Source: Scenedesmus sp. ARA3
Taxonomy: Eukaryota; Chlorophyta; Chlorophyceae; Sphaeropleales; Scenedesmaceae
Length of the DNA stretch: 64,000 nt
Direction of reading: 5' to 3'
NCBI GenBank assembly: GCA_004335835.1
Contig: RWJK01001800.1
Location: forward strand, 1 to 64,000
Both the position numbers and the translations under genes were made by a program. The notes beneath the pieces were generated by a model. The model was not told where the DNA came from. It saw only the letters and a program-made list of their open reading frames with translations, and ran no database searches. Below are positions 1-64,000 of this stretch, one piece after another (positions within the stretch are counted from its first letter, which is position 1; each line of letters begins with the position of its first letter).

Positions 1-1606
1 ACTGTGCTTGATTTTCCAGCTCTGTGTGTCGCATTGCGTGCTTCTATGCTTGTCAGCCATGAGAATTGCAGAAGCAGTAGCACCTTAGTTTGCATGTCAC
101 ATGCAGTGTCTCCTGTCGGTCCCGCGTGCTCCTGCTTGCTGCAGTCTGGTGTGTACAGCAGTGCCTTGGTGCAATCATGCCAAACACCTATGGTAAGCAG
201 CACCATTGTGCGTCCCGCTTGCTGTTTGGACCATGCCTGCCTTCCCTTCATCATCATCATGTGCCTGCCTTCCCTTGTGCGTTTTGTGCCCTGTGCTTTG
301 AGCACCCTGCTGCTTTTCGGGCTGCACTTCGCGCATGCTGCACTGCATGTACTTGTTGGTTTATGGGGAGGTAGGGGCTGCAAGATGCCTCTGGAGTTTT
401 ACTTTGGTTGCATCTTGTGGCTTGCTATCGGGTTCTCATGATATGTGAACTGAAAGAGGGGCAAGTGACTCGCTCTAGGGCGATAGCTTGCCCACCCCTG
501 TAACAGACCTCTCTCAGGCCGCCCCATGTGTAACAAACACTAACTAAACGCCGCGGTGAGCATGCACACTGTGCAACCCCTCTGCCGCGGCAACCCCTCC
601 CTGGCCAAACAACATCCCACCCCACCCTCACACCCATACTGCACGCCAAAAGCAGCACTACAACATATCAAAGATAGTGAAGAAGCTGCTGCGCGCCGCA
701 CCTGGGTGAGCATGCCCACTCCCTGCTCAGTGAAGCTTTTCTTGGTGTAGCCCAGGCCTGCATTGTTGACCAGGATATCCAGCGAGCCGGGCCGCTTGTT
801 GATGGCCTCGGCAAATGCCTTCACGCTGTCCTGCTTCATCAGGTCGAGTGGCGGGCCGCACTCCGCCTTGGAGCCGGGGTACTTGGCCCTGCAGGGAGTT
901 TGCAGGAAACGCGTGGGTGCTTGCAGGAGCTTGCAGGAAGCACGGGAATGAGGTGGGCAGAGTACCTTGGCTGCTGATTCTGCTGCCTGGGGTAGGTTTG
1001 CCGTTGGTGCTTTTTTGCGGCAGCTGCAGGTATCCAGTCGGTGCCTTCAGCGCCACCCCATATGCTGCTGCTCTGCCGCTGCCTGCGAACACTGTCCTGT
1101 AGATACTGCTGCTGATGCTGCTGCTGGTGATAATAGCAGCAATAGCTGCACAGCTACTCACATGATCTCCTGTGCCAGCTTCTTGCCGGCATCTGTGTTC
1201 CTCACTCCCAGGATGACAGTTGCGCCATGCTCTGCAGGTACACAGCAGCAACAGCATCAGCAGCAGCAGAGCTTGCGAGCAGCCACTGCCTCACTCGGCT
1301 ATGGCTTGCCTAAAACGCAACAGAGGGGTGTTCCTTTTGCTTTTGACGACCGTCAAAGCAAGAAGGCTGTTGCATTGCACTGCTCACTGGGGTGCTGCTG
1401 TTCAGTTACCTCCAGTACACTGCTGTTGATGGTACCTGCTGCGCAGCTGACCGGTGCCTTTGCTGGCTGGCAGCTGATGTGAGAAGCTAAGATAACGTCT
1501 GGTGCAAACGTGCTGTAGGTTTACCTGCAAGGTACTCTGCAGTGACCTGGCCGATGCCAGATGTTGCGCCAGTGACCAGCGCAACCTTGCCCTTGAGGTC
1601 CACCAT
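1..1606 (-). CDS. Short-chain dehydrogenase/reductase, 5' exons only
   Basis: Three exons with matching phases are visible: 1525..1606, 1162..1231 and 702..888 on the minus strand, joined by GT-AG introns. The start ATG at 1606 opens the classic Rossmann first strand: VALVTGATSGIG gives the TGxxxGxG cofactor-binding motif at about residues 9-20. Exon 3 carries the NNAG motif inside DILVNNAGLGY. Family knowledge says such proteins are NAD(P)H-dependent oxidoreductases; the spacing and the GVRNTDAGKKLAQEI segment resemble the retinol-dehydrogenase/WWOX-like branch, which is an inference. The catalytic YxxxK and substrate-binding C-terminus are absent, because the gene runs off the left edge behind a long intron (1-701 shows no further exon I can recognise). 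Substrate and cell location cannot be called. Confidence 0.8.
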
Positions 1607-4149
1607 GGCTTCTGCACAAACGTCGCACACGCAGGGAACTATTGTTTAGAAGTGCATTCGCATGGTTGCGCTTGTTGAAGGGTGCCTGCTGCCTTCCAAC
1701 CTCCGCACTGCTGCGAATCGCCTGTAGTGCTACGTCTCTGCGGCCTGTGTTGCTATAGCACAGATACGTTTACAAGAGACCTAAATGTGGTTAACAAGTG
1801 GCTGAGAGCATGGCTACACCAGCCAGAGAGCCAACCGTGTCCCACTGCCCAAGGACAGCCCAAAACAAGGCACTATACCACCACGCTACTTAATCTACTT
1901 AACAAGAGTTATACTACCAAAGCAGAAGCTAATGGACAACGCCTCACACCTTGTGAAGTGAGTTTGAAGTGCTCCGAAAGGGGGGTTGCTGCTGCTGGTT
2001 AGTGGGCACACGTAACCTATGCTACGCTTCTACTGTAATACAAAGCGCTACAAATGTGATCCTTGCATGGGTGATCACGTGCCTGCCTTGGTAGCTGTGG
2101 GGCAGGCAATGACAGGGTTGTGTGATGGGGTCTGGAATAAAAAGTCCCACGTCTGATCAGCGCGTGCTCGGACGTAACAGCAGCCTCATGTCAAACAAAA
2201 CAACAGTCTGGGTCTAGCTGTGCTTGCTGCGCCTCTCTCAGGCGGTATAAGTATGTCCAGGGTTGTTGATAGTGCAGCGCTGCTCACGTGTGCATGTGCC
2301 GTGCCTTCATCACAGCAGTCGAGTTGCAGGGAAGGGTCAGGGGTGGCATCAGCCATGTGGGCGGCCCCCAGCAAGCGCTGCTGTAGGCGAGAGAGGCAAA
2401 GCATACAGACAATAGGCAGTGAACGTGCACATGTACAAGCATTCAGCTCAACCGCGCTGACACGTATTGAGGCATGCCCTGCGATTGAAGAAAGTTGCTG
2501 CTGCAACAGCAGGCTTGCAAAGCTTTACCGCTTCGTTTTCCTGTGTTTTCGGGTGTTCGTTGCAACGTAGTTGCCTGTGCACACCGTGTAACCCCTCTTC
2601 TTCTTTACCGCTTCATGGTATCCTTGATTGCCGGCTTGGCTGTACAGCTGAGCTATCGCGCCTTCCTTCTAAGCCGAGTTCATTTCGGCTGCTTACGCTG
2701 CCAGCCTGGCAGTGACGGCTTGCCAGGGGCACACCTGACATTGCCACTAGGGTTGCGTGCGTCCTGCAGCTGCAATTGGCAGCAGGCGATGGACAACAGC
2801 TGTGGTAGATGAGCAAAATACAGCAGCTAGGCTGCACTGCACTGCAGCAAGTACGTCCTCAGTTGGTGCTTGTTGTGCCTGATGCTGCAGCAACAACTCA
2901 ACACTGGCACGCGTGAGTGTAGCACTTCTGCAGGACCAACAGCCGGGCTGATGCATGGCTATGTGGGACAGTCCATGATGTTAATGCAGCTTAATATAAC
3001 ACCAAGTTACAGGGGTTGTATTGGAGCAATAAACAAGCAGTAACGGTGCTGCCGTTACTGGTGCCACCGTCCGTATATGCGAGTGCTGCAACTGTGCGGA
3101 TGCGACGGAGCGTGCTGGCATGTGGGCATCGTGCTTGTGTGGCGTCAGCACCCCTGTGGGGCGTCAGCATACCTTTTAGTAGTCAACACACCTGGCTTGT
3201 GTCACATACCTCTGTGGTAAATTCAAACCTACCACATAAGTCAACATACCTGTGCCCCATGTGGAGTCAGGTTACCTGTGCGGCTCCTTAGTGGGTGGGC
3301 CTGTGGCCCTACTTTGGTGACTGGTAACTGGGTAAGCGTTACCTGTGGGGAGTCTACGCACCCATGCGCCACACGTCGGTGCCATGCTGCTGTAAGCAAC
3401 ATGTGCACTGTGCAGCCATGGCCAGTGACGCTCTGTGGCGAGAATGCTCTTCGTGTGTGCCGTGCGCTGCATGCCATTGAACCACAAACACATTCTACCT
3501 GTGCTCCCAGCTACGTTCAGCACATCGACACGGCAGACACTGCAGTTGGCCTGACAGAACATGACTAAAGGACATGACCATACAACAGCTGTCAATTTGC
3601 AGGGTGGGGTCCTCATGCTGAGCAACTGCAGTTTCCAGCGGCTTAGACTGATTTGACATGCATTTGATCTTGCTTAACAAGTATTTAAACCTGCAGCACC
3701 GTCCTTTGTAAGCAGGATTGGGAAAAATCGCGAGTGCACATCAAAACACGACACATCTCGCTGCACGCTTCAAGCACGCTAGTTTGATCAAGCTTAGTGT
3801 ATTTAGGCTCGATGGCGGAGCGTGCTCTGTCGCTACCACAGCCAGACGGCTTTTCTGGTGAGGGTCCAACATGTCCTGCAGGCAGTGCTCGTCTCGTGTC
3901 AAGGCATTGCCACGCCGATGCAATGTCCGCTACACAAAGCACCTAGCACTTTATGCTGTGTATACGGGTGACAGCAGCAATGGCCCAGCCGGTAGCACAT
4001 GCACCTGCAGCAGCAGCTGAAGCAGCAGCAACAGTAGCAGCAGCAGCCAGCGCTGTTGTCTCTGCACAGCAGCCTGCAGCTCACGTTGCTACTTCCCTGA
4101 TGTATTTACTGCTGCAGAAGTAGCCAGCACCAGCGGCAGGCGCATCACA
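1607..4149. other. Intergenic, no gene recognised
   Basis: Upstream flank of the dehydrogenase and upstream flank of the Q-rich gene. I see only short random frames, no splice-consistent exon chain and no RNA gene. The stretch 4000-4090 is rich in CAG triplets and probably lies in the 5' region of the next gene. Confidence 0.5.
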
Positions 4150-5531
4150 ATGCCGCGGCATGAGCTGCCGCTGGAGCTGCTGGTGGCACGGCACGACCCC
4201 CGCAGAGTTCCTGCAAGCGCGCTGTGCAGCACAGCAGAGCTGCGACAAGTGAGGAGAAATGCAGACTGGGCGATGAAGCGGGAGCATGTGCTGGCCGCAG
4301 CAGCAGCGGGCTTTCATCTGGCGCTGTTTGCGTGGAACTTAGCATTCTGGGGCTTCGAAGGCATGCCGCCTGACAGGTGGGTGCGTGGATTGGGGCGGGT
4401 GCTTTCAACAGCAGCAGCAGCAGGAAGCAGCAGCAGTTCGAGATGTCGCAGCAGCAACAGAGGTGGAGGATTGGCAGCGCAGCAGCTGGCTGTGCACCGT
4501 CTCTTCTCAGCAAGCAAGCAAATGCATTGCAGCAAGGATGGTCCAGGGGATGCTGCACGCTGCTGACATCCAGCCTCTGGCTGATCTGCTACCCTGCAAG
4601 CCCGCTGCTGCACAGCATTGCTGCAGCTGGGCTGCATTGCACTCCCGCACGAGCTGCGTACGCATATGCTACTGTCATGTGCTGCTGCCGTGCCTGCAGT
4701 TGCTGCTGGCTGAGCAACTGCGGCATAATGCAGGAGTCAGGCTTTGTCGGTTGACTGCACGACTTATTGCACTGCGCTGACATCCCTTGCGGCTGTCCAC
4801 CAACCAACCACCAGTTAATGACTTATGCGTTCTCTGCATGCTTGCAGGTACTGGCCGGACAACCCTCGCATCAAGATGGGCATTGTGCCAGGGCGCTACG
4901 GCAACATGCACGGAGCAAAGAAGCTGTGGTGAGCAGCAGCAGCAGCAGCAGCAGCAGCAGACCTAGGGTGCAAAAAAGCAACCGCCTGCATAAGCAGCAG
5001 CAACAGCATTGGCACCAAGCTAGCATCTAAGCAATTGAGAGTGGGCCGCAACATACTGCACTCTCAGCATGTGCAAGCAGGGCGCAACGAGCACAAAGTG
5101 CTGAGGTTATTGTTGAAGCAGCGGTTTGCAGCATATCACCAGCAGATTGACGTTGCAATCGTGGTGCGCTGTTGTCTCATGAAGCGCATGGGCAAGTGCA
5201 TGTATGTGGCCGCAAACGGCTGTTCGACTGACAATTGCGGCCGCTGCTGCCTGCTGTGCTGCTGCGCCTGCGCAGGTACTACTACCTGTCAAAGGTGGAG
5301 GGAGGCGGCGGCCCCAAGTGATGCGGCGGCCTCGGGCTTTTCAGCAAATTGTGCGGCTGCTGCAGCGGCCGCCCCAAGTGATGCGGCTGCGGCGGCTGCA
5401 GTGGCTGCGGCGGCCCCAAGATGCTGGTGCCTCAGGCTTTTCAGCAAAACGTCTCTTTCACACTGTATCCATGTTTGCTTTTACTAATAGTCCATTTCAA
5501 AGCGGCAAGACAGCAGCAAGCAGCTGCTGCT

Positions 5532-5564
<33 letters not shown>

Positions 5565-7884
5565 GCTATGCCATGGGCCCGTCGCAAGTACATGATCGGC
5601 TGGCAATGCACACAGCTGGCAAGCCGGCTTGTGCTGCTGTTGAGAGACACTTCTGCAGCACCTGCAGCATGCGGGATGGCGCATGGATGTCTCCCAACTT
5701 CAGCAGCTAGTTGGGGAGTCTTGGCTTTGGCAGGTATTGGCGGTCGCAATACATGAGCAGTTTCCTGAGCTGCACTACAAGGGCGTTGCCATCGCAGACG
5801 GGTGCAACAGCATGTGGCATGCGTCTGCAGGTTTGGTGTCAGCTTCAAGCGACATTGTGCTCACGCGTTCTGCAGGCTGCAGCCGTGGTGTCTCCAGGTC
5901 TACTGGTGCTGCAGTGTTGCAGCTTTTACGCCAAGCGAGCGGTGCGAAGCGTTTTGCAGCACTTGCCAGGGCAGTGCTGTGCAACACAGTGATGCAGTTG
6001 TGAAGCTGGACAGTCTAGCATAGCATGAGAAAAGCAAAGCTGCGCACCTTCAAGCATTGCTTGAAGTTGTACCGCTCAGCGTTGCGTGTAGCCGTGTGGT
6101 GCAGCTGCTGGCCTAGCGGCGGCACTTTTGCAGCCGCTATGCGGCATAGCTGCTGTCTGTTGGGTTGCGTCGGTTGCTGTCGCATGTGCAGCATGTGTGG
6201 TGAGCAGCAGCTAAGCTAGCAACCGCAGTGCAGTTTGCCGCCTGTTGGGAGGTTGGCTGGTATGCGGAGAAGTGTGTGTGCCACGGCAGTGCCTGCTGTT
6301 ATTGGCCCGGCTGCACGGTTGTTGTGACGTGTTCTGCCCTTGTACGGACACGTCGTGCAAACATATTGAACATTGTGCAGACATACCCACGTTGGTATGT
6401 CTATCACAATGTTTATGATGAAGCACTCTGCTGTGCTTTGACTGTTGGTGACGCGCGCCACATGGTATGCGTACGCAGGGCTATGGGGCCTCGATTTTAT
6501 GCATACTATGCTGTGTTCTTTTGAGGAGCAAGTCTGTACTTGCCCATGCAGAGCGTGCCAGCTGACAGGCAAGCTGTGGAGCCGCATGTCATTTACATGC
6601 ATTTCTTATGTGTACACAACCTTCCAAGGTTGTTCTGTTGCAGTGTCTTCGGTCATTGAGGTCCGTTGGTCTGGGTGTTCGGCTCTTCCACCCGATTTGT
6701 GCACTGGTTTGGCGACTGCCATAGCACTGCCGTTCAACTCAATGAGGGTGTGCAGGTCCGTAACAGTGGCTGTCCGAATCATGTTGTCGGGGTTCTGCAG
6801 GTTCTGTTCCATCGGCGTCTTGCTTTTTTGCATAACGCTTTGATGTTGTTGGTCTTTGAGCGGATGAAAGTGTCTGATGCCTGCAATATGACTTTCTGCT
6901 TGCTTCCGGAATTCTGCAGGAACATGTAGTGTCGTGCCATTCGGTTGCCTTCCCGCAGAAGCGCACTAGGTACATAAATGAAATGACATACAAAACGTTG
7001 AGGCCAACACCGCAGGATCGGTTGTACCAGCCAAAGAGGAAGCTGCGGAAAGGAAATACCTACACCCGGTCTCGCAACAAGCTAGAGGAGGTCGTGAACG
7101 TGCTCAGTGTCAGCTGCAAGGCAGAGAAGCAAGAACTTGAGGATGCGGCAGCGCAGGAGCTGGTGAGTCGATTGTTGCGATTCGTTGAGCCAAACAGTAC
7201 AGCTGCTTTTACCGGTGGGGGTACCCGCAGGCTGGCAGCTAGCACGCACGCGCTTCCCCTGCCATTACGTTGAAGCAACTTACATTGATGTATTTCCGCT
7301 GCCGACGTGGCTGCCAGGCGCTTCTGGACTTCGTAGGCAGCCAGGAGCTGCTGCTGCTGCACCTGTCAGGCTTGGCAGCAGTGCCCGGAGATGCAGCTGC
7401 AGCTGCAGCTGCACGACAATGCCGCAGATGCACCTTCAACCTCACACCAGATTGAATGCAGCCAGTAGTACGATCAGCCCAGCAGCATGTGCAACAACAA
7501 CAGCAGCAGGCCATCAAGCAGCGACAGCATGCAGGGATCAAGCATCACATCAGACGATGCTGCTGCTCGAGCAGCAGCAGCAACTCCTGGCAAACCACAA
7601 AGGCAGCAGCAGCAGCAGCAGCAGCGGCAGCAGCAGGGGCGTCTCAACCTGCAGATCAGCAGCAGCAGCGTGGCCTACAATTCATATGTGGCGCAGCTGC
7701 TGCGCAACGCATCGCAGCAGGACTTGCAGTGTGTGCTGAGCATGACAGCAGATGACTGGGTGCAGGTCTTGCGGGCTGACTATGACATCCTGAAAGGATT
7801 GCTGGAGCTGACCTCTTGCGGAATGCACCAGGCAGCGTCAGCAGCCGCAGCAGCAGGTGCAGCAGATGCAGTCGATATTTCATA

Positions 7885-7921
<37 letters not shown>

Positions 7922-9436
7922 GGGTCAGCCAGTTCCACTGCAGCCTGTGCCCATCATCAAAGAGGAGCCAGCCGACTTACTGCCACCTGACAGCATGCTG
8001 ATAAAGCCTGAAGCTAGTGACAGCAGCGCAGCTGTCACATGGCAGCAGCAGCAGCAGCAGCAGCAGGGCAGCCGCCCTGCAGCTGCAGGGTTCCTGCAGC
8101 AGCTGGATGCATTTAGTGATAGGTGAGCACCTCGCAGTCCCCGTGGCAGCGCAGTTGCAGCACAGTCAGCAGAGCAAAAGCTTCACCATCAAGCCGTTTG
8201 TCATGCTATATAATCAAGGCAGGCCATGCACAGCAACACAACTCTGTAGATGGATGGACTATCTGTCATGTGGCGCATGCAGCAGCTGTGGCAAGCGTCG
8301 CATGCATCGTAGCTATTGCTGCTGTTTGCACACTGGCTGTCATCCAGCCGGCTTCCTCTGCTGTAAGACTAGGCAAGCTGAGAAGGCTTCACACAGCAGT
8401 CTCTCACGCTGTGGAGTGACCTGTTTGTGCCCTGCCACCGCTGCTGCCTTGAACTGTGCTACAGGCATGCTACGCTAACAGCGCAGGCCCTCCTCTTCAG
8501 TTACTACCCTGCCACCGCTGCTGCCGGTTGTCTGCAGGCATGCTGCGCTGACAGTGCTGGCGCTGCTTTTCAACTACTACCCTCTCTCAGTGGCAGCCTC
8601 CCGCAACGTGCTCACACACCGATCGGCAGATGCGCCACAGATCCACGTGGTGCAGGCAGTAGCAGCAATCGGCCTCACAAGGCAGCAGGCGTTGAGAATG
8701 AGTGTGTGTGCAAAGCTGTTGGAGCGCGCCTGCGGACAGCTGGGTGCACACATCTCCCAGCTGAGTGCATCTGCTGGCAGCACTAGCCTGCATGCGCTGA
8801 CGGCGCAGATGCAGCAGCTAGATGTGAGCAGCAGCAGCGGCGGTGGCAGCAGCAGCGGCGGCAGCAGCAGCAACGGCGGCGGCGGAAGCCTCAGCAGGGG
8901 TGGCAGCGGCGGCTGCAGCAGCGGCGATGGTGGCAGCAGCCTCAGCAGAGGTGGCAGCAGCGGCAGCAGGAGTGCAGCAAACAAACAGTCTCGTAAGGAG
9001 CAGCAGCAGCAGCAGCAGCAGGAGGATGAGGCAGCTGTTTGCGAGCCATCTCCAGACGTGATTGAGGATCAGCTGAAGACTGCCCTCCTGCAGTACGCTC
9101 AGTATACATTGCTGGCGCAAGTCGTCACCTTGAACACGCTGACGCAGCTGCAGCGTGCATTGCTGTATGTGCAGTGCTTCCCATGCACGTACACACCAGA
9201 CTCACTGGTCGACGCTGCTGCCCAGCTGTACAAGGAACGGGAGCAGTTTGGTGACGCAGCATGGGAGCTAGGACCTCACAATGGCAACTTCTGGCCGCTG
9301 CTGGCGCTGCAGCGGCAGCAGCAGCAGCCGCAACAGCAGCAGCAGCAGCAGCAGCGGTTTGTGATCAAGTCTGAGCCATCAAGCTGTGCTGGCTGGTCGC
9401 AGGCTGACGAGGTGGGTGCTGGGCATGACATAGCAC

Positions 9437-9473
<37 letters not shown>

Positions 9474-9774
9474 ACAGCAGCAGCAGGAGCTGCTCGGTCG
9501 GTTGCACCAGGTCGACGAGTTGCAGCAGCTGCTGTGTCGGCAGCAACAGAACCGGCTGTCAATGGGTCTGCAGGAGCCGCGTCAGCCGCAACAGCATGAG
9601 CAGCAGCATGAGCAGCAGCAGCAGCAGCAGCAGCAGGAGGAGGGTCAGCAGAAACAGAATGAGCTGTTGCTGGGTCAGCAGGAGCTGTGTCAGCCGCAAC
9701 AGCTGCGGCAGCTGCATGACGATGAGCAAGAAGCAATCGACTGGCTGTGGTCTAATGCAGAGCTGGTCATTTGA
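4150..9774 (+). CDS. Glutamine-rich protein of unknown function, multi-exon
   Basis: Firm exons: 4150..4376 (start ATG, residues MPRHELPLELL), 4848..4928, 5276..5317, 6959..7162, a Q/S-rich block around 7480-8122, and the terminal exon 8538..9774 with stop at 9774. Phases agree across 4376/4848, 4928/5276 and 8122/8538. Exons between 5320 and 6958 are not resolved; fragments such as FPELHYKG (near 5770) and YPRWYVYHN (near 6390) look coding. The 6959 exon is basic (PKRKLRKGN) followed by a helical stretch, faintly like a bZIP, but the invariant Asn/Arg spacing does not fit. The 7.48-8.1 kb block contains IIKEEP, a sumoylation-type motif, and changes reading frame inside a CAG run near 7860-7900, so an intron or sequence error lies there. 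The C-terminal exon has long poly-Q and Ser/Gly tracts. A nuclear regulator is a guess from composition only. Confidence 0.6.
5300..5440 (+). repeat. Splice-donor junction duplicated three times (Q-rich gene)
   Basis: The exon end GGCCCCAA followed by GTGATGCGG at 5317 recurs at 5377. A third copy at 5419 has lost the GT (CCCCAAGATG). Following intron sequence (CTTTTCAGCAAA) is also repeated near 5336 and 5434. The copies lie in the intron just downstream of the exon. Confidence 0.7.
8430..8600 (+). repeat. Splice-acceptor junction duplicated, 73-bp period (Q-rich gene)
   Basis: The terminal exon start at 8538 (acceptor CTGCAG then GCATGCTGCGCTGACAG) is preceded by a diverged copy starting at 8465 (acceptor CTACAG then GCATGCTACGCTAACAG). 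The CCTGCCACCGCTGCTGCC intron tract before each acceptor is repeated as well. The upstream copy is truncated after about 45 bases of exon-like sequence. Confidence 0.75.
9310..9640 (+). repeat. Coding CAG/CAA tracts (poly-Q)
   Basis: Several CAG-dominated runs (9310-9355, 9438-9490, 9596-9640) encode poly-glutamine in the terminal exon of the Q-rich gene. Interruptions by CAA and GAG are few, so these tracts are likely to vary in length. Confidence 0.85.
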
Positions 9775-10070
9775 TGTTGTTGATGTTGTTGTACATCGGA
9801 GCTTCACCTGCAACGCTTAGGTTGATCTATAGTTTGTCTTGATCTTCGTTTCTTGGTCAGCCCTGGTTGTACCACCTTGGGTTTGGGTGATATGCATTAC
9901 ATGCAAATGTAGCAATGCATGTAGCAATTCGGCATGACCAAGGCAGGGCGACTCTGAGACACAGTTTCTTGTAAGGTGCAGGGGAAGGGTATATCTTTGT
10001 TGTTTGAAGTGGCAGCAGCCAGGAAGATTTGTTGTACGGTTGTGGTTTTGCACATTACGCGCAGCAGCAT

Positions 10071-10075
10071 TGTAA
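10071..10075 (+). terminator. Candidate TGTAA polyadenylation signal
   Basis: TGTAA, the usual chlorophyte nuclear polyadenylation signal, occurs about 300 bases after the stop of the Q-rich gene. Position is plausible but unproven. Confidence 0.35.
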
Positions 10076-11483
10076 CAGGTGGCCACTGGCCACCAAGCTG
10101 TGAGCTTCAGTTGCCGCTGCTTGAATGGACAACATATGGGATCAGCTAATGAAGACTAGAGAGATGCAGTGCATGCTGCTGAACATAAGGGGGCAAGATA
10201 AACGTGCCGTTACAACCATAATGACGACGTTTCAAACATCACATGTTGTGATTTGTGTGGTGGCGCTTTTATAGGTGTCTAAGATAGCTGCATCTTGCTT
10301 TGAGAGGTGATCAACTGTTGGCTGTGACTGCCTCAGATATTTGGATAAGTGCTCAGTATCTTGCTTTTGGGAATGCATTCTGCCCTGTAGCACCTTTCAG
10401 CATTACCGCTGTGACCAAGGAGTGGGTTTGAACAGCAATAAACCGCAGTTTGGTTAGATGGGAAGGTGGGAAGATGGGAAGTGTGCGCCTGTGAACATGT
10501 CTGCGCCAGCATCTTCTGCAGTGTGTGTTTGATTTCACATGCACATGTCGTTTTCAGTTGAGCTTCAGTCCCTGCTGCACATATCTCTTTCTTTGTCTTC
10601 TGCAGGTCAGGCACGTTTACCGCACACCAGTCAGTTGCAGTACATGCAAGCGCCATAGGCAGCAGGCTACCACGTTTTTCTGTACACCTAAGCACCATGC
10701 ATGCACGCAGCTCAAAACGGCAACGATGATGTTTTGAAACATCACACGTTGCGGTGTGTGTCATGAAGCTTCCATTGGTGTTTGATTTGGTGCTTCTAGA
10801 TCTGATCAGGTGACAGGGTGATTAACAGTGCACTGTGCCTGTTTGCTGCAGATGGGTATCTTGAATCTTGCAGTTGTGGATGCATCCAGCACATAGCAGC
10901 AACAGCAGCAGCAGCAGCAGCAGCAGTTGGCATGCCATCTTAGCAACCAAGGAGTCGGTTTGAACTGTGGTGTTGGGGAGCTGGAACGTGTGGCCTGTGG
11001 CATGCCTTGTCTGTAGCAGCATCTACGCCGCTCTGCTTTGCAACCCTTTTGCTTATTGCCTCGTCATATGCAGCTGTTAGTGGATTGTTTCGGTGTCCCG
11101 TCTCTGCTGCCCGTATCCCTTTCGCTGTTACAGGTAATGCGCCTTTGCCGCACAGTAGTCAGTCCCAGTACGTGCACGGCACTGTACGCAGCAGCCTGCC
11201 ATGTTTGGTTTCTTTTGCACATCACAATCTCAATGCATGCTTCTGCACCTTGCTGCTTAGTTCAAGGGGAAACAGCGCAGTTCTTGAGCACATCACTGAC
11301 ACCGTCTCGTTGTGACAGCAGATATGTTGACACGTGCCTGAATTGTCTTGCCATGCATGCTGCCACATTGCGGGAGGCGGTATGTGGCATTTTGGCAGGT
11401 GGTCGGCTATGTGGCAGTTTGGCAAGCAGTTAGTATGTGGCTATCTGACAGGCGGCTGGGATGCGAGCTCCATGCCTGAATGA

Positions 11484-11575
11484 ACGCATGAATGAATGAA
11501 TGAGCTACGCGTGGTGTTTTCACACTTCACACCCGCGTAAGTCAAGGAAGGGGACGTGTGTGGCGATGAGGATCT
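11484..11575 (-). repeat. Dispersed repeat, copy 1, with (ATTC)n-type tail
   Basis: Shares a block of about 90 bases with 41557-41670 and 57147-57275: GCGATGAGGAT, CGTGTGTGGCGATGAGG, ACACCCGCGTAAGT and GTTTTCACACTTCAC. It ends in tandem ATGA (ATTC on the other strand). Short tetranucleotide tails are typical of SINE or LINE 3' ends, so a non-LTR-type retroelement remnant is the leading inference. Confidence 0.7.
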
Positions 11576-12541
11576 CATGCAAGGTTTGCAGAGTCAGCAA
11601 GGAACAGCTGGCTCAGCTGTTGGCAAGGCACCTGTGCATGGCAGGTTTGGTTTAGTTGAGTTGAGGGCGGTAGCAGCTGTATAGCAGCTGCTACCTGCAG
11701 TGTTGTGGCCGTGACAGTTTCTGGGCTTGATGGAAGTGCAGGGATCAGCTGCGGGGAGTCTGATAGCAACAACGTGCATTCTGCTGCCTCGTGGTGCATT
11801 CTTGTTGTCACCAGGGGGGCCGACATCCTACTGGCTAGTCAAATGTTGCTGACCGAGAGCTTGCAGTTTGACATGCACGCGCACATACTTAAATAAATAT
11901 TTCATTACGGTACATTACATGCTCCATTCAAATGAGGAGTGGGAACCCCAGTCAGGAGCCTTACATTCATAAATTTTATGTACAATATGCTTACACTTGT
12001 ATGCAACTTCAGCTTATGCATACACCATAGTACCTGTACCGCTGCACAGGCGTTGCAGCCTGCGGCAGTTGCCGCTTGTTTGGTGATCATCATGACTCAT
12101 GATATCGGATATACACGCTGGCCTTGAGTTGACTAACTTTCTCATTCAGTATGGCGCCAGTGCCTTGTTCACGGCTGTCATGTGCTTGATTCTGGTACCA
12201 TCACAGTTGCTGCTGTATACGTGTATGGCACAGCTTCAGTGATTTGAGCAGAAGAAGGGTTTGCAGTCGTTGGCGGGCTTGCTTTGCTTTTTGTGTTACC
12301 AAGGGGGACGAACTGCTACTGGCTAGTCACAGGCAGCATCAAGCAGCATGATGCTGTGGTGCAGGCTTGCTTTGACTGCATTCGTGGGCCCGGCCTGGCA
12401 GTCTGCTGTTCACGTGCATGGCCTTGTCTTTCTGACCAGAAGGCTTCCGTTTGTTGCGTCCATGACATAACACAATAGCGCACTGCCCAGTTCTCTCTGG
12501 CTCCAAGCCGTTTTTGTTGGTACAACGTTGTGCTTGCGCCA

Positions 12542-12990
12542 CAGGCCGATGATGTGGATCAGCCTGTAGCACTAAATGCCAAGTTGGAGCATCCAACGGC
12601 GTGTTGCTGTACTGGGTGGCAGATGCTCGCCTTGAATTTACCACCCCAGGTTATGCCGTGCTGTGTTCAGCACATATGGTGGCTACGCAGGCGGCCGAGT
12701 TCCAGAGTTTCTGACGCACCACTGTTACAACACATTAGCGCACTAGCACTTCTTGTCTGGCTCCAATCCGTTTTTGTTGGCAAAACGTTATGCTTGCGCT
12801 ACAGGCTGATGATATCGATCAGCCTGTAGCATTGAATGCCAAGTTGGAGCATTTAACGAGGTGTTGCTGTATCAGTTGGCATATGCTGGCCTTGAGGTCG
12901 CCACCTCAGGTTATGCTGTGCTGTGTTCAGCACATCCGGTGGCTGCACACGCGGCCGAGTTCCAGAGTTCTGACGTAACACTGTTACAAC
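12542..12990 (+). repeat. 260-bp tandem duplication, two units
   Basis: Unit 1 begins near 12542 and unit 2 near 12802, both with CAGGCYGATGAT then GATCAGCCTGTAGCA. Differences include several third-position changes when read in the frame of the following exon (for example TAC/TAT and GAA/GAG), which suggests that at least part of the unit was coding. Confidence 0.75.
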
Positions 12991-13103
12991 TGTTGTGTCG
13001 GTTCGCTAAAGCCCACTTCTGGCCAAAGGGAACCCTGTTGAACACCCTTGTGATTGCATGCTGTGCGGCGATAGTGCAACAGCTAGCTCTAGACAGCACA
13101 TAG
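12848..13103 (+). CDS. Candidate terminal exon of an unrecognised gene
   Basis: An open frame ends at TAG 13103 and reads through the second unit of the 260-bp duplication (GYAVLCSAH, then AAEFQSS) into a unique tail containing WPKGTLLNTLVIACCAAIV, which could be a single hydrophobic segment. The equivalent frame in unit 1 stops soon after AAEFQSF. No domain is recognised and the upstream exons are not identified. It may instead be non-coding. Confidence 0.3.
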
Positions 13104-13418
13104 TCACTCAGAAGAAAAAGAGGCACTCAGGGCTGCTGCAGCATGTGCACCACTGTGAGGCAGCACCACACATCCACACTGTGACAGGTCACCAGAGCCG
13201 GTATGTTCAGATCGGCCGATCCCGCCATACCGGTGCAGATCGGTGCATACCGTACTGCAGAAACTGAGACGCATACATACTTTTGGTGAACTGTGCATGG
13301 TACCCTTGCCCACAGCCACAAGGTTCCCTGCGTATGCTGCTGCACCGCAGCCTCTGGCGGTACACTGCATAGTGTGTGGCAGCAAACACACCACCACACC
13401 CAACACGCTTCAGCCGCA

Positions 13419-15434
13419 CTACTTCAAATGCAGCATGCAGCCACCCATGCGAACACTCTTCACAGCCACGCATCCCTTCGCAAAATTGTGCTTCAATCGG
13501 AACTTGGACAAGTCCGGCAGCTGCTGCAAGCTGCTGCAGGCCTCACAGTTCAGCGTCTTCAGTGCAGGCGGCAGCTGCGGCAGCTGCTTGAGTGCTGTGC
13601 AGTAGCTAGCGTTCAGATACCCAAGCTTGGGTGGCAGCTGTGCAGGCAGCCGATCCAGCGCTCTACATTCGCTGCAGTCTAGGAGTGTCAGGCTGGCAGG
13701 CAGCTGCTCCGGCAGCTGCCGCAGCTGCATGCAGCCAGCCACACAGAGCTCCTTGCAGCTTGGCAGCAGCGGCAGCCGCTGAATGGGGGTGACATTGCAT
13801 CACAGCTGCTCAAGGTGCGGCAGTGAGCCGGTAAGCACGCTGATGGCTGTCGTGCTGATCCGCAGCTGCCGCAAACTCCTTGTCGGCAGCTTGGGTAGCT
13901 TGGTGACTCGTGCAAGGCCTTGTGTGTTCAGCTTTTCAAGGCTGTCTGGCATGTCTGGCAGCTCCTCCAGCAGTAAGCAGTGCTCGAGGTTGAGGTCAGT
14001 GATGCCCGTGTGTGCCAGCTGCGGCAGCTTGCGCAGAGAGTAGCAGTGTAGACAATCCAGACTGCTCAGCGATGCTGGCAGCTCTGGCAGCTGCAAGGCA
14101 TACGGCAGCCCAAGAAAAGCAGAGCAGACACAGTTCAGTCATGTCCTTGGCTGATTACCTTGGCAGGATACTAGACACAAATGGAAATGCCAGTGCAACA
14201 TATATGGCTTAGCAGGGTTGCACAGGTAACACAATGTTGGTGGCATGGCTGACTTTTTAGTGATGAACGCACACCGTGTTGCAGTGTATGTAAAGTTACA
14301 AGCCGCTGAGGATCACAATGACAGCAGCGATGATGCAGACCATAACTGCCACTGATCTGACGATAACCGCCACTGTCAAAGCCGCTGTTGACCACACTGC
14401 ACATACAGTGTCAAGCAGCTGCCGCTCACTGCTGTCAGCTTGTTGCAGTAGCTCAGGTCCAGGCGCTTCAGGCCTTCAGGCAGCGCCGGCCAGCGCAGCA
14501 GGTTGCAGCGATGGCTGAACTTCAGCTCAACCAAGCTGCTCGGCAGCTGCGGAAGACACTTGAGTTGACCGCAGCTGCTGCAGTCAAGCAGAGAGACAGC
14601 AGTGGTGCTGAGGCTGCTCGGCAGCGCCTGCAATGCGTCACAACCTACACAGTGCAGCTGGCGCAGTGTAGGCGGCAGCGCTGGCAGCGAGCGCAGTTTG
14701 GTGCTGTGTCCCACGTCCAAATACTCCAGCTTTGGTGGCAAAGGTGGCAGCTTTTCGATGTACTGGCTCTCAATGGACAGGTGCGTCAAGTTCCTGCAAG
14801 CAAGTGAAGGTGCAGATATCAACTACGCCAACACAAACAGCAGCTTCCATAGCTATCGCAGGCACCGTTGAACATAATATTCAGCTGTACACATGTGCAC
14901 TACTGCAAAATGGCGAACCCATGGGCTGCCCATGATGCGCATCTGTTGTTGCAAGAAAGTTGCCCTATGCCGCGCTGTTGCCGCCAAGCAGCAGCGCAAG
15001 ATCTAGAGGCTACATTACAGACTATCGTAAAGGATACCACTGCACCATGCTGCAACTGCTGGTTAGGCTAGTGCTGCAGTTGCTGCAATTGCTGATTTAG
15101 GCTGGTGCTGCAGTTGCTGGCCAGTCCATTGTTCAGGCTACTGCTGCTCTTGCTTTTTCAGCGCTGCTGCTCACCTGCCACCCTTCATGGCATCATGCAG
15201 CAGCTCACCCGGCAAGCTAAAGTTTATGTCGAGCCTCAGAGTCTGCTTGCACACAGTGTTCTTCTGCAGCCAGGCGAGAGCCGAGATCGACCCGTCCAGC
15301 TGGAACAAAATGCTGTGGTCTCGCCAGGACACTTTCATGTCTCGCAGCTCAGAGCAGGTGCATCTCAGCATGCACATGTCGTTGGGGGTCAGGCGAGGGA
15401 GGCATAGCTGCAGGATGTCTAGCAACTTGTCCAT
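13419..15434 (-). CDS. F-box-like leucine-rich-repeat protein with one in-frame TGA
   Basis: Exons 15175..15434, 14430..14793 and 13419..14090 join in phase. Start ATG at 15434 (MDKLLDILQLC) opens an F-box-like helix set, LLDILQLCLPRL..MCMLRCTCSELR, at about residues 3-32. Family knowledge links F-box proteins to SCF ubiquitin ligases; here this is an inference from a weak match. The rest is a ladder of short LRRs of the type LPxLPxxLxxLxCxxCxxL, such as LPALPPTLRQLHCVGC. Exon 3 contains TGA at 13800..13802; the same frame then stays open to 13419 and continues the identical repeat pattern (RLPLLPSCKELCVAGC, LPEQLPASLTLLDC). Either the gene is disrupted, the stop is read through, or the base is a sequencing error. 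A CGA to TGA change would restore the expected residue class. An AT-rich stretch lies just upstream (15460-15535). Confidence 0.72.
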
Positions 15435-16359
15435 GCTGCCTTCTGCAAGGGTGCTGAAGACTTCAAAATTTAGCAAAAAAGTCGTTGAGCGTACGAATTT
15501 AAATACGAAAAAAAGTTTAGATACGAAAACAATGGCAGCCTGATCGCAGGATACCAGCTGCATGAAATAAGGTAGTTGGTTGAACCCCAGATTTAAATTT
15601 CAAAACCATAGTGGCCACTGCCGCAGGTGGGACCCAAACCCACCGACACCAGCACACAAGCGTTGGCGCGGTTACTCGTGCAGCGGTCAGCTTGCTGTCA
15701 CAGTTTTCAAAACAGCCCAGTCTCCGCGGAGTATGTCTCCTGAAGGTTGGAACCCGCCATCTCAGTTTTACCCGCCATCTATGAACTCAAACTGTTTGTC
15801 TTGAAGACCCTCATGCGGGGTTGCAGCTTACACATGCTCAGCACCATGCTCCATGCCGCGCCGCTGCAACAGCGCAGCAGCAACTGCGCAGCAGCAACTG
15901 CGCATGCTATGGCTGCAAACTCGGTGCACCGCCAGCAGCGAACACAAACAAACCCCTGCCAACGCATCACATATGCATGCCCATTCTTGATATTCTAGGC
16001 TCAGCCAGCACGATGCTGTTGTGGCGAAGTCGCCAGATGACAATGCCTGCACGCCCACTTGCACGTTTGAGATATGCGTATCTAGGTGCATATGCACTTG
16101 CAAGTAAAAGGCTCCGCCCAGGGCAAATGCCCAACGCAGCGCCATCTTCTGCTGCGATGGCGCAAGGGGCCAACGGCATTTCCGCCATGGCTCAAATGAC
16201 AACATGAAGATGCTGATGATGCGGACGGTGAACGGAAGACCACCAAGTGCTTGATCCAGGGGTGGCAGCACAGCACCAGCTCAGTCTGCCGCAACACTCA
16301 ACCCCATGTGGCCACATGATGCTTTGTCCTACACACAGGGATACGCACAAACAAGAGCG
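15435..16359. other. Intergenic with weak frames and a tRNA-like arm
   Basis: Contains an AT-rich presumed promoter (15460-15535), a perfect 5-bp stem with 7-base loop at 15627-15643 resembling a T-arm, and a 148-codon minus frame (15828-16271) without recognisable similarity or splice support. Nothing else is called. Confidence 0.4.
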
Positions 16360-16603
16360 TCACTCAAACGACGCAATTTGGGTGGTGGTGCTGCTCTGCA
16401 ACTTCTTCTGGTTCCATCTCGCAGCTGCGGCTGACCTCGTCAACTTTTTGCCAAGGTCAGCAGCAATGAGCACTGTGCCCCAGAACATGATACAGTGCCG
16501 CTTGCAGATCTCACATGCACTCTGGGCAGCACCGATATCAGCACCAATGTAGCTCTGTTGCAGTGACTTGTGCTTGTGCAGCAAACCAGAGATCCGCACC
16601 AAC
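16360..16603 (-). CDS. Candidate small exon, unrecognised protein
   Basis: An open minus-strand frame from a good acceptor (CAAGTACTGCAG before 16603) to TGA at 16360. It encodes about 80 residues containing SYIGADIGAAQSACEICK and ending TTTQIASFE. Composition is less repetitive than surrounding shadow frames. No upstream exon was found, and the exon lies downstream of the lipase stop codons, so it may be a separate small gene or an alternative 3' exon. Confidence 0.3.
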
Positions 16604-16908
16604 CTGCAGTACTTGTTGTGTCATGACCATCACTGCTTTTGCAATTGGCTGCAAGCTGGACATATTTCTGCCCTAATCAACGCCAAACAAGCCATCAATA
16701 GTGCATTGCTTGACAGCCTGATATTTGCAGCCTATACAAGCACTGCCTGGCATTAAACACCACAGGAAGGCAGTCGTACATACTGCTTGAAGGCTGCCGC
16801 AGTTGCCGCCGCCGCTGCTGCCTTGCCAACAAAGTGGGAGTCCCGCTGCTGCTGCTGCAGCTGCTACAGCCTGCTGCTGCATGCGCTGCATCGTTGCTGC
16901 TGACCCAC

Positions 16909-17562
16909 TCATCGCTGTGCTGGTGTTGCTGCTGCTGCTGCCCCTGCTGACTCAGCCGCTGGCGGCACCACCTTGTCTGCTGCCACCTGCAGCGCCTGCT
17001 GCACCTGCCCGGCAAGTGCAGGGTCTGCTGCCAGCACTGCTTCCTTGACCAATGCATGGCCGCCGCTGCTGCTGGCTCTGCAACTGCTGCCTTACCCTCC
17101 TCTCCTCCTGCTGCTGCTGCTGCTGCAGCAGCAGCTCCCAAAGTCTGCAGCTGCTTGCATTACATCACTGCTGCTGCCCTGCTCATCGAGAGGCTGGTGC
17201 TGCTGCTGCTGACTCAGCCGCTGGCGACACCACCTTATCAGCTGCTTCCTGCATCGCCTGCTGCACCTGCCCGGCAAGTGCGGGGTCTGCTGCCAGCACT
17301 GCCTCTTTAAGCGTGGCCAGGTAAAAGTCCTCCATGTGCTGGCCAAGCGCTGAGCCGTCCACCTGCAGAGAAAGTGCGAAACAAATAAAGTGTTTGTGAC
17401 TGGCTGCGGCTGTGAATGGCGGGGGGTGCCACCCCAGCGCAGAGACGTTGCTCCTGCAGCAGTGCATTAAACCAGGAAATCCACAGGAAAGTGAGGCGCT
17501 GATTCAAGCAATGAAGCCAGATAGAAGTTTATTATGTGCTGCCCCAGCGCTGAACCATTTGC
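16909..17562 (-). repeat. Copies of the last lipase exon
   Basis: The terminal exon starts at 17362 (GSALGQHMEDFYLA). A partial acceptor copy starts at 17562 (GSALGQHIINFYLA). A 3' copy lies downstream at about 16909-17085 (KEAVLAADPALAGQVQQAL, again closing with its own TGA at 16909-16911). Either terminal exon could provide a stop. Confidence 0.8.
17160..17164 (-). terminator. Candidate TGTAA polyadenylation signal of the lipase gene
   Basis: TGTAA on the minus strand about 20 bases after the stop at 17183. Placement fits chlorophyte 3' ends. Confidence 0.4.
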
Positions 17563-20500
17563 CTGCAGCAACACACAGCACCAATGAGTCGACAACAACA
17601 ATGCCAGTGACAAGGCAGCGCTGACATCTACCTGCACACAGCCCGTGGGACGCGCAGCCCATCCTAGGCCAGTGGCATTGACGGGTAGCAAGAACACACG
17701 CAGCATGCCACATGCACACAGCAACGCAGCCAAGCGGCAGGAGTTTGGCGCGCACCAGTGCGTTGAGGATGCTCATCTCATGCTCCTGGATGGCACCAAC
17801 CACTTGCAGGCACTGAAACCAGCACACTCATCAATGCAACACAACAAAAAGCGGCGCACCACAGCGTTGAGGATGCTCATCTCGTGCTCCTGGATGGCGT
17901 CAACAACATACATGCACTGATGCATGCGCAGCAATGCAGCGCAGCGGCAACGCAGCAACAATAACCGTTGGCAACACAAATCAAGCGGCGCACCAGGGCG
18001 TTGAGGATGCTCATCTCGTGCTCCTGGATGGCGTCCACCACGTCCTCCAGCGCTCGCTGCCCCTGAGCCACCTCCAGCGCCTGAGAGGCTAGCTCCTGCA
18101 GCAGCAGCAGCAGCAGCAGCAGCAGGTTTGAGGCGGCGCACAGAACACACACTGCTGGGCCTGAGGCAATATCAGCTGCTCTTGGCCCTGTGACATCTTA
18201 CATTTCAGAGCTGCGTGCAACAGGCCACCTGCTGCATACACCATACACTGCACTGCACGCACAAGCAGCATAAACGTGACAGGTACAAACACAGTATGGT
18301 TGCCTGCTGCTCGACTATGCAGCAGCAGCAGCAGCGCCACTCACCATGACCACCTCGGCCACCTCGCGCCCCTCGCCCAGCACGTCCCTGCTGGCGTCAA
18401 CAAAGGTGAGGCAGCCGCTGCCGTCAAGCCGCACACCCGTGCGCACATGCGCGTAGCCCATCAGCCGCGGCACGCTGCAGCAAGCCACAGTAAAAGCAGC
18501 AACATTGTTGTTGCAATCAGATGTAGGTTTACAAAGTTTGGGTGCTGCACAGTGCGCACGTGCGCGCAGCCCATCAGCCGCAGCACACTGCAGCAATTGA
18601 GAGTAACGAAGCAGTGCAGTTATGTTTAGGACTGCCGTCAAGCCACACACCCCGCGCGTGCGCGTAGCCCATCAGGCGCGGCACGCTGCAGCAATTGATA
18701 GTGACAAAGCAGTGCAGTGATGTTTAGGGCTGCCGTCCAGCCGCACACCCATGGGCTGCGGCACGCTGCGGTGGAACAACAATGCGAAAACAGCTGGCAG
18801 AGCATGTAGCAGCAAGCTGATTCGATGATAGACGACAGCTGATAGGGCATGTCATCATGTACAGAGATCAAGACAGCATCAGCACAGCATGCGCTATTGC
18901 AGCCTTTGGGAGACAGCCACGTACCACATGCATGCTACGTAGCATGGTATACCACAGCTGCGTTGATGGTGCAATGAAAGTGCATAGAGCGCAAAATCAT
19001 TTAGATAGCATCTAGCAATACCTGGGCACGATGTCTGCCTTGTTGGTGATGCGCCAGGCGTCGCCCTTCAGCCGCTCATTGAAGGCGTCAGCAAAGGCCT
19101 TGTTGCCTACGCGCGGCGCGCCGTACGTGTACATGTGCACGCGCCGGCCCGCAGCAGCAGGGCCCCTGCAACGCCGGCACAGCAGCAACAGCAGGCAGCA
19201 GCAGCAGCGGGCAGCGGGCAGCAGCAGCAGCAGCAGAGCCTGGACAGGTGCGGTCATGTTTCATGTTGTAACTACGGTTGTCGGAACAAGCAATGCCCAC
19301 CTCTGTGACAGATGCTGTCATAAGGCCCTCAGCAGCACTCGCCTACCACCCCGCATACTCCCACCATGGGATCACTGTATGCCAGAGTTCAAGCTTTGTG
19401 TTTCTTGCGCAAACTCAGCCCCTCGCCGCGTTTGAAGCAACCTTTCTACAACCATACAGTGCACACCATCACTATACAAACACATGATGTATGCTGCGCC
19501 CCTGCGCCCCGCCAGGTCGTACGTGCACAGCGTGGCCAGCGCACACCACCTGCAACGCCAAGGGTGGACTGCCACACTTGTCAAACCGGATGCGGACCAG
19601 CGATCTTCGCCGCACCTGCGCCCCGCCAGGTCATACGCGCACAGCGTTGCCAGCGCGCCCACAAGGCTGTGCCCCGTGATGAACACAACACTCTTTAAAC
19701 CAACTCAACACCATCTTACGCACCTGCGCCCCGCCAGGTCATACGCGCACAGCGTAGCCAGCGCGCCCCTTAGGCTGTGCCCCGTGACGAAAACAACAAT
19801 CCTTGAAGTATATTCAACCATTTTAGGCACCTGCGCCCGGCCAGGACGTACGCGCACAGCGTTGCCAGCGCGCCCCCGAGGCTGTGCCCCGTGATGAACA
19901 CAACACTTGTCAAACCAACTCGAAGCCATCTTACGCACCTGCGCCCCGCAAGGTCATACGCGCACAGCGTAGCCAGCGCGCCCCCCAGGCTGTGCCCCGT
20001 GATGAACACGTCCCAGGGCTGCTGCGCGCTTGCGTCTGCCGTGAGCTGGTCCACCAGGCGCAGCACCTTGACCTTGACGGAGTCGTAGGCGGTCAGAAAG
20101 CCGCTGTGGACCATGAGCTCCTTGTCTGTTCAGCAGGAGCAGGGATCCAAACGGCAACAAGGTGCATTATTTGATTTGATTGAAAGCCATACAGCTGTTG
20201 GTCAGCCGCTGTGCACCATTAGCTTCCTTGACTATACGGTGGACATAGTTAGAAGAGAAGGTGAGATGCGAAAGAAATTCAGGGGGCATCGGGTTGGCGC
20301 AGCACCTTGACCTTGACGCAGTCGTAGGCGGTGAGGAAACCGCTGTGCACCATCAGCTCCTTGTCTGTTAAAAGTTGCAAAAGGGGGCGCAACACAGCAC
20401 AAGTATAAGTGGTGCATCAGCCGCTGTGTACCATCAGGATCCCCTTGCCTGTAGGAAGAAGGCAAAAGAGGAAAGCAGGCATGCTAAGTGTCCTGCATCA

Positions 20501-22654
20501 GGTTGATTGTTGCAGAGTCGTAGGCGGTGAGGAAGCCGCTGTGCACCATCAGCTCCTTGTCTGTTGGTGGGAGGGAAATGGCAACAAGGTACATGATGTA
20601 ACTCATGTATGATATTTTAAATGCCATGCTTATTAGTGGCTGAGTATACGCTGCTGCGCACCGTCAGCTGCCTTGTCTGTCTACTATTCGTTTGGCAGCT
20701 GTCGCTCACTCACTCTTTTTGAAGGTTGCGAAAGGCAGCGGGATGCTGCCTATGCCCAGGTCCAGCCCCCCTGTGCGCTCCACATGATGCTGACACTATC
20801 AAAACAAAAACCCTAGCCCCTACTTCTGGCAGTCACTCAATCTTTTTGAGGGCCGCGAATGGCAGAGGGTCGGAGTGATGCGATTGTCTGCACTCGAGTC
20901 ACTGAACACCTGCCGTCTACTCTTCTGCAGCGTCACTCACTCTTTTTGAACGTGGCAAAGGGCAGCGGGATGCTGCCAATGCCCAGGTCCAGCCCCCCTG
21001 TGCGCTCTACATGATGTTGAAACTGCTAAAACACAAACCCTAGTCCCTACTTCTGGCAGTCACTCAATCTTTTTGAGGGCCGCAAATGGCAGAGGGGCGG
21101 AGTGATGCGATTGTCTGCACTTGGGTCACTGAACACCCGCCGTCTACTCTTCTGCAGCGTCACTCACTCTTTTTGAACGTGGCAAAGGGCAGCGGGATGC
21201 TGCCAATGCCCAGGTCCAGCCCCCCTGTGCGCTCCACGTCCAGCGTCTGAGGGATGAGGTTGATATCGCTCACAAAGTCCTTCCACTTGACCTGACGGAG
21301 CGCAGCGCAATGAGCAGTGAGCACGATGCGAGTGTGAAACCAAGTCGCTCACAAGGTTCTTCCACTTGACCTGAGGGCAATGCAGCAGCATGCGTAACCG
21401 GAGGGGCCAAGCACACCAGCAGCAGCAGCACCAGCAGCGGCGGGGGCACGGCAGTGAAGGATAGTGCAGTTTGTGACGGCACACCATCAGACTGTGCGCA
21501 TTTCCAGCTTTCCCTGATTGAGCACATGCAGAGCGCACTGTATAACAATGCTGTGCAACTGAAGCAGATCCGTGCAGGCACACCGACCCACCTGCTCCGT
21601 GCCCCTGAAGGCCACCACCACCTCTCGCAGCTCTCTGCTGACATGCACCCACACCTGGCCAGCAGCAGCAGCGGCGGCAGCAGCAGCCATTCTTAGTTGA
21701 GCGGCAGGGATGCTGAGCTGTTTGCCGGCACATGGCAGCGAGCCATACAACAATTGCTGCAGCCTAGCTCACCGACCCTTTACGCATGTGGACGCTGCAG
21801 AAATGCATTGCACACATAAAAACTTGGCAGCTGCAGAAACGGGGGACGCCAAGCCAAGGGACGCTGCGCCGTTTGCTGCATGTCCCATCCAACCTTGGAA
21901 CATGGGCCTGCAGACACCATCACCTGTGTGATGGTGCTGTTGTTTTCATTCTAGCGCCACAGGCCTGAGCTCATCCTTCGCCATGCAGCCAGCCACCGAC
22001 TGCACCCCACCTGGCCAATGCATACCCGCAAACATCCTCACCTGCGTGTCTGGGGTGGGGTTGTCAATGCAGGTCACATGCCTGAACACATCCTGAAAAC
22101 ATCCTCCACCATCCTGCCAGCCACTTACGGACTGCACAACAACCCAGACTGGAGGCCTCACCTGTGTGTCTGTGGTGTTATTCTCGATAAAAGCCACCGG
22201 CCTGAACACATCCTCCACCATGCGCCCAGCAACTGACTGCACCCCACCCGACAACTGCAGGCCGCAGCACACATCCCCACCTGCGTGTCTGTGGTGTTGT
22301 TCTCAATAAAAGCCACCGGCCTGAACACATCTTCCACCATGCGTCCAGCCACTGCCTGCAACCCCACTCCACCCCAGAAAGTTGCAGGCCTGCACACACC
22401 CTCACCTGTGTGTCTGTGGTGGGGTTGTCAATGAACGCCACTGGCCTGAATACATCCTCCACCATGCGCCCAGCCACTCATTTCACTGCACTCCGACCCA
22501 GACCGGAGGGCTCACCTGCGTGTCTGTGGTGGGGTTATCAATGAATGCGATAGGCCTGAACACATCCTCGACCATGCGCCCAGCCACAGACGCCAGCGCC
22601 TTCCAGGCACCAGGCATCTGCTCAGGTGCTAATGTAGGCATGGCTGACTCAGCC

Positions 22655-22690
<36 letters not shown>

Positions 22691-25600
22691 TCTGCTGCGT
22701 CTGTAGTGTCTGCATCTGGTGAGCTGCTGCTTGTGTTGCCTGCTGCTGCTGCTGCCCTGCTGGCGGCAATGCGGGAGATGATGGCCTGCAGGTCTGTCAC
22801 CGGCAACGAGCTGAGCCCCTCAGACTGCGTATGATGTAGCGTTCAGGCGGTTGAACCATCAGCAGCACCAGTGGCAGAGAAACCAAAGCGCGACAGGAGC
22901 AGCGCAGCCAAGGGTTGTCCTGAGGCTACAGCGGCTGAGAATTTGAACACAGCAGCAGCAGCGGCGGGGCTGGCACATGCATCAGCATGGGGTGCGTGCG
23001 CTTGTACGCTGAGCGACATTTCAGAAGCAACCGCTGCATACATCGCTGAAGTGAGACAGCAGCAGCAGCAGCTGTGCGACCAACCTGCACGTAGCTCTTG
23101 ATGTTGCCTGCCGCCTCGTTGACCTTGCCCACCAGGCTCTGCTTGGCGCCCCCAATCGCGTCAGCCTGCTGGCTCATGCCGCGCTGCTGCAGCCGGCCTT
23201 GCAGGCGATCCAGCGCGCCCGTCAGCGTCTGCAGGGCACAAATGACACAAACAAGAGAGCGTGATCAACAGAAAGACAAGTGACAGCAGGCATAATGGTG
23301 GTGCCAGTGCTGAACTGCAGCCGGCCCTGCAGGCGATCCAGAGCGCCCGTCGGCGTCTGCAGGGCACAAATGACACAAACAAGAGAGCGTGATCAACAGA
23401 AAGACAAGTGACAGCAGGCATGATGGTGGTGCCAGTGCTGAACTGCAGCCGGCCCTGCAGGCGATCCAGAGCGCCCGTCAGCGTCTGCAGGGCACAAATG
23501 ACACAAANNNNAGAGCGTGATCAACAGAAAGACAAGTGACAGCAGGCATGATGGTGGTGCCAGTGCTGAACTGCAGCCGGCCCTGCAGGCGATCCAGAGC
23601 GCCCGTCAGCGTTCGCAGGACACAAATGACACAAATACAGAGCGTGATCAACAGAAAGACAAGTGACAGCAGGCATGATGGTGGCGCCCCCAATGGCATC
23701 AGCCTGCTGGCTCAGGCCGCGCTGCTGCAACCGCCCCTGCAGTCGGTCCAGCGCACCGGTCAGCGCCTGCGAGGCAGAAAGGGCATGATGACAGATATCA
23801 TGTAGCAGCAGGCATGATGGTGGTGACAGTGCTACTGAGCCAGCCCCCTGAAAGACATCTGGCGCGCCTGTCAGCGTCTGCAGGACACACAAGAGTGTCA
23901 AACCCGCACGATGTGCGACACGCAGCGTCAGAAAACGTTGACAGTGATGTTTGAATGCAGTCAGGCTGCAGATGCACTGCACGCAAGATGGACACCTGCA
24001 AAGGATTTGCTCCTGGAACCGTTCCACCCAAACATAGGACGAAACACCAAGGGGACGGTACAACAAGCCATGCTGCTTGCAAGGCAGACTCAAAACTATT
24101 TTGTTGGTTCAGCCCGCTCCATACCTGCACTGCCTGCTCTGCTGCGCCCTCAACAACCTGCCCCAGCGCAGGCGCCTTGCCATCTACCGCACTCGCACCA
24201 GCCGCAGCCTTCGCCACAGCCACCACTGCTGCTGTTGTTGCAGCAGCAGCCGCACCCGTCACTGCAGCTGCCGCCTGCTCCGCTGCAGGTGCTACTGCTT
24301 GCTTGACCGTCTCTGCCACTGGTGCTGCTGCTGCTGCCGCCTGTTCCACTACTGGGGCCAATTCTGCCTGGACTGCGCCGGCCTGCGTGTCAAGCGCAGA
24401 GCGCTGAAGATCAGAACAGCATCAGTCCATCAGCTTGTGATCGCTTAGCGTGCTGCCTATGGTACACAACACACCTGATTGTGAAGAAAAACACAGGAAA
24501 AGCATTGCTCTACCATGAAGCAGCTGCAGCCGCACACTGTGCTGTACACACACGTACGCTGGGCTCACATCAACCCAGCCGGCCGGTCTCCGCAAAGGCT
24601 GCTGATGCTGTCCCGCTGGCGCAGTGCTGCTGCCGCCGCTGCTGCTGCTCACCTGTGCACTAAAGCAGCCCGCCACCTCCTCCTGCAGCTCAGCCACAGC
24701 ACAGTGGCACGCTGGGCTGGCAACTAAGCAGTCAAAAGCCGCTGCTGCTGCTGCTGCTGCTCACCTGTGCGCTGAAGCAGCCCGCCACCTCCTCTTGCAG
24801 CTCAGCCACGGCATCCAGCTGCTCCTCAATCACGGCCAGGCCGTTGTCTGGCACAGCAGGCACCTGCGCAGCAAGCAGAGTAGCACAGAGGATTTCATAT
24901 TAGGTGCACCCTGGCGAGGCTGTTGTACCGCACAGCAGGCACGTGCAGCAGCAGCAACCAGGCCACTCATTGTTGTCAGACTGCCTCCAGCTGATCCTCA
25001 AGCACAGCCAGGCCGTTGTCAGGTACAGCAGGCACCTGAAGCAGCAGTGATAGGGCACACATGTGCTGAGGTTCACTGAACACAGCATGTTTAGCTAGCC
25101 AGAGATGCGTGTGCAAGCGGCCTCTGCAGCTCAGCCGCTGCCCGCAGCTGATCTTCAAGCACGCCAGGCAGCTGCTCCTCAATCACTGCCAGGCTGTTGT
25201 CTGGCACAGCAGGCACCTGTGATTACGCAGCAGCAATAGCACGGGGCACATGCTGAGGTTCGCTATAATGCAGGCGGGCAGCTGCCAGAAAAGGGCACAT
25301 CGCAATGTGATCCGCAGATCGCCACCCTCCCTCACCTGCCTGTGTGCCTTTTGCAAATGATGCAGCCAGCTGCTCCCTGCAGAACTGAGGCGAGCCTATT
25401 CTCTAACCAAAAGCCGCATCAGCAGCAGAACATACAGCCACTCATAAGAAAACCAGCCTGTCACCGAAAGCCGACAACCTTGCCAAACGCACCTGCGTAT
25501 CGTCCGCCACAGCTGCTTGCAGCAGCGCCTCGCTGAAAGGCAGGACCACTATCCACACCCATCAAACAAAGCAGATGACCACGCCAAACGCACCTGCGTG

Positions 25601-28490
25601 TTGTCTGCCACAGCCGCTGTCAGCAGCGCCTCGCTGAAGGGCAGGAACTGCGCCGACACGGTCAGGCTGCCCTGCGCGTTGTTGGAGCCTGCAGGGCAGC
25701 ACGGCCAGCAGCAGCGCGGCAGCAGTGAGACCAGTAACAGCACATGTACCCGCCAACACATGCAGGGCTCAATATGATGCAAGCAGATGTGACCTGCAAG
25801 CATGCAGGGTGTGACACACAACGTAGGTAGGCAGCAGCTTAAAGACCACATAGACCAATACAATGCTCGCAGCAGCGCACCCTTGAGCTCCAGCTGCAGC
25901 CGCTGCTCCTGCTGCTCAACCAGAGCAGAAACCGGCAGCATCGCCACGCCCAGGTCCACACATCACACAGCGCAAACAGAGTCCTCGGCATGTAGGCATT
26001 CATTGCTGCAGCCGGCTCAGCAAATGGAGACCTGCCCCAATTCAACACACTAAAAGCACCTCGACATACAAATCTATCAACTACAGCACACCCAGCAAGC
26101 AGCGCACCCTTGAGCTCCAGCTGCAGCCGCTGCCCCTGCTGCTCAATGATTGCAGCCACAGGCAGCATGGCCACGCCCAGGTCCACATCGGATATGAGCT
26201 TGTTCTTGTCGATCACGCGCAACCGCAGCACGTCTTTTTGGGTGTTTGAAACGTACAGCGTGTGCGTTTCTTCGAAGCTGGGGCTGAGCTCGCCCCAGCG
26301 TACTGCGGTGGTGGCGGAGGAGTCGCCCAGCGTGGCGACAACGTAGGGGTCCGAGCCGCCCGTGATCTGCAGCAGCAATGGTGCAGGTTAGAAAGAGTGC
26401 GTCGGCGGAACGCGTTGCCGGGCTGATGAAGGACAACAAGAGCCAAGTTGACAAGTTGTGTAGGATTTGGCAAACCATCTAGCATGCAGACAGCACCCCA
26501 CACCATGATGGTGCGCCATGATGGTGCGCCATGGCATGACGCAGGTGCCCGCAGGACAGCTGGGAGCGTCCCAGATCTACTTGTTTGCATGAGGATAAGC
26601 CCCTTTGCTGAGGCGCACTTGTTTGCATGATGCAGGCAGCTGCATCAGCAGAAGCAGGCAGCACAGCTGACACAAGCCTGCTGCAGTATGTAAGCAGCTG
26701 CATCAGCAGGATCAGGCTGTCCTGCAAGCCGCTCACGTTGACTGCCTTAAGGCCCTCTGCGCCGTGGATGGTCAGCTGCAGCAGGCCAGCAAACGTCGAC
26801 AGCAGGAAGTCCCTGCAGCCAGCAGCCACAGCAGCGGCAAACACACAGTGCGGCATGTCAACCGATCAGCGCATAGCACTGTTTCACAGCAGGCCGGTAA
26901 AGGTGGACAGCAGGAAGTCCCTGCAGCCAGCCGCCATGGCAGCAGCAAAACACAGTGCGGCACGTCAGTGACAGTGCAGCATGTCACTGACAGCCGACTC
27001 TAGCAACGTGCTGCAGCAAACAGGCAGGCAGGCAGGCAGGCAGGGGAGGTGAATGCACGTTGAGCTGCTGGAGCTGCATGCAGGGGGCTGGGCGCCGCAC
27101 ATAGGTGGTGTGCAGCAAGACTTCCAGGAGGAACTGATGTTGCAGCTGCATCACCGGAGTATACCGATGCTTCTACCCGCTGTCAGCCCCAGGAGAGCTC
27201 GTGCAGCTGACCTAGCTGTGTGGTGGCGCCGCTTCGGCAGGCATGCTGCTGCTGCTGCTGCTGCTGCTGCCTGCACTGCTGCAGATCCCTTCCGTGCTGT
27301 CCATCCCAATGCCACTGCCCCGAGCGCTGCGCCATGCACACACGCCCGCACCTGTCTGTGTATGTTACTTGCGTGTCATTTAACAGCACCTCCCGGTACT
27401 GCTGCTCGCTGCCGCTGGGCTCCAAGTAGGCCTGAAAAGCAACTGCAGGCGGAAAAAAAGCAACAAACAGCAGAAGCAGTGGCAGGATCGTGTTGAAGTC
27501 ATTCGAAATAGGCTGTGAAACGCGGTGATTGCTGAGTCATATCAGCAGGGCAGCAGCGGCAGCATCATCATGGCAGCATGCATGAATTCTCTTCCTTGCA
27601 GGACTTGGTGAATGGCTGATACTGGACCGCACACGCGCCTGTAGTTCCTGCAAGATACTGCTGATGAAAAACAGCAAAGTGTGCACATTACAGGGAGGCA
27701 GCCTTGCCAGCAGTTGCCGCCAGCTGCCTGTGTGCATGAAGTGCCACAGTTTGCTGCTGCTGGCCATGCCATCCCTGATTACCGCAGCATTCATTCTATT
27801 CAAAAACTTCAATCTAAAGTGACTGCTGATGTCTGCTGCTTTGTTACAAAGCCTGCTGTAACAGAGCATCCCAGACCTGCAGCAAGCGCGATCGCCAGCG
27901 GCAGGTCAAAGCGTGCGCTTGGGTCCACTTGCTGCGGCGCTGCTGACTCAGCAGCATCCCTGGAGCGTGTTGCTGCTTGCAGGAACTGCAGCCTGCTGCG
28001 CTGCAGCACTTGGGGGAGCTGCAGGGCATGCAGCAGCCAGGAAAGTGTTGGGCAGGGGTTGGGGCATGGTGGCAGCAACAGTCGGCAACAGATGGAGCCA
28101 GCCAGCGAGAACTGTTTGCTGCATGCACTCAAAAGCGGCATAAATCAACTAATATATTCAATCCCAGGCAAGCACAGCACATGGACACTGTCCTTGGCGT
28201 TGATTGATGCACTTGCACAGTGACTAGCTGTCCACAGCATCAGTAGTAGTAGCTTGACGGTGAGTACAGGGCATAGCACCGGCACAGTCACAGCCGTAAC
28301 CTAGTTTGGCATCTTTCTGACATCCTAAGATGTTCCAGGCACCCATGCTGCGTGTTGCGAAGGATCGGCCTGAAATCAAACGCACCTTGGAAGTAACTCC
28401 GCTCCGCTGAGGCGCATAGCTCGGCAGGCAGCCATTCCTTGGCCTTGCTATGCACCCATTCAGCACAATATGGCTGCGTAGCTGCAGCAT
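17183..28490 (-). CDS. C2-domain class 3 lipase (alpha/beta hydrolase), many exons
   Basis: Phase-consistent exons: 27373..27431, 26737..26812, 26108..26366, 25594..25688, 24765..24863, 24125..24403, 23085..23228, 22516..22824, 21592..21717, 21168..21291, 19939..20125, 19022..19165, 18345..18474, 17994..18095, 17183..17362. An upstream exon 27877..28118 (FDLPLAIALAAG) and a possible transit-peptide exon starting at 28490 are less certain; one link between 27877 and 27431 is unresolved. Order of domains: C2 (LTIHGAEGLK, GGSDPYVVATLG, VIDKNKLISDVDLG), Ala-rich linker, then lipase_3 with VVVAFRGTE, nucleophile elbow GHSLGGALATL, YGAPRVGN, NKADIVP (acid) and probable catalytic His in IQEHEM. Family knowledge says class 3 lipases hydrolyse acylglycerols or galactolipids, and C2 domains dock on membranes, often with calcium. 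Plastid targeting is an inference. Eleven of 14 exons from the C2 domain on have partial tandem copies in flanking introns, listed separately. Confidence 0.85.
17745..18045 (-). repeat. Donor-junction array, exon with EHEM catalytic-His motif, 3 copies
   Basis: Exon ends at 17994 (full exon), 17860 and 17756, each reading AIQEHEMSILNA followed by a GTGCGC donor. Spacings are 134 and 104 bp. The two extra copies sit downstream in the intron and are preceded by intron-like sequence. Confidence 0.85.
18420..18790 (-). repeat. Acceptor-junction array, exon starting VPRLMGYAHV, 4 copies
   Basis: Acceptors precede 18474 (full exon), 18587, 18685 and 18765; spacings are 113, 98 and 80 bp. Each copy starts with CGTGCCGCGG-like sequence and truncates after at most about 50 bases. 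The extra copies are all upstream of the full exon, inside its intron. Confidence 0.85.
19490..20030 (-). repeat. Donor-junction array carrying the lipase nucleophile elbow, 5 copies
   Basis: Exon ends at 19939 (full), 19831, 19724, 19616 and about 19502; spacings are 108, 107, 108 and 114 bp. Encoded variants of the elbow are GHSLGG (full exon and first copy), GHSLRG and GHSLVG; the last copy is more decayed and its donor GT is lost. Confidence 0.88.
20085..20690 (-). repeat. Acceptor-junction array, exon starting KELMVHSGFLTAYDS, 6 copies
   Basis: Full exon starts at 20125. Diverged exon-start copies begin near 20230, 20364, 20447, 20560 and 20678. Those at 20364 and 20560 keep 30-60 bases of exon (MVHSGFLTAYDS); the others keep only about 20 bases. 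This is the same exon whose 3' end is amplified at 19490-20030. Confidence 0.8.
20700..21245 (-). repeat. 227-bp tandem array of a donor junction (100 + 127 bp sub-periods)
   Basis: Exon ends with the GTGAGTG donor at 21168, 20941 and 20714, exactly 227 bp apart. Between them, at 21068 and 20841, lie half-copies whose donor GT is changed (CACTCAA on the plus strand). Each 227-bp unit is thus a 100-bp plus a 127-bp sub-unit. The exon part encodes GGLDLGIGSIPLPFATFKK. Confidence 0.9.
21285..21375 (-). repeat. Acceptor-junction duplication, exon starting VKWK
   Basis: The exon start GTCAAGTGGAAG at 21291 is duplicated at 21370, each after an AG acceptor, 79 bp apart. Confidence 0.75.
21915..22615 (-). 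repeat. Donor-junction array, exon end MVEDVFRPxAF...TDTQ, 6 copies
   Basis: Exon ends at 22516 (full exon), 22406, 22281, 22162, 22042 and a decayed copy near 21924; spacings are 110, 125, 119, 120 and 118 bp. The first three extra copies preserve GRMVEDVFRPVAFI, and donors of the form CAG/GTGAGG are kept in most copies. Confidence 0.9.
23180..23890 (-). repeat. 128-bp acceptor-junction array, exon start TLTGALDRLQGRL, 6 copies
   Basis: Exon starts at 23228 (full exon), 23356, 23484 and 23612 are exactly 128 bp apart with near-identical intron between them. Further copies start at 23766 (longer, reaches QQADAIGGA) and 23877. The 23612 copy has its acceptor changed from CAG to CGA. A four-base gap of N lies inside the array. 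Confidence 0.92.
23508..23511. other. Assembly gap (4 N)
   Basis: Four N bases interrupt the 128-bp array. Copy number here may be wrong in the assembly. Confidence 0.99.
24645..25220 (-). repeat. Junction copies around the exon VPAVPDNGLAVIEEQL
   Basis: Full exon 24765..24863. A donor-side copy ends at 24653 (ELQEEVAGCFSAQ). Acceptor-side copies start at 25035 (VPAVPDNGLAVLEDQL) and 25216 (VPAVPDNSLAVIEEQL), plus a short one at about 24942 that has lost its AG. Both ends of this exon are amplified. Confidence 0.82.
25485..25690 (-). repeat. Donor-junction duplication, exon end LPFSEALL..ADNTQ
   Basis: Exon end at 25594 (full exon) and a partial copy ending at 25493 (LPFSEALLQAAVADDTQ); spacing is 101 bp. 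Both are followed by a GTGCG donor. Confidence 0.85.
25870..26200 (-). repeat. Donor-junction duplication within the C2 domain, 227-bp period
   Basis: Exon end at 26108 (full C2 exon) and a half-exon copy ending at 25881, both reading DLGVAMLPV..EQQ.QRLQLELK and followed by GTGCGC. The spacing, 227 bp, equals the period of the array at 20700-21245. Confidence 0.88.
26780..26930 (-). repeat. Acceptor-junction duplication, exon start DFLLSTFxGLL
   Basis: Exon starts at 26812 (full) and 26920 (truncated after GGCCTGCTG); spacing is 108 bp. Each is preceded by GGCTGCAG. Confidence 0.85.
27022..27046. repeat. (CAGG)n microsatellite
   Basis: Six tandem CAGG tetramers within a lipase intron. Confidence 0.9.
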
Positions 28491-29263
28491 GGGATCTTGT
28501 GGGCACAGCAGGCTGACTGGACTCGAGATGCTTTGCCAGACACGAGACACGCCAGCTGCAACGTGCAAGGATTGGCAGGATAGTAACGGTTGTAAGACAG
28601 CAGTTGCGGAAGGGCACCGAGTGAGCAAGGCAGCGATGCTTGCAGCAATGGTCAGGCAGCAAAACCTGAGCAGGGTTCAGGGTTGTGTGTCTTCAACCAA
28701 CCAAATCAACCAACCAGCAGGCGCTGGCACAGCAAACCATCCCTGTTACAACAAGCATAATAGCGCCATAACACAAATGTTGCAACCGTAGTGCGACTGC
28801 AACACCGCAGCACCATGCTGGTGCAGCTGGGTTGCGTACTCAAGCATGCATGGAAGCTCACACCACCTGCATATGTTGGTAGGCACGCACGCATCCATCA
28901 CAACCACCAATTGTCAACTGTGGTGCGCAACCTCATTGCTGTCTGCTGACCCCACCCTGAAGAAGCCACACAGCAAAACCACAACGAGCAACATTTCACA
29001 GCAAGCGATTGGTAGCTTATTGTTGGGACAACCGCACCAGCCAACTCGCCTACAACCCCTAAACCCATGGACGTTTGACCCATTCTTGACATCCTTATAA
29101 TGTGCCTGCGGTGTTTTGAAATCAGAAGTGCATCAGGCACCGCTCCGTCTCTCACACATGCACATCGTTTGTAGTTTTCACACCAGCGCAGCAGCTGGCA
29201 TCGCTGCATGCAGCTCAGCAGGTGACATCAAGCCACATCTCACATCGAAACTGGCGGACAGGC

Positions 29264-29507
29264 TCAACCCATCGACCGCTTGGGCTGGGGCAGTGACCCC
29301 CCACTATGCTTGCGCTTCTGCTGCTGCTGCTGCTGCTGGCCAGGGCCGTACTGCTCAGGCAGCAGCCGGGACCGGCCAAAGGAAACAGGCACAGCACCAC
29401 CACCACCGCTGCGGGAAAGAGCAGCTGCACCACCACCACCTGCACCACCGCCTGCTGCTGCTGCTGCAGTCTGGGGCCTTCCAACAGCGCCTGCGCTTGG
29501 CGCACTC

Positions 29508-29539
<32 letters not shown>

Positions 29540-30079
29540 CTTGGTTGCTGGCTCCTGCTTGATCTTTGGCTGCTGCTGCTGTCCTTGAGCTGGCTGCTGA
29601 CCCTTCTGTGGCTGCCCCTGCAGCTGCCCCTTCTGCTGCTGCTGCTGCTGCTGCTGAGCAGGTCCGCCTAATGATGGCGGCGTGGGAGGCACCAGCAAGC
29701 CCAGCAGCAGCTGCTGCTGCTGCTGCTGCTGCTGCAGCTGCTGCTGGCTGCTGCCATCCACAGGCAGTGTCACTCCTAAGCTTCTGCACACCTCAGCACT
29801 CGGCACCACCAGGAACAAATACCAGTCATGGCCACTGCCGTGCAACACACCACCAGCCGCCGCCGCACCCGCTGCTGCTGACTCTGCCGCTGCTTTGGCA
29901 GCAGCAGCAGCATCAGCAACCTTAGGGTTTGGGTGGGCACCCTCAGCTGGCAGTGCCAGCCCCGCTTTGATCTTCACCAGGGCACAGCGCTCCTTCTTTA
30001 CTAGGGTTTGGATAAACCCTGCCAGCTGCCGGGGTTCTGCTGCAGGGTACGGCAAGCGCGGATTGCCTGCCGCCGCCGC

Positions 30080-30121
<42 letters not shown>

Positions 30122-30810
30122 GTCTGGTTGCACCCAGAACAGCCGCCGCTGCTGTGGAGGGTTCTGTTGGTACCACCTCACCGCCTTGTCGATCTTGTGC
30201 CTGCGGCACAGCAGCAGCAGCGTGCGCAGTGTGATGCATAGTTGAGTGGCGGCACGGGTGAGACACCAGAACGCTGAGGCCATGCAGAGAAGCTGCAGTA
30301 GGGCAGCATGCATGAGACCGTAACATCACGATGCTGGTGTGATTGGTTGGTGGTTGATGCAGCTTGTGCCTTGTTTGCCGCAGTGCGTGTCACGCATTTG
30401 TGGGCAGGTTGGCGATGAGACAACCCTTCACAGTCACAGGCCGGGGGCTGACTGTTCATTGCAACGCTGCTGCAGGGCTCAGTGCTGCATTTTTGACTGC
30501 AAGTTCAAGAACGCTAAACCTTAAACTTTTAAGTTCGTATTGTTGCAGGGCTCACCTGAAGTCAGCCAGCAGGTCAAGCGGCAGCTCATGCAATGGGGCA
30601 GTGCCAGCCACCTGCTGCTGCTGCCACTGCTGCTGCTGCTGCTGCTGCTGCTGCTTCTGAGTCTGCAGTGGTCCAGCAGCAGCAGCAGGAGGCGTGACGT
30701 CTGCAGCGCGCGCTTCAACAGCAGAAATGTGCGCCACTTGGCTGTTGACTTTCCACATCCTGCCGCGCCACAGCACACCTGGCTGCTGCTGCTGCCGCTG
30801 CTGCTGCTGC

Positions 30811-30860
<50 letters not shown>

Positions 30861-31530
30861 TTTGAGCTTATCATCATCAGCAGCAGTAGGCTGGTTGTCT
30901 GCGGGGCGCGCCTCAGCAGCGGCAGGGCGCACCAATTGGTAGCTGACCTGCCACATCTTGCCCTGCCATAGCACACCTTCCGGCTGCTGCTGCTGCTGCT
31001 GCGACTGCTGCTGCTTCTGCTCTTGTTTTACAGCTGCTGCAGGAGCTGTGTCATCCGCAGGTGCAGCAGCAGCTGCCTGATGCTGTAGCTTGGGGACTGC
31101 TGCTGCTGCTGCTGGTGGTGGTGGTCTCTGCAAGGCCGGAGGTTCAGCGTGGTTGGTCGCCGCCTTGTGCTGCTGCTGCTGCTGCTGCTGTTGTGTTGCT
31201 GCTGCCTTGTCCTGCTGTATGGCAGCCACTGGCTTTGCTGGGGTGTGTGCCTTGCTGCCTGCACCAGCTGCTGCTGCTGCTGCTGCTCCCGCAGCTGCTT
31301 TCGCTGCCGCTGCTGCTTTCGCTGCCGCTGCATCAGGCTGCTGCTGCACTGCTGGCAGTGGCTTATTGCCTGCTGCTGCCTTGCTGCTGGCTGGTGCCGC
31401 CGCCGCCGCAGCATGCTGCTGCGGCTGCTGCTGCTGCTGCGCAGAGTGTTGCTTTGTGACTGCTGCTGGCGCAGGTGGCCTGCTGCCATCGCTCTTTGCT
31501 GCTGCTGCCGCTGTGGCAGATTCCTGGGTG

Positions 31531-31564
<34 letters not shown>

Positions 31565-32541
31565 GGGCCTGCTTTGTTGTGCTCTGTGCACCATTGCCTG
31601 TCTTGGGGTCTGCAGTGGCTGTTGCTGGTTGGGCACCAGCTGCTACCTGCTGCTGCTTCTGCCCCTGCCCCTGCTGCTGCTGCTTCTGCCCCTGCTGTGC
31701 TGCTGCTGCCCCTGCAGGTTGCTGCACAGTTGGGCCCGCCTTGCCGCTGCCAGCAGCACCTGTCGCTCGAGCACCCGACAGTGTGGCAGCGCCTGGTGGC
31801 GGTGTCTTTTGCTTCTTACTGCCTTCCTTCACTTCACTCTTCTCACTCTTCTCCTTGGTTTCCTTCGTGTGCTTTTTCTTCTCTGCGGTTGCTGTGCCTG
31901 TGGCCTGCTGCACACCAGCTGGCAACTGCTGCTGCTGCTGCTGCTCAGCCTGCTGTGCTGCTGCACCTGCAGGTTGCTGCATGCTTGCGCCACCCTGGCC
32001 GGCGGCGCTCATCGCCCCAGCCCCCGACTGTGCGGCTGTGCCTGGAGACACTGCCTTTTGCTTCTGACTACCCTCCTTACCTTTCTTCTCCTTCTTTTCT
32101 TTCTTGTGCTTCTTCTTTTCTGCTGTGGCTGTCTCTGCTGCTGTTCCTGCGTGTGTGCATGCCTGCTCCTTACCACCAGCTGCAGCAACAGCATCTGCCA
32201 CTGCTGCTGCTGCTGCACCTGCCTGCTGCTTACCCTCATGCTGAGCACCAACAGCTACACCACTACCACCTGCTGCTGCTGCTGCATTGCCAGCGTCCTT
32301 GTCTTTACCAGCTGCTGGCAGCGCTGCTGCGCGTTTTGCAACATGTGGTGTTAGGACCAGTTGCAGCGGCGCGGGCGAGGCAGACCTCGAGCCAAACCCT
32401 GTCAGGTCATCTACCAGGTGCTTCAGCTCATCACCACCAGCAGCAGCAGGAGGGCTGTCATCTTCCTCTTCTGCTGCTGCTGCAGCAGGAGGGCTGTCCT
32501 GGCCCAGAGGCAGCGGCGAGCTCTGACTGCTGGTGATACCA

Positions 32542-32576
<35 letters not shown>

Positions 32577-33033
32577 CAGTGGTGGCAGGGCCGCTGCTGG
32601 AGGTTGCTGCTGGCCTTGCTGCTGCTGCTGACCTTGCTGCTGCTGCAGTTTGGGCTGCAGTTTCATCTTCTTGCGTGGCTTGCTGGCAGCCTGCTGTGCA
32701 GCATCAGCGACACCTGCTGCTGCTGCTGCCGTCTCTGCAGGTGCTACAGGTCGTTGCTCATCTTGCTGCTGCTGCTTCTGCTTCACCTTCTGATGTGGCT
32801 TGGTGCTGCCCTGCTGCGCTGTGCCAGCAGCACCTGCTGCTGCTTCTGCTGCTGCTGCTGGCCCCTCTGCCGGTGCTAGGCGTCGCTGCCCATCCTGCTG
32901 CTGCTGCTGCTGCTGCTGCTGTTGGGGCTTCTGCTTCTGCTGCTTGTGGGGCTTGGTGCTGTCCTGCTGCGCTACATCAGCGCCGCCACCATCAGCAGCA
33001 GAAGGCAGCGCAGGAGCAGCAGCTGGTGGCTTA

Positions 33034-33068
<35 letters not shown>

Positions 33069-33261
33069 CTTGTCTGACAGCTCAGCTGTTGCACCTAGCA
33101 GCTGCTCCTGCTGCTGCTGCTGCTGCTGCAGGTTCTGCTTCTGCTTCTTACCAGGCTTGGTGCTGGCCTGCTGCGCTGCACCAGCACCACCTGCTGCTGC
33201 TGCCGCTGCTGGTGCTGCTGTGTCAACATCCATAGGTTCAGCGTCGTCAGGTGGCGGCTGG

Positions 33262-33293
<32 letters not shown>

Positions 33294-36200
33294 GCCTGAC
33301 ACCTCAGCAGCTGCTGCTGCACATTGCTCCGCATGTTGCTGCTTGTCTTGCTGCTGCTGCAGCTGTGGCTTCAATGCCGCCTTCTTCCGTGGCTTGGTGC
33401 TGCCCTGCTGCGCTGCACCGCTGTCACCTGCTGCTGCTGCTGCTGCCTGCACCAGACCAGCAGCAAGGCGGGTGGCAGCACCCTGGCCAGCAGCAGCAGC
33501 AGCAGCAGCAGCGCCGCCGTGCTCTGCCTCTGCTGTTTTGCCCTTTGCAGCACAAGCCTGCAGCTTCCCTTGCTGCTGCTGCTGCTGCTGCTTGCCCTGG
33601 TGCTGTTCCTGACTGACGGCAGCAGCAGCAGCAGCAGCTGCAGGGGGGTCAGCAGCAGCAGCGGCAGCAGCTTCCGCAGTAGCTGCTGCAGCAGCCTCGC
33701 TCTGCCCTCCTGCTGCAGCTGACGCCTGCCGCTCCGCCACTGTCCCACTACCACCACCAGCAGCAGCAGCAGCAGCAGCAGCTGCAGCAGCAGCACCAGA
33801 CCCCAAGCCCTCCGCCTCAGCGCCCACAACCCCGAGCTCATGTGCTGTCATAAAACCCTGCCCCTGAACCCCAGCCGCCCTGGCATCCTTAAGCCGCTGC
33901 ATGCAGGCCGCCAGATCAGCAGCCCCCAAAACCCCAAACCCTGCCAACTGCAGCAGGTGCGCGGTATAAACCCGCTCTAGCGCCGCATGCAGTGCGCAGC
34001 GCGGCGCCGCGAATGCCGCCCAGTCGAGCACCAGATCGGGGGTTAGCGTGTAGCTAAACCCTGCTCCGGATCTGGCGGCTGCTGAACCCTGCTGAACTCT
34101 GCTGCTGCTGGGGCGTGGCGGCAGGTGTGGCCAGTTCATGAAGGCATTCCAGGCCAGCATGAGCTGGCGCTCTGCGAGGGTGGTGTCTGCCTTTTCGTGG
34201 AAGGCGCGCAGGTCGAACACCTGGTACAGCAGCAGCAGGGTTCGGCAGGGTTCAGCAGCAGCAACACAGGGTTTAGAGAAAAGAAAAGGTCAAGGGTGGT
34301 GTCTGCTTTTTTGGAAGGCGCGCAGGTCAAAATACCTGGCAGCCGGCAGCGTGAGGAGCAGAGTTATCAGTGATTGTCAGCGACAGTTGCTTAGAGGAAT
34401 CACAAACAATGTAGCTCACAGCCAGTGTGGTGTCTGCCTTTTCATACAAGGCGCGCAGGTCAAACGCCTGGCATGCAGCAACACAGGATTCAATTGAATG
34501 GTCAGCCGCACGCCATCACAGGGATATCAAAGCCATGAGCAGCATAAGCAAAAAGGCACGGAAACAGATCCAGCCATGCGCCCACCCACTGGTACTCTTC
34601 GTCACGTCAGCCAGAACAGACCAGCTGGAAGCCAAAGCAAGCACAGATAATGCATAAGATGTTTGCGCTTCCAACCCGCCGCTCACCCGCTGGTACTGTT
34701 TGTCCACGTCATCTTGGTAGCCGCTGCCCAGCTCAGCAGACCCCAGCGCATTGGCGCCCTGGCTGTGATAGTACACCCCTAACCCCCCTCGAGCAGCAAC
34801 AGGGAAGGCCCCTTGGCCCCCTGCAGCCTTGCCAGCAGCAGCAGCAGCAGCAGCAGCCTTGGATCCAGGCTTCAGCGGCGGCTTAGCACCCCGCTGCTGC
34901 TGCTGCTGCTGCTGCTGGCGGCCCTTGTGCGTGGCTGCTGCGGCGGCCTTGGCCGTCGTGCCGCGCTTCCTGCCGCCCTTGCCGTCCGTTGCTGCTGCTG
35001 CTGCTGCAGGGCCTGTCAGATTGGCTGCAGGATTGTTATCTTGAGCCTTCCCAGTTTCCAAGCTGTGCAGCAGCCCTAGCCCAGCGCTGCTGTCACTGAC
35101 TGCGCCACTATCTGGCCCTGAACTAAACCCTGCTGCGCTGCCGTCTGCCCCAGCAGCGGCTAAACCCTGCCGGGCAGCCATGCGGCTCGCGCGCAGCAGC
35201 GGCGCGCCCCAGCTGGGGTTTAGCAGCTGTGTGGCCTGGGGTTTAGCCAGGCCTAGGTCTTTGAGGCGGCGGGGAAGCATGGAGCGACGGTGGAAGCAGT
35301 ACGGCTGCAAGCAGAAGTGTTCACACAGGTGACGAAACAAACAGAAGGTCAGCAGGGTTTCTGGCAGCCTGGCAAGTGATGCAAAAGAGCGATATAAGTG
35401 TTGAGTTGTTGTGAGCAGCGATGCCAGCAGTGCTGCAACAGCAATTTGCATGTGACCAAGCACCTCTGAGGTGGGCAATCCTGCTTAAAGTTCCTGATTT
35501 GAGGGGTTTCCCTTGCAAACAGCACAACACACGCGCCCTGGCTGCTGCCTCAACGCTCAGATAGGCAAACACACTTGCTGCCGTTCTGAGGGTGTTTGCG
35601 AAACGCACACGCTCCCCCTGGCTGCTGCCTCCTCACCTGTTCGTACTCTGCCAGCTCATCATCGCCGCGCCGCCGCCTGTTTGGCTGCTGCTGCTGCTGC
35701 TGCTCAGCGTTGCCGTCCACCCACACCTGCAGCAGCAGCAGCAGCAGCAGACAAACATCAGCAGCAGCACAATATGATGCTTGCTCTTCACCATTCGGAT
35801 CTAAGGGGAAGAGCTGCATGACCAAATCAATGATGTGTTTAACTGCAGCACCATACGGCCAGGTCAAGACAAATGTCTCCTACTGCGAACACCCGCGTAT
35901 CCGGCACATGCACCAAGAACCCAACCACAACTTGAACCCAGCACGTACCACCAGCACCACAACAAACACCTCCATTATGTGGTACATTGTCTCTTTTGTG
36001 GCGTCACATCACACAGGCTACAGGCCGCACCTGATTGCTGCCTGCACCATGTCACACAACACATCCACTCTCCCTTACAGCCAAAGGACTCCAACCAAAC
36101 GAAGTGCCGCACCTGTATGCTGCCAGCATCAGGGCAGCAGCAGCCCAGCTTATCATGGCTGCAGGCCATGTGCGCCGGGACCAGACATGTCCCCTTCTGC

Positions 36201-36820
36201 CAACACCTGCATCGCTTGCACATCTACAAATACCCAACCATAATCAGCTTAACGCAACAGAACTTCAACCGCAGAAGCCAAGTGTCGCACCTGTATGCTG
36301 TTAGCATCAGGGCAGCAGCAGCCCAGCTTGTCATGGCTGCAGGCCATGTGCGCCGCCAGCGCCGCCACACTGCCAAACATCTGGCAGCACAGCGGGCAGC
36401 GCCCCTGCAGCTGCACGCTCAGCTTCAGCACCTCCCCTGCTGCTGCTGCTGGTGGTGGGGCCCGGCTGCGCGAGCTCTTGCTGCTGTGCCTGCTGCGCGG
36501 AGGCTGCGGCCGCGCAGCAGCAGCAGCAGCAGATGATCCAGGGGCCCCAGGGCCATACAACAGATCCATGTTGAAGGAGCGGCGCGAGAACGGCTCGTCC
36601 AATGCTGCTGCTGCTGACCCTCCTGCTGGTGCTGCAGCGGCAGCGGCAGCGCCAGCGCCTTCGACAGGCATGTCCTGCTGCTGCTGCTGCTGCCGTGGCA
36701 GTACTAGTTGCAGCTTCAGCGCCAGTGTCACCTCCTGCCATGTGAACAGCTCAGGGGAGGGCACATCAGGCGGGCAGGGCACCACGTGCAGGTACGTCTC
36801 ACTGCGCTCCTCACCACCAC

Positions 36821-36867
<47 letters not shown>

Positions 36868-37162
36868 GGTTGTGCTTGCAGTGGGTCCTGCTGCTGCTGC
36901 TGCCGCTGCAGGCCGTGGCTGCTGCCGCTGGTTTGCGAAGTTGCTGGACCACCAGCAGCAACAGCAGCTGCTGCTGCTGCTGGGGCTGCTGCTGCTGCTG
37001 CAGGGGGGGCTGCTGCTGCTGGGGCCCCAGCAGCTGGCTCGCTGCGCACCCACCAGGTGGCAGTCTGTGCAGCAGCAGGCAGCAGGCTGATGGTGCCACC
37101 AGCTGCACAGCACAGGCCCTGCACTGCTGGACCTAACCCACCACCTGCCGGCTGTCGCTGCC

Positions 37163-37195
<33 letters not shown>

Positions 37196-37572
37196 TGCTG
37201 CTCTGGGGATCGCCTTGAACAGCAGCATTTGGCAGCAGCGGCAGGGCTGCCCACATGACAGGCAGTATGCCATCTGGCCACAGCTCCTGCTGCTGCTGCT
37301 GCTGCTGCTGCTGTGGGCTGCTGTTGCCGCTGCTGCTGTCGCAGGTGGAGCTGGGCAGCACTGTTTTGCTGCGCTGCGTAGGCCACAGCCCAAACCACCT
37401 GCCCCCTTCCAGGGTACTTATGATGTGGCGGCCTGCAGGAACAGCAACAGGCCTGCTGCTGCTGCTGCTGCCATCGGCGGCTGCAGCACCTGCTGCTGGC
37501 CGCTTGCGCTTACCGCCAAGTGCTGCTGCTGCTGCTGCTGCTGCTGGATCTTGCGCACTGCTTGTGCCTTGC

Positions 37573-37604
<32 letters not shown>

Positions 37605-37704
37605 GCCGCCCAGCACGCCAGCAGCAGGAGCAAGCTCGTTCATCATCAGCAGCAGGTGGGGATTGACCATACCCTGAAGCCCACCCGGTGGCAGCAGCAA
37701 GCCG

Positions 37705-37742
<38 letters not shown>

Positions 37743-39684
37743 TTGTGCTGCGTCCACAGCCTGCTGAGGTTGTTTGCTGCTCTGGCTGCCAGCGCGCTGC
37801 TTCTTGGCTGCTGGATGGCTCGCATCCGCAGCATCCCGCTGCTGCTGCTGCTGCTGCTGCTGGGTGATGGGCGTGTGCAGCAGGGCAGCTGCTCGCGGCT
37901 TGAACTCCTGCGGCAGCCAGCGGTTGTGCTGTGGTGTCAGATCAAACATCCACAGGCAATCCCTTTGACAGCAACACACACACACAAGTTGCACACCAAG
38001 GATGCACACGAAGCACGCATGCATACAGGTGCGCTTGCGCCAATGTGCATTATGCAGTCGTGCCTGGCTGTGTGCGGTGATGCTGAATGCCCACAGTCAG
38101 TGTGCTGTGTGATGGCCGCGGCCTGGCAGCCACGCACGCCACACATGCTCTCCAGGAGCCAAGGCACACATGTCATTGCATGGCAGCTGGCTGACGCAGT
38201 GCAACTTGGCTAGGAGCTCGCTGCTGCGGCTGCCGCTGCACATTGCTGCACTGCTGAACACAATATCGCGCTCACAAACCTGATGAAACGTTGATCAGTC
38301 ATGCATCATGTTTGCTGCACATACATGCACATAACATATGCTCACCAGGCCAGGCTCCTGGCTGTCATCAGCTGCAGGAACCGGCACACCATCGGCCAGC
38401 ACAGCCACCAGCGACAGCAGCCCATAGCCGTGGTTGCTGGCTGCCAGTTGCTGGCTACTGCTGCTGTTGCCAGGCCCTGCTGCCTCATCTGTTGCTGCTG
38501 CTGTGTGGCCTGTTGCTGTGCTTGCGTCGGAAGCGCTGGGGTTTGATGCTGCTGCTGCTGCTGCTTGGGTAGGGTCTGGGGGCGCGGGCGTGTGGGGGGC
38601 TGCAGGAAAGGCAGCTGGGCTGCAGCTGCACAGCGTCACTTGCAGGACACCTGCTGCGCCAGGCACCTGCTGGCCCTTGAGGCAGAGGTCAGAGAGCCTG
38701 CAGGAGAAACAAGCAGGAGTTTGCAGGAGAATGTGGCGAGGGTGTTGGGTGTAGCCAGAAGCAGCCAGAATGATGTGCTGCAGGCAAGGGCCGCCACTGC
38801 CACAGGTGTACAGCAGGATAACTGTTAGAGCGTGAACTAAGAAGGCAGCTGACTTGCAGGTCAATCAGACGTGTTCAAAAGCCAGGTAGCCTTTGCTTGC
38901 CAAAGACCAAGCAGCTGCTTGTGTTGGCCTGAATCCCACCATGCTGTGTTTGTGCCAGGCAGCAGTTTGGGCACAGCACTGAAGGCAGTGATAAAAACAA
39001 AAGCTTACCGCCTTTGCCTGGCCCTTGCACTCTCTGGCCGGTGCGTAAGAGCGTGTGTCCTGTTCAGCCAAAGCTTCTGCACAGCAGCAGCAGGTTCATT
39101 TGAGTGCTTGCAGCACCAAGCGGCAGCTGGCCGTGATTAAACGAACAGAGTGCTAAAGGCTTACGGATTTGGCGTTTCCTTCTCCAAACACCGCCTTGTA
39201 GTGAGCTATTGCTGCCAGAAAGGGCGCAAAGGCTTCACCCTGGTTCGCCACCTGGTCCGCCATGGAACTTATCCTCCGGTTCAAAAAAGACAAAAGGAAC
39301 TGATGCTCATCTTCTGCAAGATCAAGGGTGTGAATACTGCCTGCTACTCATTACTGTGGTCACTATTTGAACAGGAGCGCCATGTGTGTGACCGTGAGAC
39401 GGAAGCTGACATGTATACAAGCTCGGAGTATATTCAGAAACATCCCTGTATGCTACAGCTCAGCCGGCTGGAAGGCGAACAGACGGCATTGTCAGTTGAA
39501 CCACATGACATGCACAGCACGGCAGTGGTTTGCAGTCTTGAACTGCACGGCGCAGCATGCAGCTAGTACTAAACAGCCTCCAAATAGAACTTTGAGAGCG
39601 CAACATCCACTGCTGCGTACCTGTACTCGGCTGGAAACAAAAACTGCCACTGCAGCGCCGTTGCTGCAATTCATTGCAATTCAT
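29264..39684 (-). CDS. SU(Z)12/VEF-family Polycomb repressive complex 2 subunit
   Basis: Nine exons agree in phase: 39621..39684, 39165..39313, 39009..39076, 38346..38697, 36291..37928, 35637..35726, 34687..35304, 30556..34220, 29264..30200, giving 2,526 residues. Family hallmarks appear in order: an N-terminal EDEHQFLLSF and LWLNRTHALTHR segment resembling the SUZ12 N-terminus; a C2H2 finger CPLCCQMF..LAAHMACSHDKL; PYCFHRRSMLP, like the YFHS motif before the VEFS box; and the VEFS box itself, FDLRAFHEKADTTLAERQ with LMLAWNAFMNW and LLQLAGFGVL. Known relatives (SUZ12, EMF2, VRN2) scaffold PRC2, which methylates H3K27 in the nucleus. Odd points are poly-A and poly-Q insertions, a tail of about 1,000 low-complexity residues with Lys-rich patches, and a final region (VRWYQQNPPQQRRLFWVQPD, then WYLFLVVPSAEVCRSLGV) that weakly resembles a SPOC fold. 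The start ATG at 39684 is chosen by phase and a good donor; it is not certain. Confidence 0.85.
30600..33830. repeat. Long exon dominated by GCA/GCT and CAG triplet runs
   Basis: On the minus strand this exon encodes alternating poly-A and poly-Q of the Polycomb-type protein. On the plus strand it gives spurious long frames of poly-L, poly-C or poly-A. Repeated modules such as KPxKKxKxxLQQQQ and QQxSTKPxK recur about six times between 32640 and 33420. Confidence 0.85.
34160..34480 (-). repeat. Acceptor-junction array at the VEFS-box exon, 3 copies
   Basis: The exon start reading FDLRAFHEKADTT at 34220 is repeated at 34335 (one frame-shifting change, FDLRAFQKS) and 34467 (FDLRALYEKADTTL); spacings are 115 and 132 bp. 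The copies lie in the upstream intron. Confidence 0.88.
36105..36365 (-). repeat. Donor-junction duplication of the zinc-finger exon
   Basis: The exon end at 36291 (MACSHDKLGCCCPDANSIQ, then GTGCGACA) recurs at 36113 (DKLGCCCPDAGSIQ, then GTGCGGCA), 178 bp apart. A further faint trace lies near 36029. The copy retains the second zinc-finger histidine but not the cysteines. Confidence 0.85.
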
Positions 39685-39924
39685 TGCAGCACCCTACCTA
39701 GTAGCCTGAGGGCCTCAAGACGGTTGACTGCACAGCAACCATGCGAACAGTACCACAGATATGCAATAACGTCATTTACATGACCTTGAAATCTGCTCTG
39801 GTTTCCATGTCATGCCTGCTTGCTCTAGCGTTCCTGCATTGCAGCACTGCTGTACAAATCTGACAGGCAAAAGGCTGCAGTACCAAAACACCATTGCTGT
39901 TGAGTAACGCATGCTGGCATCAGT
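39685..39924. promoter_or_regulatory. Candidate bidirectional promoter
   Basis: The interval between the minus-strand start of the Polycomb-type gene and the first frames of the plus-strand small gene. It includes a leader-like plus frame (MTLKSALVSMSCLLALAF at 39780) whose splice phase to the next exon does not fit. No TATA-like box is obvious. Confidence 0.3.
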
Positions 39925-40539
39925 ATGCGTAGCTTGATAGCAGTAGCATATCCGCGTGCGCAGCTGCCAGGAATAAGGTGCAAGCATAGCTGTGCAGATG
40001 GAGGGGAGCTGCACAAGCAGTTGTACGAAGTTGTCCGGCAAGATGACAATGCAAACACTTTCGTGCTTGCTAGGGGACTAGATTTGTTGCAAGCAGAACA
40101 GGTGAGCATAATCTGGGTACAGGGACTTGGTTCAACATGTAAGGTAGCTGCAGAGCAGCAGGCAACATGTCGTTGGCTGTCTGTTTTGTTTGCTCTCTGC
40201 GCCTGTCTGAGCACTCAGTTCATATGTCATGCGCCGCAAGTCCTGTATGATGTACCTGTGAGCTATGTACATGCTCTCTGCGCATGATGCTATGGTGCCG
40301 GGCAGCCGTGCCTACATGAACAGCCCCACTCGGAGTGCCAGGAGACTTTGGCGGGGGTCTTCTGGCTCAGCATTGCTTGAAGTTGCGCAGCTGTGCATGA
40401 CCAGCGTCCTTTGGATCCTGGCTGTGTCTGGAATTCGTCATTTTACATGCATGCCGTGTTGCCTGTGTCCATTTCGTGGGGCAGATGGTGCAGGAGTACA
40501 CCAGCAAGGGCCACAAGCAGGTCTACTGGCACAGGCTGG

Positions 40540-40582
<43 letters not shown>

Positions 40583-40676
40583 GTTGCCGTCAGGTATTCA
40601 GCCACAGCAACAGCCAGCGCAACAGCAGCACTGCTGCACGCCAGAGGCGTGGCAGGTCTTGGAACAACAGCAATAG
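39925..40676 (+). CDS. Small gene, unrecognised
   Basis: Two exons are supported: one ending at 40099 (LHKQLYEVVRQDDNANTF, ending LLQAEQ) with a GTGAGC donor, joined in phase to 40486..40676 (MVQEYTSKGHKQVYWHRLD, then a poly-S tract and a Q-rich tail, stop at 40676). The mixed charged and aromatic composition of the first half is unlike the noise around it. The 5' end is unresolved: MRSLIAVAYPRAQLPGIR at 39925 has a good donor but the wrong phase. No family is recognised. It is divergent from the Polycomb-type gene. Confidence 0.45.
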
Positions 40677-40703
40677 CACCAACAACAGCACAGTAGCATC
40701 AGC

Positions 40704-40740
<37 letters not shown>

Positions 40741-41128
40741 TGTATCGTGGCATTGAGCAGCATGGTGAAGGCAGAGTTCTTTGTCTGGTTGCGCTGCAAG
40801 ATTGCGTAACTTGTTGTCTGTTAAAGATGCTGAGGTGAAGGTGAAGCGGTTTGTGTCGGATGATGCTTGGGGTTCTGTTAGGTTGCATTGATGATTTTTT
40901 TAAAAAGGCTTGGGGTGTGCGTAATGCTTGCAAACATGATGGGGTAGTCCCTTCTGTTGCCGCTCCATTGGGGCGCGGGGCCGATGGCGTTGATGCTATG
41001 GTGTGATGGGTAACATGATGATGAGCTCTTGGGGGCAGATTGCCCTGAGCGCCAAAAGACTGGTTACAGCATAACAGCAGAATTGTGAGGAGGCAGCAGT
41101 CCGACTGCTTGTGAGGAGGCAGCAGTCC

Positions 41129-41173
41129 GATCATTGCTACCGTAGCAGCGCCACTGCTACGGTAGCAATGATC
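41129..41173. repeat. Perfect 20-bp inverted repeat (hairpin)
   Basis: Arms 41129-41148 and 41154-41173 are exact reverse complements, with a 5-base loop CGCCA. It is preceded by a 21-base direct repeat (41084-41104 and 41110-41130). Confidence 0.95.
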
Positions 41174-41211
41174 TGCACAGGACCGTGTTATCAGCTCCTC
41201 AAGCTGCTGCC

Positions 41212-41520
41212 TTAGCCACAGCTTACAAAGGTTGTAAGTTGAACACTTGAGGCCCTTGGTGCTTGCCAAAGTGCAGCATGAAGTCCGGAGCCTCCCCTGC
41301 CGCCCCTGCCCCTGCCTCCAGTGGTGGCAATGTTAAGGGAGTCCTCAAAGTACTCCAGCTGCGTTGCTGTTGCTGCTTCACCTGCACCCAGCTGCTCTGA
41401 GCTCACGGCAAGGCCTTACGCCGAGTGCTGGGCGGGCTCACATGCCAAGGCAGCAGCACTGCTGCTGCCAGCAGCGCAAGCACAAGGCGCCAGCGCCCCA
41501 ACCCATACATTTCCATCCTG
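41212..41520 (-). pseudogene. Broken inverted copy of cysteine-protease exon 1
   Basis: On the minus strand this repeats exon 1 of the protease at 49217: LGRWRLVLALLAAAVLLPW matches GRWRLAAALLAAAALLPW. Then, in a different frame, SSEQLGAGEAATATQLEYF matches SSEQLGAGEAATAMQLDYF. The Ser-rich linker is deleted, a frame change and TGA intervene, and similarity stops after GRGGRGGSG. There is no sign of the downstream protease exons. Confidence 0.85.
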
Positions 41521-41556
41521 AATTCCTGCCGGACCCTCGGGTACGGTAGGCATGGT

Positions 41557-41670
41557 AGGAGGCGTGGAGGCGCATGAGGTATCCTCATCGCCACACACGT
41601 CCCCTTCCTTAACTTACGCGGGTGTTAAGTGTGAACACACCACGCGTAGCTCATTCATTCATTCATTCCT
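41557..41670 (+). repeat. Dispersed repeat, copy 2, with (ATTC)n tail
   Basis: The fullest copy of the family. It reads from GGCGTGGAGGCGCATGAGG through TCCTCATCGCCACACACG and ACTTACGCGGGTGTTAAG to a terminal (ATTC)4. It lies immediately beside the protease exon copy. Copies 2 and 3 share an open frame (EVSSSPHT, SLTYAGVKCEHT). Confidence 0.8.
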
Positions 41671-42477
41671 GAATTCAACTGCACGACGACTTGAGCAGAA
41701 GTTTGAACTTGTTTGGAAGGGTTTTGTAGGGCTGTGAGCTCCCAAGACGTTGCAGCAGCAGCAGCAGCAGCAGGGTGTGGAAGAGCGTCTGAGCACATGC
41801 ATCGCTGTGCGAGGTATCCAAAAGAAATCTGACGCTCCTTTGATTTTTTTGTGCAGCAGCAGAGCCCGAGCAACTCACAATTGCTTTCACAGTAAGAAAT
41901 CGGAACTTCACGACAGACGCAGCAACAGCAGCTGAACGGCGCTGATGTTGCTGCAACAGTATATTAGTGTTTTAAGCCAACCAAATAGCGAGTGCAGCGT
42001 CTGAAACACCCGTGGGACAGCTGTGCAGACAGGCAGACGAGGTGAGCGTCGTTTTGATCGAGCTTCAGGAAGTAATGCCAGAATCAAGATATATATGTGT
42101 GCTTGCGTGCTGCAAGTGACACGCACCAGGCACCGACTGCGTCTTAAATCGGGCGTGGGTTACGCCCCCTAGCCCGCTGACCGAGCCGTAGTAGTGGCAT
42201 GGGTTGTGCCTTACCTGGCTCTGCAGTCTTGGCAACAGCACATCGAGGTTTGAACATGTGAAGTTTCATGGCTGGCAGGGTCACCTGCGACCAAGGTCCT
42301 CGTGCGACCAACGCACACTAGCAGCACGCAAGCACGTCCGGCTTGCATGCGCCTCCTAAAATCCTCGTTTTGATAGCAGAGAAACCGTTTTAACCAGCAA
42401 TCAACTGCTGGTGGCGCCTCAATCGTCCTGCAGGGCTACAGCAGGGATAGGGATTTTATCCTTCTCTTGCTCCAGCG

Positions 42478-45400
42478 ATGCATCGAAGCGGCGGATGTCA
42501 TATACCTTTGAAACTTAACTTCAACCAGCATGCTGCACCAGTGCAGGAGGCAATTGCCGTGCTGCTTGCGTGTCTGGTGCTGACAGGTGGGTGCAGCTGC
42601 TCCAGCTGCACTGCAGCTGAGCTGGAAGTGCACTTGCATGGCACTTCCATGGCAGTGCACCTTTCAATCTGTCAAACTTGAAAGGTGTACTGTTACCCAC
42701 ACTTGGATTTGGTACATGTACATTGAGAGGAAACAATGCAGTGCAGGCACATAAGGTGTATGCTGTTCTACTGGTACTTATGAGTACATTGTGATCATGA
42801 GGGTCAGCCCAGCGGCACGAAGCAAAATAGTGTTGTATGTCCTTAAGTCGTCAACCACGGCACCTTGTGTCGGGTCGATGGTGTGCAGGACTGGCAACAG
42901 CAGCCGATATTGCACCCAGAGCCACTCCTGCAGCTGCTGCACTGCAGTACTATCCGCCGCCTGAGAGCCCTGCAGTTACACCCTCACCGAGCCCTGCAGC
43001 AGCAACCACAGCATGGGACTTCACCATGGAACCAGACCTCAGACGCAGCGCTGATCTGCTGATTGACGTGGGGCTTGATGCCATGCTCAGACGTCCTTTC
43101 AAGGGCACGCTGCTGCTGCTGCCAACCAACGCGGTGAGAGCAGCATGGCCAACAGTAGCAGCAGTAGCAGCAGCAGCAATGGCAGCAGCATCAGTGGCAG
43201 CAGCAGCAGCAACAGTGGTAGCAACAGCAACAGCAGCAGCACACGACCCTGACTAGGTGCTGGTGAGCAGTACAGCAGCAACTGATGTTGATGATCATCA
43301 TTGTAAGCTACGCTACTGCTCTGAGACTTTCGAACAGATGACCTATCAAGGCTGTGCAGTAGTATGCATCACAACCCTCAGCCTGGCATAGTGCATCGGC
43401 CATTCGTCAGGCGTACTCTAAGCAGATGATTTTTTTGTTGTCGCTAAAGCAATATCTGTGAACGTGAGTTGTACGGTACAGGTGCACAGCGTGCACGCAG
43501 GAACTGCAGCTGGCACATTTGCTGCAACACAAGCATACTATCCAGCACGCGGTTGCATCACATGTTATTGCAGAAGCACGACGCATTTCAAAAGCGTTTG
43601 TAGCACTGTTGTGGTAACAACAGCAAACACAACGGTAAACCCGTTGCATGTTGCCTATGTGCATGGGGAGAGTGCAGCAATGACTGTTAGTGACAGTCAC
43701 TGCACCCACAGCTGAGCCTAGGAACGGCTATCTGAGAATCAGCCTACTGCTGATTAACCACAATGAACAAGTTCATTGTGCATTGATAGGAAAACCACGC
43801 GTGCAGGAAAGTGCTTGCTTGCAATAATGCTTTGTTCCGTCAACAACCACTGCTGCCGGGCGTTGTACGTGGGTCAACAGGCATGGAAGCTGTATGTGGA
43901 CCGAGTCAACTACATACCCACCCCGGACCCATTGGGTGGCAGATCAGACACGCTTTTCTGGAGGTCACTGATGAAGTACCACATGCTGCCTCGGTGAGCA
44001 AAACCTGATGCGTGCAAAACAAGCATTGTCAAGAAGCAGCCCACACATCAATCTGTACTAGCAGTAAGGGCCACAGGAATACTCTTGAAGAGCATTGCCT
44101 GGCTGGCCAAATTGAGCTGCTGATGTGGCAACAACAGCAATTATATACACCTATCCAGTAGCTGCAGCAGTAGCAGCAATGTGGCACAACATACAGAGCT
44201 TATAAGCTATGATTATAGTTTTGTTTACGTTGGGCACAAGAGGTGGCGAGGCACCATCGGTTACTGTCACATACGCATCGCCAGAGTTGCATGCCGCATT
44301 GTTGGAAGTGCTTGTAGCAAGAAACTGCGCTTGTCGCAGAGCATTGGCGAAGCTACCTTTGACCGTCAATGATTGATTGCAAAATGCGATGCGCGTTCTG
44401 TTGTCGCGCTACAGCGCCGTCTCGACAAAAACTCTGCCGGCAGCAGGCATCACGGTGGGTACCAACCACCTCCGGGAGCCTAGCGGATCACTCATCCGCC
44501 GACACATGCCGAAGATGACTCCCGGTGCCACTGCGGTGTTTGTTACGCCTGAGCAGCGATCGTGGGTGGTTAAGATTGTGTCGAGGGACAATGCCGTGCT
44601 TGGAGGCGGGTTGATCCACATTGTTGATGCGGTGAGTGCGGTCACCCACACACACGCATATGCACCTCTGCAGAGCTGTGTTTGTGCTCCCTATGCATCA
44701 GCGTGATTCAGGCTGTCGTGAGTCACGACCGTTTAGTGCAAACCACGGCAGGGTAGGGCTCGCTGCATGAAGTGTCGCATCACCACGTGCACTGCGGCAG
44801 ATGATCTGAATGCCAAGTGGCAATGCACTTTGCCGCAGTCCCCGCAACCGTTGTGCTACATGCGCATTGTACTGCAGGTGCTGCGGCCTGATGACTTGTA
44901 CGCGTCCATGAATGATATGTATTCACGCCAGGAACTGAGGTAGGCTGATGTCACCCCTTCGGACTGAAGTTGCGCAGCACGCGTGCCCTACCTAGGCAAG
45001 AAAAGCCTTCCACGCGGCAGCTTCACAGATGCCGCATGTCAGTGCCACAACACGCATGCATATTTTTGCCAAGATTCAGTAGCCAGATGGCAGCCTAGTT
45101 GTTGTGTGCTGACCCCGTATTGAGTGTCAATGAGGCCAACCCATGCTTAAATTGTTCATGCCTTGCTGACTCCACGTTGTGCACATGCAGCAACATAAAG
45201 AGGCTCATGGCAGCGTTGAACCTGACAACGATGTGGTCCGACAGTTGCATATGGATCAGCGATGATGCATACGGAGGGCAAGCATATGAAGACATGCCAC
45301 AATCTGACAGCGACTCGTGCGTCCCCTGCTGGCAGAGCAGTGTGGGGTGCAGCAACATCACATATGAACCTTCAGCAGGTGTCAGCGGTTTACAAGGCAG

Positions 45401-47577
45401 CAGGCGTGACGGCACAAGCAACAGCGGCAGCAACGCGCGTCCTTCTGCGTTTGACGATTTGGTGGATGTTGATAAGAGGACAAAGAGGGCGCTGGCAAGC
45501 GGCACACATGGGATTGAACGCTACGCTGGCACTTTCATTCTGCTTAGTGATACGGTGAGGCAGACGCGCCAAAACGGCATATGCAGCCTGCCCTTAGGAG
45601 GCTGCTGCAACATTTTGTGAGCCTTGTAGCATTGTTGTGCGGGCTCAACAATGACGTCAGCATGGGCTGCTAGTTTATCTGGTCACCACATCTCAGCGGT
45701 ATGTGTTTGTCATTCTGCAACAACCGGGACGTTCTGCCTTAACCGGGACGTTGCAGCAGTAATGTTGCGAAACTAGCAACGATGAGCTACCCCGGAGCTA
45801 GGCAAGCTTGTGAACCCCAGATATATCAAGGCACCTTACTTGCCACAATGTATCACACATGTGCAGGCATTCATCAAAGGCCTCCCACAGGAGATAGACC
45901 CAGAAGTGTGGGAACCAATCGTGCAGAATCACTTCGTGTCTGCTGGGAGGGGCCGCGTGCCAAAAGCCAGCAACCTGCTCATGGTGAGCCAAGGTGTAGT
46001 CGGTGGTGGTGGTGGTGTTGCTGCTGCTGTTGTTGCTGCTGCTACTGCTGCTACATGTCAGCCACTGGTTGTGATTCTTGTTGCTTGGCCATGCATCTCA
46101 ATGTCACATAAATGCCAGCAGCTTCTGAAGCATGCATTGTATAACATGCAATGTACAGCCTGTGCATGTCAACAGCATGGGTTGCATGCGCATGCGCTGC
46201 TTGACCTTGTGCCTGCTGCACGATGTGCTGTGGCTCTATTGTGTATTTCTGCAGAGCTTTGACAGCAAGCGGAGTGGAGGCTTCCCTGCACCACGCACAC
46301 GGCGCAGCTTCCTCGGCCAGATGCGCAACGACACATCTTACACACACTCCTATTCGGCGACCAGTAGCTGTTGCGGGGATGATGGGCTATCACCCTGCTT
46401 CACGTAAGCTGACAGGCATGCACAGCATATGCTTTGTCAAAACATATACATGTGCAATATGATTGCTGCTGGGTTGGCAGAAGCAGTTTTCGCTGTCCGC
46501 GGCACAGAAGCCATGCACCGAGCTTGGGCAACAGCACAGCTAGCCTAGTTTCTTGCTAGAGCCGCTACCGTGAAAAATTCAAGCGCCCACTCCACTGCAT
46601 TGACACAGATGGTGCATGTGCACAATGGTTCATTCTGCTGCACTGGGCACGTGCATGCGCACCCCATGCTTGACTGAAACACCAGAGAAGCCGCAAGGGC
46701 CCCGGGTGGCACCCTGTAGCATACGCCACCCAGCTGAGCTGCATGCCATAGCTGCATGTCGGCATAACCAACATTCCGATCTGTTATGACTAACAAATGC
46801 GACCTCTGCGTGTTTGTTTGTTGTGTGCATGGATGATGCATGGATGACGTATGGCATCGGTGCTGTGCGACTTCCATGATGCATCATCGATAATATATAT
46901 GTCTTGCTGGAAGCAGCATTCAGTACCCTACGCTTGTGAATAACGTAGTCTGAATTGCCACAGCAAGAATACGGCAGTTTTCCGTCAACCTGCAGTCACC
47001 TGGGGTGAGCTGATAAGCACTTTATGATTTCTGCTGTGTAGTAGCTGTGGCTGCATGTCACCCACATAAGACTGATCAGCTGCATGGCACATTGCAATCA
47101 TCTGATGTTATTGTGAGTGGCACCTGAAGTGACACTGCATATGCAGCTGCATGCATTTGCATATGCGCACTGTTGTACATCTGCATTCTGCTGAAGTCAA
47201 CATAGTTCAATGCTATATTGGTGCAGACTCAGCTGTCATGCAACGGCAACACAGCATTTCAAAGGCAGCCTTGTGGAAATAATTCGGTGGAGCCCTCATG
47301 TTGTGCAGAATGCATGCTACTAGCCTGCATTTCGTTCATACTCCTACTTCAGCTCATCTTGAACGGCCGCAATAATGTAATTACTTATAAGGAATTGCCG
47401 AAGTCACTGCAGGTCGGCCGCTTTCTTGACAATGTCTAACGACTGGTGTTGCCTCATGGGTGTTCGTGCTGCCTTTTCTTGCAGCATTTTTACCACATTG
47501 TAGACAAGACGATGGTGCCGCCCTGTGTGACCAGGAAAGAGTGCATCAAAGCATTCAACAAGCAAAGCCTACCCTGA
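42478..47577 (+). CDS. Secreted protein with two fasciclin (FAS1) domains
   Basis: Exons: 42478..42586, 42889..43133, 43501..43599, 43881..43993, 44415..44631, 44878..44939, 45191..45554, 45867..45983, 46255..46403, 47353..47412, 47485..47577. Phases agree except at 43599/43881, where the donor is tentative, and around 46403/47353, where an exon may be missing (47227-47352 is open and N-glycosylation-rich). The leader AIAVLLACLVLTGLATAAD suggests a signal peptide, followed by a Pro/Ala/Ser stretch. FAS1 domain 1 shows LLIDVGLDAMLRRPFKGTLL and PTNA, then LMKYHMLPR, STKTLPAAGITVG and LGGGLIHIVDAVLRP. Domain 2 shows RLMAALNLTTMW, YAGTFILLSDT, IVQNHFV and FYHIVDKTMVPP. Family knowledge says FAS1 proteins are extracellular adhesion or matrix proteins, in algae associated with cell walls. 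No membrane anchor or GPI signal is evident at the end (KAFNKQSLP). Confidence 0.85.
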
Positions 47578-49216
47578 GCATTGGCTGCCTGGAACCGGCT
47601 GCTGGCACAACCAACGAGAGCTTGGCATGGCTGCAAACTCAGGGTTGCAGGACCAGGACACCAAGTGCAGATGACCCAAGTAGGCTAGATGCTAGATGGT
47701 GGGCGCGCAACTCCAGATTTATGGTGGTGTTAATGTCTCTCGGTGTACACTCGGTTACCAGTTTGAGGTGTACACTCGGTTACCAGTTTGAGGTGGTAGT
47801 ACTCGCCCACGTCGTCATAAGACGTGCTGGTGCACCAGCACCTGTGTTGCAACATATGTGACAACGTCAGCGTCGCTAAGCTGAGGGGTTGGGATTCTGC
47901 ATTTGAGGTACAGCTACATATGCAAGTGGCTTTGCATTGGCGAGCGAGTAATAACGTTTCTGCATCAGCACGGCTTCAAATCTGTTACAAGGACGTAAGC
48001 AGATCCCCACAACAGCTCCCATTTCAGGCTCATCTGGCACTCAAGTCACTTCACTCCGGGAGGGCATGTCTTGACCGTCTCAACCCTGTCTGCAAAAGCC
48101 CAACGTGAACCAAGTGCTTTCGTGCACATAACACATGGATAGTAATCATCACTTTAGCTTGTGAACTGCTGCTGAGCAGGACACAGCCCCATGCATGGCT
48201 GCTGCTGGTCTGCAGTGAACTGCTGCTGCTGGTCGACTGCTTGCCACTTGTGTACACATGTGGAGGCTACCATCATGGCATGGCCATGGCACGGCGCCGT
48301 GCCATGACGGCACCCGCAGGCAACCTAAACGCTGCTTCACCACATCTGCTGCCTCACTCACAGCTTACAAAGGTTGTAATCTAGACAGCCGAGGCACAGT
48401 GCTTGCCAAACTGCAGCATGAATGCAGGTAGGTGCGAAGTTGGCGTCTGCCAAGCTGAGCTGCCGAAGGTGTCATAGTGCGAGCAGCCACCGCCCGCATT
48501 ACGAAACACGCTCCGTCGCTCGCAGGAGGGTTGAGGCTACTGGTGATCTTGAACAGTCAAACTGCATCGAAATAAGTTTAAGCAGGCATTACATGTCAGG
48601 GTGGTGCTGGCGCGGCACCCGTTCTGTCGCAGAACTTATGTGTCACGTTGGTGAACTGCACGCCGAGGGGCACATCTCAAGCCACAGCCCACGTTTTTAA
48701 CACTATACGCTGTTGGGTTCTGTTGCGATAAGCTGAACACCTGAAAGGTTCCAGATCAGCCAATGCGCCTGACTTTCATTCAAGACGATACCTACTGCGT
48801 ACAATGTCCTGCAGAGCTCCTCCGAGGTGGTTTCAGGCGGTTTAATTGCCGCGAAACAACTATAAACGTTGGTGGCTTTGGGTGACCTCTTGTAAGACGC
48901 ACAGGTGATAGTGCCCTGCTGCCTGTTGCGCCTACTGTGACGTTCTGACACCTTCTTGCATGCTTAACTGTCCGTTGCTTGTGCCAAAAAAGGTGCATCA
49001 AATTACAAAAATATCGATACTGCACCAGTCGCGCCACGCTCCACCTGTGCACGCACCGGGTCTTCACTCAGTCACGCCTTGACCAACAGCTACTGCTGCA
49101 GAACTCTCAAGGGCACCCAGCCACAGACCCTGTTCGCTGACTGTGATTTGCCGGATAAACCTATGTATTTGGTTGGATTGCAGATCCTGAACTTCTTCTG
49201 CTCCTGCTCTCATTGA
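47578..49216. other. Intergenic with one shared segment
   Basis: No gene called. 48358-48423 matches 41216-41284 (CACAGCTTACAAAGGTTGTAA, then GCTTGCCAAA and TGCAGCATGAA), the flank of the inverted protease exon copy. Minus frames at 48149-48361 are open but unrecognised. Confidence 0.5.
47743..47792. repeat. 25-bp tandem duplication
   Basis: The unit beginning GTGTACACTCGGTTACCAG occurs twice back to back, about 165 bases after the FAS1 stop codon. Confidence 0.95.
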
Positions 49217-49296
49217 ATGAGCCGATGTGGCCGCTGGCGCCTGGCCGCTGCGCTGCTAGCAGCGGCAGCGCTTCTGCCATGGCAAGCATGCCCGCC

Positions 49297-49332
<36 letters not shown>

Positions 49333-51958
49333 TGACTGCCCAGCACTTGGCATCCGCATTGCTGCTTGCCAAGGCTTAGACGTCAGCTCAGAGCAGCTGG
49401 GTGCAGGCGAGGCAGCAACAGCAATGCAGCTGGATTACTTTGAGGACTCTCTCAACATCGCCACCACTGGAGGCAGGGGCAGGGGCGGCAGGGGCGGCTC
49501 TGGCAGGCTGGGAGCCTCTGCTTTTACAGATGTAGATCAGCTGCAGCAGATGCAGAGGGGGATATACTACCTTGCAGCAGCAGCGAAGAGCTTCCCTAGC
49601 TGCCAGCACAAGTACGGCTGGACGCAGCGGCGTTCGGGTGACACCCTGCTGCAAGCTGATTGCAACAACTTTGTGCCCAGCAAGCCACGCGACCAGGTGC
49701 GGACTACAAGTGCATTGCTGCTTTGATTGTGGAGAGTAGTGATCACAGCAGGGAGTGATGCTGCTGTGAGGTGCTGCTGCTGTAGGGTGTAGCCCCATGG
49801 TGTTAGTGCAGGGTGTGCAGCGGTGCACTGCTGCCAACACGCGCCTGTCCACAATGCAGCGCTGCTGCTGCTGCTACTGCTGCTGTTGCTGTTGCTGCTG
49901 CTGCTGCTGCTGCTGCTGTTGCTACTGCTGCTGAAACTGCTGCTGCTACTGCTTGACGTGGCAGCCCACCAACAAGAGCAAAACGAAGGCAATTACCAGT
50001 CGCTGTACTTGCTCATGTATGCTGCTTCCTGCTGCCGCAGAAAGGTTGCTCGACGTGCGTGTCACAGAGCGTTGCGACAGCCATGCAGATGGCAGCTGCT
50101 GTTGCATTGGAGGCGGATGTTGACTCGTGGGAGGTGGGTGTGACACGCGGCAATCCATTCTGATAGCAGCAGCACTCAGTCAGAAGCAGCAGAGTTGGTT
50201 CGCTGCTGCAATGAAGGCACATTGTAAGCAGGTGCATGCCCAACCGTAAGCAGAACAATATAGCACACGCTTTGCAGCAACTGGCCTGCTGCAGACAGAC
50301 ACGTTCGATGCATCTCTAAGCTGCTGCGAAGCAAGATCGCATGGGTTCAGCCGCTGCAGCTGTTTGGGTGCAGCGGCTCAGCAGCACAGCTGCTGCCTGC
50401 GGCGGTGACTGAGTGTTGCTTGGTTGTCATTGTGTGTGATGTTTGGGCTGCTGCATGCAGGTCACGATCAGCAGTCTTCAAGCAAGCATTGCATTTCGGC
50501 AGCCGGCGGTTGGCAGAGAGCTGGCAGCAATGAAACATCTTTGCCATGCTCAGCCCCATCAGTTGCTCCATTTTGCTGTGTTGCGCAGCAGATTCGGTTA
50601 TCTACAATGCTTTGCTGGTCTCCTCCCTTTCCTGACGTATCTGCCTGCCTAAACTTCGGGCTACTGCTGGCCAGGTAAATGCAGCCAGCATGTACTACTG
50701 CACGGATGGCGGCCGCAGCTGCAGCACCGGCTACGAGATACAGCCCAACCTGCATGAGGTGGTGAGCCCCGCACAGATACAGTACCTGGCAGCAACATGT
50801 GATGTGTGTGCACTTCCACCATCCTTGGGGCGGTGGCTCTATGTGCAGGTCAGTAGCAGCAAAAATGACAGACTGCAGCGCGCTGCGGGATCTCTGCCAG
50901 CAGAAGGCCAGTCTTCCGCCAACCCTTGCAAACGCTAGCAAGGAATTACCTTGTCCTTTTCTAAGTTAGGTACAGAAGAGCATAGGCTTAAGCAGGCCTT
51001 GCCTGTCTCTGATGCGCAGGACTAGAGACTTGTAAAATATTATTTGGGGTCGAAAGGGCTCAGATAGCCCAGCTAGGCACTGACTAGGGCCAGCTAAGTG
51101 GCCAGCTAATGGGCGTGGTTTACCTGGCCACCTTAGCAGGGCTTGCCCGGTCTAGCTATCAATCAGCCCAGGTCTGCACAGCAGGGGATTGACCAGACAC
51201 AATGCAGCCAGACTGCAGCCAGACTGCAGACTGCGCAGCTGCCAGTTTGCACCGCGTGCCGCAATGTTGCGCAACAAATCCCAAACGTCCGCTAGCTCGA
51301 CATTGCATTTTTGCACCATTCAGCAGCGGCCCGTGTGACCACCTGCACTGCTAGGCAAAAGCACTCTGCAAAACCACATGTGTTATACATCACACCACAC
51401 TCTGTCTGTTGCAGATTGACAAGGCTCCTGAGCTCATCCGCCCCAGCAGCTGCACCCGCAAAGCAGCACCCAAGCTTGCAGATCCCGCCAGCGAGCCCAA
51501 CGTCAACTCATGGCTGCCGGTGTGCCGCGCAGCGCAGCAGGCCTGCCGCAACGCTACCAGCCGGCAGCAGCCGTGGCTCAAGTGCAGCTACACGTCGCTG
51601 AGCACCTTTTGGGAGATCCAGCGCTGGATCCGCAACCATGGGGCAGTTGTGACCAGGTGACATGATAACCCCATCACCAACATCATGATGTACATCACGT
51701 TAGCGGCTGCTGGTGCTGCTGGTTTGCTTTTGGACAGTGCTGGTTTGGCAAAGCGTTGTCACAACCGCACCGGCTGTCACCTGCACTGCTGGCATCTTCC
51801 CACTGCCCAGACAACCGGAGCACATGCTGCGCTTCGCGAAAACTGCGTCACACATGCATAAAGATACGTCGAATGGTTTCTCGGGCTTTAGGTGTGTTGT
51901 TCCTTGTGAAGATGCGCAGCAAACGTGCTCAATGCTGCGGTGCTGGTTCTGGATGTGT

Positions 51959-51993
<35 letters not shown>

Positions 51994-53678
51994 CCATCAG
52001 CGCTGCTGCTGCTGAAAGTTTATCAGGCTGTATGTGTGTTGTTTCTTGTGAAGATGTGCAGCAACCTCAAAGCTGGTGCTGGTTCTGGTTCTGTCTCTGC
52101 TGCTGCTGCTGCTGTGGCGGCCGCCAATCCAAAATTTTTACATACATCATTACAAAGATTTGCACGCATGTATGTAAGCTGCTGCTCCCTGCAGGTGTTT
52201 GATATTACCGAGCGGCAGCACCTGCTGTGGCGCCGCCGGTGCATCGCCATATATATGCCTTGAAGGCGTCTGGTAGCCTGCACTACAGGGCCTGCCATGT
52301 TTCCATCGGCAGACATTGCTGAGCAGAGTGCTGTGTATAAAACTTGCTGTGCAGGATCACCATCTATGATGACTTCAACGTCCAAATCAACAAGAAGGCT
52401 AAGCTGGTGCCTGGGGAAGACTGGCCAGCCTACAGGTTCAACAAGACAGCCAAACCACTCTGTATGTGTTCTTACAGTGCTGCGCTTGTGGATACCGCCA
52501 TGCTTGTGTGTGCCAGTCAATGTCTCATGTATGTGCATGCACTGCCTGCTGGCCCGGGTGGTTTGTTGTTGTGCACATGCATCTGAAGCAAGCAGCCTCG
52601 CTCGCCTACAGCCACATGGCTTTGTCATGCTTGCATTGGCAAACACGTTTCTCATCCTTGCTGCTGCCTCACTGCGCAGATGGCCATGCAGCTGTGATTG
52701 TCGGTTATGGTGAGCTGCTTTGCTGCGATATCAAGCCACGCATTCAAGTTGGTCAGGGGCTGGGTCTCACCTTGTGCATATGTGGCTGTTTGATATATAT
52801 ATTTGGGTTATGTTATCCTTGAGCTTGTTGGATCCTGCACTGTACAGTACACATGTGCTTGCACTGCAATGAAAGTTTCAGTGTAGCAGTCGGTGCCTGC
52901 CAGACGTTGCATCAAGACCTTCATGCATCCACCGGCACACCTGTGGAGCTGAACTTCAAAGTGGCATTTGGTTGTGCGTGCAGACAATGACAACTTCACG
53001 TGGACGCTGCTCAACAGTTGGGGCTCTGGCAAGGACGCCAGCAACACTCGGAGCAAGGGTGTTACCGCGGACGGACTTTTCAAGGTACGGCCTTCCTCTG
53101 CCACTAATCTCAGCCCCTGCAGTGACTGCATTTGAGTGATGCCTGCTGCCAGATGAGTGCTGCCAGCTGCGGTTGCCCTTTCCGCCTGGTGCTTGAGCTG
53201 GAAGCTGCCGTTTTGACGAGTCCTGCCTGCATGCGCCTTGCCATCATTGATGCCACAACCCCGATCCCATGCGAGCTGAGTTGCTGCAATATAATGACAC
53301 GGCAGATTTTTATGCATGGGTCAGCCCAGAGCAAGGCCATCACACGTCAGCTGCCGCAGCAGCCATGCATGCACCAACATGCAGAGCGCCGCTCATGACC
53401 AGACAACATGTGTCTTGTTGTTGTTGCTGGTGCTCGCCATTGCCACCATGGTGGCGGCGCTGGTGGTGGTGGTGGTGGTGGTGGTGTCACTTTTTGTTTG
53501 GAAAATGGGGTTTTCAGAACAAATAGCTTGTTGCACTGATGTTGCTGACATCGGTTGTTGCTGTTGCTGTTGCTGCTGCTGTTTCTTCTGCTAATCCTTT
53601 CAAAAAAAAAAAAGATTCAAATGGGTGTTGCAGGTGAGATACCACAGCAACGCTCCTCATGTGAATGTCCACTCATAA
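49217..53678 (+). CDS. Papain-like (C1A) cysteine protease, secreted
   Basis: Exons 49217..49696, 50041..50133, about 50688..50761, 51415..51656, 52355..52461, 52680..52709, 52984..53084, 53634..53678. Phases agree at each resolved junction; the link between 50133 and 50688 (perhaps via VTISSLQASIAF at 50461) is not settled. It starts with a hydrophobic leader, RWRLAAALLAAAALLPW, then poly-S. The oxyanion Gln and catalytic Cys lie in DQKGCSTC, with papain spacing (Gln19 to Cys25); the next residue is Val where papains have Trp. The His is in GHAAVIVGYG and the Asn in LLNSWG, followed by DGLFKVRYH. Family knowledge says these are lysosomal/vacuolar or secreted endopeptidases. I see no I29 inhibitor propeptide pattern; the N-terminal part instead carries an Arg/Gly run (GRGRGGRGGSG). 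A partial inverted copy of exon 1 lies at 41.2-41.5 kb. Confidence 0.9.
49303..49332 (+). repeat. AGC run coding poly-Ser in the protease leader region
   Basis: Ten AGC triplets just after the hydrophobic leader; absent from the broken copy at 41.4 kb. Confidence 0.9.
49861..49950. repeat. Intronic CTG/TTG/CTA triplet tract
   Basis: About 90 bases of near-pure CTG-type triplets in the first intron of the protease gene, upstream of the catalytic-Cys exon. Confidence 0.85.
53461..53487. repeat. (GTG)n microsatellite
   Basis: About nine GTG triplets in the last intron of the protease gene. Confidence 0.9.
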
Positions 53679-53761
53679 TTTGGCAGTGGGATGGCACATG
53701 CTTTAACATTTGCTTTGGTTGAGGTTGTACTCTTGATAATGGTTGCTGCATGTTGTCGTCA

Positions 53762-53766
53762 TGTAA
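53762..53766 (+). terminator. Candidate TGTAA polyadenylation signal of the protease gene
   Basis: TGTAA 84 bases after the stop at 53678. Confidence 0.4.
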
Positions 53767-54192
53767 CGTGTGATACATGTGATCCCTCTTCCTTTCCTTG
53801 ACCACTGAGCCTTGACTTGCATTTTGTGTGCGTGCATGTGCTGTCCATCGACGGATACCAGGCGTCGGCACTCCTGCACAGACGTCAGTTGCGCTAACTA
53901 CACTAGTGTCACTACTGTTCGACTTTGCGTGCAATAATCTCCATCATGAGTCAGCTTGCCTGCTATGTCTGCGCCACTATTTGTCGCCAAGCCTGTCAGT
54001 GCTTAGAATAGCCAGCATACATTGTAATGGCTTTATTTGCACAGTTGGGTGATGGTGCTGTGTAATTGAACATGCACAATCAAGGATACATCAGCAGAAA
54101 GTCACTTGCAACATAACTGTTGTTATCGTAGACTGCACACACATGCTTGGATGCTCTGCGAAACCCAAATCCTTCGTCCTTGTTGCATGTAG

Positions 54193-56980
54193 GTATGGCG
54201 TTACTTGTGCGCCAATGCCCGGGTCGAAAGACGACCGTTTCGGCCTTCATCAGTTTTACGGCTACAAGCGCCGCCTGCCGGTTGAGTTCATCAACCCCAA
54301 AAATGACAGGGTGGACTTGGGTGTGTCTTGCTTCAAGTACAACATGCAGGGCCGTGACACAGTTGCTGCTGTTGTTGACGGGCTTGGGTTGACGATCGAG
54401 GATCTTGTGCTGAAGCAGCAGATGCTACAGCAACAGATCGGCCCAAAGTTGACGGACGGCAGCCCTTGGAGCTACGAAAACGTGACATACAAGCTTGTTG
54501 ACAACACTGACGTTGAGGTGCTTGACAAGATGCTCGAGGTGGCTGATGACGTGTTCAAGGCAAGGAACCAGGCTCCATACCAGCCCTACATCAGATGTTG
54601 GCACTATGATAGCGCGGGAGTGCAGAGAAACACCACGTGTGACTCACGCACGGGCGCAAGCACCTGCTTTCGATACGGCAACGGCACTGTGGGTTGTGCG
54701 CTGCACTACGCCAACATTGCAGTGCCAGAAACACTCACGGGTAGCAAGAACAACACGGTGGGTGTCTGCAACATCACACACCCATACTTCAAGGACCCAC
54801 GAGATTCTCAGGTAAGACACTGTTGGAGCTGCACCGTGTGCACGTCTGCTATGTCTTGCTTGGTAACATGATGATGATGAGCAGGCACATGTGCTGCCGT
54901 ACACCAAACAACATATTGCATGATGGCGACCGCGTATTACCAACTCCAGCCCCCCAAGCTATTGACACAGAGTTTGCAGTTTGCATGTAGCTGTGTATGC
55001 TATGACATACTTTCACAGACTCTGGCAAGACATGTTTATACAGTGATATGCTGCGTGAATCATACATACATCTATGTTTGTGGATGCAGCCACGTGCTAT
55101 GAAGCGTCTTGGCGTGATCAAGGAGGACATCGACTACTGTTACCAAGTGATCCCGTCAGCACCATGGATGCAAATTGGCTGCAACGGCGACAAGTATGTC
55201 AAATACATCTGGTCAACGAGCTACTATTCTCTCGAGCGGTTGCTATGCTTCCTCAACAACACAACAACGGATGCATGTGGCGCAATCTTATCCCAAATCA
55301 CATCTGAAGACCTCCAAAGCCCCATAATAGTTGAGTCGTTTGACGCGCCAACCATAGACGCTTTTTTGACTTTGAGATTTCTGCAAGCAGCCGACATCTT
55401 CGTACGCGTGCCCTTGAAGGACTCTGCGGGTGGCTCTTTGCCGCTACAGTTGGCAGGCCTCACCGACTTGAAGATCCTTTCTATCAGATATACGTGCTTG
55501 CCCCGCACCACCCTTCCAACAGCATGGCAGTGGCCCAATCTACTCATATTACTTGTGGGTGTTGTTCAACCGCCACGGTTGTCAGGATTAGATGTCTACC
55601 ACCCCCCAATGCCCCCAGGTTGCGGCATACTTGGGCCACTGCCAGCTGGATGGCCACAGCAGATGCCACAACTAAAGCAGTTGTACCTGGTGAATAATGC
55701 TTTGGAAGGCAGCCTGCCGCGCAGCGTGGGAAGATGGACAAAGCTGAAAGTGTTGATGCTGCACCAGAACAAGTTTTTGGGGATCATACCTACGGCACTT
55801 GCCCGCTTGCCTTTGACAACCCTGGTTGTACGTGACAACAAACTGAGTGGTGGCTTGCCATCCTTCGATGGGCATGACGGGTCCAGCCCTTTACAGCGAT
55901 CTCTTGAAACTTTGGATCTAAGCCAAAACGCTCTCACAGGTAAGCCTAGGCAAGTGTGAGTAATGGTGCAGGGCTCTGTCATGACATGTAAATAGGACGA
56001 TTCTAGGCATAGTAAAAGCATAACATGTGTGATGACACCCGGTACGAGCCACACCCAATCACACCCGGTCTGCCAAGGCATACTGTAGCACGATACATAG
56101 CAAAAGGTGTGATCGTGCATTGTACTTGTTGATTGACAGAATCGCACTCTGGCGGCCGGGACGCTTGGCAAGCAGACTGCCAAGGCTGCATGCAGACTGC
56201 GCGGTCACAACTTGAAATTTGTATCCCCCACATGTTTCAGGCTCACACGAACATTGTCGGGCTCACACGAACATTTGTCAAATCATTGCCAAAGTTACCT
56301 GCCACATACAACAACAAGCACGCGGCACGAAGGAAGAGCCTAACCGGCTTCAGCTCAGCCAAACAACGCCAGTTGCAGGCGGCGCAATATGGCGCCGCCG
56401 CGCTGCGTCGCGCCTTGTGCATAGGGCGCCGCGCCGCAGGGCCGCGGTCCAGGTCGCTGTCGCTGTGACGCCTTCTGTCCCTCCTGCGCTCTCCCTCTAC
56501 TCTGGAATAGCGATAAACATGTTGCAGTCTGAGCCCATAGCAATGTTGTCATCAGCCCTAACTCGAAATGTGTATGTTGCTTGCAGGCAGTCTGCCGTTG
56601 GGTTGGCCGAGGTTCTCCAAGCTACTCAAGTTGGACATATCAAACAACAAGCTGGAAGGGCAGGTTGGCTTGGCTGCGTTGATGGCTAATGACTTGACAA
56701 GTCATACAATACATCAGGCTCATTTCAAGTTGCACAACTTGTGACAGTGCTCATGATCAACATCAATTATTGATGGCATGCATGCACCTCCTTGTCCTTC
56801 CTTTGGGTCACACTGTCCCGTGGCTTGAGCAAAGTCAACCGCGCTATGTGGCACAACGTGCGTGTTATGTGACACTGGTGACTCTTGCTGCAGGTGCCAT
56901 TATCCTGGTCAGAATATAAACGGCTCAACTTTCTGCAGCTGTATGGCAATTCCAAGGTTACATTTCAGTGTTTGGCATAG
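54193..56980 (+). CDS. Leucine-rich-repeat protein with Cys-rich N-terminal domain (LRR-A)
   Basis: Exons 54193..54811, 55090..55939, 56587..56663, 56894..56980 agree in phase; the 5' exon with the start codon is not found. The N-terminal part has Cys and N-glycosylation sites and a GRDTVAAVVDGLGLTIEDL stretch that faintly recalls LysM. From about 55430 the protein is plant-type LRR: LAGLTDLKILSI, MPQLKQLYLVNNALEGSLP, TKLKVLMLHQNKFLGIIP, SLETLDLSQNALTG and LLKLDISNNKLEGQ. The last exon reads VPLSWSEYKRLNFLQLYGNS before a TAG at 56978. No kinase or clear transmembrane segment is seen. It may be the front of LRR-B, but no splice phase joins the two. Confidence 0.7.
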
Positions 56981-57146
56981 TTGTCAAGCCTTGTGTGCAA
57001 TGACAATGTAGCATACAAGTATTGTGAGACCGCCACAAAGTCTGATGCAGATTTGTGTGTGAGCTATCAACCGTGCGTTGAACGCCCACATATTGCGCCG
57101 CGGACTCCACTGCTCTGAGCGATGGCGGTTCAAACTCAGATGACAG

Positions 57147-57275
57147 AATGTATGAATGAATGAACTTATTCGAATAAATGAGCTATGCCTGGTGTGTTCA
57201 CACTTAACACCCGCGTAAGTTAAGGACAGGGGCGTGTGTGGCGATGAGGATACTTCAAGCGCCTCCACGTCTCCT
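57147..57275 (-). repeat. Dispersed repeat, copy 3, with (ATTC)n-type tail
   Basis: Matches copy 2 over about 110 bases (GGAGGCG in copy 2 reads GGAGACG here on the minus strand, then ATCCTCATCGCCACACACG and TGTTAAGTGTGAACACACC). It lies between LRR-A and LRR-B. On the minus strand its frame EVSSSPHTPLSLTYAGVKC parallels copy 2. Confidence 0.8.
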
Positions 57276-57391
57276 ACTAGTCAGCTCAGATCTCAGATGA
57301 CGGTGAGTCAAGTGATCAGGTATTCAAAAGGTTGTAAATGGATACACGCCGCTTGTCGGTCCCTAGATGGGGCTCCCACATATGTCGTTGA

Positions 57392-60300
57392 GTGGAGCAA
57401 GACACATGCCGTTGCGAGGCCCATTGTTTGCAAATGACATGTATCCATCAGCTGAAGCTTGCGCCACATAGGATTGGTTTCAACAGGTTTTGCTTATTCT
57501 CTGGCTGCTCATGCAGCTTGTCTGGTTGCGTACCGCTTCCTCTGGAGAAGAGAGATGCCCTTGATTCCTGGACCATTATATCCGGCACACAGATCACTGG
57601 CTTCTGCCCCACCCAACGGCTTGAAATCGAGGCGCAGCAGCGGAAGGCGATGGACCTGTTGGCAACTATGTTTTACCCGGGTCCTTCTTGGAACGGTTCG
57701 TTATGGCAGTTGTACATCAACCAGACTCTGGAGATGTATCCAACTCTGTCAGGCTTCTATGGCGAGGGCAAGCTCGAGGAAAAACCAACGTTCGCCTTCA
57801 CAGACCCGTACCAAGGCTCAGGCGGGGACCTGCAGTTCACTGTGAAGTTTGAGTCCATCAATGGTGCGTTCTACATCACAGAGATTTTCACCGTCACCTT
57901 GAACGTCGCTACCCCAGAACTCATTAAGTTGCTACCACAAACGCCTTACTTACGGTCATTTATGGCGGGTGGAGATGAAGGCCCGCAGCAGCCCTTCCCT
58001 ACTGAGTTAGCTGCAGTTGCACCATCCTCTTTGAAGATCTTCAGCCTGACAGGGATGAACTTATGCTGCCGACTGCCAGAAGAGTGGAGCTCTTGGGATA
58101 CGATTGAGGAGCTGGCTATCAGATTTAACGCGGGAGTCACTGGTCCCCTGCCAAACTGGGTGGGGATGAAGTCGCTCAAGTTTCTGGACTTGCAGTGGAA
58201 CGGCATTACCGGCACGCTTCCTGCAAGCTACGGCTCAGCCACTTGGTCCAAGTCCCTGCGATACCTCCGTTTACAGGATAATAGGGGGCTGTCAGGCACC
58301 ATACCAGGCGCGTGGTCCACACTGGCCGCGAAAGAGATCAACTTGGATGGCACAAACGTCACCGGGTGTGTGCCAGACCAGTTGGTAAACACGGTGCGGC
58401 CGCTGCGGTTTGCCCGGTGCTCCAGAAACAACACAGAGTTGCTAGCTCTGAAGGCACTGAAAGGGGTGATCGACAGGGAGGGCACTGCGCTACAAAGCTG
58501 GCAGGAGGACCCAAGCGACTTCACGCCCGATCCAACGGAAGGTGACTGTTGTTGTTCAAATCAAATCGACACATGTGTGGGGTTACTGTATCATGCGAGT
58601 TTGTGGTCAGCGCTGCTACATATTGTTGTGGCGTCGGAAATGTCATTGACAACAAAATTGTAGCCACCGCAATGTAGTGGTCACTACTGACTGTATCGCA
58701 AACCCTGACTTATGTTGCAACTCATCATCAAGCACCGTCACCAACCATGGGAGACGGCGGCACTGTGGCTCTTGTAGGTATATTGTGCTTTAGGAACGCA
58801 TGTGTGCCCTGCTCTGGTGTTGCCATTGCTGTTGTTCGATACATTAGCCTAGACTTGCAGGCTATGCACTACTGAGTGGTAGCTGCTTTCCAAGGTGTGC
58901 GCTGAGTCAGCCTACAATGCAGCTGCACAGTCACGAACATGGCGGAGGCTTGTGCAGAACTATGCACTCCCAGCCATGTGGAGTTGCAGATGCACGCTGG
59001 ACGGCAATCTTCTTGTACATGGCGGCATACCGCTGTGAAACTACAATTGCTTGTGCCTTCGAAATCACCCGGCTCTGCTGCCATGGAGCACACTACACAA
59101 CACCACCAAATCAAGGTTACACGCGTTGCTGCGCACAATCATACTCAAGTAAACACCGCCGCCATATGCATTTGATGTTCTGCGCAGGTGCACCCCCAGG
59201 ACTGTCTCCTTACTGGTGTCGGAAATGGGCACGGGTGACTTGCGACCAGTCAAATGAAGTGTCTGGCCTGGACTTTGACGGCTTGGCAATCAATGGCGCA
59301 TTTGCGGGTGTGCTGGAAGTGATGCAGCAGCTGCCAGCTTTGCAGGTGAGCCTCTGCTGCAGCATGCATGCTGCTTGGCAATCAATGGCACATTTGTGGG
59401 TGTGCACATATGGACTGCGCAGCCCATCCGCTACAGGGGCAGGCGCAGGCAGGCTCACTGAGAAGACGAAGAATTTGCCATGGCAACGGTTGTGGTTGTT
59501 GCGCACAGATCATTGCTCAAGGTCGAAATGTTTGTTTGTCTGTGCAGTTGAGTGAACTGTGTGTGGCCTGCTGACTTTCAGCTGTTCAAGGGTTGAAATG
59601 ACACGCTCTTGGCCATATGGCGCATGCATGTCAACGCATAGTACTACGTGCTTGCTTACCCCCTCTGCCTGTCATGCCACGCCCCCCTGCAGTCACTCAG
59701 TCTATCATGCTCTAGCATTGCTGGAGCGCTGCCGGCAGAGCTGTCAAATCTAGCCAACCTGAGGCACCTAGATCTCAGCAGCAACCCTGGCCTTGCCGGC
59801 AGCCTGCCTGCTGCACTGGCTGCTTTGAGCTTCCTGCAAACGCTGGACGTGTCCGGCTGCGGTGTCAGTGGCACGCTGCCGGCTGCGTATGCCGCGCTGC
59901 AGCAGCTGCGGGAGTTCCGTGCCGCCAACAGCAGCATCAGCGGGCAGCTGCCTGGTAGCTGGGGCCTGCTGCAGAGCCTGCAGGTGATGTAGCTCAATGC
60001 GATTCATTCACCCTTTCATGCAACATGTGGCTATATAAGCGTCAGCTGCTCGCCGAGCATCTCCAAGACATTGCATGCAGCCATAGTTGTGCGCCAGTCA
60101 AAGACTTGCCTGACGTTTGCCATATGTTGCAAAACAGAGCGAATTTGGTATGACAAGATTCTGTTTGCATGACTTGCACTGTGCACATCACGACTGACAG
60201 GTCAAACAACATGTCATGGCGTTCATCGAAATTTACGTAAGCCTCTTTCTTGTGCTGCATGGCTGCAGGTGCTGGACTTGAGCAATGCGCAGCTCACCGG

Positions 60301-61670
60301 CAGCATCCCTGCTGCATGGTTTGACAGCGCAGCACGCAAAGCAGAAGCCCGAGCCCTGCTGCTTGACGCTCAAGCAAGCATGAAAGCCCGACAGTCCATC
60401 ATGACGGCAGCTGCGGCTTCGACATTGACGTTGACACATGCGGAGGCCACTCTACCAGCGCTGTCGCCAACAGTTGTGCATGCGCTAGAGCAGGCGGCAA
60501 CAGCAGCCAGCAGCGGGCCAGGCATGACAACGGGCCTCACGCAGGTGCAGGAGCTGCGGCTTGCAGGGAATAAGTTGAACGGCAGCATCAGCGGTATCGA
60601 GATGCTAGGCAGCTTGCGGGTGCTGGAGCTGTCAGGCAACAGCCTCGGTGGGCGGTTGCCGCAACAGCTGATGATGCTGAGCAAGCTGCAGGTAGGCCGT
60701 GGTGGTTCACATTGCTTTTTGAGTAAGCAAAAATATGTAGGGCTGCTAGTGACGCAGCAGTGAGCGCTTGGCGGGCACTCTAGCAGCGACTCCGTCGCAC
60801 AAAGTCATGATGTTTTGCAGCGATGCTGATACGTGGCGGGATTGCAACAGCTGGTGGGCTGCATTATCGTGCTCTTGAAGCATGTCAGCTGAATTGGTTG
60901 TTGTTGGCAGTCACATGTGCAATGCATTGTCCAGCTGTCCTTACCTTGAAAAAGCACAAGCAGATTTGCTTGACAAGGTACCTTGAACTCACACCAGCCT
61001 TGCTGTTTGAAGTGTGAAAGGATACCTTAAATGGTTGAAAGCAACAGCCAGTTGTAAGCCATTGCAACTACAGCAGCAGCATGACGATTGGGACGCCTGC
61101 TTATTTCAAAGCATACTTGCAACACACAGCACCTTCAAGAATGCGATAACGTGCTTCTCACTCATGCTGCCACGTGTGACTTGAGCAGGAGTTGCGCCTG
61201 CGCGCCACAGCCCTGAGCGGCTCGCTGCCTGACAGCTTTGCGCGGCTGTCACAGCTGCAAGCCTTGGACCTGGCCGGCAACAACATATCAGGTGGGAGCT
61301 CGAGGTGGCACGACTTTGTTGACTGTGCCTGACGCTTGCTGTTCAAGCTGGGTGACTTACAGTGTTGGTGATTTGGTTGGGCACTGCTGCTGGTGCACAC
61401 TGCTCAGAATACTTGGCGCTGGACCTGGCCGGCAACAACATCACAGGTGGGTGCTCTCCCTGCCACACCTCTGACCAATTCAGCGGAGCTTGTGCAGGTC
61501 GCTCAGTGCGACCAACGGTGTGAAGTCACCAAGTTGGTTAAGCAGTACTGTCGTTGCTCACTGCTCAGCATTCTTGCCTGCCACACTGTTACTAGCAAGG
61601 CTGCTTCTGCCACTGCCGCTGCTCATGCTCTTGTCACATTTCCTGCAGTCAATTCTCATGCTGTCTGGTG

Positions 61671-61751
<81 letters not shown>

Positions 61752-62023
61752 CAGGCACTCTGCCAGAGATCTGGGTGGGCCTCACGCAGCTGCGCAGCAT
61801 GGACCTATCATCCAACATGCTGTCGGGTGTGCTGCCGCTGCTGTGGGGCCGCCTGGGGGCCCCCACCCACAGCCTTCAGCTGCTGCTGCTGGGTGACAAC
61901 CCCTGCATGGATCCTGCTGCTCTGGCCAGCAGCATCCAGCAGTCTGGCATCCTGAGCAGCGGACGCGTCAGGGTGGAGGTGTCCAGCGCAGCTAACAGGG
62001 ACTGCATGGTGGGGCCGCCTTGA
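57392..62023 (+). CDS. Leucine-rich-repeat protein (LRR-B)
   Basis: Exons 57392..58541, 59188..59345, 59693..59983, 60269..60691, 61189..61291, 61755..62023 join in phase (about 797 residues if the ATG at 57392 is used; a later start, or an acceptor near 57509, is equally possible). A first LRR block (SLKFLDLQWNGITGTLP, SLRYLRLQDNRGLSGTIP) closes with TNVTGCVPDQL. Then an LRR N-cap of plant type follows: ELLALKALKGVI..ALQSW and WCRKWARVTCD. The second LRR block has LRHLDLSSNPGLAGSLP, LQTLDVSGCGVSGTLP, VQELRLAGNKLNGSI, LQALDLAGNN and LRSMDLSSNMLSGVLP, ending NRDCMVGPP. No kinase, so receptor-like protein or extracellular LRR is the inference. LRR-A has a similar SGCVP cap at the junction, suggesting a repeated module. 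Confidence 0.85.
61260..61450 (+). repeat. Donor-junction duplication in LRR-B, 155-bp period
   Basis: The exon end at 61291 (ALDLAGNNIS, then GTGGGAG) recurs at 61446 (ALDLAGNNIT, then GTGGGTG), in the downstream intron. Confidence 0.88.
61668..61750. repeat. Long intronic (GCT/CTG)n tract before a splice acceptor
   Basis: About 27 near-perfect TGC/CTG triplets ending at the TTTCAG acceptor of the last LRR-B exon, so the run takes the place of the polypyrimidine tract. Confidence 0.9.
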
Positions 62024-62386
62024 CGAGCTCAACCGCGTCAATCAAGGCCTGGTGTGCGAGCAACGATCGGTGTGGAGCAGACAACAACTTGTCCGCTGCT
62101 TTGCATGGCCGCCGCTTCGGCCTCTGTACTACTTGTAGTAGCATGCAGCACTTTGGTTCAAGGCTGGTATACTTGAGGGGTTGACATCTAGGAGTAGAAT
62201 TTCTAGCACACTTGATTGTGCATGAGCAGGGAATGCGCAGTGCAGTGGCTACTGCAGATCTGCAGACCTTCTAGAAGGCCTTGACTTGGTGATCATTGAC
62301 AGGGTGACTTGGATGCTTGCTGAGCGCACTGAAAGATTTGTCAGCGATGGTGGTTTTGTCATGCTGTCCCGGGTTTGTTACAACGT

Positions 62387-62391
62387 TGTAA
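62387..62391 (+). terminator. Candidate TGTAA polyadenylation signal of LRR-B
   Basis: TGTAA about 365 bases after the stop at 62023; another occurs near 62447. Confidence 0.3.
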
Positions 62392-63545
62392 ACAGGTCAA
62401 CCTGTTGACGTTCAATGCTTACAGAGACGCCTGAGCATCAATACATGTAACAAATGTTGGAATACTGCCGCCGAAGTTGCAACACGTGCGGGGTTGGTTT
62501 CTTGTAACAGCCAACTTGTGACAGGGTGCAGCCGCTGTTCGTTTTCACAATGCGACAGTGCAACAGGCAGCTGCCTGCAGGTGGCCAGCTGGCCACCAGA
62601 ACCCTGCAGTGATGCAACACAATTGAGCCGCTCACATTCGCGTAAAACATTAAAGACGCTGCAGACATGTCCAACTCAAGGGTTACAATTGGCACGATCA
62701 CACCATCATCATCATGTTACCCATCAAGCCAACAGTGGCACCGCATTGGCACAATCACACCGTCATGCCGTTATGTTCCGCCAGCCTGGCGGTCTGAGAC
62801 TGCAGCACGCCCTGTCAGCCCAGCAAGCAGCAACATATTCTACCAGCTCAACAACTACACATTCGTGAAACAACAGGTGATGCTACTCATCATGAGTGGC
62901 ACCCCTGCAGCTACTGCCAGTGCTGCTGTGAATGGCAGAAAAACTCAATGGCACCAACAAACCGGCAGCACCCTGCACCTCAATTTGCAGGCATGTTCAG
63001 ACAACATCGTGGCTTCAACAGCCACAACAGCATCAACCCTTGCCACCAGCCAGGCACTGCTACTGCGCAACTCACCCTACTCCGTATCTCCAACAAACAT
63101 GCGACCGGTAGTCATAACAACTAGCAGTTGCTTCAGCAACAGCAACAACTGCAGCAACTCAGGCAGCTGCTGAACCTCTCCTCCACGCGGCAATCATCCT
63201 GCTGACATGCGTCGACTCAACCCTATGCAGCGCACTGTACCAGGCATCCAGCATCCACCATGCGCAACGCATTATAAAGTAATGGATGAGTGACTGACCC
63301 AACTGCTAACACAATATTCGGCATTATGACCTTGAAAGCCCAGCCCTGCAAACCTCGGCTCTTGTAACACTAACAACTAGCCCATATCAAGTTCAGCTGG
63401 GCAGCCACACAACATCCACCAGTGTACTGCTAGCGAAGACACATCATGCGGCAACCAGAACTTCGCACCAACTTGCATGCGCCAATCAACAACGGACGAC
63501 GGGAAGCGCCACTCAGGGGCCAAAGAATAGTGCTTTAGATCAACC

Positions 63546-63644
63546 CGGCCATCCAGAAAGATTTACCTGGCCATCCAGATAGATCTACCTGGCCGTCCAG
63601 ATAGATCTACCTGGCCATCCAGATAGATCAACCTGGCCATCCAG
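63546..63644. repeat. 22-bp minisatellite, about 4.5 units
   Basis: Tandem units of CCTGGCCATCCAGATAGATC plus two variable bases; the first unit is the most diverged. Confidence 0.92.
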
Positions 63645-64000
63645 GAGCTGCCAGACAACACATCACCTGGTCCAGCATTGCTTGCAGGTGCGCAGTTGTG
63701 CACTTACCATGCCTAAAACTGTCATTTTACATCACTGTACAACTGGCCCTGCGCCTGCAGCAGCCCCACCTCCGTGCAGCCCTGCCAGCACATTGACAGG
63801 CAACAGCCAGCTGTAGCACCGGACATGTTATAACCTGTGCAGGCTATGTGTACGGCTTGCTCCCTATACAACTCACAAGCCACTTGTACACAGCTGCTGC
63901 AGCCACCGGGCAGCCGGATCTGTAGCAGGCGTCGATGCCGATGCTGCAACGCCGCATACCCACACATACGCAGCTGCCACACCAGTCATGCAGCTGGATT

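Follow-up and report, generated by a model that had tools for sequence, protein, structure and literature searches.

The window, which is the whole stretch of DNA analysed and comprises the first 64,000 positions of one contig in an assembly of 87.27 Mb and 1567 contigs, contains a minus-strand gene whose product carries a C2 domain and a Lipase_3 domain. The part of the gene studied here (16845..26967) has 14 exons. These were set by eye from the sequence and then checked with a spliced alignment of the orthologous protein P0001 from Scenedesmus sp. NREL 46B-D3, the best match to the lipase at 79% identity. In this alignment, 13 of the 14 exons were reproduced exactly and exon 14 was shortened; the exons placed upstream of exon 1 were unreliable. 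The joined reading frame could be aligned with eight proteins from green algae and metagenomes. A home-made gene finder was dropped, since it strayed towards tiny exons within CAG repeats and labelled many of the partial copies as exons. The layout of the gene is as follows, with the basis of each assignment in brackets:

16845..26967, minus strand: part of the lipase gene with exons 1–14 and partial copies (sequence, orthologue alignment, edge probes)
26887..26967, minus strand: copy of the exon 1 acceptor edge, 108 bp upstream (edge probes)
26737..26812, minus strand: exon 1 of the part studied (P0001 spliced alignment)
26108..26366, minus strand: exon 2, C2 domain (P0001 spliced alignment)
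25871..25960, minus strand: copy of the exon 2 donor edge, 227 bp downstream (edge probes, DNA search)
25594..25688, minus strand: exon 3 (P0001 spliced alignment)
25467..25545, minus strand: copy of the exon 3 donor edge, 101 bp downstream (edge probes)
24980..25242, minus strand: two copies of the exon 4 acceptor edge, at 24980-25046 and 25155-25242 (edge probes)
About 79 bp upstream of exon 4, minus strand: third, weak copy of its acceptor edge (edge probes)
24765..24863, minus strand: exon 4 (P0001 spliced alignment)
24626..24701, minus strand: copy of the exon 4 donor edge, 112 bp downstream (edge probes)
24125..24403, minus strand: exon 5, without spanning copy (P0001 spliced alignment, edge probes)
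23302..23889, minus strand: five copies of the exon 6 acceptor edge, spacing 111-154 bp, with a 4-N run inside (probes)
23085..23228, minus strand: exon 6 (P0001 spliced alignment)
22516..22824, minus strand: exon 7 (P0001 spliced alignment)
21905..22477, minus strand: array of the exon 7 donor edge, four matches of which three run across the edge, spacing 110-125 bp
21592..21654, minus strand: exon 8, without spanning copy (P0001 spliced alignment, edge probes)
21345..21377, minus strand: short copy of the exon 9 acceptor edge, 79 bp upstream (repeat search)
21168..21291, minus strand: exon 9 (P0001 spliced alignment)
20706..21010, minus strand: copies of the exon 9 donor edge, 227 and 454 bp downstream (edge probes)
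20296..20597, minus strand: copies of the exon 10 acceptor edge, at 20296-20369 and 20515-20597 (edge probes, DNA search)
19939..20125, minus strand: exon 10, GHSLGG motif (P0001 spliced alignment)
19497..19901, minus strand: four copies of the exon 10 donor edge, three across the edge, spacing 107-114 bp
19022..19165, minus strand: exon 11, without spanning copy (P0001 spliced alignment, edge probes)
18552..18750, minus strand: two copies of the exon 12 acceptor edge (edge probes)
18345..18474, minus strand: exon 12 (P0001 spliced alignment)
17994..18095, minus strand: exon 13 (P0001 spliced alignment)
17750..17907, minus strand: two copies of the exon 13 donor edge, one across the edge by at least 8 bases
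17183..17362, minus strand: exon 14, last coding exon, with stop codon (sequence, edge probes)
16845..17046, minus strand: copy of the end of exon 14 across the stop codon, 262-274 bp downstream (edge probes)

Copies spanning exon edges were sought with probes of ±60 bp per edge and a threshold of 44, the best score among 300 triplet-shuffled probes being 43. Copies were found across 12 of the 27 splice edges, belonging to ten of the 14 exons (1, 2, 3, 4, 6, 7, 9, 10, 12, and 13), and the stop codon of exon 14 is spanned by one downstream copy; for exons 5, 8, and 11, these probes detected no spanning copy. A preliminary description of this locus had reported copies for 11 of 14 exons. The edge probes confirm that count, although the boundary copied in exon 14 is its stop codon rather than a splice junction, and this stop edge is left out of the splice-edge counts below. 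When the probe was set to 80 bp and the threshold tightened, copies appeared at 13 of the 27 splice edges, with 1 to 5 copies per edge. The nearest copy lies at 79-134 bp for nine of these 13 edges, and for the remaining four at 227, 227, 354, and 435 bp. Arrays with units of 98-227 bp were independently reported in the lipase gene by Tandem Repeats Finder.

One copy of the exon 4 acceptor extends over 97 of the 99 exon bases, and, as read by eye, the GHSLGG motif of exon 10 is altered in two copies and some copies seem decayed. The sole run of N in the 64-kb window, four N at 23508-23511, lies within the array of exon 6 acceptor copies. Copies of inner exon edges were not seen by eye in the eight aligned lipase relatives. 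In one of these lipases, P0005 from Monoraphidium minutum, a stretch of 32 residues is repeated in tandem (31 of 32 identical) within the last 75 residues, in the region matching exon 14; this is possibly the same process in a related family, or a decoy swallowed by the annotation.

Elsewhere in the window, there is a 260-bp tandem duplication with 84% identity (12469-12990), which is not assigned to an exon. The region 29500-38000 is rich in CTG/CAG triplets and includes a minus-strand open frame of 1245 codons (30555-34289) with no Pfam match at E 0.001. Leucine-rich repeat open frames lie on the plus strand within 55006-60760 (55006-55956, 57392-58660, and 60173-60760), and a minisatellite with five copies of a 22-bp unit occupies 63536-63644. 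Rfam gave no match above its cut-offs in the 64-kb window.

Copying of half-exons, which is confirmed for the lipase gene, is not confined to it. Chaperonin (PF00118) genes were picked by homology and not by repeats, and many of their loci contain local repeats with matching spacing. Using exact exon maps for the lipase, CCT-epsilon, and CCT-beta genes, we found spanning copies at 28 of 73 splice edges (13/27, 9/24, and 6/22, respectively); under a laxer rule, which asks for a repeat of the exonic side no more than 35 bp from the edge, the number of affected edges rises to 36 of 73. The 28 edges carry 51 copies, and the rule that donor-side copies lie downstream and acceptor-side copies upstream holds for every one of them (25/25 and 26/26). 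The rule follows from geometry, since a tandem copy of a junction has to fall in the intron. The cleanest array was found at the donor edge of CCT-epsilon exon 11, with six extra copies at a spacing of 107-108 bp (locus L059, 2075-2798; locus L065, 548-1271).

A further sample consisted of 61 exons of other chaperonin, kinase, and lipase genes, with edges taken from profile matches only; excluded were presumed copies (two on contig C1492), matches under 100 bp, matches containing missing bases, nested matches, and the contigs of CCT-epsilon and CCT-beta. In these genes, the first 50 exon bases were copied upstream in 13 of 61 cases and downstream in 0 of 59. For the last 50, copies lay downstream in 13/59 cases and upstream in none of 61. 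Mid-exon probes matched in 2/61 and 4/59. Copies of exon starts and ends numbered 11/23 and 8/21 for chaperonins, 2/30 and 5/30 for kinases, and 0/8 and 0/8 for other lipases, none of the eight exons of other Lipase_3 genes having a copy; the density thus varies by gene. In a random sample of eight 10-kb pieces from contigs with kinase or lipase matches, local repeats made up 7,094 of 80,000 bases, with a range of 1.5-28.7% per piece.

The chaperonins also bear on the identity of the alga. The CCT-beta translation (contig C530) shows no difference from Tetradesmus obliquus (T. obliquus) protein P0241 over 528 residues; the mismatch at its first few residues stems from incorrect placement of the first exon. 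Apart from an insertion of 15 residues, CCT-epsilon (contig C1032) and T. obliquus P0121 are identical over 535 residues. Judging from these two proteins, we infer that the genome is that of T. obliquus or a very close relative.

When three exons were used for DNA searches of the whole genome, considering the best candidates and skipping simple repeats, the partial copies lay no more than roughly 0.5 kb away from their source exon. Away from the source exon, these searches gave one match only, to a paralogue, and they revealed no second allele in this assembly.

A distance of 80-160 bp separates 106 of the 143 nearest-copy pairs taken from largely non-overlapping loci; the histogram omits seven overlapping loci, pairs starting in window 29-38 kb, and pairs with fewer than 40 aligned bases, and one pair is counted twice via the overlapping loci L059 and L062. 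In the three mapped genes, 21 of 28 edges have their nearest copy at a distance of 79-151 bp, and at these 21 edges the exonic share of the spacing has a mean of 0.40 and an sd of 0.11 (KS p=0.001 versus uniform). As short exonic parts are less detectable, the safe part of this result is the shortage of long exonic parts. For several copies the aligned length is smaller than the spacing, and hence not all of them are clean head-to-tail units. Clear head-to-tail arrays are those of CCT-epsilon exon 11 and lipase exons 6 and 10.

Detectable units, the extent of which is approximate due to padding, account for about 40%, 28%, and 25% of intron bases in the three genes, so the introns have been lengthened. 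The earlier proposal that this genome lengthens introns by junction duplication is therefore supported in part: the tandem junction copies are real and occur in several chaperonin and kinase genes as well. The accompanying idea that such duplications either create or lengthen introns stands for lengthening but not for new introns arising via AGGT sites. No intron newly formed from a duplicated exonic segment was found in the three genes, where the copies lie inside introns flanked by orthologue-supported exons. Even with the known units masked, introns were still nearer in sequence to their own exon edges than other introns were (mean percentile 0.72, n=72, p=2.3e-7), a value that includes the contribution of copies missed by the mask. 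A published mean intron length of 462 bp in T. obliquus UTEX 393, compared with 230, 302, 284, and 270 bp in four green algae (PMC5966456), fits such lengthening without proving its cause.

We compared the frequency of repeats at exon edges with that in the rest of the introns. Intron probes outside junction-derived units matched in 9 of 108 cases versus 28 of 73 edges (odds ratio 6.8, p=1.3e-6). Taking all intron probes, copies included, the rate of 85/209 does not differ from that of the edges (p=0.78), because the introns contain the copies. The possibility raised at the outset, that copies are equally frequent away from junctions, is thus contradicted in the three genes for positions outside the units and holds when all positions are counted. 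In a repeat graph of these genes, every one of 35 families included an exon edge, as did 33 of 33 when the threshold was tightened, and none of the 35 was intron-only or exon-internal; an intron repeat in contact with an edge family may, however, be drawn into it by the linking. Clustering done separately yielded 14 clusters outside masked units, 13 of which link to an exon or a unit and one to neither. Minisatellites would have units independent of exons, which is at odds with the 35 families, the one unlinked cluster being the exception.

These data have to be weighed against plain survivorship, by which random duplications occur everywhere, those internal to exons are purged, and those at edges, at stop codons, or in introns survive, junctions not being favored. 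The equal rate over all intron positions agrees with such a scheme, as does the copy across the exon 14 stop codon, which indicates that coding/non-coding boundaries other than splice sites can also be duplicated. Exonic halves may, moreover, remain detectable longer. If all 14 clusters are taken as intron-only, their shortage relative to the available space has p=0.001 at equal detectability, but if intron-only repeats are half as detectable the edge excess is not significant (p=0.21). On the other hand, 13 of the 14 clusters are tied to an exon or junction-derived unit, and the absence of intron-only families contrasts with a share of edge families of only 42-59% expected from the available space (our own arithmetic from placements). 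The position of the junction near the middle of the unit at the 21 edges is a further difficulty, as poor detection could explain only the lower tail of that distribution. We therefore regard anchoring on exon edges as likely, though not proven, and survivorship by itself as unlikely.

Searching for copies by their exonic part alone gave 60 matches at 29 edges. Of the donor copies, 31 of 32 retained GT, and 25 of 27 acceptor copies retained AG (56/59 together), which bears out the view that decoy splice sites are left behind. The splice motifs matched at 0.90 and 0.92, whereas the next intron bases matched at only 0.46 and 0.47 in ungapped comparisons, values that are depressed by small insertions and unit ends. 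Differences between copy and exon were distributed over the codon positions as 46/35/168, with 156 synonymous and 93 non-synonymous changes, without stop codons but with 13 frameshifting gaps; an earlier set of 40 copies contained one stop codon. For lipase codons, a non-synonymous:synonymous ratio of 2.4-2.9 is expected without constraint, and we estimate about 1.3 for a dead copy compared with a constrained exon. Within arrays, copy-specific changes were distributed as 20/20/38 (33 synonymous, 43 non-synonymous); those by which the exon differs from every one of its copies were distributed as 1/0/8. This indicates constraint on the true exon and partial constraint on the copies. Owing to the relatedness among copies, these substitution counts are not independent. 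The exonic parts of the copies look more coding-like than dead DNA, and simple dead copies do not explain this.

Two cases in CCT-epsilon point in opposite directions. The six related copies of the exon 11 array have 8 non-synonymous versus 4 synonymous changes and look unconstrained; the copy of the exon 7 donor has 0 non-synonymous and 10 synonymous changes, and its intron is unrelated. A reading that fits both cases is that some copies are former functional exon ends of a diverged allele, moved by unequal exchange. Gene conversion from the true exon alone was rejected, as it leaves the synonymous bias unexplained.

Selection for function might account for the coding-like character, the half-exons acting as back-up or competing splice sites or as alternative, sometimes translated, exon parts. 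The retention of GT and AG next to poorly matching intron, the third-position bias, and the absence of stop codons from the exonic-similarity set are all in line with this, and in the set of copies chosen to match across the edge donor strength is near that of true donors (6.32 versus 6.88). Acceptors in that set are weaker (4.33 versus 5.86), however, and have lost the AG in 4 of 26 copies. The homology comprises one exon edge and usually only part of the exon, the second splice site being absent from each copy, and the distances of the 51 copies from their edges are random modulo 3 (17/17/17), so that in-frame use is not under selection and was rejected. The frameshifting gaps, the single stop codon of the earlier set, the altered motifs in two exon 10 copies, the decayed appearance of some copies, and the excess of non-synonymous changes in the CCT-epsilon exon 11 array likewise speak against function, which we hold to be quite improbable. 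An assembly artefact, in which diverged haplotypes were joined so that the exon end of one follows the full exon of the other, would suit the allele-like copies with unrelated introns and synonymous changes only, such as that of the CCT-epsilon exon 7 donor, as well as the 4-N run inside one array; one relative is likely diploid, and two strains show a twofold difference in assembly size (PMC7955037, PMC5552973). Yet from two haplotypes one would expect neither arrays of five to six copies with fairly regular spacing nor copies of differing divergence, and the 64-kb window has just four N. An artefact is also hard to reconcile with T. obliquus CCT-epsilon record P0121 in UniProt, which carries a variant copy of the same array. 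Its 15-residue insertion resembles a copy of the exon 11 end and is lacking in three other algae (536 residues); it is one residue off the assembly copy at +323 and matches no copy here exactly. The insertion is most simply explained as a gene-model error, and it suggests that the exon 11 array is present and variable in another T. obliquus sequence. An artefact thus seems very improbable to us.

The mechanism that we consider probable combines tandem duplication with unequal exchange, exon ends serving as anchors. Segments of about 80-150 bp that cross exon edges would be duplicated in tandem, producing local copies of exon ends together with their splice sites, and further duplication and unequal exchange would cause the arrays to grow and turn over, the exonic half providing a conserved stretch of homology. 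Such a process would account for families that include an exon edge, for the regular spacing of arrays, and for exonic parts that outlive intronic ones. Under exon definition, a true exon is flanked by two splice sites, and the copies are flanked by one. Half-exons would be tolerated for this reason: a copy with a single splice site would not be seen as an exon, would remain unused in RNA, and would be removed along with the intron. The outcome would be longer introns full of decoy half-exons. Part of the exchange may have taken place between diverged alleles, and diploidy with separated alleles is likely for a relative (PMC7955037). Alternatively, duplication might be aimed at junctions, for example with a pre-mRNA fragment as template or through DNA breaks at splicing sites, giving edge-centered units of about 80-150 bp, with the half-exons selected as spare splice signals; we think this quite improbable.

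The repeats share features with several known systems. Mutually exclusive exon duplicates are whole exons with two splice sites and are usually frame-compatible. The copies described here resemble tandem exon duplications in that exon sequence is duplicated within introns, but they are half-exons with one site and in random frame; they cover one edge and have offsets of 17/17/17, and so do not qualify as cassette exons, which require both splice sites and a compatible frame. Introners are related copies dispersed into many genes. With them (PMC9860276), the repeats have in common a gain of intron sequence that recurs across a genome, but the copies here resemble their own exon. No single sequence was found in many unrelated introns in the three-exon genome search, in which copies lay beside their source and in one paralogue. 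What is present instead are local direct copies with an exon edge and flanking intron, 51 of them at 28 of 73 edges, as expected for tandem duplication of a boundary.

A close precedent is the potato RdRp gene, in which a tandem duplication across an intron–exon boundary made a new intron (PMC4974935). There, too, the duplicated unit contained the 3' side of the intron, the splice site, and the start of the exon; in contrast to that one gene with one intron created, 28-36 of 73 edges in three genes are affected here, on both sides and in repeated rounds, with no new intron seen. As in the work of Hellsten 2011, described in PMC4974935, splice sites are supplied by tandem duplication, but there an exonic segment was converted to an intron, whereas here the segments already straddle the intron edge and only extend the intron. 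In fission yeast, a 24 bp exonic AGGT segment underwent multiple tandem duplication in two genes (PMC4974935). Several intronic tandem copies with splice signals are common to both cases, the units being short and exonic in fission yeast, and junction-spanning and 80-150 bp long here. The open-licence literature yielded descriptions of single cases only and none of a comparable density of junction copies, and the words intron, exon, and tandem are absent from the main text of PMC7590803 and PMC12571836.

The arrays would offer a natural test of how the spliceosome chooses the true site among near-identical ones. They help to explain faulty automatic gene models, such as the T. obliquus chaperonin record with its decoy-like insertion, and they warn that resemblance to an exon, even next to a good splice site, should not be taken as evidence for one. 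Should the genes sampled prove representative, copies of neighboring exon ends would make up much of the intron sequence of this alga, and their accumulation would represent a concrete, testable, and transposon-free route to intron growth.
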